Source: Halobaculum limi (GTDB lineage Archaea; Halobacteriota; Halobacteria; Halobacteriales; Haloferacaceae). From it: a stretch of 64,000 bases of DNA. A program made the translations under genes and the position numbers. Under the pieces are notes generated by a model that had not been told where the DNA came from, made no database searches, and was given only the letters and a program-made list of their open reading frames with translations. Below, one piece after another: positions 1 to 64,000 of this stretch. Positions within the stretch are counted from its first letter, which is position 1, and each line of letters starts with the position of its first letter. The stretch lies in assembly GCF_029490015.1 (NCBI RefSeq), contig NZ_CP120468.1, positions 558,001 through 622,000 of the forward strand, given 5' to 3'.

Positions 1-1739
1 AGGGTTCGGGCGTCGAATGTCTGTCTCGCGGCGGGCGTCGCACCGAACGCGAGCGGATCCGACTGGCGCGACTGTCCCTCCTCGTCAGTGAACTCGACCG
101 ACGCCTCGAACGCGTACGTCTGCCCGCCAGCCTCGTCGCCGGCGTCGACGACGTACCGGACGACGCGCTGTTCGCCCGGTCGCCACCGACCGACGAACCG
201 CGTGTCTTCAGAACTCTCGCCGATGGCGAGCGCCGGACTCTGCGAGGTGAGCGAGACGGTCGCATCGGTGAGCGTCTCGTCGCCGCGGTTGACGATGGTA
301 AGTACGAGTGGCCCGTCGTCGTTCGCCTGCAGTCGCGCGTCAACGGTCGTGAGTTCGAACCGCTCCGTCTCGCTGGAGACATCCGCGATCACGGTGATTG
401 GGTCGCTCTCGCGCCGGTCGCCATCGGCTGTGACGTACTCGATGACGACAACGAACCGTCGTGGCCCGGGCTGTGCGGTGTCTAAGACGGACGCCGGGAT
501 GCTGAAGTCAGCCTCGTCGTCTTCCTCTAAGTCCCCGAGGACGACGAGTCGCTCGCGTGGCTGGAGGTTGTCGTCCGTCTCGGTGATGCGAAGTACGGCC
601 GTCTCGACGTCACGTGGGCCATCGTTGACGACAGTCCCGCTCACACGGCCCTCCTGGCCGACGCTGAGCGTGCTCTCGACGTCCGTAACGTCGAACGACT
701 GTGCGTCGTCGGGATCGATAGTGACGACGAGGACGCCAGATGTCTCTCGATTCCCGTTCTCGTCGGTGTACGATACGGTGAGTTCGAGCGGGTACTCCTG
801 GGTAGCGGCGTCCGGCGCCAGCGTCGCGTCGACCGTGATGGTCTCGGTGTCGCCGTCGTCCCAGTCGCCGACCGACCGCGTCGACGAGTCGGCCCCGCCC
901 CCGAGCGTGAGGTCGGCGTTCGGCGAGCGTACCGTCACCGTCGCGTCGCGCAGGTCCTCCTCGCCGACGTTCCGCAAGTCGATCTCGACCGGACCCGTCT
1001 CCCCGACCTGGAGGTCTTCGTCGACCGACCGCACGACGAAGCGCCCATCTTCGGTCACGACCAGCTCGACCTCGAACGTATCCTGTTCGGACTCTCGCTC
1101 GCTGTCGTCGTTCGTGATCTCCTCGGTGTAGTCGTACTCAACCGTCACGTCGAGGTCGTAGACGCCGGGATCGGCGTCCTCGTCGACGACGATGTCGAAT
1201 CCGACCTCTGCCACCGACCCGGCCTGGAGGTCGCCCAGCGCCGTCTCTGCGGTGTTCACCGTCACCGGGGCGTCGCCGTCCTCCAACTCGACGCGGACGT
1301 TCCGCGCCGTCGTCACCGCCTCGCTGCCCGACGGTGGCGTGTCTAACCCCTCGTCGTCGACGGTGCCGCCGTTCGCGACCTGGACGACGAGACGACGCTC
1401 CTCGCCGGGAGACACTGTGTTGTCCGGGAGAAACACGTCGATGTCGGGTTCACCCTCGACGGTGACCGGCGTCGGCGTCGCTGTCGGCGTCGGAGATTCC
1501 GTGGGCGTCGTTCCATCGTCGGAGTCGCCGTCTCCCGAATTACCGTCACCGGAGTTACCGTCGCCAGAGTCACTGTCGCCGCCGTCGTCGTCGCCGTCAC
1601 CAGATCCGTCGTCTCCGTAGTCGTCGTCAGAGTCACCACCCGCGGCGACCGTCGGAACGTCGGAGACGACCACAGCGACCGCTCCGACGACGAGAAGAAG
1701 CGAGAGGAGGAGCGCACGAGTGCGTCGCTCGCGACTCAT
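1..1739 (-). CDS. COG1361-type surface beta-sandwich protein (C-terminus outside window)
   Basis: An open frame runs leftward from an ATG at 1739 off the window edge, so only the N-terminal ~580 residues are present. It opens with an Arg-rich start and a hydrophobic segment (signal peptide or anchor), then a low-complexity stretch of Asp, Gly, Ser and then Thr/Pro, as in glycosylated haloarchaeal surface proteins. Several repeated ~100-residue beta-sandwich units follow, with motifs such as VSPGEERRLVVQVANGG and VGETGPVEIDLRNVGEEDL, the pattern of COG1361/NEW3/CARDB-like modules. These proteins usually lie outside the cell and often accompany RND or ABC exporters. A plus-strand open frame over 88-1131 is the complement of this gene and has no protein-like features. 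Family assignment is good; function is unknown. Confidence 0.8.
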   Translation of the reverse strand, partial: MSRERRTRALLLSLLLVVGAVAVVVSDVPTVAAGGDSDDDYGDDGSGDGDDDGGDSDSGDGNSGDGNSGDGDSDDGTTPTESPTPTATPTPVTVEGEPDIDVFLPDNTVSPGEERRLVVQVANGGTVDDEGLDTPPSGSEAVTTARNVRVELEDGDAPVTVNTAETALGDLQAGSVAEVGFDIVVDEDADPGVYDLDVTVEYDYTEEITNDDSERESEQDTFEVELVVTEDGRFVVRSVDEDLQVGETGPVEIDLRNVGEEDLRDATVTVRSPNADLTLGGGADSSTRSVGDWDDGDTETITVDATLAPDAATQEYPLELTVSYTDENGNRETSGVLVVTIDPDDAQSFDVTDVESTLSVGQEGRVSGTVVNDGPRDVETAVLRITETDDNLQPRERLVVLGDLEEDDEADFSIPASVLDTAQPGPRRFVVVIEYVTADGDRRESDPITVIADVSSETERFELTTVDARLQANDDGPLVLTIVNRGDETLTDATVSLTSQSPALAIGESSEDTRFVGRWRPGEQRVVRYVVDAGDEAGGQTYAFEASVEFTDEEGQSRQSDPLAFGATPAARQTFDART

Positions 1740-1841
1740 CGGTCCCGCCGTGTCCACGGGCCGGGACGCCGAGGCGGCCCGCGGGCTACTTCCGAACGCT
1801 GCACGACACCGAGAACCCCGTCCGGCCTGTTTGTAGTGGAC

Positions 1842-1910
1842 TGACTTACCCGGTGCTCGCGAAGTGCACCCCGAAGTAAGTCACTCGTAACCGCGCTCCG
1901 TGGGACGGAG
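1842..1910. promoter_or_regulatory. Nested inverted repeats between divergent genes
   Basis: TGACTTAC at 1842-1849 is matched by GTAAGTCA at 1876-1883. Inside that pair GGTGC (1852-1856) faces GCACC (1866-1870). A separate hairpin CTCCGT-GGG-ACGGAG lies at 1896-1910. The repeats sit between the leftward surface-protein gene and the rightward EamA gene. They could be regulator sites or folded RNA; nothing here decides which. Confidence 0.4.
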
Positions 1911-2029
1911 TGCAGCGAACAGCGTTGCATAAGTAAGTGCTACCGCGCTGATAAGACCAGTTTGCGGCGACTAGCGACCCCGCGGACGAACGGTCGCCGT
2001 TTTTAACCTCCAACCGTCGAGTCGTCGGT

Positions 2030-2458
2030 ATGACCGAACACGGACTGCTCAGTTCGCCGGCGATGCTCGCAGTCGCGGCGGCCGGTGGGTGGGGATTTTG
2101 GGCACTATTCACGAAACTTGCGACGCGGTCGGCCGAACCCGAGGTTGTCCTCGTCATCTCGTATCTCGTCGCGTCGGCACTCGGCGTCGGATACTTCCTC
2201 TCGACGCCGGGCGGATTAGACATCTCGACGGCGGACTTCGGCTTCGCGGTCGCTGCCGGTGTCGCGACTGGCCTCGGGTCGATTATGTACTACACGGGCC
2301 TGAAATACGGTGACGTCGGGCGAGTGACGACGATCACCGGCCTCTACTTCGTGTTCTCGGCGATACTCGGGGTGCTGTTGCTGCGCGAACCAGTGACGGC
2401 GCGGAAAGTCATCGGCGTTGTCCTCGGAGCGGTCGCTATCGGGATCCTCGCGCGGTGA
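2030..2458 (+). CDS. EamA-type (DMT superfamily) transporter, half-length
   Basis: The 142-residue protein has about five hydrophobic segments and ends with the EamA pattern: a GLKYGDVGRVTTITGLYFVFSA-type helix, LLREPVT and a final helix. Most DMT exporters have two EamA repeats (about 300 residues); this has one, so it probably dimerises, as is known for small EamA and SMR-like proteins. The start is supported by a T-rich TATA-like element (2000-2007) about 25 bases before the ATG, so the transcript is probably leaderless. Substrate unknown. It sits just before the ABC operon but has its own promoter. Confidence 0.8.
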   Translation: MTEHGLLSSPAMLAVAAAGGWGFWALFTKLATRSAEPEVVLVISYLVASALGVGYFLSTPGGLDISTADFGFAVAAGVATGLGSIMYYTGLKYGDVGRVTTITGLYFVFSAILGVLLLREPVTARKVIGVVLGAVAIGILAR

Positions 2459-2540
2459 GGCGTTGGCGGTCGCCGTACCGCAACTCGTACGTGCGTCGGC
2501 GGTACGCTGATACCGTCCGGCAGCAATTGGATGGGAAGTG

Positions 2541-3605
2541 ATGAACGCGCTCGAACTCGATGGCCTCACGAAGTACTACGGCGATGTCCGCGGCGTCGAG
2601 GATCTCACCTTCGCCGTCGAGTCGGGCGAGGTGTTCGGCTTCCTCGGCCCGAACGGCGCGGGAAAGACGACGACGATTCGGACGCTGTTGGGCCTGCAGT
2701 CGCCGACCAGTGGGACCGCACGAGTACTCGGTGCGGATATCACAGACGCCGACGCCCTCCGAGCGGCCCGTGCGAACGTCGGCTTCCTCCCGAGTGAACC
2801 CGGCTTTGACGACGGCGTGACCGGTCGACGGATCCTCGCGTACCATCGATCCCTCCGAGGAGACGTCCGCAGCGCGGAACTGCTGGAGTCGTTCGACCCG
2901 CCGTTGGATCGCCCGGTCGGAGAGTACTCACGCGGAAATCGCCAGATGCTCGCAATCGTACTCGCGTTTATGCACGATCCGGACCTGGTGATTATGGACG
3001 AACCGACGTCTGGACTGGACCCGCTGAAGCAGGAGCGGTTCCTCCAGTTCCTCCGGGCGGAACGCGACCGGGGGAAGACACTGTTCTTCTCTTCGCACGT
3101 GTTGAGCGAGGTGCGGAAGGTGTGTGACCGCGTCGCCATCGTCCGCGACGGGCGACTCGCGGCGTTGGAGGACGTCGACCGCCTGCTGGAGCGCAGCGGC
3201 AAGACCGTCAGTGTTCACGTCGCCGAGTCGCTAACCGAGGCGGACGTGACGCTCTCGGGTGCACACGACGTGCGTGTGACGGAGACGGCCACCGAAGCGG
3301 ACGACGGCGAAGTCACCGTCTCGTTCACGTACACCGGCGCGTACGACCCGTTGCTCGCGTGGCTCTCTGAGTTCGACTTGCTCGATTTGAGCATCGAGGA
3401 GGCGCCACTGGAGTCGGTGTTTATGCGGTTCTACGATGGATCCGACGCACACGACGACCCGCCTGCTAGCGACCCGATAGCGTCGAACGGCCACGGCGCA
3501 GGCGGCGACAGCGACGCGAGCGGCGATGACGAGGCTGGCGAGACTGGTACTCACGACCGTGACACCGGCGCCGCACACGGCCGTCAGGAGTCGACCGATG
3601 TTTGA
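2541..3605 (+). CDS. ABC transporter ATP-binding protein (ABC-2 type)
   Basis: The N-terminal ~230 residues are a nucleotide-binding domain: Walker A GPNGAGKTTT, an unusual signature YSRGNRQ in place of LSGGQ, Walker B LVIMDEPTSGLDP and H-loop SSHVLSE. This resembles CcmA/NatA/GldA-type ATPases that work with ABC-2 permeases. A regulatory-like C-terminal region follows, then a ~55-residue low-complexity acidic/His tail (from about residue 298). GTG at 2538 directly precedes ATG at 2541; I take the ATG. The stop overlaps the first permease start by 8 bases, so the three genes 2541-5255 are translationally coupled and should form one exporter. Substrate unknown. Confidence 0.88.
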   Translation: MNALELDGLTKYYGDVRGVEDLTFAVESGEVFGFLGPNGAGKTTTIRTLLGLQSPTSGTARVLGADITDADALRAARANVGFLPSEPGFDDGVTGRRILAYHRSLRGDVRSAELLESFDPPLDRPVGEYSRGNRQMLAIVLAFMHDPDLVIMDEPTSGLDPLKQERFLQFLRAERDRGKTLFFSSHVLSEVRKVCDRVAIVRDGRLAALEDVDRLLERSGKTVSVHVAESLTEADVTLSGAHDVRVTETATEADDGEVTVSFTYTGAYDPLLAWLSEFDLLDLSIEEAPLESVFMRFYDGSDAHDDPPASDPIASNGHGAGGDSDASGDDEAGETGTHDRDTGAAHGRQESTDV

Positions 3606-4386
3606 GGTTGCTCGCTACGAGGCCGAGCGTCGCCTGTTGGGAGCGGTCGTCGTCACGCTGGGATTCGTCGCATTCGCGGCGATGATGCTCGTCATCGCAC
3701 CGGGTCTCCTCAACCAGGTCGACTTGACAGCGTACGCCGACCAGTTGCCACCCGCGCTCGTGGAGTCGTTCGGCTTGGAGACCATCGGCACGCTCGCAGG
3801 CTTCATCGCGGCGGAGTTGTACGTGTTCGGGTGGGTGTTCGGCCTCGGGGCCTACCTCGCGTACCTCGCAGCGGGGAGCATCGCCGGCCGCATCGAAGAC
3901 GATACGCTGTCGCTGGTAGTGACGGGGCCGATATCCCGGACACGCGTGCTGTGGGAGACGTACCTCGCGTTACTCGTGCCGATTGTGCTTGCGAACGTCG
4001 TCGTCGCAGCCGTCGTGTACGGCGGGTCGGTGCTGATCGGTGACCCGTTGCCGCCGAGAGACGTTCTCGCGGTCCACGCGCTGTCGGTGCCGTACCTGCT
4101 GTGTTGTACCGCACTCGGACTGGCGTGCTCGGTGCTCGCGCCGTCGCGTCGAGTCGCCGAAGGTGCGGCCGCGGGGTTCGTCGCTGCGACGTACGTCCTC
4201 GGCATCGCGACCACCGGCAGCGACATATCGTGGCTCGGGGCGCTCGGGCCCGCCCACTACTACGACCCCGTCGCCGTGTTGGCCCTCAGCGAGTACGACT
4301 TCGGCGGCGCGGCGTTGCTCCTCCTCGCCACCGCCGCGTTGTTGCTCGTCGCCGCCGCCCGATTCCGCGAGGTGGACCTGCGATGA
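3598..4386 (+). CDS. ABC-2 type permease, first copy
   Basis: A 262-residue integral membrane protein with about six hydrophobic segments, beginning MFEVARYEAERR. The start at 3598 overlaps the ATPase stop; an upstream in-frame ATG at 3526 lies deep inside the ATPase gene and is rejected. The RYExER start, the LPPAL..FGLE..G loop and the PA.YYDP..L/I...EYD segment recur in the next gene, so the two permeases are tandem paralogues that probably form a heterodimer. It ends in an ATGA overlap with that paralogue. Confidence 0.82.
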   Translation: MFEVARYEAERRLLGAVVVTLGFVAFAAMMLVIAPGLLNQVDLTAYADQLPPALVESFGLETIGTLAGFIAAELYVFGWVFGLGAYLAYLAAGSIAGRIEDDTLSLVVTGPISRTRVLWETYLALLVPIVLANVVVAAVVYGGSVLIGDPLPPRDVLAVHALSVPYLLCCTALGLACSVLAPSRRVAEGAAAGFVAATYVLGIATTGSDISWLGALGPAHYYDPVAVLALSEYDFGGAALLLLATAALLLVAAARFREVDLR

Positions 4387-5255
4387 GTGGAGATTCTGCC
4401 GACTCCACGACAGCGACGGGGAGCGAGCAAGCCACGGCGTCCACTCGTGAGGTGACCACCGATAGCCCCATCCTCGCGGTGGCACGCTACGAGGGAGAGC
4501 GACTGCTCGTACCCACGGCGGCGGCGACAGTCGCGCTGTCGCTGTTCGGGTCGCTGTACGTGTGGCTCGGACCGCAGGTGACGGCGGGCGTCCCTATCGA
4601 GGAGTTGACAGAGGCGATTCCACCGGCGTTGCGGGCACTCTTCGGACTGGAGTCGCTGGGAAGCGTCGAGGGACTGCTCGCCTCGGAGTTTTACACGTTG
4701 GGCTGGATCGTCGGCCTCGCAGGCTACGTCGCGTACGTCGCGGCGGTTCGCGTCGCCGGCGACGTCGCAACAGACCGGATGGACCTCCTGTTGGTCGCGC
4801 CAGCCCGGCGCTCAGACGTGCTTGCGGGGAAGTACCTCGCACTCCTCGTTCCGATCGTCGTCGTGAACGCCGTCGTGCCGGTCGCACTGTACGGCGTCTC
4901 GCTGGCTGTCGACGCGAGTTTGTCGCTGTCGGCGCTCGCTGTGTTTCACGCGCTGTCGGTGCCGTACCTCCTGCTGTGGGGGGCGGTCGGACTCCTGCTC
5001 GGCACCGTCGTCGACGGCGGACGGACGGCCGGGCGCGTCGGACTCGGCGTCGTCTTCGCCGCGTGGATAGTCGAGGCGGTCGTCGTCGGGAGTGCGCTGG
5101 AGTGGGTCGGGGCGCTCTCGCCCGCGCGGTATCTCGACCCGACAGCGATCATCGTGCGTGGCGAGTACGATCTTGGCGGCGTCGTACTCCTCGGTGTGGC
5201 GACCGTGGCAGTTCTCGTGGTGAGCGTCGTCGCGTTCGAGCGACGAGACGTGTGA
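4383..5255 (+). CDS. ABC-2 type permease, second copy
   Basis: The 290-residue protein starts at the ATG of an ATGA overlap with the first permease. A ~28-residue polar Ser/Thr-rich extension precedes AVARYEGERLLVP, which aligns with the start of its neighbour. It has about six membrane segments and shares with its neighbour the amphipathic loop before TM2, the ALSVPYLL segment and the final ARYLDPTAI..GEYDLGG region. This is a clear tandem duplication followed by divergence. With the ATPase it makes a complete ABC-2 transporter of unknown substrate. Confidence 0.82.
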   Translation: MSGDSADSTTATGSEQATASTREVTTDSPILAVARYEGERLLVPTAAATVALSLFGSLYVWLGPQVTAGVPIEELTEAIPPALRALFGLESLGSVEGLLASEFYTLGWIVGLAGYVAYVAAVRVAGDVATDRMDLLLVAPARRSDVLAGKYLALLVPIVVVNAVVPVALYGVSLAVDASLSLSALAVFHALSVPYLLLWGAVGLLLGTVVDGGRTAGRVGLGVVFAAWIVEAVVVGSALEWVGALSPARYLDPTAIIVRGEYDLGGVVLLGVATVAVLVVSVVAFERRDV

Positions 5256-5324
5256 ATCGGCGACGAGATGGCAATGTGAACGCAAGTATTTGCCGACACG
5301 CGACGACAGGACGGTGAATAAACG

Positions 5325-5834
5325 ATGGCATCAACAACGCGGAGCGGAGCGGCAGCAGGCCCGTTCGTCGTCGGCAGCGAGGACGGGGAGGCGATCTGGT
5401 TCATCAACGCCCTGGTTCAGATCAAAACCGACGCGGCCGACAGCGGTGGCTCGATGACCATCGTTGACCACCTCGCACCGGCGGGGTTCGAGACACCGTT
5501 TCACCGTCACAACGCCGAAGACGAGACGTTCTACGTACTCAAAGGGTCGATCGAGTGTCGCTCCGGCGACGAGGGACACGAGCGCACGACCGCTGGCCCG
5601 GGCGACACTGTATGGCTGCCGCGAGGCGTCCCACACGGATTCCGGGTGCTTGGTGACGACCCCTGCCGGATGCTCATCGTGTTGACTCCCGGTGGGTTCG
5701 AGGGGTTCTTCAGAGCTGTCGGCGAGCCAGCACCGAGTCTGACGCTGCCACCGCAGTCAGAACCAGACGTCGAGGCGCTGACCGCACTCGCGGAACCGTA
5801 CGACCTCGACATCCTCGGCCCACTTCCGCAATAA
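5325..5834 (+). CDS. Cupin domain protein
   Basis: The 169-residue protein has one cupin beta-barrel. Motif 1 is PFHRHNAEDETFYVLKGSIE (metal-binding His, His, Glu) and motif 2 is PGDTVWLPRGVPHGFR (fourth ligand His). The extended C-terminus GGFEGFFRAVGEP resembles small stand-alone cupins related to quercetinase- or oxalate-type enzymes, but no substrate can be read from the sequence. Metal-binding residues look intact, so it is probably an active metalloprotein. It stands alone between the ABC operon and a convergent DoxX gene. Confidence 0.85.
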   Translation: MASTTRSGAAAGPFVVGSEDGEAIWFINALVQIKTDAADSGGSMTIVDHLAPAGFETPFHRHNAEDETFYVLKGSIECRSGDEGHERTTAGPGDTVWLPRGVPHGFRVLGDDPCRMLIVLTPGGFEGFFRAVGEPAPSLTLPPQSEPDVEALTALAEPYDLDILGPLPQ

Positions 5835-5859
5835 CCGCTGGTAACCGTTCGTCGCTCGT

Positions 5860-6276
5860 CTACGAGCGGTACGCCTCCCGCAGGAACGCCAGCGCCGCCC
5901 CGAACATCGCGAGGTTGCCGAAGAACGCGAGTCGCTCGCCACTGGCGTCGCCCTCCTTATTCCAGAAGTCGTGCATCGTCGGCGTCACCACCGCGAGGAA
6001 GGTAACGACCGCACCGGTCGCGATCCGCGGGAATCGCCAGAGGGCAACTCCCAACCCGCCGACAAGCATCATCCCCGAGGCGAACGGCGCCATCATGTCG
6101 GGTTCGGGGACACCCGCCGACTCCGCGTACTCGATGGAGTCATCCATATCGCGGAAGTCTTCCGACGCCTGCAACGCCAAGCCGAGGCCGAACAGCAGGC
6201 GTCCGAGTCGCGATGGAAGCGCTCGCTGGGTCGCAGTCGAAGTGTCGTCCGTCTCCGTGTCGATGTCGTCTGCCAT
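5860..6276 (-). CDS. DoxX family membrane protein
   Basis: A 138-residue protein with a polar acidic N-terminus and four membrane segments: RLLFGLGLALQASEDF, MMLVGGLGVALWRF, TGAVVTFLAVVTPTMHDFW and FFGNLAMFGAALAFL. The HDFW..EG pattern is typical of DoxX-like proteins, which are linked to thiol or quinone redox in some bacteria; the haloarchaeal role is unknown. I take the start at 6276 rather than the longer frame to 6333, because a TATA-like CTTATCGG (complement of 6298-6305) lies about 25 bases upstream, as expected for a leaderless gene. Confidence 0.78.
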   Translation of the reverse strand: MADDIDTETDDTSTATQRALPSRLGRLLFGLGLALQASEDFRDMDDSIEYAESAGVPEPDMMAPFASGMMLVGGLGVALWRFPRIATGAVVTFLAVVTPTMHDFWNKEGDASGERLAFFGNLAMFGAALAFLREAYRS

Positions 6277-6415
6277 ACGATCTGACACATCGGCCGCTCC
6301 GATAAGCCTTCGCGGCGTTCGCGGCGTGCTCAAAGAGATGCTGTCAGAACTCGTCCGAAAACCAAAAAATCGGTCTTGGCCCGTGAAGGCCAGTCAATCG
6401 GCTATCGTACCCCGG

Positions 6416-9400
6416 TCAGTCCCGCCGCGTGGCCAGCAACGCCGCCGCGAGCAGCGCGACAACCGCGAGCGCAGAGCTGAATCCGGGGAATGTCGTCGTT
6501 GTGGATTGGCCACCGGTATCCGTACCGGTCGCCGTCGCCGTGTTGACATCGTCGGGCGTGCTCGTCGATGTCGACGTTGGCGTGCTTGTCGCGGTGCCTG
6601 TGTCGTCCTGGCCGCCGTCGTCGGCCGGGACACCGATGGCGAACGCCGAGAAGCCGGGCAACGCAGCCGTGACTGTGCCATCGCCGTTCGCAGTTGTCTC
6701 TAGTGCCTGCCACTCGCCGTCGTGGTAGCGGTAGAGCGCAACGTCTTCAAGCGAAGCACCTGCCGGCAATGCGGAGTTGTCGACGGAGACGGTCATCGAC
6801 GCCTTGTCCATACCGGATGTCTCGAGTCCGATGGCGTCCGCACGGAAGTAGGCGACTCCCTCGGCGTTCGAGAGGGCGGGCGCACCCTGCGGCGACGTGC
6901 TTGGCGGGGTGAACTCGATGCGGAACGACGGGGCCGCGAACGTGAAGTCGAAGGCGACGCGGTCGACGGTGACGCCCGCACCGCTGATCCCGGGAACCGT
7001 CGTCGACGGCGTCGCACCCATCGAGATGTCGCGGACGTTGACAGTCGCACCCGAGGAGGTAGCGATCGAGGAGATCTTGGCACCGGAGCCACCGCCTCCA
7101 CCTCCACCGCCTCCACCACCGCCTCCGCCGCCACCACCGCCGGTGGAAGCGGAGGCGACAGTGAAGTTGGCAACGCGTTCACGCGTCAGGCCGTCGTCGT
7201 CGACGACTGTGATGCGGATAGTGTGGTCACCCGCTGTGAGGTCGGCGAGGGATATCTCAACCGTCCCGCCGCTGACACTCGCTTGGTCAGTGACGTCCGC
7301 ACCGTCGAGCATCACCGTGATTCCAGACGCTGGAACGGTGCCGTCGGCGTCACCGTAGGCAGCGGTGATCGTCACCGAGTCCGTGCCCGCCGGAACAGTG
7401 CCGTCGGTGAGCGGTGTCACCGAGATAGTGCCGAGGCTCGGCTTGACGCCACCGTCGGAGACATCCTCGTCTGCGGCCGCGATTTCGAACGTCTTCGAGA
7501 CGCTCGCCTTCTCGCCAGCCTGGTCGACCAACGTCGCCTCAAGCGTGTGCGTCGTGTTGTTCTCCAAGCCGTACGCCGTGTACACGATCTTGTCATCGGT
7601 GATGACCGCCGTGTCAGTGACGTCCTCGTCGTCGAACGTCACTGTGATCGCGCTGGCGTTGACCCCACTGAGCGCGTCGGAGATACGCAGTTCCGTTGTG
7701 ACCCGCGAGTTGCCCGAGGGGAACGTCGCAGGTCCGGTGCCCGTCGGTTCGGGTGTGAATACCGTGTCGTCAAGCGTCGGTGCGGCGGTGTCGGCTTCGG
7801 CCGACACTGACCGCGTCAGCGTCTCGGTGTTGCCCGCGCGGTCGGTGACGGAGACGGTGAAGTCGTACGTCTGTCCCGGGGTCGGGTCGTCGACCGTGAA
7901 CGTCACGTAGCCGTCATCGACGATCGTCTCATCGTTGATCGAGTCGCCGTTGAGAGAGACCGTGACTGACTCGTTTGTTGCGGGAACACCGCTCGCCGCG
8001 TCAGCGTACTCGACGCGGAACTGTTTCGAACTTGCACCGTAGGCAATCTCCGTCTCGTTCGTGACGCTCGTCGACAGCGACGGTGCTGCTGTGTCTTCCT
8101 CGACGGTGAACGTCGAGGTCTGCGTCTCGACGTTGCCCGCCTGGTCGGCGACGGTCACGGTCACCGTGTGTTCACCTGTGCCTTCGAGACCGGTCGCGTT
8201 GACAATCAGTTGGTCGTCGTCAACGTTCGCCGTCACCGACGAGACGTTCGACACCGGTTGGCCGTCGAACTGCACGGAGACGGCGCTAACGTTGATGCCG
8301 GTCTCTTGGTCGTAGTAGAACGATTCGACCGTGACGGTGTCAGTGTCGTACTCGAACGTCTCGCCGTCTTGGGAGACGCGCTGAATCGTCGGGTCGCTGG
8401 TGTCGACGAGGACAGCACCATACGTCGAGAAATGCGTGACGTTGAGCACGAAGTACTCAGTGCCATCGCGTGTCTCGACAGTCGTCTCACCAACTTCCTC
8501 CCACTCACCAGTAGACTCGTTGTACCGACGGATAGTGACGTTCGCCCGAGCGCTCTCGGGGACGGTCGCGGCCGGAATTCCGATCTTCGCGTACGAGAGG
8601 TTCTCCGAGAGTGAGTCACCAAGTTCGCCCTCGATGAACTGCGCTCCCGAGAGATCACGCGACAGCTGTGCCAGCGGCGTCGAACTCGTTGTTAGCGAAG
8701 CGACCGCTCCACTCACGTTGTCCGACTTGGTGTACAGTTCGATGAACGTCTGGCCGTTAGCGATAGTGACCGTACCGTTCGCGTCGACCTCGACATCGGT
8801 GACGACGTTCGTCGTCGACTGTGAGCCGGCCGCGTTTCCGGCCGCGTCCGTCGCGTTCGCCTCGACGGTGTAGTTGCCGTTCGACTGGAGCTGGAACGTC
8901 GACGTGTAGCGACCATCGCCGTCGGCGTCGGTCACGGTGACGGCCTTGGTCGACCCGTCGGGAAGCGTGACTGTGACCGTCGGTGCGCCAGGAAGCGCCT
9001 CGTCGGTGGTGACCGTGACACGTCCGGTCGACGCGTTGATTGCACCTAACGATGCGCCGAGCGTCGGTGCCTCAGTGTCGAGCGAGAGTGTCTCGCTCGC
9101 GGTCTCGTTGGCCGTGTTTGCGGCCGCGTCGGTCGCGACCACCTCGACGGTGTAGTTGCCGTCCGGGACGCCCGAGAGGTCGAGCGGCGTCGAGAAGGTG
9201 CCGTCTGAGGCCACCGTCGCGGTCGTCTCAGTCGACGACAGCGAGGTAGTCGAGCGGGCGACAACCGTTACGGTCGACACGCCCGACTCGTCGTCGGTCA
9301 CGCTGCCTGAGACCACAACCTCAGAGTTCCCGTTCGCGTAGCGAGTGCCATCACGGACGACGCCGCCTGACACCGAGTCAACGGTGACATCTGGTGCATC

Positions 9401-11620
9401 CGTGTCAACGTCGACCGTCTCGGTGACGGTGGCACTGTTGCCTGCAGCGTCGACGCTCGTCACTTGGACGGTGTAGGTTCCGCTCGGGACTGGTGTGCCG
9501 TCGTCTGTTACGTCCCACGGGACGGTTGCCTCGCCGTCAGCAACCGAGTCGGTCAGCAAGCCTGTGAAGACGTTCGAACCGTCAGGACCGGTAATCGTGA
9601 TCGTCACCGGCGCTTGCGTCAGGAATCCGGGGTTGAGGTTCAGATTCGGCTCCTCAACCGTCAGATCGAGCGTAAGCGGCTGGTTCGGGCTCACTCCATC
9701 CGTACGCGATGGTGTGACCGAGACGTTCGGTGCCGTCCGGTCGACCGTAATGGTGCGCGTGCTCTGTCCGACGTAGTTGCCGAGGTTGTCGACCAGCGCG
9801 ACCGTCACCGTGTGCTCACCCTCCGCGAGCGCAGTCGTGTTCACTGTGAACTGCGTCGTCGAGAGGCCGTCGGTGATCGTCGTCCACGAGCCGTCGTCGA
9901 CGCGGTAGACCGCTCGCTGGATACCATCAGTCGCAGTCACCTCGTACTCAAGCGTCACTTCGCCGTTCACAACCACACCCGAATCAGGCGCGGTGATCGA
10001 CGTGTCGGCGTCAGGGTTGGTCGAGCGGTCGATCGTGACCGTAGTGGGCGACTTGTCGTTGACCGCAAGCGTGTACGGTCCAGCGTCACCGAACCGCTGA
10101 ACAAACGTGACTGTCTCCGTCGAATCGCCGTCGACGGTGATCGTCTCGTTGTCGACCGCGGTTCCGTCGCGATATAGCGTCAGCGTCGTGTTGCCGGCGA
10201 CGTCACCGGTGTTCTCGACGGTCGCGTTCACTGAGATTGCATCAGACGTGAACGCACTCTTCGGCGAGACGGTGTAGGTCGTCGTGAGGTTCGCCGGGTC
10301 AAGCACTTCGACCGTGGTCGGGGGCAGGTCATTCACCGTCACCTCGTACGCTCCGACTGCGAGGCCGCGGGCGAACTCGACGGACTTCGTCTCGCCGCCA
10401 GCAACGGTCACAGTCTCACTACCGACGGCGTCACCGTCGATCACCAGCGAGACGTTTCGGGTTTCAGGCTCATCGCCAGTATTCTGGACTGTGGCATTCA
10501 CGCCGAGCGTCTCATTGGACAGCAAGACGCCGTCGTCGGAGACATTCTCCAGTCCGTACGTGACCGTCACGTTCGCGGGTGCAAGCGCCGTGAACGTCGT
10601 GCTCGCTGTGTCCGTGTTGTCCGCGCCGTCGCGAACGGTGAGGGATACGTCGTACTCACCGGCCTGTGCGGGCGTGAACGTCGTGTTCTCGCCGCTCAGT
10701 TGCGTTTGCGTTCCGTTCGGAGCCGTAACAGTCCAATCGTAGTCAACAACGCCAACATTATCGCTGGAACGGCTCCCGTTAAGCCGAACCGTGCCGCCGA
10801 GCGTGAACTCGCTCCGGTTGAGGTCGAATCCCGCTGTTGGGCTTGTCCGGTCGACGACGGTGACGACTGTGCTCGCGTTGGCGGTGGCGTTGTCATCGTC
10901 GACGACTTCGACTCGGATCGTGTGGTTGCCTGGCTCTCGGAAGCTGACGTCGATGACTGAGCCGTTCCGCTCGGACTGGAACTGGCCGTCGACGTACCAT
11001 CGAAAGGATTCGGTCGTTCCGTCGGCGTCACTGCTGCCGCTGGCGTCGGCGGTGACGGTCTCGTTCACCCCCGGTTCGCCTGGCGTCGTGGTGACGCTCG
11101 CACTCGGCGGCTGATTCACGCCGAGTGATGCACCCGAGGTTGCGGTCACGTCATAACTGTCGCCGGCCTCATCGCCGAGGGCGTTGACTGTCACGCCCAC
11201 ATCGACTTGTCCGGAGGTTTCACCCTCTACCGTAACCGTTGCAAGCGTGGCCGACCCCGTATCGTCGGTGTCAGCCCCGAATGCGGTCAGCGTGATCGAG
11301 GTGTTGTCGTCGTTCGTTGTGACACGTGACTCGAACGGACTTCCCTCGAAGGTGTGGTCGGTGATCCGTGCATTCGAGTTGTCGAGCGCGAACGTCACAT
11401 TGTACGCGCCAACGCCGCCGTCAGCATTGTCAACGACAACGGCGAATGTAGTGGTCTCGTTTGATTCAACAGTCGCCTCGCCAGGCGAGACGCTGACGGT
11501 GGTGCCCCCAGCAGCGGCCGCAGTCGTCGCCGACAGCGGCACCGCAAGCACCGACAGGATCATCAGTGTCGCGAGCACGACCGCACGAACGCGGTCGCCA
11601 CGACTCGGTGTATCAGTCAT
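6416..11620 (-). CDS. Giant PGF-CTERM surface protein with N-terminal cohesin-like domain and Ig/PKD repeats
   Basis: 1734 residues. A signal peptide (~1-38) is followed by a cohesin-like domain (~40-168; SVSPGEATVESNETTTFAVV, GVGAYNVTFALDN, DDTGSATLATVTV). Then come two PKD domains (~170-350), two CARDB domains (~350-530), and a long array of bacterial-Ig/FlgD-like repeats rich in DTTAP/DAAGN motifs, interrupted by a PGF-pre-PGF-like segment. The C-terminal part has a Gly run (~1492-1512), a PGF-pre-PGF domain and a Thr/Ser linker. It ends with a PGF motif, a membrane helix and basic residues, which is the PGF-CTERM signal processed by archaeosortase ArtA and lipid-anchored in haloarchaea. 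Its ATG overlaps the upstream protease stop (TGATG), so the two are co-translated. I infer that it anchors or organises the dockerin-bearing protease at the cell surface. Confidence 0.85.
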   Translation of the reverse strand: MTDTPSRGDRVRAVVLATLMILSVLAVPLSATTAAAAGGTTVSVSPGEATVESNETTTFAVVVDNADGGVGAYNVTFALDNSNARITDHTFEGSPFESRVTTNDDNTSITLTAFGADTDDTGSATLATVTVEGETSGQVDVGVTVNALGDEAGDSYDVTATSGASLGVNQPPSASVTTTPGEPGVNETVTADASGSSDADGTTESFRWYVDGQFQSERNGSVIDVSFREPGNHTIRVEVVDDDNATANASTVVTVVDRTSPTAGFDLNRSEFTLGGTVRLNGSRSSDNVGVVDYDWTVTAPNGTQTQLSGENTTFTPAQAGEYDVSLTVRDGADNTDTASTTFTALAPANVTVTYGLENVSDDGVLLSNETLGVNATVQNTGDEPETRNVSLVIDGDAVGSETVTVAGGETKSVEFARGLAVGAYEVTVNDLPPTTVEVLDPANLTTTYTVSPKSAFTSDAISVNATVENTGDVAGNTTLTLYRDGTAVDNETITVDGDSTETVTFVQRFGDAGPYTLAVNDKSPTTVTIDRSTNPDADTSITAPDSGVVVNGEVTLEYEVTATDGIQRAVYRVDDGSWTTITDGLSTTQFTVNTTALAEGEHTVTVALVDNLGNYVGQSTRTITVDRTAPNVSVTPSRTDGVSPNQPLTLDLTVEEPNLNLNPGFLTQAPVTITITGPDGSNVFTGLLTDSVADGEATVPWDVTDDGTPVPSGTYTVQVTSVDAAGNSATVTETVDVDTDAPDVTVDSVSGGVVRDGTRYANGNSEVVVSGSVTDDESGVSTVTVVARSTTSLSSTETTATVASDGTFSTPLDLSGVPDGNYTVEVVATDAAANTANETASETLSLDTEAPTLGASLGAINASTGRVTVTTDEALPGAPTVTVTLPDGSTKAVTVTDADGDGRYTSTFQLQSNGNYTVEANATDAAGNAAGSQSTTNVVTDVEVDANGTVTIANGQTFIELYTKSDNVSGAVASLTTSSTPLAQLSRDLSGAQFIEGELGDSLSENLSYAKIGIPAATVPESARANVTIRRYNESTGEWEEVGETTVETRDGTEYFVLNVTHFSTYGAVLVDTSDPTIQRVSQDGETFEYDTDTVTVESFYYDQETGINVSAVSVQFDGQPVSNVSSVTANVDDDQLIVNATGLEGTGEHTVTVTVADQAGNVETQTSTFTVEEDTAAPSLSTSVTNETEIAYGASSKQFRVEYADAASGVPATNESVTVSLNGDSINDETIVDDGYVTFTVDDPTPGQTYDFTVSVTDRAGNTETLTRSVSAEADTAAPTLDDTVFTPEPTGTGPATFPSGNSRVTTELRISDALSGVNASAITVTFDDEDVTDTAVITDDKIVYTAYGLENNTTHTLEATLVDQAGEKASVSKTFEIAAADEDVSDGGVKPSLGTISVTPLTDGTVPAGTDSVTITAAYGDADGTVPASGITVMLDGADVTDQASVSGGTVEISLADLTAGDHTIRITVVDDDGLTRERVANFTVASASTGGGGGGGGGGGGGGGGGGSGAKISSIATSSGATVNVRDISMGATPSTTVPGISGAGVTVDRVAFDFTFAAPSFRIEFTPPSTSPQGAPALSNAEGVAYFRADAIGLETSGMDKASMTVSVDNSALPAGASLEDVALYRYHDGEWQALETTANGDGTVTAALPGFSAFAIGVPADDGGQDDTGTATSTPTSTSTSTPDDVNTATATGTDTGGQSTTTTFPGFSSALAVVALLAAALLATRRD
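7080..7143 (-). repeat. Poly-glycine coding tract
   Basis: An imperfect run of CCACC/CCGCC triplets encodes about 20 nearly consecutive glycines just before the PGF-pre-PGF domain of the giant surface protein. It acts as a flexible hinge between the repeat stalk and the membrane-proximal domain. Such triplet runs can change length without breaking the frame. Confidence 0.8.
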
Positions 11621-14600
11621 CAGTTATCCCCTCCATTGAGGGCTGCGAACAGTTTCTGCACGTCAACGACGTTCACCTCACCGTCGCCGTTGAAGTCGAA
11701 GGCGCCGGCGTTCGACTGGACGGCGTCGTTCTTGTAGTGCTTCCAGAGCGTCTGGACGTCCGAGACGGTGAACTCGCCGTCGCCGTTGACGTCCTCGAGT
11801 TTGCTGTCGCCGTCCACGTCAGTCGGCCGGGCGCTGTTGTTGCCGATGGGCGGGACGTCTCCGACTTGCACCGTCGTCGTCGCATTGGCGTCGACGATGT
11901 ACGGGAGGCCGGGCTCGTCACTGATTTCGTTCGGCGTCGCCGTCAGCGTCGTCGACCCGTTCGTGCCGCCAGCGACCGTGACCCGCAGGAGCGGGACAGA
12001 GCCGGTGTCGTTCGTGTCGAGAAGGGCGGCAGTGACCCGAGCGGAGCCGCCGTCGCTCGCGATATCGACGTTGGTCGACCCGCCGTCGGGAACGACCGTC
12101 ACGCCGGTGATGCGTGCCGTCGAGACATTCGCAAGCGAGAGCGTTACATCGAGCGCTCCAACGCCGTTCGTCGCGTTCGCGAGCGTAAGGTTCACCGTCC
12201 GTTCGTCGCCGGTGTTTACCCGAACCGTGCTGGGTTCGAACGTCGTCGAGACGCGGTTGGACACTGTCACACGTGTCCCCGAGAGTGCATTCACACGGAC
12301 TTTGTGGGTGCCGCGGTCGAGCGTTCGCGAGAACGTCACCGTCTCTGTGTCACCGGCAGCGACGGTCACCGTCTCGTTGGCAACGACCTCCTCATCGACG
12401 AACAGGCGCACCGTTTCGGTGTCAGTGGTGTTGCCATTGTTCGTGACTGTCGCCGTCACGTTCACCGGGGAACCGGTCTCGACCTCGGTCGACTCAAGCG
12501 TGTAGTCGACGTCGATGCCGGCCGTCTCGGTGGTGTTGAGTTGCACCCTGACCGTCGTGTCGTTCGTGACAGTCACGTTGCGCGTGCGAGTCTCGTCGAC
12601 GTAGCCGGTCGCGTTGCCGGGTTCAACCTCGATCAGGTAACTCCCGTTGGCTTCGAGACCTCGCTTGCCTCCGATCGTGTAGTAGCCCTGTTCAGACGTG
12701 TTCGCGATGAACCCGAGCGTCGCCGATTCGATGGTCGTCGGATTGATTGTCACGTTTGCGTCGTGGACCGGGTTCCCCGACTCGTCAACAACGCGAACGT
12801 CCAACACGCCAGCAGCGTCAGGGATGGTCTCCGTGCCGACTGAGACGCTCCCACTTCCAACTGTGACGTTCGTGGGGACGTAGAGGTCGGTCACGCCGTC
12901 ACGTGGGAAGAACACGCTGGTAGAGTCGTTCTGCTGCACGTACCCGATACGGTACGTCGCATTACCTGGGACGACCGTGGAGAAGTTCCCGGTGGCATTC
13001 GTCTCGGTCGGATCAAACACTCCTGGGCCGTTGACGACCGCGAAGTCACCGCTGAGGCCGTCGCCGCGTTCGTCGACGAGCTGTCCGGAGATGGTCGTTT
13101 CCTCGTTGAGGACGATGGTTGCGTTCGTCCGGTTCTGGACGTCAAACTCTTTCACCGTCTCCAGATACGGGCCGGTCGCCGGAATACGAATCTGGAGCGT
13201 GCCGTTCGCTTCGACCCCGGGCGAGTCAGCGTATTCGAGGACGACCTCGCCATCGGCGTTCGTGTAGCCGGGGTGGTGGCCGGTCGCATCACCGTTCACC
13301 GGCATCACGTCGATGTCGGAGACGGAGACGGGATTGCCGTTTGAATCGACCACGGTGATGTTGATCAGATGTCCCTCCGGAACCGTCCGGGTTCCTAGAT
13401 CGACGTCAGATCCATTCGTATCGAACTCGGTGAATGCGTAGAGGTCGGCACGCCCGTCTTTCGGGAAGTTGGGCGTGGTGTCGCTGAAGTCGGTCTGTTT
13501 GTACGCAAGTTCGTACCCAGTCGAGTTCGGTTCGACCTTCAGCGTGTACGTCCCGTCCTCGTTCGTCTGAACCTCGTTCTCTCGGAAGTTGTCACCGAAC
13601 GTTTCGATGGTCTGACCAGAGACGTTCGAGCCATCGGCGTACTTCAGCCGACCGCTTGCGTTGATCAGATTCAGATCGCGTTCAACCTGTTCGTAACCGC
13701 CATCAACGTACGTCTCGCTGGTGTTCGCCGTCGCGACGCCGACCGTGTAGTCGAGGTACGCGTCAGCGGAGCCTTCAGGCACGTCGGGTGTGACCTCGAA
13801 CGTCACCGTCCCGTCAGGGTCGGTTGTTCCAACCTTCACCCCGCCGGGCATCTCGCTGGGAACGTTCGCCTCGTAACTGCGGTTCTCGAAGGTGTCCACC
13901 TGATAGCGCCACACGACGGCCGCGCCCTCGACCGGGTCGCCATTGCGGTCGGTGACGTTCACCGTGACCGTCGTTGATACATCATCGGCAAAGCCGCCGT
14001 TGACAGTCGTCTCGGCGGAGACGCCCTCAGCGTCCGCCCAGTCGACCCAGAACGTGTTGTCGTCCATACTTCGCGTTCGGGTCGTCATCTCGTACTCCGC
14101 GTACTCGTCGGACGCGGGTGGCGTCGAGTCGGTGAAATTCCGCGTGATAGACTCGTTGGATCCGGGGTCGACGAACCCGACGAACACGTCATCGTTGGAC
14201 TCGTAGTCGCCCTGGTTCACGATCACCAGTGTGCGCTGCCCCGGAACTGGATCGTACGTGTCGTTGCGGTAGTCGATCCGCGTGCGGAGCGTCCCGTCGT
14301 CGTACCGAATATCCGGTAGCGGTTCGACCACCCCACCGGATCCAGAGGCACGGGAGATGTCCGGGTAGAGGAACTCGTCTTCCGTGATGGCCGTCCCGTC
14401 TGGCTGAGAGAGATTCCGGACGACTGCGTACACCTGTTGTTCGCGCTCGTCGAAGGATGCGTTCACCCAGTCTGTGTCGGGCGCGTCGACCGTGACGGTC
14501 GTGTACCCGTTGGCGTCGGTCGTCACCTCGTACACGTCGCCGCCGTCGGTGTAGACGTTCACCGTGGCGTTATCGACGTAACTGTCGGTCTCGTAGTCGT

Positions 14601-17600
14601 ACAGTCGGACGTTGATATCGTACGTGTCGTTGGGAACGCGGTAGTCACCCTCAACGTGAGACCCCCAACTGTCGTACGTGAACAGCCCGTACCGCTGTCC
14701 AGTGTCCTCCTGCGGGTCCGTCCGGTTGTCGTAGTACTGTGAGGACCGCCCCTCGATAGCGACGACCGACAGTCCGCTGTAGTCCTCCGACGTGGACGAT
14801 TTCGCTTCCACGATGCCGAAGCGTGCATCGATGGGCGACTCCGCGGTGAACGTCCCGACGCCGTTGGCGACGGGGTCGGCCGTCCCGGTGACGACCGTCG
14901 TCGCGGTTCGCGACGTCGAGATGTTCTCAAGTGCCTCACGGATCTCGCGTTTGTCTCGGTCGGTCAGCCGAACCGACGAGTCGTCGCCAGTGCGTGCGGC
15001 CCGTCGGACCTGCTTCAGCCGCGTGAGTGTGTCAGTGGGCAGGTTGTTCGACAGCGACGCGACCGTCCGGTCGGTGATCCACGTCACCCGGTAGTCGGCG
15101 CTGGCGTTCACCGGCCCCTCACCGTAGGTGGTGTGCTGGAAGCTGACGGTCGTGGACCCGCCGGGGGCGACAGTCATCACCTCTGGACCAAGTTGAGTGT
15201 AGGCGTCCTCGCTAGAGACGATGTTGAGGTCGCCGACAGAGGCGTACTCCGTCGCGTTCGAAAAGTTCGACGACAGCGCGAGCCGGATATCGAGGTGGTC
15301 GTCGCTCTCGTCGAGTGACGTCTGCGAAAGGTCCACAGTGAACGTGACCACGCCATCAGCAACCTGGAGATCGTCGAACACGATCGGCTCCCCGGAGTGG
15401 CTGCCAACCTCGGCGGAAGCGGGTCCGTCGTACGGCGTCATATTGCCGTCGTCGCTGTACACCGGGACGTTGACCGTCACCGTCGAGTTGGCCTCGACCT
15501 CGTAGTCACGATATTCAGCCACGTGGTTCGGGAACTCGCTGAACCCGCTGTCGACGATGCAGTACTCGATACAAGCATCACTGAGGTCGTACGGTTGAGT
15601 GACCGAATTCCCACGGTCGTCGGACACCCGGACGTCGTAGTAGCCGAGTCCGACGGAGAAGTTGTGAATCGCGCGTCCCTGACTGTCGGTCAGCGTGGTC
15701 GCGTTCGCGACCACGGCGCCGGAATCGTTCATCACCTCGAAGGTGATGGGAACGCCGCTTACCGGCTGGCCGGCGGAGGCGTTCCACGCGATACCGAGTG
15801 CCTTCAGGTTCCGATCGGAGACGTTCTCGCTGAGTTGCCCCGAGTTCGGGAAGCGGTCGGTGTCGGTGCTCGAGTCGAGCGTCCGCGAGACGATGTGGTA
15901 CTCTGCGGGCCCGGTGTTCTCGAACGGTCCAGCGTAGATGTCGAGGTACATCTCCACCAACTGCTTCGACTGCGTACCGTCGTACACGGAGAAGTTGTCC
16001 GCGTGCTCGTATGCGTCCGCGCTCGCGTTATATCGCTGTTCGTCGATGTAGAGGCTGAACGACGACCCGTCGAACGTCCGGTTGAGGACCGCGCGGAAGT
16101 CCGCGCCGCCCTGTGCCAGATCGCCTGTGGAGTCGTTACTGTCGGCGTCGATGTAGACGGTGAACGACCCGTTGTACGTTCCCTCGCCTGCGAGGGCGAT
16201 CTCGATCTCGTCGTTGACGATCTTCCGACTGGTGTACCGCAGGTCTGGCGCGTTACTGGCGTCACCCGCCGGGTCCGTCGCTGGGTCGAGTTCGAGGTTG
16301 ACGTACGTCTCGCCGGTGTCGCCGATGCCCGCGAACAGTTCCCGCGAATCCACGTTGGTGGGGGAAGCCGAGAGCACCGAGGCGTTTGTGCTGTTGACCG
16401 CCGCCCACGCGTCAAGCATTCCCGCGCCCGCTGCGTTCGCCGGAGCGGGTACTTCCTGGGCGCTCGCGGTGAGCGTGTCGCGGACCTCGGTGTTGCTCAT
16501 CGTCGAGTCGGCGTCGAGCATTAGTGCGATGGTCCCCGAAACGTGCGGGGTGGCCATCGACGTGCCGGAGTACCCGACGTATCCCCCGCCCGCGTCCGCT
16601 GAGATGACGTCGGTGCCGGGGGCGATGATCGTCACGCCCTGGCGCTTGTCGGCACCGTATCCGACTGGACCGCGACTGGAGAACGGTGCGACTGCCTGCG
16701 AGCGGTACTCGGACGCGCCAACGGTGATTGCACCTTCGGCGGCGCCGGGACTGCCAACGCTGCGGTCGCCGAAGACATACCCTGAGTTACCCGCCGCGAT
16801 GACCGGGAGCACGTCGTTGCTCTCGGCGAGGCTCGTCACCGACTTCGACAGTTCGTCGGAGCCGTTCGACGGGTACACCGGAACCGCAGTATAGTTGTAC
16901 GTGACGTTCACGTCGTTGCTGTTCTGTACCTCGAGCGACCAGTTGCCGGTCGTCGAGATTGTGCCGCTACTCGGCTTGTACTTGCGGAAGATGAGCCCGT
17001 CAGGGACCTCGCCGCTCCCGAACGCCCAGCCAGCGGAGTATCGGTCAAGCGCCACCTCACCGTTCGGATTGCGGAAGGCGACGGAGGCGTTGTCGAGTGC
17101 CGCTGCCGCCTCGCTGGCGTTGACCGTCGACCCGTTGACCGCGACTGGTTCGACGATGACCATCACGTACGACGCCTCGTACCCAGATTCGTTGAAGTTC
17201 TGATACGCCGAGTCAGCGTCGCTGTACAGCGTCACGTCGTGGCTCGCCGAACTACCGCTTTCGACGGTCTGTGTTCCCGTGTACGAGTCCGTCAGCGGCG
17301 ACAGTCCCAGACTAGCGGAGATGACATCGGCGTCGTTCTCCGCGCTCCACTCAAACGCCGAGAGGATCCACGAGAGGCGACCACTCCCCTGGCTGTCGAG
17401 CGCTCGGGCATCGAAGAGGTTCGCGTCAGGGGCGACGCCGACCGCTTGGTCGGCGTCACGTCGGCCGGCGACTGTCGCGGCGACGTGGGTGCCGTGGCCG
17501 TCGGGGTCTTGTAGGTCTGTGAGGTTCTCGTCGGTGAAGTCTTTCTCCGTCGTGACCTGCCCCTGCAGCGCTGGATGTGTGTCGTCGATACCGGAATCGA

Positions 17601-18318
17601 CGACGCTGACGTTGACGCCCGCGCCGGTGACGCCGCGGTCTTGTACGGCGTCTGCACCGACGTACTCGGTCCCCCAGGCGCTCTGACTGCTGGCGTCACG
17701 TTCGATTCCGGCGGGCGACGTGGTCGTGTTGTACTTTGAGAGGATGCGGTCGAGCGCCGGAACGCCCGTTCCGCCGTCAGCCGCCGTTACCTTCCGGTCG
17801 TAGACGATGCGTTCGACGTTCGGGAGGGCCGCGAGGTCACGGATTGTCTCCCCATCAGCGCTGACCGCGAGCGCGTTCCGTGCCCAGAACGTCCGCAGAT
17901 CAGACGCGGAGCCATCGGCACGGCGCTCTCGGATGAGATCACGAGCACGCTCCTGTTCGCTGTTTGCCAGCGATTTCATCTGTGAACGCGACTCGGCCGG
18001 CGACATCCCGCCGAGTTGGAACGCTTCCTGCGGTTGCGTATCAAAGACGACGAGAATGGGAACTGGGTCGTCAGTCGCGTCGAGTCGGTAGGAGACTCCG
18101 GGACCGATACTCGCCGAAGAACTGTCCGACGAGCGGTCAGCTGATTGCGTGGAACCATCACCGAGATCCGGTGGTGGAGAGTCAGTTGACGGAGCGGTCA
18201 CCGACGATGGAGTGTCTGCCGGTGATTGTCCGCCGACTGCGGCGCCGACCGGAACTGCGACCGTCGACACCAGCATCAAAACCGTCAGAAAAAGTGCAGC
18301 AATGCGTCGATCTCTCAT
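11620..18318 (-). CDS. Secreted subtilisin-family (S8) protease with C-terminal CARDB, cohesin-like and dockerin modules
   Basis: 2232 residues, far longer than ordinary halolysins (about 400-530). Signal peptide ~1-30; an inhibitor-like propeptide follows to ~200. The catalytic domain has Asp241 (VVDSG), His275 (DGHGTHVA), oxyanion Asn511 (AAGNSG) and Ser587 (GTSMATPHVSG), so it should be active. An insertion of ~145 residues (~340-485) separates His from Asn. After it come mixed beta-sandwich regions, CarboxypepD-reg-like repeats (e.g. INITVVDSNGNPVSVSDI), a CARDB domain (~1920-2005), a cohesin-like domain (~2010-2155) and a dockerin with two Ca-binding repeats (DVNGDGEFTVSDV, DFNGDGEVNVVDV) at the C-terminus. 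The stop overlaps the downstream cohesin-protein start. It probably digests extracellular protein while held at the surface. Domain limits are approximate. Confidence 0.88.
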   Translation of the reverse strand: MRDRRIAALFLTVLMLVSTVAVPVGAAVGGQSPADTPSSVTAPSTDSPPPDLGDGSTQSADRSSDSSSASIGPGVSYRLDATDDPVPILVVFDTQPQEAFQLGGMSPAESRSQMKSLANSEQERARDLIRERRADGSASDLRTFWARNALAVSADGETIRDLAALPNVERIVYDRKVTAADGGTGVPALDRILSKYNTTTSPAGIERDASSQSAWGTEYVGADAVQDRGVTGAGVNVSVVDSGIDDTHPALQGQVTTEKDFTDENLTDLQDPDGHGTHVAATVAGRRDADQAVGVAPDANLFDARALDSQGSGRLSWILSAFEWSAENDADVISASLGLSPLTDSYTGTQTVESGSSASHDVTLYSDADSAYQNFNESGYEASYVMVIVEPVAVNGSTVNASEAAAALDNASVAFRNPNGEVALDRYSAGWAFGSGEVPDGLIFRKYKPSSGTISTTGNWSLEVQNSNDVNVTYNYTAVPVYPSNGSDELSKSVTSLAESNDVLPVIAAGNSGYVFGDRSVGSPGAAEGAITVGASEYRSQAVAPFSSRGPVGYGADKRQGVTIIAPGTDVISADAGGGYVGYSGTSMATPHVSGTIALMLDADSTMSNTEVRDTLTASAQEVPAPANAAGAGMLDAWAAVNSTNASVLSASPTNVDSRELFAGIGDTGETYVNLELDPATDPAGDASNAPDLRYTSRKIVNDEIEIALAGEGTYNGSFTVYIDADSNDSTGDLAQGGADFRAVLNRTFDGSSFSLYIDEQRYNASADAYEHADNFSVYDGTQSKQLVEMYLDIYAGPFENTGPAEYHIVSRTLDSSTDTDRFPNSGQLSENVSDRNLKALGIAWNASAGQPVSGVPITFEVMNDSGAVVANATTLTDSQGRAIHNFSVGLGYYDVRVSDDRGNSVTQPYDLSDACIEYCIVDSGFSEFPNHVAEYRDYEVEANSTVTVNVPVYSDDGNMTPYDGPASAEVGSHSGEPIVFDDLQVADGVVTFTVDLSQTSLDESDDHLDIRLALSSNFSNATEYASVGDLNIVSSEDAYTQLGPEVMTVAPGGSTTVSFQHTTYGEGPVNASADYRVTWITDRTVASLSNNLPTDTLTRLKQVRRAARTGDDSSVRLTDRDKREIREALENISTSRTATTVVTGTADPVANGVGTFTAESPIDARFGIVEAKSSTSEDYSGLSVVAIEGRSSQYYDNRTDPQEDTGQRYGLFTYDSWGSHVEGDYRVPNDTYDINVRLYDYETDSYVDNATVNVYTDGGDVYEVTTDANGYTTVTVDAPDTDWVNASFDEREQQVYAVVRNLSQPDGTAITEDEFLYPDISRASGSGGVVEPLPDIRYDDGTLRTRIDYRNDTYDPVPGQRTLVIVNQGDYESNDDVFVGFVDPGSNESITRNFTDSTPPASDEYAEYEMTTRTRSMDDNTFWVDWADAEGVSAETTVNGGFADDVSTTVTVNVTDRNGDPVEGAAVVWRYQVDTFENRSYEANVPSEMPGGVKVGTTDPDGTVTFEVTPDVPEGSADAYLDYTVGVATANTSETYVDGGYEQVERDLNLINASGRLKYADGSNVSGQTIETFGDNFRENEVQTNEDGTYTLKVEPNSTGYELAYKQTDFSDTTPNFPKDGRADLYAFTEFDTNGSDVDLGTRTVPEGHLINITVVDSNGNPVSVSDIDVMPVNGDATGHHPGYTNADGEVVLEYADSPGVEANGTLQIRIPATGPYLETVKEFDVQNRTNATIVLNEETTISGQLVDERGDGLSGDFAVVNGPGVFDPTETNATGNFSTVVPGNATYRIGYVQQNDSTSVFFPRDGVTDLYVPTNVTVGSGSVSVGTETIPDAAGVLDVRVVDESGNPVHDANVTINPTTIESATLGFIANTSEQGYYTIGGKRGLEANGSYLIEVEPGNATGYVDETRTRNVTVTNDTTVRVQLNTTETAGIDVDYTLESTEVETGSPVNVTATVTNNGNTTDTETVRLFVDEEVVANETVTVAAGDTETVTFSRTLDRGTHKVRVNALSGTRVTVSNRVSTTFEPSTVRVNTGDERTVNLTLANATNGVGALDVTLSLANVSTARITGVTVVPDGGSTNVDIASDGGSARVTAALLDTNDTGSVPLLRVTVAGGTNGSTTLTATPNEISDEPGLPYIVDANATTTVQVGDVPPIGNNSARPTDVDGDSKLEDVNGDGEFTVSDVQTLWKHYKNDAVQSNAGAFDFNGDGEVNVVDVQKLFAALNGGDN

Positions 18319-18540
18319 CTGGATTGCCCTCTAGATAGAGTCGGATGGATACAAGATCTATCGCTATCAATACCGATTACTGTCATACAGCACCGTGTTA
18401 ACCAAGATATATTAAAACTACAGTAAAGTGGTAATTCATCTTGGAGATGATTTATCTCAGATATGAGCGTATTTTAATTGGAATCTGCTGATACTGATCG
18501 GAATTATTCGATAGCATACACTATCGTAGCCTTGTTACTA
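18319..18540. other. AT-rich intergenic stretch with three inverted repeats
   Basis: A 220-base gap much richer in A+T than its surroundings, upstream of the giant protease. Inverted repeats are CCAAGAT/ATCTTGG (18402-18408 and 18438-18444), GAGAT/ATCTC (18444-18448 and 18454-18458) and CGATAG/CTATCG (18509-18514 and 18521-18526). The complement of 18401-18420 contains TTTTAATATATC, a possible TATA box for the protease with a leader of ~60 bases or more. No protein is visible here. Some of it may belong to the decayed insertion element to its right. Confidence 0.55.
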
Positions 18541-18585
18541 TTCACTTCGTGGAATCCTCGCCCTTTAGCGCGGGGAGGGTGTCAA
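18541..18585 (+). mobile_element. Relic of an IS200/IS605 (TnpB) element right end
   Basis: The segment around 18545-18585 reads CTTCGTGGAATCCTCGCCC, then TTTAGCG, then CGGGGAGGGTGTCAA. From memory this closely resembles the conserved hairpin-containing right end of haloarchaeal IS200/IS605 elements, where the 3' end of the TnpB guide (omega/reRNA) is formed; in intact copies the next bases are the guide. No tnpB or tnpA frame lies to its left, only ~220 AT-rich bases. I therefore read it as a transposon remnant or solo RNA scaffold. The identification rests on motif memory, not a search. Confidence 0.6.
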
Positions 18586-18636
18586 CAGTGAAGAGTCACC
18601 TCGCGCGTCGACGTGGCGGCCGGCGTCGATGGACAG

Positions 18637-19296
18637 TCAGCGGCGATCGTCTTGCGTGTCAGTCGTCGCCACAAACTCATCGAGTCGACCGTGAAGCATC
18701 GCACGAACGGGCGTAACCACGTCGTAGTCGGCGGTGTGTCGTTGGAGCATCGTGCCCGTCAGGGTCGCGAGCACCCACGTACCCACCGCCTCCGGGTCGA
18801 CGCTCTCGTCGATCACTCCCGACTCAACCCCTTCAGCGACAGCGTCAACAAGACGGTCGCGGAGGTGATTGTCGATGCGCGTGAACTCCGCGCGGAATCG
18901 CGGTTCCGACACCGCTTGCGCCCGCAGGTCGATCATTGCTCGCTGGGCCTCTGCCATTTCTTCGTCCACCTCTGGGGCGAGGTAGATGTCGACGAACGCG
19001 CGAAGGCGATCGATAGGGCCGTCGGCCTCGCGTTCGGCCTCTTCGAGCATCGCGAGGAAATGGTCACCAGCAAACTCCAGAAAGCCCGCAATGAGGTCAT
19101 CTTTCGAGTCGTAGTGGTAGTACAGCAGGGATTTGCTCTTCTCGAACTCCTCGGCAATGTGGGCAACGCTCAACTCGGCGTACCCGTGGGTCCGCAACGC
19201 TCGATAGGTCGCTTCCATAATGAGGGTGTTCACGTCCGGTTGCTCGACTGCGTCGCAGTCGGCGACCTGTTCGGACCCCTCTGTCCCGTCGCTCAT
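18637..19296 (-). CDS. TetR/AcrR family transcriptional regulator
   Basis: 219 residues. The N-terminal helix-turn-helix shows the TetR pattern MEATYRALRTHGYAELSVAHIAEEFEKSKSLLYYHYDSKDDLIAGFL, quoted here in segments: MEATYRALRTHGYAEL, SVAHIAEEFEKSKSLL, YYHYDSKDDLIAGFL. An all-helical ligand-binding and dimerisation domain follows. It lies directly after an ABC permease-ATPase-COG1361 set on the same strand, a pairing common in haloarchaea, so it probably represses that set. A matching palindrome is found at the head of the operon (22595-22608). The inducing ligand is unknown. Confidence 0.88.
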   Translation of the reverse strand: MSDGTEGSEQVADCDAVEQPDVNTLIMEATYRALRTHGYAELSVAHIAEEFEKSKSLLYYHYDSKDDLIAGFLEFAGDHFLAMLEEAEREADGPIDRLRAFVDIYLAPEVDEEMAEAQRAMIDLRAQAVSEPRFRAEFTRIDNHLRDRLVDAVAEGVESGVIDESVDPEAVGTWVLATLTGTMLQRHTADYDVVTPVRAMLHGRLDEFVATTDTQDDRR

Positions 19297-19377
19297 CAGT
19301 TATTCACTCTCGCGGGGCAACGGTAATGAACTCCTCGGAGTGGGCGACCCATACGAGAGACCCGACTCACGGTCGAA

Positions 19378-20559
19378 TCACCCACGAAGCGCCTCCACGG
19401 GTCGTTTTCGGGCCGCTGCCCACGCGGGGTAGATACCCGCGAGGATACTCGCGATGATGCCGAACGCCATCCCGCCGACGACGTACTGCAGTCCCTCCCA
19501 CGAGAATCCGAACGCCGCACCGAGGAGTGCGTCATTGATGATCGCGACGACACCGAGCGCGAGCGCTCCGCCCAACAGCGACCCACCGATGCCGAGTAAC
19601 GCCGCCTCCGCGAGCATAATCCGGACGATATCGGATTTTTCGTAGCCCACCGCTCGGAGGACGCCGATCTCTTCACGACGCTCGATAGCTGCCATCAGCA
19701 TCACGTTCGCGATGGAGACACCGGCGACGACCAGTGAGATGGCCCCGATGCCGACGAGGAAGAGGTTGATGAGGCGGAACGCCTCGTCGATCTGCTCGGC
19801 CACGTCGCCGCGTTCGAACACCCCGACGATCTGTCGGCGGCCGTTGAACGTGCGCTTGATGCTCATCGCCGTTTCGTTGGCGACGGTCGCATCCTCTGAG
19901 CGGACGATCACCTGCGCGTAGCGGTCACCGTCGAACTCGCTGGGCGGCAACACGAACGCGTCGTTCGGGTTGGCGATGGCGGCTTGCCCCTCCTGGGCGA
20001 GTATCGCCTTCACGCGGTAGGACTCGGTCGTCGTCTGCACCTGTCCGTCCTCGACGCTGGTGCGCCGAAGCGTCACTTTCGACCCCGGGCGGAGGTCGTA
20101 CCGGTCGGCCAGCGTTGAGCCGACGAGCAGGCCATTGCGCCAGTTTGCGGGAATCGACCCCTCGCGGACCTCGTAGAGTCCTCCAGGGTCGTCGACGCCG
20201 TAGAGTGTGGCGCTGCCCGCCGCCGCGCCGTCGTCGAGGACCTCGGCGTTCTCCTGTCGCAACGGTACGATCTCTGCCGTGCCGCTCACCCGGTCGATGG
20301 TCCCGACGTCGGACTCGGTGAGGTAGCCGTTCTCGTTGTCCTCGCCCGCGAACACCTGGACGTCGGCGCCGATGGTGCCGAGCGTGTCCAGTTGCGACTC
20401 CTTGAACGCGACGCCGCCCGCGCCGATAGCGCCGATGGCGACGACGCCGATGACGATGGCCGCGACCGCGAGGATCGACCGTGTTCGCGCACGCGAGACG
20501 TTGCGCCGCGCCATCAACATCGCAGGGAACAGTCCCCACAGGCGGTCAAGCGGATTCAT
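19378..20559 (-). CDS. ABC transporter permease, MacB/FtsX type
   Basis: 393 residues with the MacB/LolE layout: an N-terminal membrane helix (ARTRSILAVAAIVIGVVAIGAIG), a ~200-residue extracytoplasmic domain, and three C-terminal helices with the FtsX motif NVMLMAAIERREEIGVLRAVG. It ends in an AARKRPVEALRG-type C-terminus typical of the family. The start overlaps the ATPase stop (ATGA). With the ATPase and the COG1361 protein it forms a tripartite system. In bacteria MacB-type systems act as mechanotransmitters or exporters; here the extracellular partner would be the COG1361 protein. Substrate unknown. Confidence 0.88.
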   Translation of the reverse strand: MNPLDRLWGLFPAMLMARRNVSRARTRSILAVAAIVIGVVAIGAIGAGGVAFKESQLDTLGTIGADVQVFAGEDNENGYLTESDVGTIDRVSGTAEIVPLRQENAEVLDDGAAAGSATLYGVDDPGGLYEVREGSIPANWRNGLLVGSTLADRYDLRPGSKVTLRRTSVEDGQVQTTTESYRVKAILAQEGQAAIANPNDAFVLPPSEFDGDRYAQVIVRSEDATVANETAMSIKRTFNGRRQIVGVFERGDVAEQIDEAFRLINLFLVGIGAISLVVAGVSIANVMLMAAIERREEIGVLRAVGYEKSDIVRIMLAEAALLGIGGSLLGGALALGVVAIINDALLGAAFGFSWEGLQYVVGGMAFGIIASILAGIYPAWAAARKRPVEALRG

Positions 20560-21365
20560 CCGGTGACTGCCTCCGCGTCCTCTCGGACGGTACCGTCGAT
20601 GAGGTTGACGACGCGGTCTGCGAACTGCGCGACGTAGTCGTCGTGGGTGACGGTGACGACGGCTACGCCTTCATCCGTGATGGCGTCGAATTCCGCGAGA
20701 ATCTGGTCACCCGTCTCGCGGTCGAGGTTGCCCGTCGGTTCGTCCGCAAGCAGGAGTCGCGGTTCGTTCACGAGCGACCGGGCGATGGCAACCCGTTGTT
20801 TCTGCCCACCGGAGAGTTCGTCGGGGTAGTGGTCGAGGCGGTCGCCCAGCCCCATCCGGTCGAGGAGGTCGGCCGCTGTCTCCCGCGTCCGCTTCGGCGT
20901 CCGGTCGAGCAGTCGAGGGACTTCGACGTTCTCCACAGCAGTCAGCGTCGGGATGAGGTGGAAACTCTGGAAGACGAAGCCGATGGTCTTCTTTCGACGA
21001 CGGGTACGTTCAGCGTCGTCAAACGTCTCAACGTCGACGCCGTCCAACTCGACGACGCCGCTGGTGGGCACGTCGAGGAGGCCCAGCATATTGAGCAGCG
21101 TCGACTTGCCCGACCCCGAGGGGCCGACGATGGCGACGAACTCGCCGGGGTCGACCCGGAAGTCGATGCCGCGCAGCGCCCGCACCGTCTCGCCGCCGGT
21201 GACGTACTCTTTCACCACGTCGCGACCCTGGATGACCGGGTCGACGGCGGCGGTCGGTGTGTCGGCGTTCGCATCCGTGTCTGCGTCGCCAGCGGCGGCA
21301 GCCTCGCCGACGGCTTCTCCGAACGGTTGCTCGCCGCCGTCGGTTCGGAACCTACGTCCGGACAT
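20556..21365 (-). CDS. ABC transporter ATP-binding protein, MacB/LolD type
   Basis: 269 residues: a ~45-residue polar leader rich in Ala/Asp, then a LolD/MacB-type ATPase. Walker A is [12 protein letters not shown], the Q-loop is [19 protein letters not shown] (the LolD signature), the signature is [15 protein letters not shown] and Walker B is [12 protein letters not shown]. The start is taken at the ATG (21365) of a TGATG overlap with the COG1361 gene; a GTG one codon earlier is possible. Its partner is the downstream FtsX-type permease. Confidence 0.88.
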
Positions 21366-22555
21366 CACCGGCGCAACACGAGTGCGGCCCCGAGGGCGAC
21401 CACGAGGAGACCGAGTGCAGTCGGAACGAGCGGGATTCCTCCGAGCGGGCCGGTCTGCGGTGTCGGCGTCGGCGTCGACAGCACCGACGGTGAGACGCGT
21501 ACGTCGGTCGTGAATGATTGCTCAACGCCGTCAATAACGTACTCGACGCGGACGGGGACGGTAGTGCGATCACCGGAGAGTTCGGCGTTGAGGTCGAACG
21601 AGGCGAAGTCGCTGCCCTCGATCTCACCGACGAAGTAGTCGGGTTGTGGGTCGGCGGGCGTGACGCCATCGGCGTCGGCGACGCTCACTACAACGCTTTG
21701 CACGTCCGTGCCACCGACGTTAGCTGCGGTTCCAGCCACCTGCAACACACCGCCGGGGCCGCGCGTCACGCTGACGCCGGTGAGCCGGATCCGACCGGGG
21801 TTCTGTGGCTCGGTGAAGTCGGCGTCGAACGTCCGCGTGACCGTCCGGCGGTTCCCGTCATCGGTGTATGATAACTCGACGGTGACGGGGAACTGTCCGG
21901 CCTCATCTGCTTGCACCGGGAACGAAAACACGGCCGTCTCGCTGCCGCCGAGTGTCGCGCGAACGCGGCTCTTGGTTCGGAACGCGAGGCCGTCGGCAGC
22001 CGAGGAGACACGAACGTCAAGCTGGCTGATCGACCCCGAGAGCCCATTCGCGACCGTCACGTTCACCGTTCGCTCCGCGCCGACGACGGCGTCGGTCACG
22101 TCAAGCTCCAGTTGTGGGTTCGGCTGGCGAACGTCGACGGTCACTGGCTGGACGACGTACTTACGGTCACCCTGCGGGCCAAGGAGTGCCGCGTGGACGT
22201 ACACCGTTTGCTCGCCGGTGTCTTCCAGCGAGACGTTGAACTCGTACGCTCGCTGCGTGCCAGGTGCGAGACCGTCTGAGACATCAAGGGCCGCGAGTTC
22301 CTCGTCATCATCGTAGGAGCGACTGGACACCTCAGCGACCGACAGGTCGGTGATGCGGTAGGAGTCGTCGCTGTCATCGTCGTTGCGCAACGTCGTCGTG
22401 ATGGTGAACGGTTCATCAGGGACAGGATCGTCCGTCGATACGTCGGTCGACATCGTCACGAACGTGTCGGCGGCCGCGGGCGCAGCGACGCCGGCGACGC
22501 TTGCGACGACGAGGACGACACACATCGCGAGGGTGGATGAGCGGGGAGGTTGCAC
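21365..22555 (-). CDS. COG1361 surface protein, accessory to ABC transporter
   Basis: 396 residues: signal peptide (~1-29, ending APAAADT), three to four beta-sandwich repeats with NEW3/COG1361 patterns (DPVPDEPFTITTTLRNDDD, AVVGAERTVNVTVANG), a Pro/Thr linker (TPTPTPQTG) and one C-terminal membrane helix ending in two arginines. It should sit outside the membrane anchored by its C-terminus. As first gene of the operon COG1361-ATPase-permease(-TetR) it is the likely external subunit of the transporter. A TATA element (complement of 22579-22592) lies 25-37 bases before its ATG, so the transcript is nearly leaderless. Confidence 0.85.
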   Translation of the reverse strand: MQPPRSSTLAMCVVLVVASVAGVAAPAAADTFVTMSTDVSTDDPVPDEPFTITTTLRNDDDSDDSYRITDLSVAEVSSRSYDDDEELAALDVSDGLAPGTQRAYEFNVSLEDTGEQTVYVHAALLGPQGDRKYVVQPVTVDVRQPNPQLELDVTDAVVGAERTVNVTVANGLSGSISQLDVRVSSAADGLAFRTKSRVRATLGGSETAVFSFPVQADEAGQFPVTVELSYTDDGNRRTVTRTFDADFTEPQNPGRIRLTGVSVTRGPGGVLQVAGTAANVGGTDVQSVVVSVADADGVTPADPQPDYFVGEIEGSDFASFDLNAELSGDRTTVPVRVEYVIDGVEQSFTTDVRVSPSVLSTPTPTPQTGPLGGIPLVPTALGLLVVALGAALVLRR

Positions 22556-22578
22556 AGTCTGCCGGACTCACGTATGGC

Positions 22579-22608
22579 TCTCCGATAAATATTCTGAACG
22601 ACCGTTCA
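22579..22608 (-). promoter_or_regulatory. Promoter and TetR-type operator of the COG1361-ABC operon
   Basis: The complement strand carries an AT-rich TATA region, ATATTTATCG, 25-37 bases before the 22555 start. Directly upstream is TGAACG-AC-CGTTCA (22595-22608), a palindrome with 6-base arms. It occupies the BRE/TATA border, where a bound repressor would block TBP/TFB. The operon carries its own TetR gene, which is the obvious candidate to bind it. Confidence 0.6.
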
Positions 22609-22687
22609 ACAATTCGATCACACACGAAATACACCCGACCGTGCATACATCAACACCTACTTGTCGGCCGCGTATACACACTCGTGT

Positions 22688-23269
22688 ATGTACATCGGAC
22701 GCTTCGTCGTTGTCGGCCCGAAAGTAGGTGCATACCGCGTCTCCTCGCGGTCGTTCCCAAACCGCCAGGTGACTCGCCGCGGTGACGACACGCTGACGGT
22801 CGTGCCCACGGCCGACGCAGAGGAGACGGACAACCCGTACGTCTCGTACAACTGCGCTCGAACCGCCGGCGAGGGCGTCGTCGTCGGCAACGGGTCGCAC
22901 GTCGACCCGATCGCAGAGAAGTACGACCGTGGGTACCCCGCTCGCGACGCTCTCGTGGAGGCGTTGCACGCGATGGACTACGAGAAAGACGACTACGACA
23001 CGCCCCGCGTCGCGGGCGTCGTCGAGGAGGACGCGGGCTACATCGGCATCGTCAGACGGGACGCGCTAGTCGTTCGGGAGGTCGACGAACCACACATCGT
23101 CGCCACGTACGAGGAGGACGACCCGCGGGCGTTCGAGTTCGAACCTCGAACTGCCGTCGCTGCAGCGAGAACCGTCTACGGCCTCGACTACGAACACGCC
23201 GTCTGTGCCGCCGGCGTCCACGTCGGCGAGGAGGCAGTGAGTTTCGGCATCGAGAACGGCGAGGAGTAG
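22688..23269 (+). CDS. purO: IMP cyclohydrolase, archaeal type
   Basis: 193 residues beginning [11 protein letters not shown]. The sequence matches the archaeal PurO family throughout: [43 protein letters not shown] and a C-terminal [14 protein letters not shown]. PurO closes the ring of FAICAR to give IMP, the last step of purine synthesis, replacing the cyclohydrolase half of bacterial PurH. I start at 22688, where the family's MYIGR begins, not at the upstream ATG at 22661. It is divergent from the COG1361 operon. Confidence 0.92.
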
Positions 23270-23350
23270 GTAGCCGCGTCCTCGCGAGCGGTCCCCGAAT
23301 CACCGCTCTCCGTCGCCGGAGGTAACACACATCGCTCCGTAGGCGAGGGT

Positions 23351-24043
23351 ATGCGACTCGGCGTCGTCTCGGACGTCCACGGCAACCGTATCGCTCTCGA
23401 CGCGGTCCTCGACGATATGCCGCCGGTCGACGGGCTCGTGTGTGCCGGCGACGTGGTCGGGTACAATCCGTGGCCAGCAGCGTGTCTCGAACGCGTGCGT
23501 GACTGCGGCGTGCCGACGGTGATGGGCAACCACGACCGCGCGGTGGCGACGGGGACGGCGTTCCGATTCAACCAGATGGCGAGCGCCGGCGTCGAGTACG
23601 CCCGCGAGCGACTCGACGACGACGCTATCGAGTGGCTCGCATCGCTCCCCGACCGGCGAACCGTCGCCGACGGGCGGGTCGCGGTCGTCCACGGCCACCC
23701 CGCAGACCCCGACCGCTACACCTACCCCGACGACTTCTCGGGCGACCTGCTCGACGTGGCCGCGGACCGCCTCGGCGTCGATGCCGGGGAACTGGACGCG
23801 CTGATCCTCGGGCACACGCACGTACAGGGGTACGAGGTGTTTCCAGAAGGCGTCGTCTGCAATCCCGGGAGCGTGGGCCAACCCCGCGACGGCGACCCGC
23901 GGGCGGCGTACGCGGTCCTCGACGTGGCGGAGCGAACGGTCGAGCAACGGCGCGTCGAGTACGACATCGACGCCGTCGCCGACGCGGTCGAGGAGGCCGG
24001 GTTGCCCGAGCGGATCGGGAGTCGGCTGTACGACGGAAAGTGA
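23351..24043 (+). CDS. Calcineurin-like metallophosphoesterase
   Basis: 230 residues. The five metal-binding blocks are present in order: SDVHGN, GDVVGYNP, GNHD, VVHGHP and LGHTH. The GDVVGYNP-PWPAACLERVR arrangement and the NPGSVGQPRDGDPRAAY ending are typical of the YfcE/DUF2437-like branch of small phosphoesterases acting on phosphodiesters or nucleotides. The substrate cannot be assigned. It follows purO with an ~80-base gap and may have its own promoter. Confidence 0.88.
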   Translation: MRLGVVSDVHGNRIALDAVLDDMPPVDGLVCAGDVVGYNPWPAACLERVRDCGVPTVMGNHDRAVATGTAFRFNQMASAGVEYARERLDDDAIEWLASLPDRRTVADGRVAVVHGHPADPDRYTYPDDFSGDLLDVAADRLGVDAGELDALILGHTHVQGYEVFPEGVVCNPGSVGQPRDGDPRAAYAVLDVAERTVEQRRVEYDIDAVADAVEEAGLPERIGSRLYDGK

Positions 24044-24095
24044 GGGCGCGAGGAGACGACGAGGCGACGAGCGGCGACCGGCGACCGGTGACCGC

Positions 24096-24536
24096 TCAGT
24101 AGATGGAGTCGGCCGTCGCCGCCCCGATGACCGAGAAGACAGCGCCGACGCTCATCGCCTTCAGCGTGATGTACACCTGATCACGGAAGGAGATCGGTCC
24201 CTCGACGTGGTTCGGGATGAGCGTCGCGGGTGCGTCGAACGACAGCGCGAGGATCAACACCGAGAGATACGAGACGGCGATGAGCGAGACGAACCGGAGC
24301 GGGATGCCGCCGACCTCGGCCTCGCGGTCCGGGTCGCGGTCGTCGTCGGCCTTGTACAGCGCACCGTAGCCAACGAGGAAGACGATGACAGCGGTCGTCA
24401 CCGCCTGGTACCACTCCATTCCGACGGCGAGCCCCCACACCTCGTCGGTGACGACGAACGGCCCGGCTAAGAGGAAGCCACCGACGATTTGTTGGGCGGT
24501 GTCCGCGAGGGCGAACCGCCGACTCCGTCCGACCAT
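24096..24536 (-). CDS. DUF2391-like integral membrane protein
   Basis: 146 residues with four hydrophobic segments (IVGGFLLAGPFVV, AVTTAVIVFLVGYGALY, FVSLIAVSYLSVLILAL, MSVGAVFSVIGAATAD) and a charged cytoplasmic loop with DDDRDPDREAE. I recognise the pattern of the DUF2391 (putative integral membrane) family common in haloarchaea. The start at 24536 (MVGRSRR) is preferred over 24599 because a T-rich TATA-like element lies at about 24560-24569, roughly 25-30 bases upstream. Function unknown. Confidence 0.7.
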   Translation of the reverse strand: MVGRSRRFALADTAQQIVGGFLLAGPFVVTDEVWGLAVGMEWYQAVTTAVIVFLVGYGALYKADDDRDPDREAEVGGIPLRFVSLIAVSYLSVLILALSFDAPATLIPNHVEGPISFRDQVYITLKAMSVGAVFSVIGAATADSIY

Positions 24537-24725
24537 ACCCGCCCACTCACCCTCCCAAGTGAAAAACTCCCCGCGACCGCCGGGTGGTAATTCGACCAAG
24601 GGCGACGGCCGGCGGCGACCCTTGCGACAGAGGACAGGATTAAACGCGAACCCGTGCTACCCGGCGGCATGAATCACCACGTATCCGTGAATCGTCGACC
24701 GTCTGTCTCCGGGGTGGCGGCGTAG

Positions 24726-25907
24726 ATGCGCGTCGTCGCCAAGTTCGGCGGAACCTCGCTCGGGTCCGGCGAACGCGTCGAACGCGCCGCCGACTCCATC
24801 GCCGCGGCCGTCGACGCGGGCCACGAAATCGCCGTCGTCGCCAGCGCGATGGGGTCGACGACCGACGACCTCCTCGACGAGATTACGTTCGACGTCGACG
24901 ACAAAGACCGCGCAGAGATCGTCTCGATGGGCGAGCGAACTTCCGTGCGGATGCTCAAGGCCGCGCTCGCCGCCCGCGGCGTCAACGCCCTTTTCCTCGA
25001 ACCCGGACGCGAGGACTGGCCGGTCGTCGCCAACGAGGCCGGCGAGGTCAACGTCGAGGCGACGAAAGAACGCGCGGCGGCACTGGCGGCGGAGATGGAC
25101 AACACGGTTCCGGTCATCACGGGCTTTCTCGCGGAGACGCTCGACGGTGAAGTGACGACGCTCGGGCGCGGTGGCTCCGACACGACCGCCGTGATGCTCG
25201 GGAAGTACATGGACGCCGACGAAGTGGTCATCGTCACCGACGTCGAGGGCGTGATGACCGGCGACCCCCACGTCGTCGAGGGTGCACGCAACGTCGCCTC
25301 CATCACCGTCGACGAACTGCGGAACCTCTCGTTCCGCGGCGCGGAGGTGATCGCACCGTCGGCGCTCGTGTACAAAGACGAGGGCCTCAACGTTCGTGTC
25401 GTCCACTACCAGCACGGCGACTTGCTCGGCGGTGGCACCCGAATCGAGGGGAGTTTCGAGAACCTCATCGATATGCGCGAGGATCCGTTGGCGTGCATCA
25501 CTGTCGCAGGGCGAGCAATCCGGAATCGGCCGGGCATTCTCGCGGACCTCTCGCAGTCACTTCGCGGCGAGAGCATCAACATCGACGCCGTCGCCTCCGG
25601 GATGGACTCGGTGACGTTCTACGTCGACGTCGACATCTCTGAACGCGCGGAGGCAGCCCTCCACGACGAAGTCGTCGTCGGTGACGGGTCGCTGTCGTCG
25701 GTCAGCGTCGAGGGCGATTACGCCGTCGTGCGCGTGATGGGCGGAGAACTCCCGAACCGACCGGGCGTCATCTCCGACATCGTCGGCCCCATCGCCGACG
25801 CAGGCATCAACGTCCACGACATCATCACCTCGGCCACCTCCGTCGCCATCTTCGTTTCGTGGGACGACCGCGAGGAAGTGCTCAAAATCGTGCAAGACGA
25901 GTTCTGA
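24726..25907 (+). CDS. lysC: Aspartate kinase
   Basis: 393 residues. The amino-acid kinase domain begins VVAKFGGTSLGSGERV and contains SMGERTSVRML, TTLGRGGSDTTA and VVIVTDVEGVMTGDP, all aspartokinase hallmarks. Two ACT domains follow (ITVAGRAIRNRPGILADLSQ and VRVMGGELPNRPGVISDI), implying feedback control by an end-product amino acid such as lysine or threonine. It phosphorylates aspartate, the first step toward threonine, methionine, lysine and isoleucine. It is a single gene with no pathway neighbours nearby; threonine ammonia-lyase is 35 kb away. Confidence 0.93.
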   Translation: MRVVAKFGGTSLGSGERVERAADSIAAAVDAGHEIAVVASAMGSTTDDLLDEITFDVDDKDRAEIVSMGERTSVRMLKAALAARGVNALFLEPGREDWPVVANEAGEVNVEATKERAAALAAEMDNTVPVITGFLAETLDGEVTTLGRGGSDTTAVMLGKYMDADEVVIVTDVEGVMTGDPHVVEGARNVASITVDELRNLSFRGAEVIAPSALVYKDEGLNVRVVHYQHGDLLGGGTRIEGSFENLIDMREDPLACITVAGRAIRNRPGILADLSQSLRGESINIDAVASGMDSVTFYVDVDISERAEAALHDEVVVGDGSLSSVSVEGDYAVVRVMGGELPNRPGVISDIVGPIADAGINVHDIITSATSVAIFVSWDDREEVLKIVQDEF

Positions 25908-26019
25908 GGGTCGACACCGAACTCGACGCCGACCGCGACCGAACGCGTTCGCCCGGGCGCGACGGGTGACCCTCTAATTTCCCAACTGAATTTAAGTCGC
26001 CGCAGACGGAGTCAGAGGT

Positions 26020-26607
26020 ATGGACTACACGCTCGCCGTCGGCGACACCGAGACGACGATTCCCGGCGGGACCGGGGTACTCCTACTTCACCCGAGTATC
26101 GGCGAGACCGACCGCATCGACACGGACTTCCTGAAGGCCGACACCGACAACTTCCTCGTGGTCTCCACACGGACGACCGCTCGCGAGGTCGAACAGAAAC
26201 TCGAGCACTACGATGTCGACGAGTCGCGTGCGGAGATTCTGGACACCATCTCCGTCGAACGAGGCTACTCGCGCCGGAGCGCCGACCACTTCCACTACGT
26301 CTCCTCGCCCGACGACCTCGACGGCGTCGTCTCACAGATCGAGTCGTTCCTCGGCTCACACGCCGGCAAGCGTCGCGTCAGTATCGACTCGCTCACCGAA
26401 CTGGCGTACTACGCCGACGTCGACGGCGTATACGACGCCACCATCGAGATTCTCGACCTCCTAGACGAACACGAGGCGGTCGGTCTGTTCCACCTCTCTC
26501 ACGAAGTACACGACGCGGCCGTCCTCGAACGGTTCCGTGACCTGTTCGACGTGGTGATCGACCTCACCGACGACGGTGAAGTGACGGTCGAACTGCCCGA
26601 AGAGTGA
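26020..26607 (+). CDS. RecA/KaiC-fold-like haloarchaeal protein with degenerate P-loop
   Basis: 195 residues. The predicted order of strands and helices (GTGVLLLHP, NFLVVSTRTTAREVEQKL, RRVSIDSLTELAYYAD, VGLFHLSHEVHD, VVIDLTDDGEVTVEL) follows KaiC/RecA-like ATPases. The P-loop position reads PGGTGVLLLHP with no Lys-Thr/Ser, so it should not hydrolyse ATP in the usual way. A TATA-like GAATTTAAG (from about 25988) lies ~27 bases before the start. It is probably a member of a haloarchaea-specific family; function unknown. Confidence 0.6.
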   Translation: MDYTLAVGDTETTIPGGTGVLLLHPSIGETDRIDTDFLKADTDNFLVVSTRTTAREVEQKLEHYDVDESRAEILDTISVERGYSRRSADHFHYVSSPDDLDGVVSQIESFLGSHAGKRRVSIDSLTELAYYADVDGVYDATIEILDLLDEHEAVGLFHLSHEVHDAAVLERFRDLFDVVIDLTDDGEVTVELPEE

Positions 26608-26629
26608 GGATCGGGCCGCGGCGGCCCCG

Positions 26630-27418
26630 TCACTCGGCCAGTTTCTCGAACGTCTTCGCTGCCCAGCGAACCGCGTAGTCGGGGCCGTGGTCGCGATACG
26701 CCCCGGTATCTAGCGCCGAGAACGGCGCGGGCAGATGGAGGTCGTGTTTCACGGCAGCGCAGGCGTACTCTGTCGCCGCGGTAAACGAGAGGTCGCCGCG
26801 TGCGACCTCACCAGACAAGCCGTCGAGGCGGCCGGTGAGTCGTTCGCCCGCGTCCACCCACGCGGCGTAGAGGTCGGGGTGGTCCGCCTCCCAGTCGCGG
26901 AACACCTCGCGCGTCTGGAGTCCGACCCACGCGTCGAACAGCGCCGCCGCGAGTTGGTACGTCTCGTTGGGGCCCAGCGGCGTCGCGGCGTCGAGTTCGC
27001 GATACGACTCCCCGAAGAACGGCAGGAAGTGTTCGGGCACGTCCAGCGACAGTTCGACGAACGCCTCCCCGAGCAGAAACTCGAGGAAGTCCGCTGGCGT
27101 CCCCTCGGACCGTTTCTTCACCAACACGGTCGGCGGGACGGTCTGTCGCGTCCAGACGACGGTGCCGTCGCCGGGCATCCCGATAGTGAAGTCGCTGCCT
27201 GCGTAGCGTCGCAGTTGCGCCGGGGCGTTCTCTGGAAGCCACTCAGTCGGATACGCCGCGGGGTCGAGCGAGTCGACTACGAGGCCGAGTTCCTCCGCGG
27301 CTTCGGGTGGAAGCGTCTCGAAGTCGGCCGCTGCGTCGAGGACGACGCAGTCGGAGGCGTACGCCTCGCGGGCGGCATCGACGGACGACCCGAGCGAACG
27401 GCGCTCGAAGCCGGCCAT
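26630..27418 (-). CDS. Haloarchaeal protein of unknown function (DUF7089-like)
   Basis: 262 residues, soluble and acidic, with no membrane segment. I recognise no catalytic motif. Conserved-looking stretches include VVWTRQTVPPTVLVKKRSEGTPADFLEF and YACAAVKHDLHLPAPFSALDTGAYRDHGPDYAVRWA (given in parts: YACAAVKHDLHLPAP and YRDHGPDYAVRWA). The C-terminal half is mostly helical. Its ATG follows directly on the stop codon of a 29-residue membrane peptide gene, so the two are probably co-transcribed. The family name is a tentative recollection. Confidence 0.65.
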   Translation of the reverse strand: MAGFERRSLGSSVDAAREAYASDCVVLDAAADFETLPPEAAEELGLVVDSLDPAAYPTEWLPENAPAQLRRYAGSDFTIGMPGDGTVVWTRQTVPPTVLVKKRSEGTPADFLEFLLGEAFVELSLDVPEHFLPFFGESYRELDAATPLGPNETYQLAAALFDAWVGLQTREVFRDWEADHPDLYAAWVDAGERLTGRLDGLSGEVARGDLSFTAATEYACAAVKHDLHLPAPFSALDTGAYRDHGPDYAVRWAAKTFEKLAE

Positions 27419-27508
27419 CTATCCGAACGCGAGAACGAGGATGATCCCGACCGCGAGGACGGCCGAGACGCCGACGGTACCAAGCACGATCTTCGTCGCC
27501 TTGCTCAT
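27419..27508 (-). CDS. 29-residue single-helix membrane peptide
   Basis: The frame MSKATKIVLGTVGVSAVLA-VGIILVLAFG (29 residues) has a short basic N-terminus and one ~22-residue hydrophobic helix, so it should span the membrane. A TATA-like CTTTATGC (complement of about 27529-27539) lies ~25 bases upstream, supporting a leaderless start here. Its TAG stop directly abuts the ATG of the next gene (TAGATG). Such tiny proteins are easily missed. Role unknown; it may assist its neighbour or a membrane complex. Confidence 0.65.
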   Translation of the reverse strand: MSKATKIVLGTVGVSAVLAVGIILVLAFG

Positions 27509-27621
27509 ATTCCGACGTGGTATGGCGCGGTGCATAAAGGCTTCAATCCACCACGGCGACGAGACCGACTCCGTCGGCCAGACTGTTGGGCCCGCTCGAT
27601 CTGTGAGGCTGTTCGGTCCGC

Positions 27622-29133
27622 TCAATCGGCGTCCGCGGCAGCACCCACGTCGGACTCGCGGGCGACGCGCTTCCACGCGTCACTGTAGTAGCGAGCGAGG
27701 TTGACGACCGCCCGCGCATACAGGTCCGCGACGATGGCGGCGTACACCGCAACCAGTCCCAGTCCCATCCCCGGGAGCGAGACGGTGACGGACTCGAGAC
27801 CGAGCGTCGACGCCAGCGGCCCCGACAGCACCGTCACCGCGTAGCCCGCGGGCAACGCGAGTACCGCCAGCGGGAGGCGGACGGCGTACGTGCCGAGGAG
27901 GCCGCCGTACAGCGGCCAGCGAGTGTCGCCCGCGCCGCGAAGCCCCCCGCGCATCGTCCGCGCGACGGCGAAGCCAGCGACGCCGAGGCCGAACACGCGG
28001 ATGAACGTCACCGTCAGATCGAGGCTCTCCGATCCGAACGCCGCCGCCAGCGGACGCGCAGCGACGACGATGACTGCACCGATGAGCAGTTGCGTGGCCA
28101 GCGCCAGTCGAAGTGCCTGCCAGCCGTACTCGTCGGCCTCCTCCTCCTCACCAGCACCGAGCGCCTGCCCGACGAGCGTCGAGGCGGCCGTTGAGTACCC
28201 CCACGCCGGCATCAGCGCGAGCAACATCACGCGACGGCCGATGGCGTAGGCGGCGACGACATCGGTGCCGAGGACGCCGAGGATGAACAGGAACGGAAAG
28301 CGACCGAACGTCCGCGATAGGCGCGTGCCCGCGAGCGGGAGGCTCACGCGGACGAGTTCGCGGGCGATGTCGGTGTCCCACTGCTTGCCCCGGATCGGGA
28401 GTCGAACCGAGTAGCGACCCGACAACAGCGCCCACGCGAAGACGACGCCCGCGAGCGTCGTCGCAGCGAACGTCCCCCACGCCGCGCCGACGACGCCCAG
28501 TTCGGGGAACGGGCCGAGGCCGAAGATGAGCGCGGCGTTGAGACCGACGTTGGTCGGGAGGGTGAGGAGACGGACGTACATCGGCGTGCGCGTGTCGCCC
28601 GAGCCTGCCAGCGCGCGGGCGGCGATCATCGACCAGAAGCGGAAGGCGACGGAGTACATCACGACGCGGAGGTACGCCCCGCCCAACTCGATGGTTCGCG
28701 GATCGTTCGTGAGGACGCCGACGAGCGCCTCGCTGTAGAGGTGCGTGAAGACGGTGATCGGAATTGCGAGTGCGAGTGCGATCCACAGTGACTGCTTGAT
28801 CGCGAAGTTGGCCTCCGCGGGGTCGTCGGCCCCTTGCAACCGAGAGACGACGCTGATGGTTCCAGAGGTGAGTGCGAGCGCGAGGCCGAACGGGATGAAG
28901 TAGTACTGGAAGCCGAACTCGAGTGCGGCGATGGCCGCGCCGCCGGCGTACGTCCCGACCATCAGGAAGTCCGCAACGCGAAGGAGCGTCCGCAGACCGC
29001 CGGTCACCATCACGGGAACGGCTAGGTCAAACGCCTCCTCGCCCTTCTTCTGGTCGAGCAGACCGAGCGACGCGAGGAGGCTGGGAAACACAGAGAGGGC
29101 CGCCTGGGCGCGCTCGCGCAGCGAAGACAGCAT
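27622..29133 (-). CDS. MATE family efflux transporter
   Basis: 503 residues with about 12 membrane segments in two homologous halves. Family motifs are AFDLAVPVMVTGGLRTLLRVADFLMVG near the N-terminus, ALAGSGDTRTPMY in the first half, and STLVGQALGAGEEEEADEY with MRGGLRGAGDTRWPLYG in the second. MATE proteins export cationic organic compounds in exchange for Na+ or H+. A second MATE gene lies at 53935-55344. A palindrome at 29171-29188 just upstream may control it. Confidence 0.88.
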   Translation of the reverse strand: MLSSLRERAQAALSVFPSLLASLGLLDQKKGEEAFDLAVPVMVTGGLRTLLRVADFLMVGTYAGGAAIAALEFGFQYYFIPFGLALALTSGTISVVSRLQGADDPAEANFAIKQSLWIALALAIPITVFTHLYSEALVGVLTNDPRTIELGGAYLRVVMYSVAFRFWSMIAARALAGSGDTRTPMYVRLLTLPTNVGLNAALIFGLGPFPELGVVGAAWGTFAATTLAGVVFAWALLSGRYSVRLPIRGKQWDTDIARELVRVSLPLAGTRLSRTFGRFPFLFILGVLGTDVVAAYAIGRRVMLLALMPAWGYSTAASTLVGQALGAGEEEEADEYGWQALRLALATQLLIGAVIVVAARPLAAAFGSESLDLTVTFIRVFGLGVAGFAVARTMRGGLRGAGDTRWPLYGGLLGTYAVRLPLAVLALPAGYAVTVLSGPLASTLGLESVTVSLPGMGLGLVAVYAAIVADLYARAVVNLARYYSDAWKRVARESDVGAAADAD

Positions 29134-29170
29134 TCGTCGCCGACTGGTAACGCCGAGAGTAAGGGCGTAT

Positions 29171-29188
29171 CGAAACCGGGTGGTTTCG
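29171..29188. promoter_or_regulatory. Palindrome upstream of the MATE gene
   Basis: CGAAACC-GGGT-GGTTTCG has 7-base arms and a 4-base spacer. It sits 38-55 bases before the MATE start at 29133, just upstream of the expected TATA position, where an activator or repressor could act. It also lies ~180 bases past the oapC stop, so a role as an RNA hairpin at the end of the oap transcript is possible. Confidence 0.45.
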
Positions 29189-29370
29189 GGTGGAAATGGG
29201 TGCCTACACGACGAGCGGTACCCGGGTGCGCGACCGCTGGTGGATGCACGTCGAGAGGATGGATGGCGGTCTGTGGGTGGGGAGACGCACTACTCAGCGT
29301 GTGCGGCTCCCCCGAGTACGATCGGGACGATCGGGGTACCGTCGAAGGGGAGTCCGCGTCGCGCTGGCGG

Positions 29371-30018
29371 TCAGCGGTCGTCCCAGCCTTCCGGCATCTC
29401 GATGACGTAGCGGCCGTCCTCGCGCAGCGAGATGATGTACTCCTCGCGGTCGTACAACTCCATCAGGTTGAGTTCGTACTGCCCGGGGCTGACGATGCGG
29501 ATGGACTCGAACTGGTCGTTGAGTTTCTGCCGCAGGGCGTCGAGGTTGGGGTCGACCGTCTCGGAGCCGTCCGACTCCACAGACGACTCCGCGACCGCGG
29601 CGTCGGCAGCCGTCGGTTCTGTAGCGTCCGACTCCGCCGCGGCCGCGAGTTCCTCCTCCGAGACCACGTCGGTCCGGGCACTTGCCTGTGCGCCGTCCTC
29701 CGCGTCGGCCGACGGGTGGGTCGGAGCCGGCCCGGTACCGGCGTCTCCGGCATCCGTTGCGGTCGTCGCTTGCGTGGATTTCGTCTGCGTCGACGGGGTC
29801 GTGTCCGCGTCGGCGGCGGTGCCGCGACTCGGTGCGTCGACTTCTGGTGTCGCACTGGTTTCGGGCGTCGCGTCGGCCTCAGACGTCACGTCCGCGTCGT
29901 CGACGGCATCCGCGGGGCGGTATTGGAACTTGTTGCCGCCACAGCCAGGACACCCCGAGAGCATCTCTTTCGAGCCGTCACCGAACGTCTGCCCGCAGTT
30001 GGTACACTGGTGAGGCAT
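29371..30018 (-). CDS. oapC: Origin-associated zinc-ribbon protein OapC
   Basis: 215 residues. The N-terminus is a zinc ribbon with two Cys pairs (HQCTNCGQTF and GCPGCGGNKF). A long disordered acidic Ala/Thr/Asp linker (~35-145) leads to a conserved C-terminal domain (LDALRQKLNDQFESIRIV, PGQYELNLMELYDREEYI, REDGRYVIEMPEGW). This matches OapC of the oapABC set next to oriC1 in Haloferax volcanii and relatives. The molecular role is not established; linkage to the origin suggests replication or segregation. It starts 3 bases after the oapB stop. Confidence 0.85.
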   Translation of the reverse strand: MPHQCTNCGQTFGDGSKEMLSGCPGCGGNKFQYRPADAVDDADVTSEADATPETSATPEVDAPSRGTAADADTTPSTQTKSTQATTATDAGDAGTGPAPTHPSADAEDGAQASARTDVVSEEELAAAAESDATEPTAADAAVAESSVESDGSETVDPNLDALRQKLNDQFESIRIVSPGQYELNLMELYDREEYIISLREDGRYVIEMPEGWDDR

Positions 30019-30021
30019 CTG

Positions 30022-30417
30022 TTACCTCCGGGAGACGAGTGCGCTGATCAAGTCCTCGTCTTTGTGCAGCGTCTCGATCTGGTTGGCTGGGCCGATCACG
30101 GTGAGCTTGTTCGCCGGCTCCTCTTTCCCGAGGAGGCGGCCCATCAGGCCCTGGTTCGGCTGGTGCGTCGAGGGGTACGTCTCGATCTCGATGCCCGAGA
30201 AGTCGTCAGGGCTGATCTCGGTCATCGTGACCTCGATGAGTTTCGACTCCTCCTCCGGTGAGAGTCCCGCTTCGAGGACGACGATGTCGCCGTCGCGGAC
30301 GCTGTCGAGGATGAGGCGGATCTTCTCCATCGAGGTGAGCCCTTCCATCCGAGCGCCGCTGATCAGGTCGAGTCTGACCCCGTCGTCTGCGTCGTCGGGT
30401 GTGGTCGCTTCGGGCAT
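30022..30417 (-). CDS. oapB: Origin-associated DUF2073 protein OapB
   Basis: 131 residues matching DUF2073: LDLISGARMEGLTSMEKIRLIL, IVVLEAGLSPEEESKLIEVTM, IEIETYPSTHQ and KLTVIGPANQIETLHKDEDL. In other archaea this family is encoded beside the OapA-type GTPase and the zinc-ribbon OapC, as here. Its start overlaps the oapA stop by one base (TAATG), so the three proteins are translated together and probably form a complex. Confidence 0.87.
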   Translation of the reverse strand: MPEATTPDDADDGVRLDLISGARMEGLTSMEKIRLILDSVRDGDIVVLEAGLSPEEESKLIEVTMTEISPDDFSGIEIETYPSTHQPNQGLMGRLLGKEEPANKLTVIGPANQIETLHKDEDLISALVSRR

Positions 30418-31070
30418 TATCCGAAGTACTCCGCGATCTTCTCGTACACTTCTTCCATATTGTTCCCCTCGAGCGCCGACAGCGGTACCGTCTCGTGTTG
30501 CGGGAACGCGTCGGCGATACGTTTCACGTCGGAGTCGTCGAGGTCCGTCTTGTTCGCGAAGATGAGGACCGGCAGGTCCTGGCTCTCGATGATCCCGATG
30601 AGCATCGTGTTGACCTGCGTGAACGGGTCCGTCGACGAGTCGAGGACGTAGATGACGCCGTCGACGTCCTCGCGGAGCCAGTGCATCGCCTCCGCGACGC
30701 CTTCGGTCGCCTCACGCGACCGCTTGACGGCGTCGTCTTTCTCCATATCGTGGTCGAGGAACTCCTTGTAGTCGACCTTCGTCGTTACACCGGGCGTGTC
30801 GACGATGTCGATGGTGACGGTCTTCCCGTTGCGTTCGATAGTGACGTTCTCCTTTCTACGTGCGCGCCGGGTCTCGTGTGGAATGTGACTCTCCGGCCCG
30901 ACGGCGTCGCCGGTCCAGTCGCGAGCGATACGATTCGCGAGCGTCGTCTTCCCCGCGTTCGGCGGCCCGTAGATACCGATCCGTTTGGGTTCGTCATCGG
31001 CGAAGAGCCGATCCGTGACCCGTGTGATGCTGTCCCTGAGATTGGTGAGCAGACCCATCCTGGCCTCCAT
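30417..31070 (-). CDS. oapA: Era-like GTPase OapA
   Basis: 217 residues. GTPase motifs are G1 GPPNAGKTTL, G3 DTPG and G4 NKTD, within an Era/Der-like domain. It is the first gene of the oapABC operon transcribed away from the origin. Two starts are possible: 31070 (a TATA-like GATAAC, complement of ~31096-31101, at about -28, leaderless) or 31058 (MGLLTNLRD), which has GGAGG a few bases before it. I keep 31070. ORB-like DNA at 31173-31197 lies close upstream, so origin proteins could affect its expression. Confidence 0.86.
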   Translation of the reverse strand: MEARMGLLTNLRDSITRVTDRLFADDEPKRIGIYGPPNAGKTTLANRIARDWTGDAVGPESHIPHETRRARRKENVTIERNGKTVTIDIVDTPGVTTKVDYKEFLDHDMEKDDAVKRSREATEGVAEAMHWLREDVDGVIYVLDSSTDPFTQVNTMLIGIIESQDLPVLIFANKTDLDDSDVKRIADAFPQHETVPLSALEGNNMEEVYEKIAEYFG

Positions 31071-31172
31071 CCCCCTCCGTTCGTGTGGAGGGCGTTATCA
31101 GCCCAAACCATCCGCGATACTTAAGCACTACGTCAGACGGGTTACGTTAGGCCTTCTCGCTGCCGTCTCACG

Positions 31173-31197
31173 GTTTTCGACTAGAAACGATGGGAGG
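31173..31197 (+). repeat. Outer ORB-like element, left
   Basis: TTTTCGACTAGAAACGATG followed by GGAGG. It shares the ACT-GAAACGA-GGG core of the canonical boxes but carries the variant TTTCGACTAGAAA. The mirror copy is at 31788-31810. Confidence 0.6.
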
Positions 31198-31518
31198 CGT
31201 TACTGTGAAATAACGGGTATAAACATAGCTGACACGATGGCAAGAGGTTGGCTACAGTTGGGAACGGCTCAACATTCCACATCATAAATCAGCCACGACT
31301 GTCATCCCTGGGGATGGCCGCCACCGCTTGAACTCGGCCGTGATCATCACCGTTCTCACGCCGCACAACGATTTATGAAACTAGGTACCAACGGTTGCCC
31401 GCGGTACCGGTCGGATAGCGACATCGGTGACTCGGGTCGTGGACTTCACCACGATCGATCTCGTCGGTGAATTGACTCGAACTGGGTCGGAGAGTGGGAG
31501 TTCCGTCGAGTCCGGACC

Positions 31519-31548
31519 ACCCCCACCCCTTCGTTTCGACTGGAACTG
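31519..31548 (-). repeat. Canonical ORB, left of the unwinding region
   Basis: On the minus strand: GTTCCAGTCGAAACGAAGG then GGTGGGGGTGG. It has the full ORB core plus an extended G string pointing outward from the AT-rich element. Confidence 0.88.
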
Positions 31549-31575
31549 CTCACGAGTGAGGGGTGGGCCGAGGAA

Positions 31576-31670
31576 TCGACGATAGATATCTAGTCCACCA
31601 CTCCCTAAATTAATCTATTTGCTAGCGGTGCGGATATTGTTGTGTTTGCTATGTAATAAAGATGCCGAGG
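31576..31670. other. Putative DNA unwinding element
   Basis: An A+T-rich stretch with runs such as GATAGATATCTAG, CTAAATTAATCTATTTG and TATGTAATAAAG, lying exactly between the two inverted canonical ORBs. It is the most easily melted part of the intergenic region. Confidence 0.75.
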
Positions 31671-31707
31671 TCTAGACGCACCCCTCCCCCACCCCCTCGT
31701 CTGTAGA

Positions 31708-31736
31708 GTTCCACCAGAAACGAAGGGGTGGGGGGG
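31708..31736 (+). repeat. Canonical ORB, right of the unwinding region
   Basis: GTTCCACCAGAAACGAAGG followed by GGTGGGGGGG. It is inverted relative to the left box. A C-rich partial mirror (CACCCCCTCG at 31690-31699) precedes it and could pair with CGAAGGGGTG. Confidence 0.88.
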
Positions 31737-31787
31737 TCGAGATGTCGGTACAAGGCGGGGGCTGACGAGGAACACTCTGCCGCCACC

Positions 31788-31810
31788 ATCCCCTCTTTTC
31801 TAGTCGAAAT
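31788..31810 (-). repeat. Outer ORB-like element, right
   Basis: On the minus strand: ATTTCGACTAGAAAAGAGG then GGAT. It shares the variant core TTTCGACTAGAAA with the left outer element at 31173-31197, in inverted orientation. Confidence 0.55.
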
Positions 31811-32194
31811 CGGTTACGCCATCGACGAACTGGCTGTCCCGAGACGCCTATCCGACCCCCGCTACAACTGGGCCGTCTCCGATATCTCAACGACTTCTCT
31901 TAGCATGAGGCTAGTACACACGAATGTGATTATCTCACGAACCGGCATCCTACGGTGTGTCACCGATACTCATTCATCGACCGCGTGCTGCTCAACGGCC
32001 AACTGTTGGTCACCGTCGCTGGTCGAATTCGGCCAGCCGATCTGGTCGTCGGAGTTCGAGCGAACAGTAACGCTTTTGACCGACCTATCCATCCGTTTCG
32101 TTTGCATCATCTGGACATCGGCGGGTACGTTCATCAACGCGAACCCCATCGTATCCAGGGTGACGCGTCTCGATTCGACGGATGGGCCCGCTGG

Positions 32195-32216
32195 ATTCCA
32201 GTCGAAACGAAGGGGT
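32195..32216 (+). repeat. ORB immediately upstream of orc1
   Basis: ATTCCAGTCGAAACGAAGG then GGT, ending 11 bases before the orc1 ATG. At this place Orc1 binding would cover the orc1 promoter, so autoregulation is likely. Confidence 0.85.
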
Positions 32217-32227
32217 AACACGACCGA

Positions 32228-33838
32228 ATGACACGGGAAGACGACACGGGAGACGGTCCGGACAAGGAAGCACACGACGAACGAGCAGCGTCAGCCGACG
32301 GTCCGGCAGGGCGTCCAGACACCGCAGAGACGGATTCCGAGTCGCGTTCCCGCGAGGAAGCGGAGTCGGCCTTCGAGTTCGGGTCGGAGTCGCGGTCGCG
32401 GACCGACGTCGACCTCGACGTCGACGAGGTCCTCGGCGACGACGACGACGAGGCCAGTACCGGCCTGTTCGACGACCTCATGTCGGGTGAACCGATATTC
32501 GAGAACAAGGAGGTCCTCCGTCCGTCGTACACGCCGCACGAACTCCCGCACCGGAAAGACCAGATCAACAAGATGGCGACCATCCTCGTATCCGCGCTCC
32601 GTGGGGAGACGCCATCCAACATCCTCATCTACGGGAAGACCGGGACCGGGAAGACGGCCTCTGCGAAGTTCGTCTCCCAAGAGTTGGAGTCGACGAGTCA
32701 GAAGTACGACGTGCCGTGTGAGGTCGAGTACATCAACTGCGAAGTGACCGACACGCAGTATCGCGTGCTCGCGCAACTGGCGAACAAGTTCATCGAGAAG
32801 AACCAGGTGCTCATCGACGACCGCCTCGACGACCTCCGTGACCTCCGCTCGAAGGCGACCGACGGGGCCGGAGCGCTCACCGGAGTCGAGTTCGAGTCTG
32901 TGGCCGACCTCGACGAGCGAATCGCCGAACTGGAGGACGACCGCGAGGAGATGGAAGAGGTGCCGATGACTGGGTGGCCGACCGACCGCGTGTACACCTC
33001 CTTTTTCGACGCGGTCGACTACCACGAACGCGTCGTCGTGATTATGCTCGACGAGATCGACAAACTCGTCGAGAAGTCCGGCGACGACACCCTCTACAAC
33101 CTCTCGCGGATGAACTCCGAACTCGACAACTCCCGCATCTCGATTATGGGGATCTCGAACGACCTGAAGTTCACCGACTTCCTCGACCCCCGCGTCAAAT
33201 CCAGTCTCGGCGAGGAAGAGATCGTCTTCCCACCGTACGACGCCAACCAACTTCGCGACATCCTCCAGCACCGCTCCGATATCGCGTTCAAAGGCGAAGC
33301 GCTCACCGAGGACGTCATTCCGCTGTGTGCGGCGTTCGCCGCCCAGGAACACGGCGACGCCCGCCGTGCACTCGACTTGCTTCGAACTGCGGGCGAACTC
33401 GCCGAACGGTCCCAAGCAGACCTCGTCGAAGAAGCACACGTCAGGCAGGCGCAGGACAAGATCGAACTCGACCGCGTCGTCGAGGTCGTCCGCACCCTCC
33501 CGACGCAGTCGAAGATCGTCCTCTTCTCGATCATCCTGCTCGAACAGAACGGCGTCCACAACGTCAACACCGGCGAGGTGTTCAACATCTACAAACGGCT
33601 CTGTGAGGAGATCGACGCCGACGTCCTCACCCAACGTCGGGTGACGGACCTCATCTCCGAACTCGACATGCTCGGCATCGTCAACGCCGTCGTCGTCTCC
33701 AAGGGGCGGTACGGTCGGACGAAAGAGATCAGCCTCTCGGTTCCCATCGACGAGACCGAAGCTGTCCTCCTGTCGGACTCGCGTCTCGGCGACATCGACG
33801 ACGTTCAGCCGTTCGTGCAGGCCCGCTTCGACAACTGA
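32228..33838 (+). CDS. orc1: Origin recognition protein Orc1/Cdc6
   Basis: 536 residues. An acidic, probably disordered extension (~1-85) precedes the AAA+ domain: Walker A YGKTGTGKT (~135-143), Walker B VVIMLDEID, sensor 1 MGISND and sensor 2 HGDARRALDLLR. A C-terminal winged helix follows (SKIVLFSIILLEQNG, TQRRVTDLISELDMLGIV). It binds ORBs and recruits MCM. Within the AAA+ domain the loop between sensor regions contains an acidic coiled segment (FESVADLDERIAELEDDREEMEE, in parts), an insert seen in the main haloarchaeal origin-linked Orc. It reads away from the origin, as HVO_0001-type orc1 genes do. Confidence 0.95.
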   Translation: MTREDDTGDGPDKEAHDERAASADGPAGRPDTAETDSESRSREEAESAFEFGSESRSRTDVDLDVDEVLGDDDDEASTGLFDDLMSGEPIFENKEVLRPSYTPHELPHRKDQINKMATILVSALRGETPSNILIYGKTGTGKTASAKFVSQELESTSQKYDVPCEVEYINCEVTDTQYRVLAQLANKFIEKNQVLIDDRLDDLRDLRSKATDGAGALTGVEFESVADLDERIAELEDDREEMEEVPMTGWPTDRVYTSFFDAVDYHERVVVIMLDEIDKLVEKSGDDTLYNLSRMNSELDNSRISIMGISNDLKFTDFLDPRVKSSLGEEEIVFPPYDANQLRDILQHRSDIAFKGEALTEDVIPLCAAFAAQEHGDARRALDLLRTAGELAERSQADLVEEAHVRQAQDKIELDRVVEVVRTLPTQSKIVLFSIILLEQNGVHNVNTGEVFNIYKRLCEEIDADVLTQRRVTDLISELDMLGIVNAVVVSKGRYGRTKEISLSVPIDETEAVLLSDSRLGDIDDVQPFVQARFDN

Positions 33839-34095
33839 GCCACTACACTCTCCGCGCGGGGGACTCCATTCTCTGGTGACACTCTCTCACCCACACCCCT
33901 TTGCTTCGACTCTACGACCTGTTTCACGTCGTAGAAATTTCGTTGACTGACCACTCCACTCGAAATGATGGTGTGTCGGTCACTATCGAATCCGCGTCGG
34001 TGTTCATCGGTGCTATTGCAGCGTGTATCGCTGTCGTGGCGGCAGAGGGAACACACTTGTCGAATCCACCCCTCACCGTTCCTCGTTGCTCGCGT
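33839..34095. other. orc1-sec11 intergenic region with degenerate ORB pair
   Basis: A 257-base gap between convergent genes. An ORB-like site in minus orientation (33894-33914, CACCCCTTTGCTTCGACTC) and one in plus orientation (33953-33975, ACTCGAAATGATGGTGTG) face each other across a short AT-rich segment with GTAGAAATTTCGTTG. Both depart from the canonical core at several positions. No gene is visible. Confidence 0.5.
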
Positions 34096-34848
34096 TCACG
34101 TCGTCGCAGGTGTCAGCGCTCCCCCACGGGGTGTGACAGTCGGTGGTGACGCCTGGCGGGGGCGCTCTGCGGTCGCGAGGTCGTTCGCCGCTGGCGTCTC
34201 TTGGGCCAACACCGACTCGGAGAAGATGAGTCGGACGTAGCCGAGATACGGCACCCGGACGCGGGCGGCGCCGTGGACCCATTCGGTCTTCACGACGGGT
34301 GCGATGCCGCTCACCTGGTCGTACTGAGAGTTGGCGTCGCCTTTCGTGATGAACCCGGCGTAGGGTGCTGGGCAGGCAGGGACGCGGTCGCACGACTGCG
34401 CGGGGAGATAGTCGGGGTTCGCGCGGTCGACCCAGTTCTCCCCCTCTTCGACGTGCAGTTGCGCCCGGTGGATGATCGGTGGCCCACCCTCTCCGGGCGG
34501 GCGATACACGATGACCGACCCAGCCATCCCGAACGTCGAGTAGCCCTCCGCTTGTCCGGTCTCGAAGGTGACGATGCCCGTGTCGCCGTAGGCAGCGTCG
34601 GGAGCGAAGCGGTCGGGTTGCGTGATGAACACGAGGTCACCACGCTCCATGTGTGGTTCCATACTGCCGGACTCGACGGCGACCATCGGTGGCCACACGC
34701 CGGAGACGGCGAACAAGAGGAGACCGACCAACGCGACCGCGGCCGCCGACGACAGCACCTCACGAAGCACCATCAGCGGACCCGTCTCCGCGTGGAGGAA
34801 GCGTGACAGCGGGTCGTCGGGTCGCGGGGACCGCCCGTCGTCGCTCAT
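34096..34848 (-). CDS. sec11: Signal peptidase I (archaeal S26B type)
   Basis: 250 residues. After a polar start and one membrane helix (~33-50) comes the catalytic box VESGSMEPHM (Ser62), then GDTGIVTF, PPIIHRA with the His127 that replaces bacterial Lys, and FITKGDANSQYDQ, which supplies Asp. The C-terminus has a second hydrophobic segment and a Pro/Thr-rich tail. It removes Sec signal peptides on the outer membrane face. The start at 34848 (MSDDGRSP) is preferred over the longer frame to 34932. The orc1-sec11-polD1 order matches the Haloferax volcanii origin region. Confidence 0.9.
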   Translation of the reverse strand: MSDDGRSPRPDDPLSRFLHAETGPLMVLREVLSSAAAVALVGLLLFAVSGVWPPMVAVESGSMEPHMERGDLVFITQPDRFAPDAAYGDTGIVTFETGQAEGYSTFGMAGSVIVYRPPGEGGPPIIHRAQLHVEEGENWVDRANPDYLPAQSCDRVPACPAPYAGFITKGDANSQYDQVSGIAPVVKTEWVHGAARVRVPYLGYVRLIFSESVLAQETPAANDLATAERPRQASPPTVTPRGGALTPATT

Positions 34849-34991
34849 TACCAACCCACATCCGGCGTGCGGTGTTGAACCTTCTGTTAGCGGGGTTACG
34901 TGGCGCCGGCAAACGGCGGCGTGCCCGTCCACCTTCCGACACGCCAGCGCCGTCCGCTACCCTTTTGCCCACCGCAGGCCCACCTCGGTTC

Positions 34992-36653
34992 GTGCCCTTA
35001 GAGACGTCCTCTCGAGTCGTGCAGGCGCTGACCCGCCTCGGGTACAACGCCCAACGAGAGGCCGTCACCCTCATCGCCGAGTCCGACGCGCCCGAACTCC
35101 TCTTACAGGAGGCCGTCGAGGTCGCACCCGACGACGCACTCGTCATCACGGTCGACCACGTCCGTACGGCCCAAGACCGCGACCCCGTCCCCGACCCCGC
35201 GGGCGTTGACGACGCCACCTCGTCCGCCGCGAGCGACGTGGGAACGACTCCCACCAACACTCCCGACTCCGCCGGCGCTACTGACCCCGTCGACACCGCC
35301 GACGCGAGCGAGTCCACAGCTCACGATTCCGCCGCGTCGACGGCCGCAGACCCCTCCATTTCGACTGGAACTGAGCCAGGGAAGTCACCACCCGATACCG
35401 GAGGGGTTCCAGTCGAAACGGGGGGGTCGACGATCGGGAGTCGGTCGCCGACGCCGCCTGCCGTCGCCAACGATATGACCGGCCAGTCGACTGGGACCGG
35501 CGCGTACGACGAGTTCGTCGGCGTGTTCCGCGACCGGTACGAGCGGTTGTCAGGGCAACTTCGCGGGCGCGTGAACCACCGCCCGGCCGACTCCATCGAG
35601 GCGATGGGTGGCGGCGCGGACGTGGAGACTATCGGCCTCGTCAACGACATCCGCTCGACCGCCTCCGGCCACTGGCTCATCGAGTTGGAGGACACCACGG
35701 GGACGTTCCCCTGTCTGGTGATGAAAGACCGCGACATCGCGGACCTGGTCGATGAACTCCTCCTCGACGAGTGTATCGCCATCTCGGGGACGCTCGCGGA
35801 CGACGCGGGCATCGTCTTCGTCGACGCCATCCACTTCCCGGACGTGCCGCGGACGTACCGCCCGAGCACCGCCGACCGCCACGTGCAGGCGGCGCTCATC
35901 TCGGACGTGCACGTCGGCTCTCAGGAGTTCCTCGCGGACGCGTGGTCGCGGTTCGCAGACTGGCTGCACACCGAGGAGGCCGAGACAGTGGAGTACCTCC
36001 TCATCGCGGGCGACATGGTCGAGGGCGTCGGCGTCTACCCGAACCAAGACGAGGAACTCGACATCATCGACATCTACGACCAGTATGAGACGTTTGCGGA
36101 ACACCTGAAGGAGGTGCCCGGGGATATGGAGATCGTGATGATCCCCGGCAACCACGACGCGGTTCGCCTCGCGGAGCCACAACCGGGCTTCGACGAAGAA
36201 CTCCGCGAGATTATGAGCGCGCACGACCCGCAGATCGTGAGCAACCCCGCGATGGTCGACGTCGAGGGCGTGTCCGTCCTGATGTACCACGGCGTCTCGC
36301 TGGACGAAGTGATCGCCGAACTGCCCGCAGAAAAAGCGAGTTACGACGAACCCCACAAGGCGATGTACCAGTTGCTCAAGAAGCGCCACGTCGCCCCGCA
36401 GTTCGGCGGTCGCACCCGCGTTGCACCCGAGGAACGCGACTACCTCGTCATCGACGAGGTACCCGACGTGTTCCACACCGGCCACGTCCACAAACTCGGC
36501 TGGGGGAAGTACCACAACGTCCTCGCGGTCAACTCCGGGTGCTGGCAGGCGCAGACCGACTTCCAGAAGTCCGTCAACATCGACCCCGACGCTGGCTACG
36601 CCCCCATCCTGGATCTGGACACGCTCGATATGACCGTCCGGAAGTTCGTCTGA
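34992..36653 (+). CDS. polD1: DNA polymerase D small subunit (DP1, proofreading exonuclease)
   Basis: 553 residues from a GTG at 34992 (PLETSSRVVQALTRLGYNAQREAV); upstream frame sequence to 34653 overlaps sec11 and is not protein-like. A small N-terminal helical domain (~1-60) and a ~110-residue low-complexity linker lead to an OB-fold (GLVNDIRSTASGHWLIELED) and a Mre11-like phosphoesterase with SDVHVGS, IAGDMVEGVG, PGNHDAV, MYHGVSLDE and HTGHVHKLG. All metal-binding blocks are intact, so the 3'-5' exonuclease should work. It pairs with DP2 encoded elsewhere. The linker-coding DNA unexpectedly carries two inverted ORBs. Confidence 0.93.
   Translation: MPLETSSRVVQALTRLGYNAQREAVTLIAESDAPELLLQEAVEVAPDDALVITVDHVRTAQDRDPVPDPAGVDDATSSAASDVGTTPTNTPDSAGATDPVDTADASESTAHDSAASTAADPSISTGTEPGKSPPDTGGVPVETGGSTIGSRSPTPPAVANDMTGQSTGTGAYDEFVGVFRDRYERLSGQLRGRVNHRPADSIEAMGGGADVETIGLVNDIRSTASGHWLIELEDTTGTFPCLVMKDRDIADLVDELLLDECIAISGTLADDAGIVFVDAIHFPDVPRTYRPSTADRHVQAALISDVHVGSQEFLADAWSRFADWLHTEEAETVEYLLIAGDMVEGVGVYPNQDEELDIIDIYDQYETFAEHLKEVPGDMEIVMIPGNHDAVRLAEPQPGFDEELREIMSAHDPQIVSNPAMVDVEGVSVLMYHGVSLDEVIAELPAEKASYDEPHKAMYQLLKKRHVAPQFGGRTRVAPEERDYLVIDEVPDVFHTGHVHKLGWGKYHNVLAVNSGCWQAQTDFQKSVNIDPDAGYAPILDLDTLDMTVRKFV
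35350..35427. repeat. Inverted pair of ORBs inside polD1
   Basis: Left arm 35350-35371 (minus strand GTTCCAGTCGAAATGGAGG then GGT) and right arm 35406-35427 (GTTCCAGTCGAAACGGGGG then GGT). The 22-base arms match at 19 positions and contain the full TTCCAGTCGAAA core of the oriC1 boxes. They lie in the low-complexity linker coding region. The 34-base spacer is not AT-rich. Confidence 0.8.
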
Positions 36654-36735
36654 CTGCTCGCGTACGCACGCTCCGGTGTTCTCGGTGCTCGGCTGAACCT
36701 ACTTGTCGCTTCGACGCGTCGTTGCACCCGAAGCG

Positions 36736-37183
36736 ATGCCCTCCACGACCACACGCCGTCGGTACTGCACGTCGGTCGTCGCGGCCGTCGTCGCCGCGAG
36801 TGCGGGGTGTACCGGTACCGGACCGTCGTCGCCGGCGACGGACGACGATACCGACACGGCAACCGAGCGCTCGGCAGCGTCGATGACCGATTCCTCGGAC
36901 GACGGTACCGCTTCGACTGGACCCGACGGTGCAGGCGAGGGCTTGGATCTTCGCGAGGCCAACGTCACCGCGGTCGCCGTCGGCTGCGACGGACTGGAGT
37001 GTCGCTTCGACGTGACGCTGTATCACGACGTGCCCGAGAGCGAAGCTCTCGTGCGCCAATCAGAACGCTCTGCGTTCTGATGACGACGATGGCGAGGAAG
37101 GCTACGCGAACTGGTGGCAAGTGGAGACGGGGGAGACGACGGCGGTTCGGCAGGGACCAGAGCCTGACTCGTTCGCGGAGTGA
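36736..37183 (+). pseudogene. Lipoprotein gene interrupted by a palindromic insertion
   Basis: The frame from 36736 encodes a short lipoprotein: an Arg-rich start, a hydrophobic stretch, a lipobox (ASAGC), an acidic linker and a domain LREANVTAVAVGCDGLECRFDVTLYHD. It then stops early at 37080. The sequence continues in another frame (37085-37183) as DDGEEGYANWWQVETGE, the expected next part of this haloarchaeal lipoprotein type. The intervening ~55 bases consist of two hairpins and shift the frame. A 114-residue truncated product could still be made. I call it a pseudogene with moderate confidence. Confidence 0.65.
37030..37084. mobile_element. Small palindromic insertion, two hairpins
   Basis: Hairpin 1 is CGAGAGC-GAA-GCTCTCG (37035-37051). 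Hairpin 2 has perfect 10-base arms, ATCAGAACGC and GCGTTCTGAT, around TCT (37059-37081). The element is flanked by GAC (37027-37029 and 37082-37084), a possible short target duplication. It breaks the lipoprotein reading frame. No transposase is encoded, so it would have moved by another element's enzyme or arisen by replication error. Confidence 0.6.
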
Positions 37184-37291
37184 GGAGCGCACCAGCGACG
37201 CCGTCCACGCCGGGTGGTAGCACACGTGTTGTGTACTGCTCCGCGCACTCCCGCCGGCCGCTTATGTGTCGCACCGCGGTACGTGACGGCG

Positions 37292-38398
37292 ATGACCGAC
37301 GACCCGCTGTTTGCGGCGTTCGACCTGAACGGGCACACACTGGACAACCGCGTTGGTCTCGCGCCGATGACGCGCACGAGCGCCACCGACGAGGGCCATG
37401 CGACCGAGCGGATGGCTCGGTACTATGCCTCCTTCGCGCGTGGTGGCTTCTCGTTCCTCGTCACCGAGGGCGTTCACCCGGACGCGACCCACAGCCAGGG
37501 GTACGACAACCAACCCGGCCTCGCCACCGACGAACAGGCCGAAGCGTGGGAGCAGGTGGTCGACGCCGTCCACGACGAGGGGAGTGCGATCTTCGCCCAG
37601 TTGATGCACGCCGGTGCGCAGGCACAGGGCAACCGCTACGACTTCGACCCGGTCGCGCCGTCAGACCACCAACCGCCGGGTGAGCAGTCGGAACTGTACG
37701 GCGGGTCCGGACCGTTCCCCGAAGCCACTAGCCTCGACGCCGCGGACCTCGAGGACGTGCGTCGAGGGTTCGTCGACGCCGCCGAGCGTGCGGTCGACGC
37801 CGGCTTCGACGGCATCGAGGTCCACGCCGCCAACGGCTACCTCCTCCACGAGTTCGTCGACCCGACGGTGAACGACCGGGACGACGAGTACGGCGGCTCC
37901 CCAGAGAACCGCGCCCGCTTCCCAGCGGAAGTGACGGCCGCCATCGACGAGGCGACGCCCGCGGAGTTCGTCGTCGGCGTGCGCGCCTCCCAGGGCGCCG
38001 TCGTCGACGAGGAGCGAGTCTGGCCCGACGGCGAGGCGACTGCCGAGGCGTTGTTCACGGCGCTGGCCGAGGCCGGTGCCGACTACGTCCACGTCACCGG
38101 TGGTGACGCGACTGCACCCGAGGTGCCCGACACCGACCGCTCACTCGCGGAGTTGGCCGTCGACTACGCGGGCGACGACGCCGCGGTAATCGCCAACGGG
38201 AGCCTCGGCGACCCCAAGAATGCCCGTGCCGCGCTAGCCGACGGTGCAGACCTGATCACGCTCGGGACCGGTGCGCTCGCCAATCACGACTGGCCGAATC
38301 GGGTCGCCGCAGACGAGGCGTTGGACGACCTCGACCCGAGCGTCGTGTTCGCTCCCGACGCCTCCCTCAGCGACGCCGAGGTCCCGAGCGACGACTGA
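37292..38398 (+). CDS. NADH:flavin oxidoreductase, Old Yellow Enzyme family
   Basis: 368 residues forming an FMN-binding TIM barrel. Family segments are LDNRVGLAPMTRTSATDEG, FAQLMHAGAQAQ, DGIEVHAANGYLLHEFVDPTVNDRDDEYGGS (in parts: DGIEVHAANGYLLHEF, NDRDDEYGGS), RVGVRASQ-like VVGVRASQGA, YVHVTGGD and AVIANGSLGDPKNAR. Such enzymes reduce activated C=C bonds with NAD(P)H. The start at 37292 is supported by a TATA-like CTTATGTG at 37261-37268; the longer frame from 37214 is not. Substrate unknown. Confidence 0.9.
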   Translation: MTDDPLFAAFDLNGHTLDNRVGLAPMTRTSATDEGHATERMARYYASFARGGFSFLVTEGVHPDATHSQGYDNQPGLATDEQAEAWEQVVDAVHDEGSAIFAQLMHAGAQAQGNRYDFDPVAPSDHQPPGEQSELYGGSGPFPEATSLDAADLEDVRRGFVDAAERAVDAGFDGIEVHAANGYLLHEFVDPTVNDRDDEYGGSPENRARFPAEVTAAIDEATPAEFVVGVRASQGAVVDEERVWPDGEATAEALFTALAEAGADYVHVTGGDATAPEVPDTDRSLAELAVDYAGDDAAVIANGSLGDPKNARAALADGADLITLGTGALANHDWPNRVAADEALDDLDPSVVFAPDASLSDAEVPSDD

Positions 38399-38455
38399 CT
38401 CGGACGACCGATTCCAGCGATCGGCTCTGGCGACCGTCAGCGACCGTCGGCGCGG

Positions 38456-38884
38456 CTACGGTTCCTCGACACGATAGCGCGTCGTCGCCCTGCGTTCGAA
38501 CCGCGGGCCGGTGCCCGCCTCTGTGAATCCTGCAGACTCGGCTGCCTGTTTGAGGTCGTCTTCGTCTTCCATCACGAGCAGTTCGGCCGCCATTCCTTCG
38601 GTCGCCGCGAAGCGCAACGGCTCTTCGAGGAGGCGCTCTGCGGCCGCACGAGTGCCGCCGAACTGCGTGACGTGGACGGTGTCGCCGCGGACGTCGAAGC
38701 TTACGAACCCGAGGAGGTCGTCGGGGTCGGCGTCCAGATCCTCGTTCGGATCGGTCGCAGCCTCCTCTTCGACGGCGACGCGAACCGTTCGGTCGTGGAC
38801 GAGTCCTCGCATCGCGTCGGAGGGGGCGTCGGCGATGGCCGCGAGGGCGTCGGCATCCGCTTCGACCGCGTCCCGGACGTGCAT
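38456..38884 (-). CDS. GNAT-like acetyltransferase domain protein
   Basis: 142 residues opening MHVRDAVEADADALAAIADAP, the typical first strand and helix of GNAT proteins. FVSFDVRGDTVHVTQFGGT and a C-terminal AAESAGFTEAGTGPRFERR match the middle strands and the last strand-helix of the fold. The acetyl-CoA loop (Q/RxxGxG/A) is not clearly visible, so acetyl-CoA binding may be weakened or lost. Assignment is by fold pattern only. It is divergent from the methyltransferase gene. Confidence 0.6.
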   Translation of the reverse strand: MHVRDAVEADADALAAIADAPSDAMRGLVHDRTVRVAVEEEAATDPNEDLDADPDDLLGFVSFDVRGDTVHVTQFGGTRAAAERLLEEPLRFAATEGMAAELLVMEDEDDLKQAAESAGFTEAGTGPRFERRATTRYRVEEP

Positions 38885-39008
38885 ACGCGCTCTTCGGCCC
38901 CCTTCGTCCTAAACCCTCACCCCGGCGTCGTGTCGGTGAGGCCGGCTTCGTCGCTCGTCCTCGCCCGACACCGGCGGGGTATTTCCCGGCGGCCGCGAAC
39001 CGACGCGT

Positions 39009-39701
39009 ATGAGCGTTCGCGACGAGTTCGACGCCTGGGCCGCCGACGGGCGGGACAAGGGTATGGAAGAGCGACACTGGCACACCGCGAAACACGTCCT
39101 CGCGCGGATGCCCGTCGAGGACGGCGACGCCGTCTTGGATCTGGGTACTGGATCGGGCTACGCCCTCCGCGCACTCGCGGAGAACACGGGGATGACGCGC
39201 GGGTACGGTCTCGACGGCGCACCGGAGATGGCGCACAACGCCCGCGAGTACACCCGCGAGGCCGATCCTGCCGCGGACCTTGGCTTCGTCATCGGTGACT
39301 TCGGCTCTCTCCCCTTCGACGACGACTCGCTCGACCACGCGTTCTCGATGGAGGCCTTCTACTACAGCGCCGACCCCGTCGAGACGCTTCGAGAGATTCG
39401 ACGGGTGCTGAAGCCGGGCGGGACGTTCTACTGCGCGGTCAACTACTACGAGGAGAACGTCGCCAGCCACGAGTGGCAGGACAACATCGCCGTCGATATG
39501 ACGCGGTGGGACGCCGCGGAGTACCGCGCGGCGTTCCGCGAGGCCGGCCTCTACGTCGCTGAACAGGACAACGTCGCGGACCGGGAAATCGAGATTCCCG
39601 ACGCCGACGAGTTCCCGACGGAGAACTGGGAGACCCGCGAGGCGATGGTCGAACGCTACCGCTACCTCGGGACGCTGCTCACCGTCGGCGTCGCGCCGTA
39701 G
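39009..39701 (+). CDS. Class I SAM-dependent methyltransferase
   Basis: 230 residues. Motif I is VLDLGTGSGYALRAL, acidic motif II follows in the next strand region, and the post-motif DDSLDHAFSMEAFYYSADPVETLREIRRVLKPGGTFYC (in parts: DHAFSMEAFYYSADP, IRRVLKPGGTFYC) is of the UbiE/Methyltransf_11 type. The C-terminal region ANYYEENVASHEW-like NYYEENVASHEWQDN is conserved in haloarchaeal relatives. The substrate is unknown. Confidence 0.88.
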   Translation: MSVRDEFDAWAADGRDKGMEERHWHTAKHVLARMPVEDGDAVLDLGTGSGYALRALAENTGMTRGYGLDGAPEMAHNAREYTREADPAADLGFVIGDFGSLPFDDDSLDHAFSMEAFYYSADPVETLREIRRVLKPGGTFYCAVNYYEENVASHEWQDNIAVDMTRWDAAEYRAAFREAGLYVAEQDNVADREIEIPDADEFPTENWETREAMVERYRYLGTLLTVGVAP

Positions 39702-39761
39702 AACAGCGGGAACGAGGCGGGAGAGAAGGAGTCGCCGAAGAAGTCGAATCGGCTCAGTTCC

Positions 39762-40298
39762 TCACAGGAGGAACCGGAGCAGGCCGTCCTTGCGGAGTCC
39801 GAACCGCTCGATCAGCAGGGCGTCGACGCCGAGGACGCGTCCGGCGGCGACGGTGCCGATGGTGATGAACGCGACCAGGCCGAGGAGGTCGCCGTTCACG
39901 TAGCCGTGGGCCCAGTCGGCGTTCCCGAGGTAGAACAGCACCATCAGGACGCCGCCGAAGAACGCGGCCAGGCGGACGAGTGCGCCGACGATGAGGCCGA
40001 GACCGATGAGCGTTTCACCCACGGGAATCGCGACGTCGGTGAACGCGAGCAGCCACGGGGTGTTGGTGACCCAGACGAACAGGCCGTGGATCGGGCTCGC
40101 GCCAGTCGCGTTCGCCAGCCACCCACCCGCGGCGAACGGTTCGGGTGCGAGTAGTTTGGTCACGCCGGCTTGTAGGAACCACCAGCCAGTGATCAGTCGA
40201 AGCGCGACCAGCCAGTAGGTCGCAGCCGTGCCGTCGCGGAACTCGCCGAGGTCGAATCGGGTGGCGATGCGGGTCGTCGTGTGAGTGGTTGGAGCCAT
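39762..40298 (-). CDS. DoxX/DoxD-like membrane protein
   Basis: 178 residues with four membrane segments. LRLITGWWFLQAGVTKLL is the DoxX/DoxD start pattern, followed by an external loop (FAAGGWLANATGASPIHGLF), AIPVGETLIGLGLIVGALVRLAAFFG and FYLGNADWAHGYVNGDLLGLVAFI (first and last segments shown in parts). DoxD is a thiosulfate:quinone oxidoreductase subunit in Acidianus, but most DoxX-like proteins have no proven role. A TATA-like element lies only ~13-18 bases before the ATG (complement of 40311-40316), and another at 40386-40397, so the transcript start is unclear. Confidence 0.8.
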   Translation of the reverse strand: MAPTTHTTTRIATRFDLGEFRDGTAATYWLVALRLITGWWFLQAGVTKLLAPEPFAAGGWLANATGASPIHGLFVWVTNTPWLLAFTDVAIPVGETLIGLGLIVGALVRLAAFFGGVLMVLFYLGNADWAHGYVNGDLLGLVAFITIGTVAAGRVLGVDALLIERFGLRKDGLLRFLL

Positions 40299-40425
40299 CT
40301 TCTACACCTCTTATACCTGAGGAGACGAGGTGGGTGGTCAGGAACCCATCTGCTGGCTCTCTGAAACGGAGGGTCACCGTCTCAGTTATATACCAGATAC
40401 TGCCAGTCGGTACTCGGATCGTCCG

Positions 40426-41547
40426 TCACTCCCGTTCGACCACGCGCACGTCCGTCGGGTCGATGCCGAGCGTCACCGACTCGCCTGCCTCGAACGACCG
40501 TTCGCCGTCCGTTCGTGCCGTGAGACGGACGCCGTTCCAGTCGCAACGAAGGCGTGTCGCGTCACCGAGGAACTCGGTGCTCTCAACAGACGCCGGAAGT
40601 GGAATGTGATCGGCTGTCACGCCCTCGTCGCCACGGAAGACGTCGATTCGCTCGGGTCGGACGCAGACCACGAGCCGGTCGCCGTCGCCGGTCACCTCCT
40701 CCGGTTCGGGTGGAAGCGGGAGCGTTCCCTTGCCCGCGTTGTCGACGCGGATGCGAGGAGCACCTGATTCATCGCGCCGACCCTCGGCCACGCCCGCGAT
40801 GACGTTGTTGTCACCGAGGAACTCCGCGACGAACTGCGTCTCGGGGGCGTCGTACAGCGTCCGGGGCGTGCCCACCTGTTCGATGCCGCCGTCGTTGACG
40901 ACGGCGACGCGGTCGGAGACGGCCAGCGCCTCCTCCTGATCGTGGGTGACGTACACCGTCGTCAGCCCCAGTTCGCGCTGGATGTCGCGCACCTGCACGC
41001 GGAGTCGCTCCCGGAGACGAGCATCGAGCGCCGACATCGGTTCGTCCAGCAAGAGCAGACGCGGTTCGGGCGCGAGCGCCCGCGCCAGCGCCACTCGCTG
41101 TCGCTGCCCGCCCGAGAGTGTGTCGGGGTCGCGGTCGGCGAAGCCAGCGAGGTCGACGAGGTCGAGCAGTTCGGCAACCCGTTCGGCTCTCGTCGTCCCC
41201 GCGGGCGGGTCGGTGAACTGGAGGCCGTAGGCGACGTTCTCGCCGACGCTCATGTGCGGGAACAGCGCGTAACTCTGGAAGACGACCCCGATCCCCCTCG
41301 CTTCGGGTGGAACCCCACGCATCGACTCGTCGCCGATACTCACGGTTCCCGACGTCGGCTCTTCGAAGCCGGCGATACAGCGGAGTGTAGTGGTCTTGCC
41401 GCACCCCGAGGGGCCGACGAGCGTGAAGAACTCGCCCGGGTCGACCGTCACGTCGACGCCGTCGAGCGCGGTCGTATTGCCGTACTCGACCCGGAGGTCC
41501 TCCAGTCGAACCCCCGCTTCGTTATCCACGGAACTCACCTCCGACAC
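40426..41547 (-). CDS. ABC importer ATP-binding protein (thiamine/iron/spermidine type)
   Basis: 373 residues. ATPase motifs are GPSGCGKTTTLRCIAGFE, Q-loop FQSYALFPHMSVGENVAYGL, LSGGQRQRVALARALAPEP and LLLLDEPMSALDA. A C-terminal TOBE-like domain follows (VVCVRPERIDVF, ESTEFLGDATRLRCDW). It is the POT/FbpC/ThiQ class that energises binding-protein-dependent import. It overlaps the permease gene by 26 bases and completes a three-gene operon 44412-40426. The substrate is inferred from the binding protein. Confidence 0.88.
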   Translation of the reverse strand: MSEVSSVDNEAGVRLEDLRVEYGNTTALDGVDVTVDPGEFFTLVGPSGCGKTTTLRCIAGFEEPTSGTVSIGDESMRGVPPEARGIGVVFQSYALFPHMSVGENVAYGLQFTDPPAGTTRAERVAELLDLVDLAGFADRDPDTLSGGQRQRVALARALAPEPRLLLLDEPMSALDARLRERLRVQVRDIQRELGLTTVYVTHDQEEALAVSDRVAVVNDGGIEQVGTPRTLYDAPETQFVAEFLGDNNVIAGVAEGRRDESGAPRIRVDNAGKGTLPLPPEPEEVTGDGDRLVVCVRPERIDVFRGDEGVTADHIPLPASVESTEFLGDATRLRCDWNGVRLTARTDGERSFEAGESVTLGIDPTDVRVVERE

Positions 41548-43240
41548 GCTCGATGACGACGAACGAGGCGGCCGTCACTGCGAGCAACACGGTTCCCATC
41601 GCCGTCGCGGGACCGAGACGGCGGCCGATGAATCGCTCGACGGCGACGGGCATCGTGTAACTGCCGCCGCCCTCTGCGAGGATAACCGTCGAGTCGAACT
41701 CGCCGATGGAGATGGCGAACGCGAACGCCGCGCCCGCGACGACGCCCGGCCACACCAGCGGCAGTTCGACGTCGAGGACGGCCCGCGCCCGCGACGCGCC
41801 GAGCGCCCGTGCTGACTCGACGAGCGAGCGGTCCAGCGCGTCCAGCGGCGGTGCGACCGTGCGCACGACGAACGGGTAGGCGGCGACGGCGTGGGCGGCG
41901 ACGATGGCGACGGCGCCGGTGACGGTGAAGCGGTAGCCGAACGCCTCGAACCCGAACACCAGTCCGCGCAGGAGGCCGAGGCCGACGACGATGCCCGACA
42001 CCGCCAGCGGGGCCATCGAGAGTGCGTCGACGAGGAGTCGCCCGCGGAAGCGCCGGGTGGTGAGCACGCCCATCGCGACGCCGATGGGAAGCGCCACCGC
42101 CAGCGACGCGACGGCGAAGACGAGCGAGTTGACGATGGCGGGGAACGGCTTCACCTGGAACGCCGCGCCCGTGGTCTGTCGCTCGACGAGGAAGCGGTAG
42201 GCGTCCAACGTCAGGCGGCCGTCGACGCTGACGCTCGCGTACACCATACTCGCCAGAGGCGCGATGAACACGAGGCCGATGACGACGGCGTAGCCAGCGA
42301 TAGCCAAACGTCGCACCGTCCGCTCGCGCGTCCACGAATCGGGGACGAGCGGTCGGCGGGCGAGCGTCCGCGCGCCGCGTCGCCGCGTCGCCTGTCGCCG
42401 CTCGTAGCCGAGGTACAGCGCCGTCAGCGACAGCGAGACGCTCGTCTCCAACACGGCGAGTGAGGCGGCACGGCCGTACTCCAGTTGCCGCCGCGCCGAG
42501 TAGATGAACACCTCGATGGTGGCGAACTGCGACCCGCCGAGCGCCAGCGGGATGGCGAAGGTAGCGAACGTGAACACGAACGTCAGCGCCGCGCCCGTCG
42601 CCACCGCAGGAAGCAGTTGCGGGAGGACGACGTCCCGAAAGGCCCGCCGCGGCGACGCGCCCAGCGAACGGGCCGTCTCGACGGCGCTGGCGTCGACGGA
42701 CTCCCACGCCGCGGTCACGACGCGGGTGACCAGCGGCGCGTTGTAGAACGCGTGCGCGACGAGAATCGCTCCCAGCGACGGCAGGAGGTCGACTGTCGGG
42801 AGGCCGACGGCCGCGAGTACTCGGTTGAGCGTCCCGTTCGCGCCGAAGGTGGCGTAGAAGGCGGCGGCGACGAGGACGGAGGGAACGACGAACGGCACCA
42901 TCGTCACCGAACGGAGCGTGTCGCGGCCGCGGAACTCGAAGCGGGCGAGTATCCACGCGCCAGGCAGGCCGAGGACGACGCTCAGCACCGTCGAGAGGAG
43001 CGCCTGATACGCGGTGAACCCGAGGACGCGCCCGACGTAGAACTCGTCGGTGACCACCTCGAGTAGGGGGCCGAACGTGAGTACCCCGTCTTCCACGACG
43101 GCGTCGACGAACACCGTCGCGACGGGGTAGTAGAACAGCACCCCCAGGAGTCCGGCGGTGACGACGGCGAGAATCGGGAGCGCGTAGCGCTCGACGGCGG
43201 CGAGTGGACCGGACCCGCGGGCAGAGGCGGCCTCGCTCAC
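41522..43240 (-). CDS. ABC importer permease, fused double-domain (ThiP/FbpB type)
   Basis: 572 residues with 12 predicted membrane segments in two halves. Each half carries an EAA-type motif (ESVDASAVETARSLGASPRRAFRDVVLP in the first, RSLVESARALGASRARAVLDVELPLV in the second, here quoted in short form: ETARSLGASPRRAF and ESARALGASRARAV). Thiamine and ferric permeases have this double layout. I take the GTG at 43240, which overlaps the binding-protein stop (GTGA); a GTG/ATG frame reaching 43276 would overlap it by 40 bases. Confidence 0.86.
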   Translation of the reverse strand: MSEAASARGSGPLAAVERYALPILAVVTAGLLGVLFYYPVATVFVDAVVEDGVLTFGPLLEVVTDEFYVGRVLGFTAYQALLSTVLSVVLGLPGAWILARFEFRGRDTLRSVTMVPFVVPSVLVAAAFYATFGANGTLNRVLAAVGLPTVDLLPSLGAILVAHAFYNAPLVTRVVTAAWESVDASAVETARSLGASPRRAFRDVVLPQLLPAVATGAALTFVFTFATFAIPLALGGSQFATIEVFIYSARRQLEYGRAASLAVLETSVSLSLTALYLGYERRQATRRRGARTLARRPLVPDSWTRERTVRRLAIAGYAVVIGLVFIAPLASMVYASVSVDGRLTLDAYRFLVERQTTGAAFQVKPFPAIVNSLVFAVASLAVALPIGVAMGVLTTRRFRGRLLVDALSMAPLAVSGIVVGLGLLRGLVFGFEAFGYRFTVTGAVAIVAAHAVAAYPFVVRTVAPPLDALDRSLVESARALGASRARAVLDVELPLVWPGVVAGAAFAFAISIGEFDSTVILAEGGGSYTMPVAVERFIGRRLGPATAMGTVLLAVTAASFVVIERVGGEFRG

Positions 43241-44412
43241 CCGCCGGCGAAGCGCCGCGCCCACTGGTCGGTCCATGTACTGAGGTTGGCTTCGAGTTCG
43301 TCGTACGTGAAGGTGACCGACTCGGGTGGCTCCTGGGCGTACTGGCTGTAGTCGTCGGGGAGGGGCGCGTCGTCGATAGCGGGGAACGCGACGTTGCGCT
43401 GGGCGATGCCCGCCTGAATCTCGGGGCGGAGCATGAACTCCATGAACCGCTGTGCGAGTCGCGGCGCGTCGCTGTCGGCGAAGCGAGCCATCCCCTCGGG
43501 GTTGGCGTACCCTTGGTCGTTGAGGAACCGGATCTGGTGTTTCTGGAGGTCCTGGCCCTCCGCCGAGGCGAACACTTGATCGGTGGAGTAGGAGACGACC
43601 ATCGGTGCCTCCTCGTTGAGATACGCGGAGTAGGAGTCAGACCAGTTGCCGAGGACCGTCACGCCGTTGTCCTGCAGGCGCTCCCAGTAGTCGAGGTAGC
43701 CGTCCTCGCCGAAGGCGTCAATGGTGTGGAGCATGAACGCCTCGCCAGTCGTCGAGGTTGTGGGGTTCTGCGCGATGAGGTCGCTCGCGTGGTCGGTCGC
43801 GAGTTCCTCGAACGTCTCGGGCGCGACGAACGCTCCGTCGTTCATCGTCGCGTTCCACACCAGCGAGATGTAGCCGGTGTCGAACGGAATTGCGCGGTTC
43901 TGCGGGTCGAACTGCAGGCCGGACTTCACGCGGTCCAGCCCCTCCAGGTCGCCGGCCTCCGCGAACAGCGACCCGGTTAACTGCCCCTCGCCGCGCTTGC
44001 TATCGGCGTCGATGAGTTGGCCGGTGTCGATGCCGACGTACACGTCTGCCTCGAAGTCGACGCCCTGCACCGCGCGTTCGATGTAGTAGTTGAGTTCGGA
44101 GTCGGGCGTCTGATACACCAGTGTCGCGTCGAACTCCGACTCGAACTGCTGTTTCAGCCACGCACCCGGACTCGTACTCGGGGCGTTCACGAACGGCGGA
44201 TACGTCGCGACGACGAGCGTGTCTGCTATCGACGCGGTCGGTTCGCCCGTCGTCGTCCCCGCAGGGGTGTCGCCGCCCGCGGTGTCCGTCGCCGTCGACT
44301 CGTCACCAGTCGGTTCGGCCGCACACCCGGCGAGCGCGGCGACGCCGGCGACTCCAGCAGTCTTCAGGAAGCGCCGCCTTCCCTGACTGTCTGTACGGGT
44401 TCGTTCGCTCAT
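43237..44412 (-). CDS. ABC importer substrate-binding lipoprotein (thiamine/iron type)
   Basis: 391 residues. The N-terminus has a twin-arginine motif (GRRRFLKTAG) followed by a lipobox (ALAGC), so it is exported folded and lipid-anchored, as usual in haloarchaea. The mature part is a class II binding protein resembling ThiB/TbpA: TLVVATYPPFVN, FDATLVYQTPDSELNYY, YISLVWNA and VVSYSTDQVFAS. The ThiB likeness favours thiamine over iron, but no ligand contacts can be verified. The start at 44412 is supported by a TATA box on the complement of ~44430-44442. Confidence 0.82.
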   Translation of the reverse strand: MSERTRTDSQGRRRFLKTAGVAGVAALAGCAAEPTGDESTATDTAGGDTPAGTTTGEPTASIADTLVVATYPPFVNAPSTSPGAWLKQQFESEFDATLVYQTPDSELNYYIERAVQGVDFEADVYVGIDTGQLIDADSKRGEGQLTGSLFAEAGDLEGLDRVKSGLQFDPQNRAIPFDTGYISLVWNATMNDGAFVAPETFEELATDHASDLIAQNPTTSTTGEAFMLHTIDAFGEDGYLDYWERLQDNGVTVLGNWSDSYSAYLNEEAPMVVSYSTDQVFASAEGQDLQKHQIRFLNDQGYANPEGMARFADSDAPRLAQRFMEFMLRPEIQAGIAQRNVAFPAIDDAPLPDDYSQYAQEPPESVTFTYDELEANLSTWTDQWARRFAGG

Positions 44413-44548
44413 TACCGGGTGGTCACACCCGGAGATATTTAATGACAGCGGTCGGTGATGCACCACGAAGTGCGCACCCGCTCTCGACGCTCGGGTAACC
44501 CCGGCGACCGTCGGCACGATTTAGTAGGGCGCGGTGTCGTGTAGCGGT

Positions 44549-45691
44549 ATGCAACTCAGCCGGCGAACGGCGCTCGCGGCCCTGCTCGCTGGCTTGCTCG
44601 TCCTCACGGCAGTCGTGCTGGAGAGCGTCCTGTCGACGGTCGTGTTCGCGGTTACGGTCGCGTACGTGCTGTATCCCTTCCGCCAGATGATCCGGGACCG
44701 AGGCCACTCCCGGCGGGTCGCTGCGGGCGTGGCGACGGTGGCCGGATTCGCGGGCGTTGTCGCCCTCGCGGCCCCGCTCGGATACGTACTGTACCGTCGC
44801 CGTCTGGCACTGTTCGACTTCTTCGCGACGCTGCCCGTGGAAGTCGTCGTCAACCTCGGAACGTTCGTGTACGTCGTCGAGACGGACGCGCTGTTGGTGT
44901 CGGCACAGTCGGTGCTCCGCACGCTCGGTATCACCATCGCGGCGGCCGCACCCGTCATCGCGCTGAAAGGCGTCGTGTTCGTCATCCTCGTGTACGGGCT
45001 CCTGTTGAAGCCGCGGGCCCCGCGGGCCGCGCTGTTGCGCCTGTGTCCCAGTGAGTACCACGGCATCCTCATCGCGCTTCATCGCCGCACGGCGTCGACA
45101 CTCCGCGCTATCTACGTCCTACAGGGAGCGACTGCGGTAGCGACGTTCGTCACCGCGCTGATCACGTTCGCGGTACTGGGGTACGAGTCGGCGTTCGCGC
45201 TCGCGGTCGTCGCCGGTGTGCTCCAGTTCGTCCCGGTGTTGGGTCCGAGTATCGTCGTGTTCGCGCTGGCCGGCGTCGACTTCGTCGCGGGCAACGCGTT
45301 TCGGGCGACTATCGTCCTCGTCGTCGGCCTCATCCTCATCGGGTTTATGCCCGACGCGGTGATTCGACCGCGACTCGCGGGTGGCGCAACGGACCTGCCC
45401 GTCTCGGTGTACTTCATCGGCTTCGTCGGCGGGCTGCTCACGCTCGGGGCAATCGGCTTCGTCGTCGGTCCACTCGTCGTCGCGTTGCTCGCGGAGACGG
45501 TGAAACTCCTCTCGGAGGACGGCGCGACGACACAACAGCAGTTGCCGACCGTGACACCAGACGTTGCGGGATTCGGTGTCGGTTCGGATCGACCGGACGG
45601 CCCGAAGTCGGCGGACGACGTCGCTCCCGATTCCGACGGTGACTTCGACTCCGGCGACAGCGACGACGAAAACCCCAACGCAGACCGATAA
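44549..45691 (+). CDS. AI-2E/PerM family membrane protein
   Basis: 380 residues. About eight membrane segments with the family layout: paired N-terminal helices, a central soluble region, a ~90-residue stretch EYHGILIALHRRTASTLRAIYVLQGATAV, and C-terminal helices with PVLGPSIVVFALAG and GFVGGLLTLGAIGFVVGPLVVALLAE (quoted in short blocks). A Ser/Asp-rich C-terminal tail follows. Some members are Na+/H+ antiporters or autoinducer exporters; the role here is unknown. A TATA-like GATTTAGTAG (from ~44518) fits a start at 44549. Confidence 0.85.
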   Translation: MQLSRRTALAALLAGLLVLTAVVLESVLSTVVFAVTVAYVLYPFRQMIRDRGHSRRVAAGVATVAGFAGVVALAAPLGYVLYRRRLALFDFFATLPVEVVVNLGTFVYVVETDALLVSAQSVLRTLGITIAAAAPVIALKGVVFVILVYGLLLKPRAPRAALLRLCPSEYHGILIALHRRTASTLRAIYVLQGATAVATFVTALITFAVLGYESAFALAVVAGVLQFVPVLGPSIVVFALAGVDFVAGNAFRATIVLVVGLILIGFMPDAVIRPRLAGGATDLPVSVYFIGFVGGLLTLGAIGFVVGPLVVALLAETVKLLSEDGATTQQQLPTVTPDVAGFGVGSDRPDGPKSADDVAPDSDGDFDSGDSDDENPNADR

Positions 45692-45695
45692 TCGC

Positions 45696-46472
45696 CTACT
45701 CTGCGACCGTCTCGCCGCCTCGCTGGTCCCACTCGGTGAGGCTGCCCTCGTAGAACAGGACGTCGTCGTAGCCGAGGTGCCGGAGAACGAGATACGTGTG
45801 GCTGATCCGCCGAGCCGTGTTGCAGTAGAGGAGGACCTCCTGGTCAGGGCTGATCCCTGTCTCTGCGAGGATGGACTCCAGTTCCTCACGAGGCTTCAAT
45901 CCGCGCGTGTCGGCGTCGACCAACTCCAGCCAGTCGAGTTGCACCGCGCCGGGGAGGTGACCCTCCTCGTACTCCCACGCCTCGCGCGTGTCGACGACGA
46001 CCGTGTCGCTGCCGAGTCGCGACTCCACTTCGTCGAAGCCGACCAGTGGCGACCGCACAGGGTCGGTCGGTTCGTAGTCGGTCGGTTCCGGCGACGGGGC
46101 CTCGCGGTCGGTCGGATGCTCGCGACTCCACGCGCTGTAGTCGCCGTCGAGGACGTGCAGGCGCTCGGGGTCGTGACCGTACAGTTCCGCAGTGACAAGG
46201 AATCGGGCGGCGAAGACGCCGTGTTCGTCGTCGTACGCGACGATACGGTCCTGGGGTGCGATTCCGGCGTCCGAGAGGAGGTCGCGCCAGCGGTCCGCGC
46301 CGGGGAGCATCCCCTCGTCGCCCGCCTCCGAACGGAACTCGTCGAACGGAATCGACACCGCGCCGGGGAGGTGGCCGATGCCGTCGTACTCCCAGGCGTC
46401 GCGCACGTCGACCACGCGAACGTCGTCGAGGTGGTCGGCGATCCAGTCGGCAGAGACGAACGTATCGTGCAT
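45696..46472 (-). CDS. Tandem-rhodanese sulfurtransferase
   Basis: 258 residues with two rhodanese domains. The N-terminal copy (VVDVRDAWEYDGIGHLPGAVSIPF) has IVAYDDEHGVFAAR at the active loop and so lacks the Cys. The C-terminal copy (VVDTREAWEYEEGHLPGAVQLDW) has LLYCNTARRISHTYL with the active Cys. It should transfer sulfur from thiosulfate or mercaptopyruvate to an acceptor. The start at 46472 is supported by a T-rich TATA-like element near 46495-46505 on the complement. It is divergent from a second gene of the same kind. Confidence 0.88.
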   Translation of the reverse strand: MHDTFVSADWIADHLDDVRVVDVRDAWEYDGIGHLPGAVSIPFDEFRSEAGDEGMLPGADRWRDLLSDAGIAPQDRIVAYDDEHGVFAARFLVTAELYGHDPERLHVLDGDYSAWSREHPTDREAPSPEPTDYEPTDPVRSPLVGFDEVESRLGSDTVVVDTREAWEYEEGHLPGAVQLDWLELVDADTRGLKPREELESILAETGISPDQEVLLYCNTARRISHTYLVLRHLGYDDVLFYEGSLTEWDQRGGETVAE

Positions 46473-46540
46473 ACCCGTCGTTCGAGCGGGCGCGACAAAA
46501 GCCCAGTCGAGGCGGCGACGTCGGCGGTGCGTCCGGGGAA

Positions 46541-46557
46541 CCAGCAATAATTGCTGG
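46541..46557. promoter_or_regulatory. Palindrome between divergent sulfurtransferase genes
   Basis: CCAGCAAT-A-ATTGCTGG is a perfect 17-base palindrome with 8-base arms. It lies 69-85 bases before the leftward gene and about 170 bases before the rightward gene. It looks like a dimeric regulator site; it could also form an RNA hairpin. Confidence 0.5.
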
Positions 46558-46687
46558 CTTCATCTCGACCGATTCGGAACGGGCCCGCCGAGGGTGGCGT
46601 CCGTCGGACAGGTGAACGGCAGACTCCCAAATAACACGGCAACATCGTCCGCTTCGTCGAACGAATGGCCGCCTCTGCCGGTGATAC

Positions 46688-46700
46688 GGGTATTATACCC
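46688..46700 (+). promoter_or_regulatory. Palindrome overlapping the TATA box of the rightward sulfurtransferase
   Basis: GGGTAT-T-ATACCC is a perfect palindrome whose centre, TATTATA, is at the TATA position 25-37 bases before the ATG at 46725. A protein bound here would compete with TBP. Confidence 0.6.
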
Positions 46701-46724
46701 TCAGCGAACGTACACCATATCGCA

Positions 46725-47594
46725 ATGACAGACTACGCGAAGGACGTACTCGTCGACGCGGATTGGGTGGAGGCCCACCTCGACGAGTTCCAGTCCGACG
46801 ACCCGGCGTATCGACTCGTGGAGGTGGACGTGGACACCGAGGCGTACGACTCCGGCCACGCCCCCGGTGCAATCGGCTTTAACTGGGAGACTGACCTCCA
46901 AGACCAGACCCAGCGCGACGTGCTCACGAAGGAGGACTTCGAGGCACTCAACGCCGACCACGGCATCTCGAACGACTCAACGGTCGTGCTGTACGGCGAC
47001 AACTCGAACTGGTTCGCCGCCTACACCTACTGGCAGTACAAGTACTACGGCCACGACGACGTGAAACTCCTCGACGGCGGCCGCGAGTACTGGGTCGACA
47101 ACGACTACCCGCTCACGGAGGAAGCACCTGAGTTCCCGGCGACCGAGTACACTGCCGAGGAACCGGACGAGTCCATCCGCGCGTACCGCGGCGACGTCGA
47201 GGACGCCATCGGTGCAGGCGTTCCCCTCGTCGACGTGCGCTCGCCCGAGGAGTACAGCGGCGAGATTCTCGCCCCGCCGGGCCTGCAGGAGACTGCCCAG
47301 CGCGGCGGCCACATCCCCGGCGCACGCAACATCTCGTGGGCCTCGGTCACCAACGACGACGGGACGTTCAAGACGAAGGAGGAACTGGAAGACCTCTACT
47401 CGGACGTTCTCGCCGAGGGCGACGACGAAATCGTCGCGTACTGCCGCATCGGCGAGCGCTCGTCGGTCGCGTGGTTCGCGCTCCACGAACTGGTCGGTGC
47501 TGACCAGACCGTCAACTACGACGGCTCCTGGACGGAGTGGGGCAACCTCGTTCGCGCTCCCATCGTGAAGGGGAGCGAACCCGGCGGGCAGTAG
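46725..47594 (+). CDS. Thiosulfate sulfurtransferase (tandem rhodanese)
   Basis: 289 residues. The N-terminal rhodanese (LVEVDVDTEAYDSGHAPGAIGF) has VVLYGDNSNWFAAYTYW in place of a Cys loop. The C-terminal domain (LVDVRSPEEYSGEI, GGHIPGARNISW) has IVAYCRIGERSSVAWF, with Cys and the CRIGERS pattern of thiosulfate sulfurtransferases. The two-domain layout resembles haloarchaeal TssA/TssB. The start at 46725 is fixed by the TATA element at 46691-46697; an in-frame ATG at 46665 lies upstream of that element. Confidence 0.9.
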   Translation: MTDYAKDVLVDADWVEAHLDEFQSDDPAYRLVEVDVDTEAYDSGHAPGAIGFNWETDLQDQTQRDVLTKEDFEALNADHGISNDSTVVLYGDNSNWFAAYTYWQYKYYGHDDVKLLDGGREYWVDNDYPLTEEAPEFPATEYTAEEPDESIRAYRGDVEDAIGAGVPLVDVRSPEEYSGEILAPPGLQETAQRGGHIPGARNISWASVTNDDGTFKTKEELEDLYSDVLAEGDDEIVAYCRIGERSSVAWFALHELVGADQTVNYDGSWTEWGNLVRAPIVKGSEPGGQ

Positions 47595-47630
47595 GACTGC
47601 ACCCCGCCCAAACAGCCTGTTTTTCAGACG

Positions 47631-49220
47631 CTAGCCGCCCAGCACCTGCGCCGCGATAACGGGCGTGAGGAACGCCTCGATGGCCGCCGCGACGACGAGC
47701 AACACGCCGATGCCGACGAGGACGACTGCGGCCCGACGCAACTCGTCGGCGACCGTCGCGGCGTCGGCGCGGCCGCGGACCGCCCGCCAGCCGACGACGC
47801 CGAGGTGGAAGCCGAGCGCACCGGTGACGGCGATAACAGGCAGTTCGAGAACGCCGTGGGGCGCGACGAGTGCGAGGAACGCCGTCTGGTCGAACACGCC
47901 CGCGAGCGCCCCGATGAGGACGCCGTTGAACACTAGTCCCGAGACGGCGGGCACGCCGAACGCGAGGCCGCCGAACGCGAGACCGACGCCGACGAGCCAG
48001 TTGTTCACCGCGATGGTGACGAACGGCCCGACGGCGACGGCCCCGAACACGTTCCCCACGTCCGCCGGCGGCGGCGCGGTCACGCCGTAGGCGGCGGTCG
48101 TGCGGTATCCGACGACGATGCCACCTGCGAGGACGGCGTGAGCGGCGACCACCGCCAGCGGGTGACCGCGGAGGAACCCGCCGACCGCGCGAACGCCGTA
48201 CCCGAGGGTTCGACGGGCGACCGTAGTCACGCTGTCGCGATCGCTCGCGGGAACCGTCTGCACGCCCGCGTACAGCGCCACCGCGCCCGCGTCCAAGATT
48301 GGTGCGACGACGAGCGGGAGCAAGAGACCGCCTAGACTGCCGAATCCGGCGACGTTGGCGACGGTGACGCCGACTGCGACGGCGACGTACCCGCCGACGG
48401 CGACGAGCGCGAACGCCACCGCTTCGGCCGGGTGTGCGCGGATGAATCCGAGACTCCGGCGGACCGCGCCGCCTGCCCCGACGCTGTCGACGGTCGCGGC
48501 CGCCTCTGCGAACGCCAGCAGAAAGAACGCGAGGACGAACGTGAGGGCACCGACACCGACGAGGACGACGCTCCCAAGTATCCCGACCGCCCCGAGCGCC
48601 GCTGTCCCGCTTGCGACCGACGCGAGCGCGATCCCAGCGACTGCTAGCGGGACACCGACCGCCACGACGGCGACGAGGATGCGTACGAGCACGATGCCGA
48701 GGTAGGTCCGCCAGCGCCCGGCGTTCGCGACGCCGCCGGTGAGCGCGTCGTGAATCTCCGCGTCGTCGCCGCGGCTACTGTCGAGTGCGGTCCAGACGGT
48801 TCCGTAGACGACGGCGGAGACGACGCCGCGGATGAGCACGCCGAAGAGGAGGGCCCCGACGATGCCGCCTCCGACTGCCGCGACTGCCGTCGGCGTCACG
48901 AGTCCCTCCAGGGCGTCGGTGACGCCGGGTGGGAGCGGGTCGTCGACACCGGGCCCGGCGAGGCCGCTCGCGCCGTCACCTTGGCTCGCCGCCTCTTGCA
49001 ACTCGACGACGGCGCGGACGAGCGGTTCGAGTCGCCCGGCGTTCGACAGCGACGCCAGCGCGATGCCGAGGCCGACGACGAGTGGGACGCGAGCGGCGGC
49101 GGTGAGGCCGACGCTCAGGAGGTAGGCGGGGAGAACCGACGCGGGGCGGTCGCGGAGGAGGCGACCCGCCGCAGTGACGGCGGCGGCGACCGACCGCGAG
49201 TCGTGCGGGGAACGTGACAC
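47631..49220 (-). CDS. SpoIIM-like (DUF95) multi-pass membrane protein
   Basis: 529 residues. The N-terminal ~330 residues are Ala/Val/Gly-rich with about six membrane helices and resemble haloarchaeal DUF7847-type modules. The C-terminal ~190 residues match the stage II sporulation protein M family: NWLVGVGLAFGGLAFGVPAVSGLVFNGVLIGALAG (in parts: NNWLVGVGLAFGGLAFG, VFNGVLIGALAG), then VAPHGVLELPVIAVTGALGFHLG. The PHG.LELP motif is the family signature. Haloarchaea do not sporulate; the function is unknown, possibly membrane remodelling or transport. Confidence 0.78.
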   Translation of the reverse strand: MSRSPHDSRSVAAAVTAAGRLLRDRPASVLPAYLLSVGLTAAARVPLVVGLGIALASLSNAGRLEPLVRAVVELQEAASQGDGASGLAGPGVDDPLPPGVTDALEGLVTPTAVAAVGGGIVGALLFGVLIRGVVSAVVYGTVWTALDSSRGDDAEIHDALTGGVANAGRWRTYLGIVLVRILVAVVAVGVPLAVAGIALASVASGTAALGAVGILGSVVLVGVGALTFVLAFFLLAFAEAAATVDSVGAGGAVRRSLGFIRAHPAEAVAFALVAVGGYVAVAVGVTVANVAGFGSLGGLLLPLVVAPILDAGAVALYAGVQTVPASDRDSVTTVARRTLGYGVRAVGGFLRGHPLAVVAAHAVLAGGIVVGYRTTAAYGVTAPPPADVGNVFGAVAVGPFVTIAVNNWLVGVGLAFGGLAFGVPAVSGLVFNGVLIGALAGVFDQTAFLALVAPHGVLELPVIAVTGALGFHLGVVGWRAVRGRADAATVADELRRAAVVLVGIGVLLVVAAAIEAFLTPVIAAQVLGG

Positions 49221-49306
49221 GGTGGTGACTCCTCGCGGCAGATGGTAAGCGTGTCGCCGCTCGTCGACGCGGGGGTTTCAAGCGCGACACCGGCGTACGT
49301 TCGTCT

Positions 49307-49936
49307 ATGAACGCCGAGACCTTCGCCGAGGAGTTCCGCGACGACAACGAGACGCCGCTCTCGCGTCTCGGATCCTCGAAGTCGCTGTACGCGCTGACCG
49401 GCGGCGAGATGGACGCCGACGCCGTTCGCACCGCCGTCGCCGCCGAGTTCGCCCGCGCCGCCCGCACGTTCGAGTCGTGGAGCGCAGACGAGAGCAACGG
49501 CGACGCGGCGGCACTGTTCGGCGGCGTCGCGGAGGACGCCCGTGGCCACCGTGACACCGCCAACGCCGACGTGGACCCGAATGCCGACGGCGTACACGAC
49601 TACCCCGAGTATGACGGCCTCTCGAACCTCGACGACACGACCGAACGCGTTGGCGGCGCGTTCGGTCGTCTCGTCGTCGCTCACACCCGCGTCAAGCAGA
49701 CGGTCGGTTTCTTCGTCGGTGACGCCGATCCTACCTCGGCCGGTGACTTCCGGACGATTCGCGACGACATCTCCGAGCGACTCGACGAGGCACACGACGT
49801 GCTCGATGCGGTGTGTGAGACTGACGAGGAGTGGGACGCCGCCCGCGCGGCCGCCGACGCGGTCGTCGACGACGCCTACGACGACTACATCGCGACGCTG
49901 GAGTCGATGGGCGTCAAGCCGAAGAACGTCTGCTGA
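49307..49936 (+). CDS. Haloarchaeal helical protein of unknown function
   Basis: 209 residues, acidic and almost entirely helical, with no membrane segment. The layout suggests a helical bundle: AVRTAVAAEFARAARTFESW, ERVGGAFGRLVVAHTRVKQTVGFF and DDISERLDEAHDVLDAVCE. No metal-binding or catalytic motif is convincing. It ends SMGVKPKNVC, so the last residue is a Cys, which is unusual and may be conserved. It is convergent with cetZ, their stops being only 8 bases apart. Confidence 0.6.
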   Translation: MNAETFAEEFRDDNETPLSRLGSSKSLYALTGGEMDADAVRTAVAAEFARAARTFESWSADESNGDAAALFGGVAEDARGHRDTANADVDPNADGVHDYPEYDGLSNLDDTTERVGGAFGRLVVAHTRVKQTVGFFVGDADPTSAGDFRTIRDDISERLDEAHDVLDAVCETDEEWDAARAAADAVVDDAYDDYIATLESMGVKPKNVC

Positions 49937-49944
49937 ACGGGGAG

Positions 49945-51093
49945 TTAGAACAGCGAGTCGAGCTCCTGGTTCTCCCAGATGCCCGCCGAGAGGTTGCTTC
50001 GCTCTGCGATTTCGGTGACGTTGCGCTGTGCCTCGAGTGCGGCGGCCCGCAGTTCCGTCAGCCGAGGCGCTTCGGCGACGCCGCCCAGCAGTACCGTCGC
50101 AGAGAGGTGGTTTGTCTCCCGAAGCGGGTAGTCGCCGCCCCGGACCTCGGGCGTGCCAGTCGCGTCTTCGAGCCACCGCCGCGCGTCTTCGACGCCCGAA
50201 CGCGAGAGCGTCTCCGGCGGCCCGCTGACGAGGACGAGTGCTCGCTCGACACCCTGTAACTCACACGGCAGAGTTAGCCCCCCGAGCGCCGCCCGGCGTA
50301 CCGTCGCGGTCACGCGGGTCGTCGTCTCCAACGAGTCTTCCGAGACGGGCTTGTAGCCGCCGAACAGTCCGCGTTTGCGGTCCAGCGTGGCCGAGGCGTA
50401 CCCGAGCGAGGCGACGCCGCCCGACCGTCCGAGCGTGTTGATGATCTCGCTGGCGTCGACGACCTTCTCCGGCGTCGGGTTGGTCGCCTCGCCCGCGGAG
50501 AGGAGGACGCCGATCCGACGGGCGACCTCGTCGTTCACGCGGCCGTAGCCGCCAGCGAGGCTCTCGCCGCTCTCGCGGTGGGCGCCGTTGTCGAACAACA
50601 GCGTCGCGTCAGCCTGTTCGACGACGGTCTTCAGCGACCGCGCGGCGTTGAGCGTGTAGATACCGCCTTCGTCGCGGGCGGGCAGGACACCCAACGCGAA
50701 CACCGGTTCCTCGTAGATGCGCCGGAGGTCGCGGGCGACGACGGGTGCGCCCCCTGAGCCGGTCCCGCCGCCCAGCGACGCGACGACGAGGAAGGCGTCC
50801 ACTTTGCTTGTCGGGATGGCGTCGACGGCCTCGCGAATCTCCTCGATGTCGTCGTCGGCCAGTTCTGCGCCGAGTTCGTTGTCCGCGCCCGCGCCGTGGC
50901 CCTTCACGCGGTCTGCGCCGATCAGGACGCGGTTCTCGGGGGGGACCTCCTGCAAGCCGAGGAGGTCCGCCCGCGCGGTGTTGACGGCGATGGCGTCGAC
51001 GACGAAGTCGACGGCGCTGTTTCGTTCGTATCGAAGGATCGCGTCGGCGATCTTGCCACCGGCCTGTCCGACGGCGACGACTGCGACGTTCAT
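49945..51093 (-). CDS. cetZ: Tubulin/FtsZ-family protein CetZ
   Basis: 382 residues. The N-terminal GTPase domain shows AVGQAGGKIADAIL (T1), the tubulin signature GGGTGSG at residues 108-114 (T4) and NTARADLLGL (T3 region). The C-terminal half has LGYASATLDR and ATVRRAALGGLTLPCEL, found in CetZ rather than cell-division FtsZ. CetZ proteins control cell shape and motility in haloarchaea. The leaderless start is supported by a TATA element GATTTATCAC (complement of ~51114-51126). Which CetZ paralogue this is cannot be told from here. Confidence 0.9.
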   Translation of the reverse strand: MNVAVVAVGQAGGKIADAILRYERNSAVDFVVDAIAVNTARADLLGLQEVPPENRVLIGADRVKGHGAGADNELGAELADDDIEEIREAVDAIPTSKVDAFLVVASLGGGTGSGGAPVVARDLRRIYEEPVFALGVLPARDEGGIYTLNAARSLKTVVEQADATLLFDNGAHRESGESLAGGYGRVNDEVARRIGVLLSAGEATNPTPEKVVDASEIINTLGRSGGVASLGYASATLDRKRGLFGGYKPVSEDSLETTTRVTATVRRAALGGLTLPCELQGVERALVLVSGPPETLSRSGVEDARRWLEDATGTPEVRGGDYPLRETNHLSATVLLGGVAEAPRLTELRAAALEAQRNVTEIAERSNLSAGIWENQELDSLF

Positions 51094-51150
51094 ACGCGGG
51101 CGTCGTACCGGGCTGTGATAAATCGGGGTCCCGGCTCGGGTCCCGACTGC

Positions 51151-51420
51151 TCAGACGCCGGGCACGTCCTTCCGGTACTCGCTGATGCACTCGACGGCGG
51201 CGTCGGCGTGCCCCTGTACCGCGTCGTCCGCGTCGCTCGCGGCGTCGCGGATGGTGTGGATGCGCTTGGCCATCCAGCCGTGGTCGGGGCCGCTGTCGGC
51301 GTCAGCGGCGGTTCGCAGTTCGTCGGCCACACGGTCGAATCGCTCTGCCGAGTCGGTGTCGGCGGCGTCGGCCGCACGGCGGAGGTGCTCGCTCGCGTCA
51401 ACGAGAAGTTGTCGGGTCAT
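51151..51420 (-). CDS. Small helical haloarchaeal protein (DUF7553-like)
   Basis: 89 residues forming three predicted helices: LLVDASEHLRRAADAAD, AERFDRVADELRTAADAD and KRIHTIRDAASDADDAVQ, joined by the conserved-looking SGPDHGWMAKR and ending ISEYRKDVPGV. I recall this pattern in many haloarchaeal genomes under a DUF7553-like name, but the label is tentative. The start at 51420 (MTRQLL) is taken over the longer frame to 51495, whose extra residues are low-complexity. Function unknown. Confidence 0.65.
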   Translation of the reverse strand: MTRQLLVDASEHLRRAADAADTDSAERFDRVADELRTAADADSGPDHGWMAKRIHTIRDAASDADDAVQGHADAAVECISEYRKDVPGV

Positions 51421-51801
51421 CGGGAGGTGGTTCTCCGTTCGAGGTGGTAGGCGTTGCGGCGGGGGTGGTCGTTCGCTCCGTCCGTTCCAATCCACGCACT
51501 ATGGGCGGCTCGGGCTGTGCGGCCTCACTCCGTTCGGCCGCACCACCTCGTCGCCGTTCTTCGCGGTCTCGTTCGTTCGCTTCGATCACTCACTCGACCG
51601 CGCTCGTTCCGTGGGCGGAGCGGCACAGGACCGCTCCGCCGTTCGTCCGCGGTTTCGCCGACCAGAGGTCGGCTCAACCGCGCTCGTTTTCGTTGGCGGC
51701 GCGCCCGCAAGCGCGCCGCCGGTTGTCCGCGGTCTCGCTCGCTCACTGCGTTCGCTCGTTCGACCGCGCTCGTCAAGTGCTTCCCACCCCACACACCGTC
51801 A
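51421..51801. repeat. Triplicated hairpin repeat upstream of uvrB
   Basis: Three related units, each with a hairpin then a shared block. The hairpins are GTGCGGCC/GGCCGCAC (51517-51524, 51536-51543), GGCGGAGCGG/CCGCTCCGCC (51614-51623, 51631-51640) and GGCGGCGCGC/GCGCGCCGCC (51695-51704, 51711-51720). Each is followed by a variant of CCGTTCGTCCGCGGTCTCG and then by ACCGCGCTCGT. The arms of hairpins 2 and 3 differ by matched changes that keep pairing. An extra hairpin GCCGACC/GGTCGGC is at 51657-51673. No plausible gene; the frame through it merely happens to be open into uvrB. Confidence 0.75.
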
Positions 51802-53886
<2,085 letters not shown>

Positions 53887-53934
53887 CCGACAGCGACGCC
53901 CCCTGCTCCCGCCACCCCCGCCGCTCTCGCCGCT

Positions 53935-55344
53935 TCAGTCCGCGGCCGCCTCGCCACTCGACCCCGCGCCCTCTGCGGCGCGTTCGTGGAGTCCTTCACC
54001 CGTCGAGTAGTGGAAGTAGCCGACGAGACCGACGGCGGCGACGACGTTCGAGATGGTCACCGCCCAGAACGGCCCGAGTGCCCCCCACCCGAGGACGAAC
54101 GCGCCGACGGCGGCGACGGGCACTCGTACGGCCCAGTACTGCAGCATCGTCGAGTACATCGACACGTCCGTCCGCCCGGCGCCGTTGAAGCCCGCCTCGA
54201 CCGTGTATATGGCGCCGAGTGCCCAGTAGCCGAACGCGAGAATCTGGAGGTACGCGACCGACAGCGCCAGCGCCTCGCCGTCGATGCCGGGGACGAACGT
54301 CGTTGCGACCAGTTCCGGGAAGACGTACTGGACGACGCCGACCAGACCGAGGCCGACCGCGCCGACGCCGACGCCGAGCCACGTCGCCCGCGTCGCTCGC
54401 GCGGGGTGATCTGCGCCGAGGTTTTGCCCGACGAGCGTCGTCCCCGCAGACCCGATAGCCGCGGCGGGGACGAACACGACCGTCGCGATACGCGCACCGA
54501 TGGTGTAGGCGGTGAGCGCGGCCGCCCCGCCCGTGAACGAGACGATGGCGACGACGACGAGTCGCGCCACCTGCCGGGCGGCTCCCTGCCCAACCTTCGG
54601 CGCGCCGATGGACGCGAGTTCGCGAAACTCGCCGCGGTCGAGCGCCATCTCGCTGAGGTAGAAGGTGAAGCCGCCCCGTGCCGACAGCGCCGCACCGATC
54701 ATCACGACCGCGCCAACGGCGAAGCCGACGGCAGTCGCGTACGCCGCACCCGCGATACCGAACGCCGGGATCGGTCCCCACCCGAAGATGAGGACCGGGT
54801 CGAGGCCGACGCTGATGGCGATAGACAGGAGATTGACGAACAGCGGCGTTCGAGAATCGCCAGCGCCGACGAAGCCGTACTCGAAGGTGTCGCTGACGAT
54901 GGCGACGGTGTAGGCGACGGCCATCGTCCCGAGGTAGATGGCGGCGAGACGGGCCACCTCCGCGCCGGGGTCGAACAAGGCCGTGAGTTCGCGCCCGAAC
55001 AGGTTCGTCACGAGCACCATCACGAGCATCACGCCGACGCCGGCGACGAGGGCGTGTACCACCGCCCGACTCGCCCCGCGTTCGTCGCCGTCGCCGATCC
55101 GTTGGGAGACGAGGACGTGTTCGCCGGTGAACACGCCGCTGGTCACCGCGAGCATCAGGCCGACAAGCGGCGCGGTCAACCCCACGGCGGCGACCGCCTC
55201 CCCGCTAAGTCGCCCCAGCCAGAACACGTCGATGATGCTCTGAGCGACGAGGGCGAGTTGTTGTGCGATGATCGGGACCGAGAGGAACGCCAGCGCCCGG
55301 CCGAGTCGCCCCTCAGTTATCTCCTCACTCGACACGTCGAACAT
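53935..55344 (-). CDS. MATE family efflux transporter, second
   Basis: 469 residues, 12 membrane segments. Motifs are RLGRALAFLSVPIIAQQLALVAQSIIDVFWLGR (start, in parts: FLSVPIIAQQLALVAQ, DVFWLGRLSGEA), FVGAGDSRTPLFVN in the first half, and AAIGSAGTTLVGQNLGADHP plus VEAGFNGAGRTDVSMY in the second. It resembles the NorM/DinF group more than the MATE at 27622-29133, so the two are not recent duplicates. A TATA element (complement of the AT-rich 55371-55380) lies ~27-36 bases upstream. It is divergent from lipA. Confidence 0.88.
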   Translation of the reverse strand: MFDVSSEEITEGRLGRALAFLSVPIIAQQLALVAQSIIDVFWLGRLSGEAVAAVGLTAPLVGLMLAVTSGVFTGEHVLVSQRIGDGDERGASRAVVHALVAGVGVMLVMVLVTNLFGRELTALFDPGAEVARLAAIYLGTMAVAYTVAIVSDTFEYGFVGAGDSRTPLFVNLLSIAISVGLDPVLIFGWGPIPAFGIAGAAYATAVGFAVGAVVMIGAALSARGGFTFYLSEMALDRGEFRELASIGAPKVGQGAARQVARLVVVAIVSFTGGAAALTAYTIGARIATVVFVPAAAIGSAGTTLVGQNLGADHPARATRATWLGVGVGAVGLGLVGVVQYVFPELVATTFVPGIDGEALALSVAYLQILAFGYWALGAIYTVEAGFNGAGRTDVSMYSTMLQYWAVRVPVAAVGAFVLGWGALGPFWAVTISNVVAAVGLVGYFHYSTGEGLHERAAEGAGSSGEAAAD

Positions 55345-55566
55345 CGCTGAATCTATTCACGGGTATTGTTACCATAATAAATTCCTATCGATTCATTCAC
55401 GTATCAGATCTGATGCTGAATTAAACTCGCAAGGACCGACGTCGCGCCGGCGTTCGCGCCCCTCGCCTCCGGGACTCGTTGACTGCGGTGCGACTCCCGT
55501 ACAGGGTGGACGCGACCACACCCGGACATACCGCACGTTTTTGCCTCGGGCGACGAAGGACCGAGT
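55345..55566. other. Divergent promoter region, MATE / lipA
   Basis: 222 bases. The left 90 bases are AT-rich (CCATAATAAATTCC near 55371-55384 supplies the leftward TATA; TGATGCTGAATTAAACTCG follows). The right part is GC-rich with a T-rich GTTTTTGCC near 55537-55545, ~25 bases before lipA. No gene seen. Confidence 0.5.
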
Positions 55567-56499
55567 ATGAGCAGTCGGCGGCGGAAACCGGACTGGCTGA
55601 AGATGCGGCCGCCGTCGGGCCGTCGCTTCGCCGAGATCAAGTCTACGCTCCGCGACCACGACCTCCACACGGTGTGTGAAGAGGCGAACTGCCCGAATCT
55701 CGGGGAGTGTTGGTCCGGACGCGACGGGCCGGGCACGGCGACGTTCATGCTGATGGGTGACCGCTGTTCCCGCGGATGCAACTTCTGTGACGTCGAGACC
55801 GGCGGGATGGAGCCGTTGGACCCCGACGAACCCACGAACGTCGCCGAGGCTGTCGCAGAAATCGGTCTCGACTACGTCGTTCTCACCTCCGTCGACCGCG
55901 ACGACCTCGCGGACGGCGGGTCGCGCCACTTCGCAGAGACCATCCGCGAGATCAAACGCCGGGATTCGAGCATCCTCGTCGAGGTGCTCATCCCCGACTT
56001 CGGCGGCGACCCGGACGCCGTCGACCGAATCGTTGACGCCGGCCCCGACGTCATCGCACACAACATCGAGACGGTCGACCGCCTCCAGTGGCCCGTCCGC
56101 GACCGCCGGGCGAACTACGACCAGACGCTCGACGTTCTCGAACGGGTGAACCGCGAGTCCGACATTCACACGAAGACGAGCGTGATGCTCGGCCTCGGCG
56201 AGTACGACCACGAGGTGTACCGCACCCTCCGTGACCTGCGAAACGTCGGCGTCGACATCGTCACCCTCGGGCAGTACCTCCAGCCGTCGCGCTCCCATCT
56301 CGACGTGTTCGAGTACGTCCACCCGGACGTCTTCGACACCTGGAAGCGCGTCGCTGAGGAAGAACTGGACTTCCTCTACTGTGCGTCGGGGCCGATGGTC
56401 CGGTCGTCGTACAAGGCGGGCGAGTTCTTCGTCGAGGCCCTCGTCCGCGAGGGCGCGTCCGTCGAGGAAGCGCGCGAGGCCGCCCGCGCGGCCGACTGA
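55567..56499 (+). CDS. lipA: Lipoyl synthase
   Basis: 310 residues. Both iron-sulfur motifs are present: the auxiliary cluster CEEANCPNLGEC (Cys37, Cys42, Cys48) and the radical-SAM CSRGCNFC (Cys67, Cys71, Cys74). The C-terminal GQYLQPSRSHLDVFEYVHPDVF and ASGPMVRSSYKAGEFF (RSSY) are typical of LipA. It inserts two sulfur atoms into octanoyl chains on E2 and GcvH. It directly precedes the dehydrogenase genes whose E2 needs lipoate, an obvious functional pairing. LipB or LplA is not in the window. Confidence 0.94.
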   Translation: MSSRRRKPDWLKMRPPSGRRFAEIKSTLRDHDLHTVCEEANCPNLGECWSGRDGPGTATFMLMGDRCSRGCNFCDVETGGMEPLDPDEPTNVAEAVAEIGLDYVVLTSVDRDDLADGGSRHFAETIREIKRRDSSILVEVLIPDFGGDPDAVDRIVDAGPDVIAHNIETVDRLQWPVRDRRANYDQTLDVLERVNRESDIHTKTSVMLGLGEYDHEVYRTLRDLRNVGVDIVTLGQYLQPSRSHLDVFEYVHPDVFDTWKRVAEEELDFLYCASGPMVRSSYKAGEFFVEALVREGASVEEAREAARAAD

Positions 56500-56662
56500 C
56501 CGCCGAAGCGTTCTGCACACCGTCGCCGTCCCCGCGTCGGACTAGCCTGCATCAACGATTGTCAAGAATTAACGGCGCTTTCCGTTCGTTCACCGATCCG
56601 ACGGGGGCGATCCCGGCGTAAGATACACAATCATTTGCTTCGGGCGCGTTCGACTTGACGCC

Positions 56663-56679
56663 CTGCCAGTTCTTGGCAG
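56663..56679. promoter_or_regulatory. Inverted repeat upstream of the pdh genes
   Basis: CTGCCA-GTTCT-TGGCAG has perfect 6-base arms. It lies ~80-97 bases before the E1alpha start and upstream of the AT-rich promoter, in the position of an activator site. The gap 56500-56759 shows no gene. Confidence 0.45.
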
Positions 56680-56759
56680 TATTTCTGCCCACAGTAAACT
56701 ATTTACGAAAACACTATCACGCGGGGCCGTCACCCATTCTATATGCGCAGGTGGGTACC

Positions 56760-57872
56760 GTGAGCACGCTCGAACGCGACCCCCGCGAGGGGATGGTTCA
56801 AGTCCTCGACGACGAGGGCGGTGTCGTCGGTGACGTTCCGGACCTCTCCGAAGAGGAGTTTGTCGCGATGTACCGGCATATGAAACTCGCCCGCCACTTC
56901 GACGAGCGGGCCGTCTCCCTCCAGCGACAGGGGCGGATGGGCACGTACCCGCCGCTCTCGGGACAGGAGGGGGCACAGATCGGTTCGGCGTTCGCACTCG
57001 CCGAGGACGACTGGATGGTCCCTTCCTACCGCGAACACGGCGCGGCGCTGGTTCGCGGACTTCCGCTCAAGGAGACGCTGCTGTACTGGATGGGCGACGA
57101 ACGCGGGAGCCTCATCCCTGAGGACGCGAACGTCTTCACACCCTCCGTCCCTATCGCCAGTCAGGTGCCGCACGCCACGGGAATGGCGTGGGCGCACAAA
57201 CTGAAGAACGGCGGCGAGACGGACAAGGCGTTCATCTGCTACTTCGGCGACGGCGCGACCAGCGAGGGCGACTTCCACGAGGGACTCAACTTCGCGGGCG
57301 TGTTCGACACGCCGAACGTCTTCTTCTGTAACAACAACCAGTGGGCCATCTCTGTCCCACGTGAGCGACAGACCGCCAGCGAGACGCTGGCGCAGAAGGC
57401 CGTCGCCTACGGCTTCGAGGGCGTCCAGATCGACGGGATGGATCCGCTGGCCGTCTACAAGGCGACGACCGAGGCGCTCGAGAAGGCGAAGAACCCCGCA
57501 GAGGGCGAACGCCGTCCGACGCTCATCGAGGCGGTCCAGTACCGCTTCGGCGCGCACACGACCGCCGACGACCCGACCGTCTACCGCGAGGACGCGGAGG
57601 TCGAGAAGTGGAAGAAGAAAGACCCCATCCCGCGACTGGAGAAGTTCCTCCGCAACCAGGGCATCCTCGACGACGACCGCGTCGCCGAGGTCGAAGAGTC
57701 GGTCCGCAAGGAGGTCGCCGAAGCCATCGACGCCGCAGAGTCGACGGTGCGCCCCGATCCCTCCACGATGTTCGACCACGTGTTCGCGGAGAAGACCCCC
57801 GAGATCGCACGACAGGCTGAGGAGTTCGCGCGGATGCGAGAGAAGTACGGCGACGAGGCATTCTTGGAATAA
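56760..57872 (+). CDS. pdhA: 2-oxoacid (pyruvate) dehydrogenase E1 alpha
   Basis: 370 residues. RHMKLARHFDERAVSLQRQGRMGTYPPLSGQEG (family start, in parts: FDERAVSLQRQGRMG, PPLSGQEGAQIG), the thiamine-diphosphate motif CYFGDGATSEGDFHEGLNFAG and FCNNNQWAISVPRERQTAS mark E1alpha. The DxVR-like segment ending RFGAHTTADDPTVYR resembles pyruvate- and branched-chain-type E1. I start at the GTG at 56760 (VSTLERDPREGM); a frame open to 56655 includes promoter-like AT-rich sequence. The stop and pdhB start overlap (TAATG). Confidence 0.88.
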   Translation: MSTLERDPREGMVQVLDDEGGVVGDVPDLSEEEFVAMYRHMKLARHFDERAVSLQRQGRMGTYPPLSGQEGAQIGSAFALAEDDWMVPSYREHGAALVRGLPLKETLLYWMGDERGSLIPEDANVFTPSVPIASQVPHATGMAWAHKLKNGGETDKAFICYFGDGATSEGDFHEGLNFAGVFDTPNVFFCNNNQWAISVPRERQTASETLAQKAVAYGFEGVQIDGMDPLAVYKATTEALEKAKNPAEGERRPTLIEAVQYRFGAHTTADDPTVYREDAEVEKWKKKDPIPRLEKFLRNQGILDDDRVAEVEESVRKEVAEAIDAAESTVRPDPSTMFDHVFAEKTPEIARQAEEFARMREKYGDEAFLE

Positions 57873-58879
57873 TGAGTACGCAAGACCACGACACAGAAGC
57901 CACGCAGAATCTGACGCTGGTACAGTCGGTGCGCGACGCCCTCGCCACCGAGATGGGACTCGACGACGACGTCATCGTGATGGGCGAGGACGTCGGGAAG
58001 AACGGCGGCGTCTTCCGCGCCACCGAGGGACTGTACAACGAGTTCGGCGAGGACCGCGTCATCGACACGCCCCTCGCGGAGTCGGGTATCATCGGGGCCG
58101 CCGTAGGAATGGCCGCGATGGGCCTGAAGCCGATTCCGGAGATTCAGTTCTCCGGGTTTATGTACCCCGGGTTCGACCAGATCGTGAGCCATATGTCTCG
58201 CCTGCGCACCCGGTCGCGCAGTCGCTACACCCTCCCGATGGTGCTTCGCGCACCGTACGGCGGCGGCATCCGCGCGCCCGAACACCACTCCGAGTCGAAG
58301 GAGGCGTTCTACGCCCACGAGGCGGGGCTGAAAGTCGTCATCCCGTCCACTCCGTACGACACCAAGGGTCTGCTCATCTCCGCGATTCGCGACCCGGACC
58401 CGGTCATCTTCCTCGAACCCAAACTCATCTACCGCGCCTTCCGCGGTGAGGTCCCCGAGGACGACTACGAGGTGCCGATCGGTGAGGCGACGACCCGGCG
58501 TGAAGGGTCGGACGTCTCGGTGTTCACCTACGGCGCGATGACTCGCCCCTCGCTGGAGGCGGCAGAGGAACTCGCCGAAGAGGGAATCGACGCGGAAGTC
58601 GTCGACCTCCGCACCGTCTCGCCGCTGGACCGCGAGTCCATCGTTGAGTCGTTCAAGAAGACTGGCCGCGCGTGCGTCGTCCACGAGGCGCCCAAGACGG
58701 GCGGCCTCGCGGGCGAGATTACCGCGACGTTGCAGGAGGAAGCGCTCCTGTACCAGGAGGCGCCGATTCAGCGCGTCACCGGCTACGACGTGCCGTACCC
58801 GCTGTACGCACTGGAGGACTACTACATGCCGAACGCGGCGCGTGTCGCGGACGGTATCAAACAGGCGGTCGAGTTCTGA
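57872..58879 (+). CDS. pdhB: 2-oxoacid (pyruvate) dehydrogenase E1 beta
   Basis: 335 residues: TLVQSVRDALATEMGLDDDVIVMGEDVGKNGGVFRATEGL (start, in parts: LVQSVRDALATEMG, MGEDVGKNGGVFRAT), MGLKPIPEIQFSGFMYPGFDQIVSHMSR and HHSESKEAFYAHEAGLKVVIPSTPYDTKG (parts of these, namely PIPEIQFSGFMYPGFDQ and HHSESKEAFYAHEAG, are family signatures). It pairs with E1alpha as an alpha2beta2 decarboxylase. Translation is coupled to the E1alpha gene by the TAATG overlap. The E2 gene follows after two bases. Confidence 0.92.
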   Translation: MSTQDHDTEATQNLTLVQSVRDALATEMGLDDDVIVMGEDVGKNGGVFRATEGLYNEFGEDRVIDTPLAESGIIGAAVGMAAMGLKPIPEIQFSGFMYPGFDQIVSHMSRLRTRSRSRYTLPMVLRAPYGGGIRAPEHHSESKEAFYAHEAGLKVVIPSTPYDTKGLLISAIRDPDPVIFLEPKLIYRAFRGEVPEDDYEVPIGEATTRREGSDVSVFTYGAMTRPSLEAAEELAEEGIDAEVVDLRTVSPLDRESIVESFKKTGRACVVHEAPKTGGLAGEITATLQEEALLYQEAPIQRVTGYDVPYPLYALEDYYMPNAARVADGIKQAVEF

Positions 58880-58881
58880 GT

Positions 58882-60465
58882 ATGGCTGCCAAGGAGTTCA
58901 AACTGCCCGACGTGGGAGAGGGCGTCGCCGAGGGCGAACTGGTCAACTGGCTCGTCGCCCCCGGCGACACGGTCACCGAAGACCAAGCGGTCGCCGAGGT
59001 CGAGACGGACAAGGCGCTCGTCGAGGTGCCCTCGCCGTACAACGGCACGGTGAAGGAACTGCACGCCGAGGAGGGGCAGATGGTCCCCGTCGGCGACGTC
59101 ATCATCACCTACGAGGTGCCCGGTGCGGACGACGACGGCGGTGCAGCCGACGCCGGCACGGAGACTGCCGCCGAACCCGAGGAACCGGCGGAACCGGCGG
59201 AGTCGGCCGCAGAGGCCGACGCGACCGCCGACACCGACGAGGCTCCCGCCCCGTCCTCCGGTCGCGTGTTCGCGCCGCCGTCCGCGCGACGACTCGCCCG
59301 CGAACTCGGCGTCGATATCGGCGCCGTCGACGGGAGCGGCCCCGGCGGCCGCGTCACCGAGGGCGACGTGCGCGCACACGCAGAGTCCGGCGACGAGAGT
59401 GACACCGACGAGGGCGAGGAGTCGTCCGGCCCGAAACAGGTCGACGTCGGCAGCAAGAAGTCCGCCGTCTCGAAGAAAGGCGAATCCGCTGATACTGCGA
59501 GCGCAGCGTCGCCTGCGCCGTCGTCCGTCGAAGCCGCCGGCCGCGACCGTACCCTCGCGGTGCCTGCGACCCGGAAAGCCGCCGAGGAGGCAGGCGTCAA
59601 CCTGAACGACGTGCCGACCGACGAGACGCGCGAGGGCGAGGCGTACGTGACGACCGACCAGGTCCAGCAGTACGCGCAGGCGGTGAAAGACGCGAAGGCC
59701 GCCGAGGCCGACGAGACGGGCGCACCATCCCCCGCCGCCGCAGCAGGCAACGGTGCGGCCGCCTCCCGTGAACCCGAGTCGGTGCCGTACCGCGGCGTCC
59801 GGCGGACCATCGGCAAGCAGATGGAGCAGTCGAAGTACACTGCGCCCCACGTCAGCCACCACGACACCGCCGTCGTCGACGAGTTGGTCGAGACGCGCGC
59901 GAAGTTGAAGCAACGGGCCGCCGAGCGCGACGTGAAACTCAGCTATATGCCGTTCGTGATGAAGGCGCTCGTGGCCGGCCTCAAGGAGTTCCCCTACCTC
60001 AACTCCGAACTCCGCGAGGACGACGAGGAGATTCTCCTCAAGAAGGAGTACAACCTCGGCATCGCCGTCGCCACGGACGCGGGGCTGATGGTCCCCGTGG
60101 TGAAGAACGTCGACGAGAAGTCCATCCTCGAACTCGCTGACGAGGTGAACGACCTCGCCACGCGCGCCCGCGAACGCAAGGTCACCCGCGAGGAGATGCA
60201 GGGCGGCACGTTCACTATCACCAACTTCGGCGCCATCGGCGGCGAGTACGCCACGCCCATTATCAACTACCCCGAGACGGCGATTATGGGTCTCGGCGCC
60301 ATCGACGAGCGTCCCGTCGCGGAGGACGGCGAGGTGCGCGCCGCGAAGACGCTCCCGCTGTCGCTGTCTATCGACCACCGGGTCATCGACGGCGCGGAGG
60401 CGGGCCAGTTCACCAACTTCGTGATGGAGCGACTGGAGAACCCCTCGCTGCTGCTGTTGGAGTAA
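58882..60465 (+). CDS. pdhC: Dihydrolipoamide acyltransferase (E2)
   Basis: 527 residues. Lipoyl domain (~1-80) with Lys44 in ETDKALVEV; an acidic Ala/Pro linker; a peripheral-subunit-binding domain (~129-167: APPSARRLARELGVD, GPGGRVTEGDV). A second, more divergent PSBD-like segment follows (~224-267: LAVPATRKAAEEAGV, YVTTDQVQQYA). The catalytic domain (~298-527) has the DHRVIDGAEAG His-Asp motif and NFGAIGGEYATPI. The second PSBD-like region is odd and might bind E1 and E3 separately. The start at 58882 (MAAKEFKLPDVGEG) is clear from the lipoyl domain. Confidence 0.92.
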   Translation: MAAKEFKLPDVGEGVAEGELVNWLVAPGDTVTEDQAVAEVETDKALVEVPSPYNGTVKELHAEEGQMVPVGDVIITYEVPGADDDGGAADAGTETAAEPEEPAEPAESAAEADATADTDEAPAPSSGRVFAPPSARRLARELGVDIGAVDGSGPGGRVTEGDVRAHAESGDESDTDEGEESSGPKQVDVGSKKSAVSKKGESADTASAASPAPSSVEAAGRDRTLAVPATRKAAEEAGVNLNDVPTDETREGEAYVTTDQVQQYAQAVKDAKAAEADETGAPSPAAAAGNGAAASREPESVPYRGVRRTIGKQMEQSKYTAPHVSHHDTAVVDELVETRAKLKQRAAERDVKLSYMPFVMKALVAGLKEFPYLNSELREDDEEILLKKEYNLGIAVATDAGLMVPVVKNVDEKSILELADEVNDLATRARERKVTREEMQGGTFTITNFGAIGGEYATPIINYPETAIMGLGAIDERPVAEDGEVRAAKTLPLSLSIDHRVIDGAEAGQFTNFVMERLENPSLLLLE

Positions 60466-60540
60466 CGCGGCGCCACGCGACGCCGACAGATTTCGATCCG
60501 CGCAATTTTTGCACCCCTCCCGAGACGCCCACAGCAACGT

Positions 60541-61761
60541 ATGAACACCTCCGTCACCGTCACCGACATCCGACGGGCCCGCGAGCGGTTCGACCCGGAC
60601 ATCGTCCGCGAGACGCCGGTCGAACGGTCGCGGTCACTCTCGGAGATGAGCGGTGCCGACGTCCGCCTGAAGATGGAACACCTCCAACGCACCGGGTCGT
60701 TCAAGACGCGTGGGGCGTCCAACCGCATCGCCGAAATCGCCGCCGAAGACGCCGCCGACCGTGTCGTCGCCGCCAGCGCCGGGAACCACGCACAGGGCGT
60801 CGCCCTCGCGGCCACGAACGCGGGTATCCCAGCGACGGTCGTGATGCCGACCGACGCGCCGCAGGCGAAAGTCGACGCCACGCGGGGGTACGGCGCAGAG
60901 GTCGTCCTCCACGGGCAGGAGTTTCAGACTGCGGTCGCCCGCGCCCGCGAGTTGGCCGACGAGGACGGAACGGTGTTCGTCCACGCGTACGACGACCGGG
61001 CTATCGTCGCCGGGCAGGGGACACTCGGCCTCGAACTCGCCGAACAGGTCCCCGACCTGGACACGGTCATCGTCCCCATCGGCGGCGGCGGCCTCATCGC
61101 GGGCATCTCCACCGCCCTCGCGTCGGTCGCGCCGTCGGTTCGCGTCGTCGGCGTGCAAGCCGAGGAGGCCGCCACCGTCCCCGAGAGTCTCCAGAAGGGC
61201 GAACCCGTCGACCGCGAGCACACCCGAACTATCGCCGATGGCATCGCCACGGGCGGCGTCGCTGACCTCACCTACGACCTCATCGAACGCCACGTCGACG
61301 AAGTGATCACCGTCAGCGACGACGAGATCGCACACGCCATCCTCACGCTCCTCCGCCGCGCGAAGCAACTGGTCGAGGGTGCAGGCGCGGCCTCCGTCGC
61401 CGGCCTCCTGTCTGGTCGCCTCGACGTGAACGACGAGACGGTCGTGCCCCTCCTGTGTGGCGGGAACATCGATATGTCGATGCTGGATACGGTGCTCGAA
61501 CACGCGATGACCGACCGCGACCAACTCCTCCGTCTGCGGGTCCGCATCGAAGACGAACCCGGAGAACTCTCGACGCTGTCGTCGACGCTCGCGGACCACG
61601 GCGCGAACGTCCGCCACGTCCGCCACGACCGCGCGGTCGAAGACCTGCGCGTCGGCGAGGCGTACCTCGTGTTCGAGGTCAGCGCCGCCGGTCGCGAGCA
61701 CACGACCCGCCTCATCGACGCCATCGCCGACCGCGGCTACGAAGTCGCTCGGGTCAACTGA
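60541..61761 (+). CDS. ilvA: Threonine ammonia-lyase with C-terminal ACT domain
   Basis: 406 residues. The PLP-binding region is MEHLQRTGSFKTRGASN (Lys55) and the phosphate-binding loop is PIGGGGLIAGI; AASAGNHAQGVALAA is also typical. A C-terminal ACT domain (LRVRIEDEPGELSTLSSTL) points to regulation by an amino acid, probably isoleucine or valine. The reaction is threonine to 2-oxobutyrate plus ammonia, first step of isoleucine synthesis or of threonine degradation. It occupies the position after E2 where some relatives have the E3 gene, so its presence here may be an insertion or rearrangement. Confidence 0.9.
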   Translation: MNTSVTVTDIRRARERFDPDIVRETPVERSRSLSEMSGADVRLKMEHLQRTGSFKTRGASNRIAEIAAEDAADRVVAASAGNHAQGVALAATNAGIPATVVMPTDAPQAKVDATRGYGAEVVLHGQEFQTAVARARELADEDGTVFVHAYDDRAIVAGQGTLGLELAEQVPDLDTVIVPIGGGGLIAGISTALASVAPSVRVVGVQAEEAATVPESLQKGEPVDREHTRTIADGIATGGVADLTYDLIERHVDEVITVSDDEIAHAILTLLRRAKQLVEGAGAASVAGLLSGRLDVNDETVVPLLCGGNIDMSMLDTVLEHAMTDRDQLLRLRVRIEDEPGELSTLSSTLADHGANVRHVRHDRAVEDLRVGEAYLVFEVSAAGREHTTRLIDAIADRGYEVARVN

Positions 61762-61816
61762 CACGCAGCGGTCGGCCGAACAACGTTCCGACGCTCGTAC
61801 TGTGGTAGCGATTCAC

Positions 61817-61838
61817 GTTCCAGTCGAAACGAAGGGGT
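61817..61838 (+). repeat. Isolated canonical ORB
   Basis: GTTCCAGTCGAAACGAAGG then GGT, matching the core of the oriC1 boxes without mismatch, in an intergenic region 30 kb away from oriC1. An A+T-rich patch begins ~20 bases downstream. Confidence 0.8.
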
Positions 61839-62079
61839 TGTCGGGGCGTCGCACCCGGATTCTGACTAGTCAAGAAACTAGCTACTAATTGGCTGTTGTC
61901 TGACGAACGACGGTCTGCAGACGGACGAACGAGCGCCGTACGCAAGACACCTGTCAGGTGTTCGTGAGTGAGGGGCGGGGCTTTCCTCAGCTGACGACAG
62001 TTTCCACTCCGGGGGTGATCTGTCGCTCGTGTTGCTCACTCTGCTCCGCTGCTCACAGCTCACTTCGCCGCCGTGGCTC

Positions 62080-62151
62080 CGAGGCCTCGCTCACTACGTC
62101 CGCTCGGCCTCGCCCGTTCACGGGTCGCGATGCTCCCCGTTCACTACGGGG
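62080..62151. repeat. Hairpin cluster downstream of the DUF460 gene
   Basis: CGAGGCC (62080-62086) pairs with GGCCTCG (62106-62112). CCCGT-TC-ACGGG is at 62113-62124 and CCCCGT-TCACT-ACGGGG at 62135-62151. Several loops carry TCACT, as does a loop in the repeats before uvrB. It lies just past the DUF460 stop on the minus strand, so it could form RNA hairpins at the 3' end of that transcript. Confidence 0.5.
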
Positions 62152-62166
62152 CGTCACTCGCGCCGC

Positions 62167-64000
62167 TCATTCCGCCCCGCTTGCCCGATGTTCGGAGATA
62201 ATCTCGTCCACCATCGCCTCCGTCTGCTGGCGCTCCCGCTGTTCGGCACGGTCCTCCCAGTCGTCGATGACCGCCTCGACGTCGCCCTCCCGGGCGACCG
62301 CGAGTTCGTCCACCTCCTGCATCGCCACGTCCTCGGCGGGGCCGACCGGAATGTCGTGCTCGAACAACACCTCGTCGGCGACGTCCGAGAGGCCGCCCGA
62401 ACGGAGGATCACTTTCGGCTCGACGTCCGCGAGTAACTCGGCGGTCGACTGCCCCGCGCCGGAGGCGTCGCGGAGGTACACCACGTCGCCCGCGGCGAGG
62501 CCGTATTGCTCGTCCGCGTGACGAATTGCCCGCTTGGTGAACTGCTCGATCACTTTTACCGGGACAAGGTCGCGCCCCTCCGAGACGTCCGCGAAGTTGT
62601 CGTGGTCGAGTTTCCACAGCGTCTTCAGCCGCGCGAGTTTCTCCTCCAGTTCTTCGACCGTCTCTTGGGCCTCGTCGCGTTCGCGTTCCAGGCGCTTGTT
62701 CTCGCGGCGGATGCGCGTCACCTCGCGGTCGCGTCTGGCCTCTAGTCGCTCCTCGCGGCGGGCGTCGGACAACTCCGCCTCCAGGTCTTCGATTTCGTCG
62801 TCCTTCTCGTCGAGGTCGGCTTTCAGGTCGTCGACGTGGTCGCGGAGGCGGTCGACCTGCGACTCCAGGTCGCGGATGCGCTTCTCGTCGTCGGTGAGTT
62901 CGCGGGGTTCGGGCCCGGACTCCTCTTCCTCCTCGCCTGTGTTGTCGGTCAGCGCCGAGAGCGCCCCTTCGACGGACTGTTCGTCCGCGACGACGCGCGC
63001 GATGACCTCCGCGCGGTCGATGCCGGCGGGCGTCTTCGCACCGATACGCTCGAACTGGTCGGCGTGGTCGTCCACGGCGAACAGCGCGGCCGCGAGGGCG
63101 TCGCGTTCGTGGTCGTTGTCGTACGCCTCCTCGCGCGTGCGGTGGAGTTTCTCATCGACCGGGAGGTCGGAGGTCGGCGTCCACCCGGCGGCGTCGAAAC
63201 TGCGGCGGAACTTCTCGACCGTCTCCGGCATCGGTGTCACGTCGGCGGCGACGATGACCGGACGACCGCGTTCGATGAGCCACTCGGTCAACTCCGCGCT
63301 GTCGGCGGTGCGCGTCGAGTGGACGTCGAACACGCTCCCGTCGAGGCCGACGACGGCCGCCGCGGTCGTCGTTCCCGGATCGATGCCGACGATGACGCGG
63401 TCGCGCCGCTTGACGAGCGGTTCGAACTCGATGCCGTCGCGGCGCTCGCGCTCGATTTCGACGCGGGTGTCGCCCGAGCGGTGGGCAGTGACGGGGATGT
63501 CCTGCGGCCGCGCCGCGACGGAGAAGACGGCGTTCTGGTAGCCGCCGTACTTCTCGGTGATGTCGACCTCGAAGTCGAGGCCGGCGTCCTCCAGTTCAGA
63601 CTCTACCTCGCGTGTGCGGCGCTTCACGTTGCCGTGGATGCGCCGGGTGTAGCGGTCCTGACTCCACCCACCTTTCCCGGTCGAGCGGCCACGCGACACC
63701 TTCACGGTCGTCGTGTCTGTGAACGCCGACACCTCGTAGCCGACGTTCGCGGCCGCGAGGCGGGCGCTCGCCTCCGCTTCCTTCATCGGTTTCTTGCCGT
63801 ACGGGACGCCGTGCCGGGAGGCGACCCGCGAGAGGGGTTCCGGGCGCTCGTCGCCGGTCACCTGCACCAGCGACGTGCCGTGCGGGAGCGACCGCAGGAA
63901 CCGCACGAGGTCGTCTTTGTCGGCGGCGAGTTCGTAGGCGTTGTCGGTCGCGACGATGGCGGGTTCGTCAGACTCGATCCGCCGCCGGAGTTTTCGGTGC
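62167..64000 (-). CDS. DUF460 protein (RNase H-like plus coiled coil), 5' end outside window
   Basis: The frame is open to the right edge, so the N-terminus is missing; 610 codons are present. An RNase H/RuvC-like domain begins VIVGIDPGTTTAAAVVGL, followed by FDVHSTR and, after an acidic linker, a long coiled coil (about 150 residues rich in Glu/Arg/Asp: ESQVDRLRDHVDDLKADLDEKDDEIEDLEAEL in parts). A C-terminal domain follows (VPVKVIEQFTKRAIRHAD, AGDVVYLRDASGAGQSTAEL). This is the archaeal DUF460 family. The conserved Asp in IDPGTT suggests nuclease or nucleic-acid binding, but no activity is established. Confidence 0.85.
   Translation of the reverse strand, partial: HRKLRRRIESDEPAIVATDNAYELAADKDDLVRFLRSLPHGTSLVQVTGDERPEPLSRVASRHGVPYGKKPMKEAEASARLAAANVGYEVSAFTDTTTVKVSRGRSTGKGGWSQDRYTRRIHGNVKRRTREVESELEDAGLDFEVDITEKYGGYQNAVFSVAARPQDIPVTAHRSGDTRVEIERERRDGIEFEPLVKRRDRVIVGIDPGTTTAAAVVGLDGSVFDVHSTRTADSAELTEWLIERGRPVIVAADVTPMPETVEKFRRSFDAAGWTPTSDLPVDEKLHRTREEAYDNDHERDALAAALFAVDDHADQFERIGAKTPAGIDRAEVIARVVADEQSVEGALSALTDNTGEEEEESGPEPRELTDDEKRIRDLESQVDRLRDHVDDLKADLDEKDDEIEDLEAELSDARREERLEARRDREVTRIRRENKRLERERDEAQETVEELEEKLARLKTLWKLDHDNFADVSEGRDLVPVKVIEQFTKRAIRHADEQYGLAAGDVVYLRDASGAGQSTAELLADVEPKVILRSGGLSDVADEVLFEHDIPVGPAEDVAMQEVDELAVAREGDVEAVIDDWEDRAEQRERQQTEAMVDEIISEHRASGAE

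Follow-up and report, generated by a model that had tools for sequence, protein, structure and literature searches.

Among the described systems with which the present locus can be compared, A. fulgidus offers a two-gene unit, AF2375/AF2376, for which PMC9705933 reports a strong and specific binding pair in vitro, AfuDoc75 (ORF2375, 432-506) with AfuCoh76 (ORF2376, 29-162). That source credits the binding to Voronov-Goldman 2011 and Haimovitz 2008. Because a 506-aa gene at locus L108 has a match at E 2.3e-94 to 2xdh, a cohesin structure from A. fulgidus, we read it from its sequence as AF2375. The gene ends in a cohesin followed by a dockerin; the next gene, of 190 aa, overlaps it and encodes a cohesin and, at its C-terminus, a PGF-like anchor (AF2376). 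ANME proteins with up to 5 cohesins have been described, in a paper that also refers to an opinion that large scaffoldins are absent from archaea (PMC9012536). The dockerins of haloarchaeal glycoside hydrolases and lyases have been read as substrate-binding, no cohesin partner having been identified (PMC10963439, PMC13260240). Lastly, a ScaO-like scaffoldin carries an S8-peptidase-like domain that is listed as a domain of unknown function (PMC11557425).

Here we analysed a window of 64,000 nucleotides from Halobaculum limi, by which we mean the whole stretch of DNA and not the genes under study. It contains a protease gene, P0001, directly followed by a second gene, P0002 (Table 1). Together they show the two-gene layout of AF2375/AF2376, that is, a gene with cohesin and dockerin and then a gene with signal, cohesin and anchor. 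One base is common to both genes, and the junction reads ...GATAACTGATGACTGAT....

Table 1. Features of the P0001/P0002 locus, in window coordinates.
Feature	Position	Strand	Length or evidence
P0001, secreted S8 subtilase with C-terminal cohesin-dockerin tail, without own anchor	11620..18318	-	2232 aa
P0001 N-terminal hydrophobic signal sequence, about residues 1-27	18238..18318	-	read from sequence
P0001 Peptidase_S8 catalytic domain, residues 214-633	16420..17679	-	Pfam + motifs
P0001 cohesin-fold domain directly N-terminal to the dockerin, about residues 2020-2155	11854..12261	-	iterative profile, AlphaFold2, Foldseek/VIA
P0001 type I dockerin, two F-hand repeats, residues 2161-2232	11623..11838	-	Pfam + alignment
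TGATG stop/start overlap of P0001 and P0002	11618..11622	-	
P0002, anchored partner: signal, cohesin, PKD, Ig/CARDB-like repeats, PGF-pre-PGF, PGF-CTERM	6416..11620	-	1734 aa
P0002 N-terminal cohesin-fold domain, about residues 38-170, predicted dockerin receptor	11111..11509	-	profile; congener's equivalent modelled
P0002 PKD domains, residues 169-343	10592..11116	-	Pfam
P0002 Ig-like repeats (Big_13, Big_7, CARDB-like)	6971..10003	-	Pfam
P0002 PGF_pre_PGF domain	6635..6760	-	NCBIfam
P0002 PGF-CTERM archaeosortase sorting signal, residues 1707-1734	6419..6502	-	Pfam + NCBIfam

A preliminary description of this DNA had named a 2232-residue subtilisin ending in a two-repeat dockerin, a TGATG overlap with the next gene and a PGF-CTERM membrane anchor on that gene, and all four statements held. 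The open reading frame is present and its Peptidase_S8 domain is recognised by Pfam at E 1.7e-42, with the Asp/His/Ser triad of an S8 subtilase in the right motifs (D241, H275 and S587, and N511 as oxyanion residue, all assigned by motif). The subtilase domain is split between its His and Ser halves by an insertion of ~145 aa (residues 341-485, window 16864-17298). When its sequence is read by eye, P0001 contains neither a PGF-CTERM nor a terminal transmembrane segment. The neighbouring stretch of the window, 18637-25415, encodes a TetR regulator, MacB/FtsX-type ABC exporter genes, an IMP cyclohydrolase-like protein and a metallophosphoesterase, and we saw no link between these and the P0001/P0002 pair.

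The dockerin of P0001 passes the curated Pfam cut-off for type I dockerins (PF00404, Dockerin_1) at E 1.6e-8 and 35.0 bits against 22.9, over residues 2175-2227, and reaches 40.8 bits when scored on DNA. Both F-hand calcium loops (D1, N/D3, D5, D12) are present, DVNGDGEFTVSD and DFNGDGEVNVVD, and an extra DxDxD loop lies upstream of the two repeats. Several of the calcium-ligand positions are invariant or near-invariant across 52 relatives. Only one other dockerin in the whole genome scores over cut-off, in the distant P0003, so that the dockerin proteins of this genome are one subtilase and one PPC-repeat/PKD protein (PPC read by eye). P0003 (L004:4912-13464, on C1 at about 1.55-1.56 Mb) is a protein of 2850 aa with repeated PPC-like and PKD domains, again read by eye, and a terminal dockerin. 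It has no neighbouring cohesin, the next gene, P0004, being without one, and its dockerin may be a partner for the cohesin of P0001 or P0002.

P0002 has the features expected of a substrate of archaeosortase A: its PGF-CTERM motif lies above the curated cut-off in Pfam and NCBIfam alike, and archaeosortase A is encoded in the same genome (E 1.1e-99). The PGF_pre_PGF domain likewise scores above the NCBIfam cut-off. The Ig-like repeats probably form a stalk, a role that we infer.

The cohesins required closer scrutiny. Pfam cohesin (PF00963) found no match in P0001, in P0002, in the isolated domains or in a whole-genome scan, and single-sequence searches of Pfam and NCBIfam for the P0001 and P0002 cohesins likewise returned none. 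Relatives of the P0001 tail were found in 74 of the 170 family genomes searched, and we collected 40 loci, each spanning at most 20 kb. An iterative profile search of these loci identified 109 cohesin-like domains, among them the start of P0002 and the domain before the dockerin of P0001; exactly two cohesin-type domains occur in the whole genome, both of them in this gene pair. An AlphaFold2 model of the P0001 cohesin-dockerin fragment, built with 52 relatives, has a pLDDT of 92.6 and a pTM of 0.78. Its best Foldseek matches are cohesins, with E down to 7.4e-10 and A. fulgidus 2xdh included, and on VIA re-alignment the top 29 rows are cohesins without exception (best Z 14.6; 2xdh 13.9). The modelled N-terminal cohesin of a congener (L050), which stands in for the domain of P0002, likewise matches cohesins. 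Thus, both the P0001 domain and the congener's partner domain have the jelly-roll fold with cohesins as their best structural matches.

Profile-profile comparison points the same way. Haloarchaeal cohesins align with archaeal Pfam-positive cohesins in hhalign at a probability of 95% over 117 columns, and a profile of the archaeal cohesins matches all 109 haloarchaeal domains in a small, unfiltered (--max) search. Against whole proteins this profile matched the haloarchaeal domains weakly, 18 at E 1e-3, and did not reach the two cohesins of the window. Three strong matches of the same profile outside annotated domains resemble further unannotated cohesins. Searched as a profile against the PDB, the alignment of haloarchaeal cohesins gave weak matches, with cellulosomal cohesins leading (E 0.014). 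Since both domains miss the PF00963 threshold, we do not file them as members of that family, and regard them as divergent cohesin-fold domains. In the profile search proposed earlier the dockerin passes Pfam and the cohesins do not; the call of cohesin-like domains is correct by fold and by profile-profile comparison. The preliminary description spoke of two such domains, and two exist, but it described that of the partner alone and not the one before the dockerin in P0001. N-terminal and pre-dockerin cohesins form largely separate lineages, with 11 label changes against 34 when shuffled. The P0001 cohesin is a long branch in this tree and is weakly placed.

It had also been proposed to survey whether the two genes are kept together in other haloarchaea, with relatives that keep one gene without the other counting against the idea. 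A gene with an N-terminal cohesin directly follows 35 of 53 cohesin-dockerin genes, which is not an unbiased frequency since the Haloferacaceae loci were picked by best match, and 4 of 8 genes with a dockerin only, giving 39 dockerin genes in total. Nearly all gaps between the dockerin gene and the following cohesin gene are of -8 to +140 bases. For the remaining 18 of the 53 sampled cohesin-dockerin genes no partner lies next door, and several of these 18 belong to Haloferax clusters (G025, G030, G033-G036). The objection applies in part. At their C-termini most partners have a PGF motif, a hydrophobic segment or another dockerin, the last being an adaptor layout (L035, L066, L067). At two of these loci (L066:8700-17510 and L067:8474-17604) there are three genes, a dockerin protein of ~2040 aa, an adaptor with an N-terminal cohesin and a C-terminal cohesin-dockerin, and a short cohesin protein with a hydrophobic C-terminus, a trio that resembles enzyme, adaptor and anchor.

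Within the genus of the window, a dockerin was found in four species (G000, G013, G010, G011), each with a following cohesin gene. The partner cohesin of G011 is recognised by Pfam (E 1.7e-11), and in that species the dockerin is carried by a metallophosphatase. Annotated pairs also occur on plasmids of Halobellus sp. DFY28 (RJT37_RS19035/19030) and Halarchaeum sp. CBA1220 (EFA46_RS13025/13030), the partner being labelled 'hypothetical protein' in both records. Haloferax gibbonsii ATCC 33959, which can be cultured, likewise carries a pair of this kind. A subtilase is an unusual dockerin cargo, as the heads of most relatives consist of PKD/Ig or other domains. Among 38 family heads, PKD accounts for 20, malectin for 3 and PhoX for 3, and Peptidase_S8 is absent from the 25 commonest families among the heads of relatives.

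A sister species (G017) has an orthologue of P0001 (L129:2207-9343, 2378 aa) with 49% identity over P0001 residues 4-1999. Beyond the shared part this protein has two domains of cohesin type and a PGF-CTERM that scores above cut-off; there is no dockerin in it, and none was found in the G017 genome. Because the orthologue has a PGF-CTERM and lacks a dockerin, the homologous protease appears to be self-anchored in G017 and dockerin-tailed in the species of the window. Judged from these sequences, the dockerin of P0001 would take the place of an anchor.

Structure prediction of the dockerin with the cohesin-like domains, likewise proposed earlier, was run on the congener pair in L050. The two genes of the window are out of frame, and therefore we used this pair, which is in frame across the stop. 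The modelled chain of 243 aa ran from the dockerin through the stop, read as Gly, and the intergenic and signal segment to the cohesin of the next gene, and its alignment combined in-frame pairs with unpaired relatives. AlphaFold2 returned a pLDDT of 86.8 and a pTM of 0.76 with a disordered linker, compared with a pTM ceiling of 0.59 for this chain if the cohesin were perfect and the dockerin unplaced. A pTM of 0.76 can be reached only if the effective expected error of the dockerin is some 3-4 A. An interface is thus predicted and, as judged from pTM, the dockerin appears confidently placed on the cohesin of this congener pair. In the model of the P0001 fragment, pTM is also above the unplaced ceiling (0.78 against 0.64). 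This suggests that the P0001 dockerin may have a preferred place beside its own cohesin as well, either by X-module-like packing or by self-docking. The X-module is a domain that lies beside type II dockerins.

We consider it likely that P0001 and P0002 are a non-covalent surface-display pair in which the dockerin of P0001 docks on the cohesin of P0002. P0001 would be exported by a Sec-type route as a subtilase that itself has no anchor. P0002 would also be exported, and would be tethered to the envelope by archaeosortase A through its PGF-CTERM signal, with its cohesin held at the outer, N-terminal end of the long Ig/PKD stalk. Docking of the C-terminal dockerin of P0001 onto this cohesin would retain the protease at the cell surface, the dockerin loops probably being calcium-filled on docking. 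Here we infer the binding within the window pair, its calcium dependence, the envelope attachment and the proteolytic activity. The cohesin of P0001 itself could be a structural neighbour of the dockerin, comparable to an X-module, or a socket that receives a different dockerin protein, P0003 for example.

The domains, the gene order, the congener interface, the A. fulgidus precedent and the exchange seen in the sister species all support docking on the anchored partner. A competing possibility is that P0001 docks on itself, its dockerin taking up its own cohesin in the same chain or in a second one to give a dimer or polymer, and that the cohesin of P0002 serves another protein such as P0003. 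Cohesin and dockerin do adjoin in P0001 and in most relatives, their orientation in the model is more fixed than free domains would give, and P0003 supplies a second dockerin protein in the genome. However, such self-docking would leave the second, anchored cohesin of a conserved gene pair superfluous, and it sits poorly with the separation of N-terminal and pre-dockerin cohesins into lineages. Moreover, the strong A. fulgidus pair published in PMC9705933 is Doc75 with Coh76, which is the neighbour's cohesin. We regard self-docking as unlikely, although it keeps some weight beside the display pair.

Still less probable is that the dockerin lacks a cohesin partner and either binds substrate or is a module stabilised by calcium, the protease being simply released. 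Papers on glycoside hydrolases and lyases of haloarchaea take this view of the dockerin (PMC10963439, PMC13260240), and standard libraries give no cohesin in the genome; yet cohesins are present below the Pfam model, and a conserved neighbour gene and a predicted docking would be left unexplained. We give equally little credence to the idea that the two genes, encoding surface proteins, are transcribed together and lie side by side for shared regulation and not for binding, with the cohesin-fold domains acting as generic Ig-like spacers. Both proteins are rich in Ig-like domains and their cohesin domains fall below the Pfam threshold, but dockerins co-occur with these cohesin-fold domains and the congener model puts the dockerin on the cohesin. 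Indeed, a pure Ig spacer was rejected, as the fold matches specifically cohesins and not general Ig folds. Chance adjacency was rejected as well, because both cohesins and one of the two dockerins of the genome lie within a single overlapping gene pair.

Outside the window, a genome of another family in the same order (G404) contains a 25-kb cluster (genome 468000-493109; L131:1-19901, L137:566-9110). Four of its dockerin proteins, when scanned, have Peptidase_S8 over cut-off, and a fifth, L131_01, looks similar. Alongside them are three cohesin proteins that are shorter and have PGF-type ends, and one protein of 1258 aa in which Pfam recognises eight cohesins (E 3.2e-49). In a congener of that species (G624; L188:11162-17425), Pfam finds fourteen cohesins (E 1.4e-83) in a protein of 2087 aa encoded near two S8-dockerin genes. 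The PGF-type C-termini of both scaffoldins score just below the NCBIfam PGF_CTERM cut-off. These clusters, to which the window pair points, are candidates for the real 'protease cellulosome' counterparts, that is, proteolytic scaffold complexes in two other haloarchaea.

On balance we slightly favour a wider interpretation. Cohesin-dockerin docking would be an old and general mode of surface display in Halobacteriota, overlooked as many haloarchaeal cohesins miss Pfam; a dockerin tail could replace an archaeosortase anchor, and some lineages (G404, G624) would have built true proteolytic scaffolds. If so, their multi-cohesin scaffoldins would be the protease counterpart of the cellulosome. Earlier work took haloarchaeal dockerins to bind substrate (PMC10963439, PMC13260240); here the partner cohesins sit next door, previously unrecognised. 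This finding, together with the natural exchange of anchor for dockerin, makes the question of archaeal dockerin binding directly testable. It may also provide a salt-tolerant cohesin-dockerin pair for protein display.

With the clostridial cellulosome, the window pair shares the cohesin fold, the two-repeat type I dockerin and the placement of the cohesin on an anchored protein and of the dockerin on an enzyme. In contrast to that system, the enzyme is a protease and not a glycoside hydrolase, and P0002 would be anchored by PGF-CTERM where the cellulosome uses SLH or sortase. A cellulosome has a scaffoldin with several cohesins, and dockerin-bearing plant-polysaccharide enzymes with a cellulose-binding module. 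Here P0002 carries one cohesin and the genome two, no such set of enzymes and module is seen, and no carbohydrate-binding module over the Pfam cut-off was found in P0001 or P0002. We therefore rejected a cellulosome reading, and the term 'assembly' in the preliminary description, if taken in that sense, was overstated. The Acetivibrio ScaO-like scaffoldin (PMC11557425) is similar in having an S8-peptidase-like domain in a protein that ends in a Coh1-Doc1 unit, but unlike P0001 it is bacterial and cellulosomal and carries FN3 and galactose-oxidase-like domains. ANME surface proteins (PMC9012536) are also archaeal extracellular cohesin and dockerin proteins; unlike the window pair, their cargo is often an ABC-transporter substrate-binding protein, and no cohesin-dockerin partners are assigned among them. 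The haloarchaeal dockerin enzymes (PMC10963439, PMC13260240) share a type I dockerin in a secreted enzyme. Closest in layout is A. fulgidus AF2375/AF2376, with two overlapping genes in the order head-cohesin-dockerin and then signal-cohesin-anchor with a PGF-like end. Binding has been published for that pair, whereas for P0001/P0002 it is predicted from sequence and the congener model. The head and partner of the window pair are far larger, the head is a subtilase, the partner bears a PKD/Ig stalk, the cohesins miss Pfam and an extra DxDxD loop precedes the dockerin. Taken together, the window pair is one enzyme on one anchor, simple beside the G404 and G624 clusters. It is a pair of the AF2375/AF2376 type, and what is new relative to that type is its cryptic cohesins and giant protease cargo.

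Follow-up and report, generated by a model that had tools for sequence, protein, structure and literature searches.

An inverted pair of initiator-type boxes (ORBs) is present within polD1, the gene for DP1, the small subunit of the replicative DNA polymerase, in most Halobacteria, and it is nearly certain that these boxes are under selection at the level of DNA. Judging from sequence, the likely binder of both boxes is Orc1, the initiator encoded next to the origin oriC1, and the site is probably used to control when replication starts.

Inverted ORB pair in the polD1 gene

The window analyzed here is a stretch of 64,000 nucleotides from Halobaculum limi. Its polD1 open reading frame (34992..36653, + strand) starts with a GTG codon at 34992, encodes the Pfam domains DNA_pol_E_B and Metallophos, and hosts the pair, in frame, within a low-complexity linker. 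The pair reported by the initial annotation is indeed present. The left box at 35350-35371 (+) reads ACCCCTCCATTTCGACTGGAAC, has its C-string outward and its core inward, and is kept in relatives; it is followed by a 34-bp spacer (35372..35405) of fixed length and unconserved sequence, and then by the right box at 35406-35427 (-), GTTCCAGTCGAAACGGGGGGGT, i.e. the reverse complement of ACCCCCCCGTTTCGACTGGAAC. On recounting, the two boxes proved to be identical at 20 of 22 positions rather than 19, and a repeat listing gives the pair as 91% complementary over 23 nt. Each box contains a perfect 12-nt core and a four-C string, as do the oriC1 boxes at 31525, 31708 and 32195, with the G-strings of the pair pointing outward and the cores inward. 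For scoring, we used a 22-nt ORB matrix trained only on sites from the 1.5-kb region preceding orc1, with the DP1 boxes kept out of the training set. On this oriC1-only matrix the left and right boxes reach 32.2 and 30.9 bits and rank fifth and sixth in the 64-kb window; the oriC1 boxes score 34.6-37.0 bits, and the core and G-string of the polD1 boxes match them.

The gene order in this region is oriC1, orc1, a signal-peptidase-like ORF and polD1, with about 3.1-3.8 kb between the pair and the oriC1 boxes. The origin (31525..32216) comprises ORBs at 31525 (+), 31708 (-) and 32195 (-), weaker sites at 31175 and 31788, and an AT-rich stretch at ~31600-31660. The orc1/cdc6 initiator gene, whose product is the presumed binder, occupies 32228..33838 (+; Pfam Cdc6_C and Cdc6_lid). 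A weaker ORB of 24.4 bits (33953..33974, -) lies between it and the signal-peptidase-like gene (34096-34932, -), which is named by synteny with published maps. ORB-like sites were also observed at 41292 (+, 24.1 bits) and 40534 (-, 23.1 bits), within the stretch of an ABC-transporter-like ORF.

A chance origin of the pair was rejected by shuffles, genome-wide counts and a strict-pattern survey with a backward control. In the window, the core with up to two mismatches occurs 14 times against 3.6 expected, a count reached by none of 100 shuffles. The whole 3.48-Mb genome has five occurrences of the core (one free base) and six of the full ORB pattern CCCC N4 TTTCNASTGGAR. Two of these six constitute the polD1 pair, while the other four are found at oriC1 (two), 41 kb to the left of orc1 (one) and 30 kb to its right (one). 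Altogether 147 genomes, including that of the window, have a handful of full patterns each, with at least one in 140 of them; the backward control was found in 4.

Conservation across Halobacteria

We compared 120 DP1 loci from related genomes together with the window (121 loci in total), counting a pair where two inverted boxes, each above 9 bits, lie inside DP1. Conservation in the polD1 linkers of relatives had been named in the initial annotation as a test of its proposal, and this test found the pair kept in 93 of 121 loci on the oriC1-only matrix. At least one site above 9 bits, in some cases weak, is retained in 24 of the 28 remaining loci; no box above 9 bits was found in DP1 of the other four (L064, L127, L137 and L154), three of which are orc1-linked. 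Among 80 named genomes, a set overlapping the 121 loci, 61 have the pair, including species of Haloarcula, Haloferax, Natrinema, Halogranum and Halomicrobium, and the other 19 retain a single site. The listed Halorubrum species have no full pair and mainly retain the right box with the orc1 linkage intact; the right box alone is kept in other genomes as well. Given the situation in Halorubrum and the 4 of 121 loci devoid of any box above 9 bits, the pair is not indispensable.

An additional 20 loci from rarer families yielded six pairs, three single boxes and ten cases with no box, with one uninformative locus (L303 of G089) that covers only the 3' part of DP1. The ten loci with no box belong to families f9, f2 and f15 and to two genomes of genus g9. 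We also scanned 392 whole genomes of the order with a strict pattern consisting of perfect cores at the spacing of the pair. This pattern matched 171 genomes representing 50 of 95 genera, whereas its backward control matched a single genome of 392. In all but four genomes the match falls at a single place, and this place was DP1 in all 30 loci checked among the 171 matching genomes. The pair is essentially unique in each genome.

Outside the class, other families of the phylum contributed 19 DP1 loci, and none of these has an ORB above 6 bits in the linker. Three loci of one non-haloarchaeal family (L246:1863, L254:637 and L255:1863) have a common ORB-like site, with a raw score of 17 bits, at the same place in the 3' half of DP1. 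In five of the other-family loci, matches were seen downstream of DP1 in a neighbouring stretch resembling conserved coding sequence.

The geometry of the pair is tightly constrained. Among the 93 pairs, the spacer length is 34 bp in 76, 31 bp in 13, 46 bp in three and 49 bp in one. In contrast, box 1 lies at 52 different distances from the start codon, between 190 and 496 nt, and box 2 at 35 different distances from the C-terminal domain (the domain anchor is missing in one of the 93). Spacing is therefore under selection while the lengths of the flanks vary. A gap fixed in length yet random in sequence suggests that two protein molecules have to come into contact. Inverted ORB pairs outside DP1, chiefly those of oriC1, have the same polarity and are typically ~190-210 bp apart.

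Selection on DNA rather than protein

The contribution of the encoded protein was assessed with a synonymous null, in which codons were reshuffled with each gene's own usage (36,000 draws over 120 genes); locus L151 was left out because it has no long frame from the assumed start. The pair arises in 0.9% of the reshuffled sequences, compared with 92 of the 120 real genes. All 92 pair-bearing genes are at the smallest attainable p-value (1/301), and the best single box reaches this limit in 109 of 120 genes. Codon choice within the boxes is nearly invariant and strongly deviates from the rest of the same genes. For instance, box valines are encoded by GTT in 71 of 71 cases (6% elsewhere), threonines by ACT in 66 of 66 (5%), and glutamates by GAA in 93 of 93 (25%). 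The same applies to prolines (CCA in 82 of 83, 5% elsewhere), glycines (GGA in 63 of 65, 8%) and serines (TCT in 33 of 35, 2%).

Across loci, the boxes always occupy the same reading frame, which indicates that the pair was inherited and not re-invented. Shared ancestry alone is nevertheless insufficient to account for the mean pairwise identity of about 0.75 in the boxes, since the spacer between them stands at 0.32. Taken together, the synonymous null, the fixed rare codons and the conservation strongly support the earlier suggestion that the DNA of the linker, rather than the protein, is selected, and the fixed rare codons and fixed spacing imply a DNA-binding partner. That a conserved linker peptide motif (DPSVSTGT ... 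SPVETKGS) is the selected feature, with the likeness to ORBs as a by-product, is scarcely credible: the constant frame and the conserved peptides agree with it, but the synonymous null and the codon test show it to be insufficient, the same DNA box read both ways gives two unrelated peptides, and the residues that vary do so mainly at degenerate ORB positions.

Linkage to orc1 and the distribution of ORBs around oriC1

The pair is usually located ~3-4 kb from oriC1. The pair was found in 83 of the 102 loci with orc1 close upstream of DP1, compared with 10 of the 19 others (Fisher p 0.014, kinship ignored). Between orc1 and DP1, an ORB above 20 bits occurs in 26 of the 102 linked loci. The one genus with DP1 more than 100 kb from orc1 is g9; of its two measurable genomes, one has a distance of ~143 kb and the other, assuming a circular contig, ~221 kb. 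The pair is gone in all four g9 genomes, leaving a weak 14-bit site in one and nothing above 9 bits in three. No replacement pair of this geometry was found near orc1 in the two g9 loci L279 and L280, where weak single sites occur ~1.8 kb beyond the start of orc1. Elsewhere, four genomes (G128, G117, G074 and G029) retain the pair at 13-53 kb from orc1. Because the boxes were lost in g9, where polD1 is far from orc1, a role in cis towards oriC1 is favoured over a role in polD1 expression, on the slender grounds of one genus.

The distances of full ORBs from the orc1 start were surveyed in the 47 genomes that have complete match lists and carry orc1 on a large contig; small contigs were left out, as were three matches on other contigs (G054:C3, G082:C3 and G088:C1). 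Of 164 full ORBs, 145 are found within 60 kb around oriC1, with 65 at up to 1.5 kb, 48 at 1.5-6 kb and 32 at 6-60 kb, the last range having 5.8 expected under a uniform distribution. The numbers at 60-200 kb equal the expectation (15 against 15.0), and only four ORBs lie beyond 200 kb, against 142.5 expected. At 6-60 kb, the G-string of these satellite ORBs points away from oriC1 in 24 cases versus 7 (p 0.003, kinship ignored; one row, the DP1 box itself, was left out), compared with 7 versus 8 at 60-200 kb. This orientation bias may result from strand composition or from function.

In the window, an intergenic satellite ORB of 37.0 bits lies 29.6 kb from orc1 (61817..61838, -). It follows a PALP/ACT-domain (threonine-dehydratase-like) gene, and a satellite with the same gene neighbours was observed in one additional genus as well as in other Halobaculum genomes (L266, L267, L269, L270, L272, L273 and L283). 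A single ORB 41 kb from orc1 (L264:3759; G000:C1 ~548759, 9 kb left of the window) is located downstream of a gene pair encoding a Hel308-like helicase and Cgi121. The genomes G025, G044 and G062 have an ORB ~30-35 nt after this gene pair, and the satellite recurs by synteny in three genera.

Possible roles of the pair

Three roles had been proposed for Orc1 bound at this site: titration of the initiator, control of polD1 transcription and auxiliary initiation. The first of these, broadened to titration or control, fits best, whereas the other two are disfavoured by the evidence considered below. Our preferred mechanism is a cis-acting Orc1 titration or control module for oriC1, a tentative choice whose probability we put slightly short of an even chance. 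The linker codons of polD1 would form a bipartite putative Orc1 site with two convergent ORBs of the oriC1 type, 31-34 bp apart. The product of the neighbouring orc1 gene would occupy both boxes, probably together in view of their fixed spacing. Rather than firing itself, the bound pair would serve oriC1 in cis as a sink for the initiator or as a control site. After oriC1 firing and passage of the fork through polD1, two pairs would be available for each origin to hold Orc1 and damp re-initiation, by analogy with the proposed role of oriC2D at oriC2 in Haloarcula hispanica and of E. coli datA towards DnaA. Single ORBs farther out, within ~60 kb of oriC1, may be part of the same system.

The number of boxes bears on this mechanism in two ways. 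The median number of strong boxes, two in DP1 versus three at oriC1, speaks for titration, but it is far below the 11 of oriC2D, beside which two boxes are a small sink. In addition, a sink should have no need of an exact spacing of 31 or 34 bp; this feature hints at a complex of defined shape, formed by pairing, looping, handcuffing or helicase loading, over mere titration.

Such a complex is central to the main rival, in which the pair is a structural part of the oriC1 replicator that loops to the origin when bound by Orc1, in handcuffing or helicase loading, and may stimulate rather than restrain it. We regard this role as possible, although unlikely. It agrees with the fixed spacing of 31 or 34 bp, the convergent polarity and the random spacer sequence, with the polarity shared with the more widely spaced (~190-210 bp) oriC1 pairs, and with the close upstream position of orc1 in 102 of 121 loci. 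However, according to the accessible sections of Wu et al. (PMC3936714), a minimal intergenic region with two ORBs suffices in Haloarcula hispanica for autonomous replication from oriC1, so plasmids can replicate without the polD1 pair; the survival of pairs at 13-53 kb in some genomes argues against this role as well. The looped replicator accounts better for the exact spacing. We prefer the sink or control module based on the number of boxes and the known case of oriC2D.

A coupling of polymerase D supply to the initiator, in which Orc1 on the pair would block or slow polD1 transcription so that the polymerase level tracks free Orc1, is distinctly unlikely. No gene other than polD1 was seen to carry the pair, and its position there is always 190-496 nt past the start; yet the distance from start to box varies widely, and the boxes decay in g9, far from orc1, whereas a regulator of the gene should move with it. 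An operator at the promoter is likewise disfavoured, since the 300 nt preceding the gene contain no ORB scoring above 12 bits in any of the 121 loci.

An auxiliary or dormant initiation site inside polD1 is very improbable: the ORBs are inverted with G-strings outward as at oriC1, but they are separated by 31-34 bp rather than ~190-210 bp, and no AT-rich unwinding element was found between or near them, the best 80-bp windows averaging 44% AT versus 65% at oriC1 and the spacer itself having 38%, which disfavours a canonical origin.

Relation to known systems

The polD1 boxes share their core, G-string and polarity with the ORBs of haloarchaeal oriC1 (Wu et al. 2012, 2013) and score near the oriC1 range. 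In contrast to these, the polD1 pair is located in coding sequence, has its boxes 31-34 bp apart instead of ~190-210 bp and lacks an AT-rich element. It also departs from an intergenic position adjoining orc/cdc6, which is a search criterion of the literature and not a binding property. Haloarchaeal origin surveys, in their accessible text, address intergenic regions beside orc/cdc6 genes (PMC3528665, PMC4595724), and Wu et al. 2012, in the sections available, surveyed only the intergenic regions flanking these genes (PMC3528665).

Initiator-type boxes outside a functional origin characterize titration loci, and the polD1 pair, which has no origin anatomy, shares this feature. The available text of Wu et al. 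(PMC3936714) proposes that the ORB cluster oriC2D of Haloarcula hispanica titrates Cdc6E. Both oriC2D and the polD1 pair contain initiator boxes near but outside an origin and have no origin anatomy (PMC3936714, as far as its available text goes). However, oriC2D is described there (PMC3936714) as intergenic, with 11 ORBs and another initiator, whereas polD1 has two boxes at fixed spacing within codons. A bacterial counterpart is E. coli datA, named as a DnaA titration locus in the accessible part of PMC4010727; both lie away from the origin and have a proposed sink function as initiator-binding sites, datA being bacterial and specific to DnaA.

A further parallel concerns Thermococcales. In the accessible text of Berthon et al. 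2008, which cites Matsunaga et al. 2007, an ORB and mini-ORB repeats are reported in the DP1 gene of four Thermococcales (PMC2643942), so that initiator boxes occur in the same polymerase subunit gene and close to oriC (PMC2643942, accessible text). Thermococcales are another order, and the parallel as described covers the presence of boxes in DP1 near oriC (PMC2643942). In the open-licence literature, supplements aside, we found no report of haloarchaeal ORBs inside DP1. Boxes in DP1 are therefore not unheard of; within that literature, no publication was found that describes, for Halobacteria, their conservation throughout the class, their inverted arrangement or the selection on their codons.

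Biological significance

Haloarchaea are polyploid and use several origins, and the limits on initiation at oriC1 are poorly known. The polD1 pair constitutes a class-wide, DNA-selected putative initiator site outside the origin and within a replication gene, of a type missed by intergenic-only surveys. It also illustrates clearly how a DNA-binding code constrains the coding sequence of a protein linker. Both boxes can be silently recoded in a model species, which gives a direct handle on the control of oriC1.

A broader reading, which we consider somewhat unlikely, is that the pair is a dedicated bipartite Orc1-binding control element in polymerase codons, at the centre of a halo of oriented Orc1 sites within ~60 kb of oriC1, and the archaeal counterpart of the bacterial extra-origin DnaA-box systems. 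Such a halo would include the sites in polD1, downstream of the Hel308-like/Cgi121 pair and beside the threonine-dehydratase-like gene. If this reading is true, the polD1 site would, in view of the Thermococcales report, be an ancient feature of Euryarchaeota, and initiator dose, polymerase gene and origin would be wired together in one locus.
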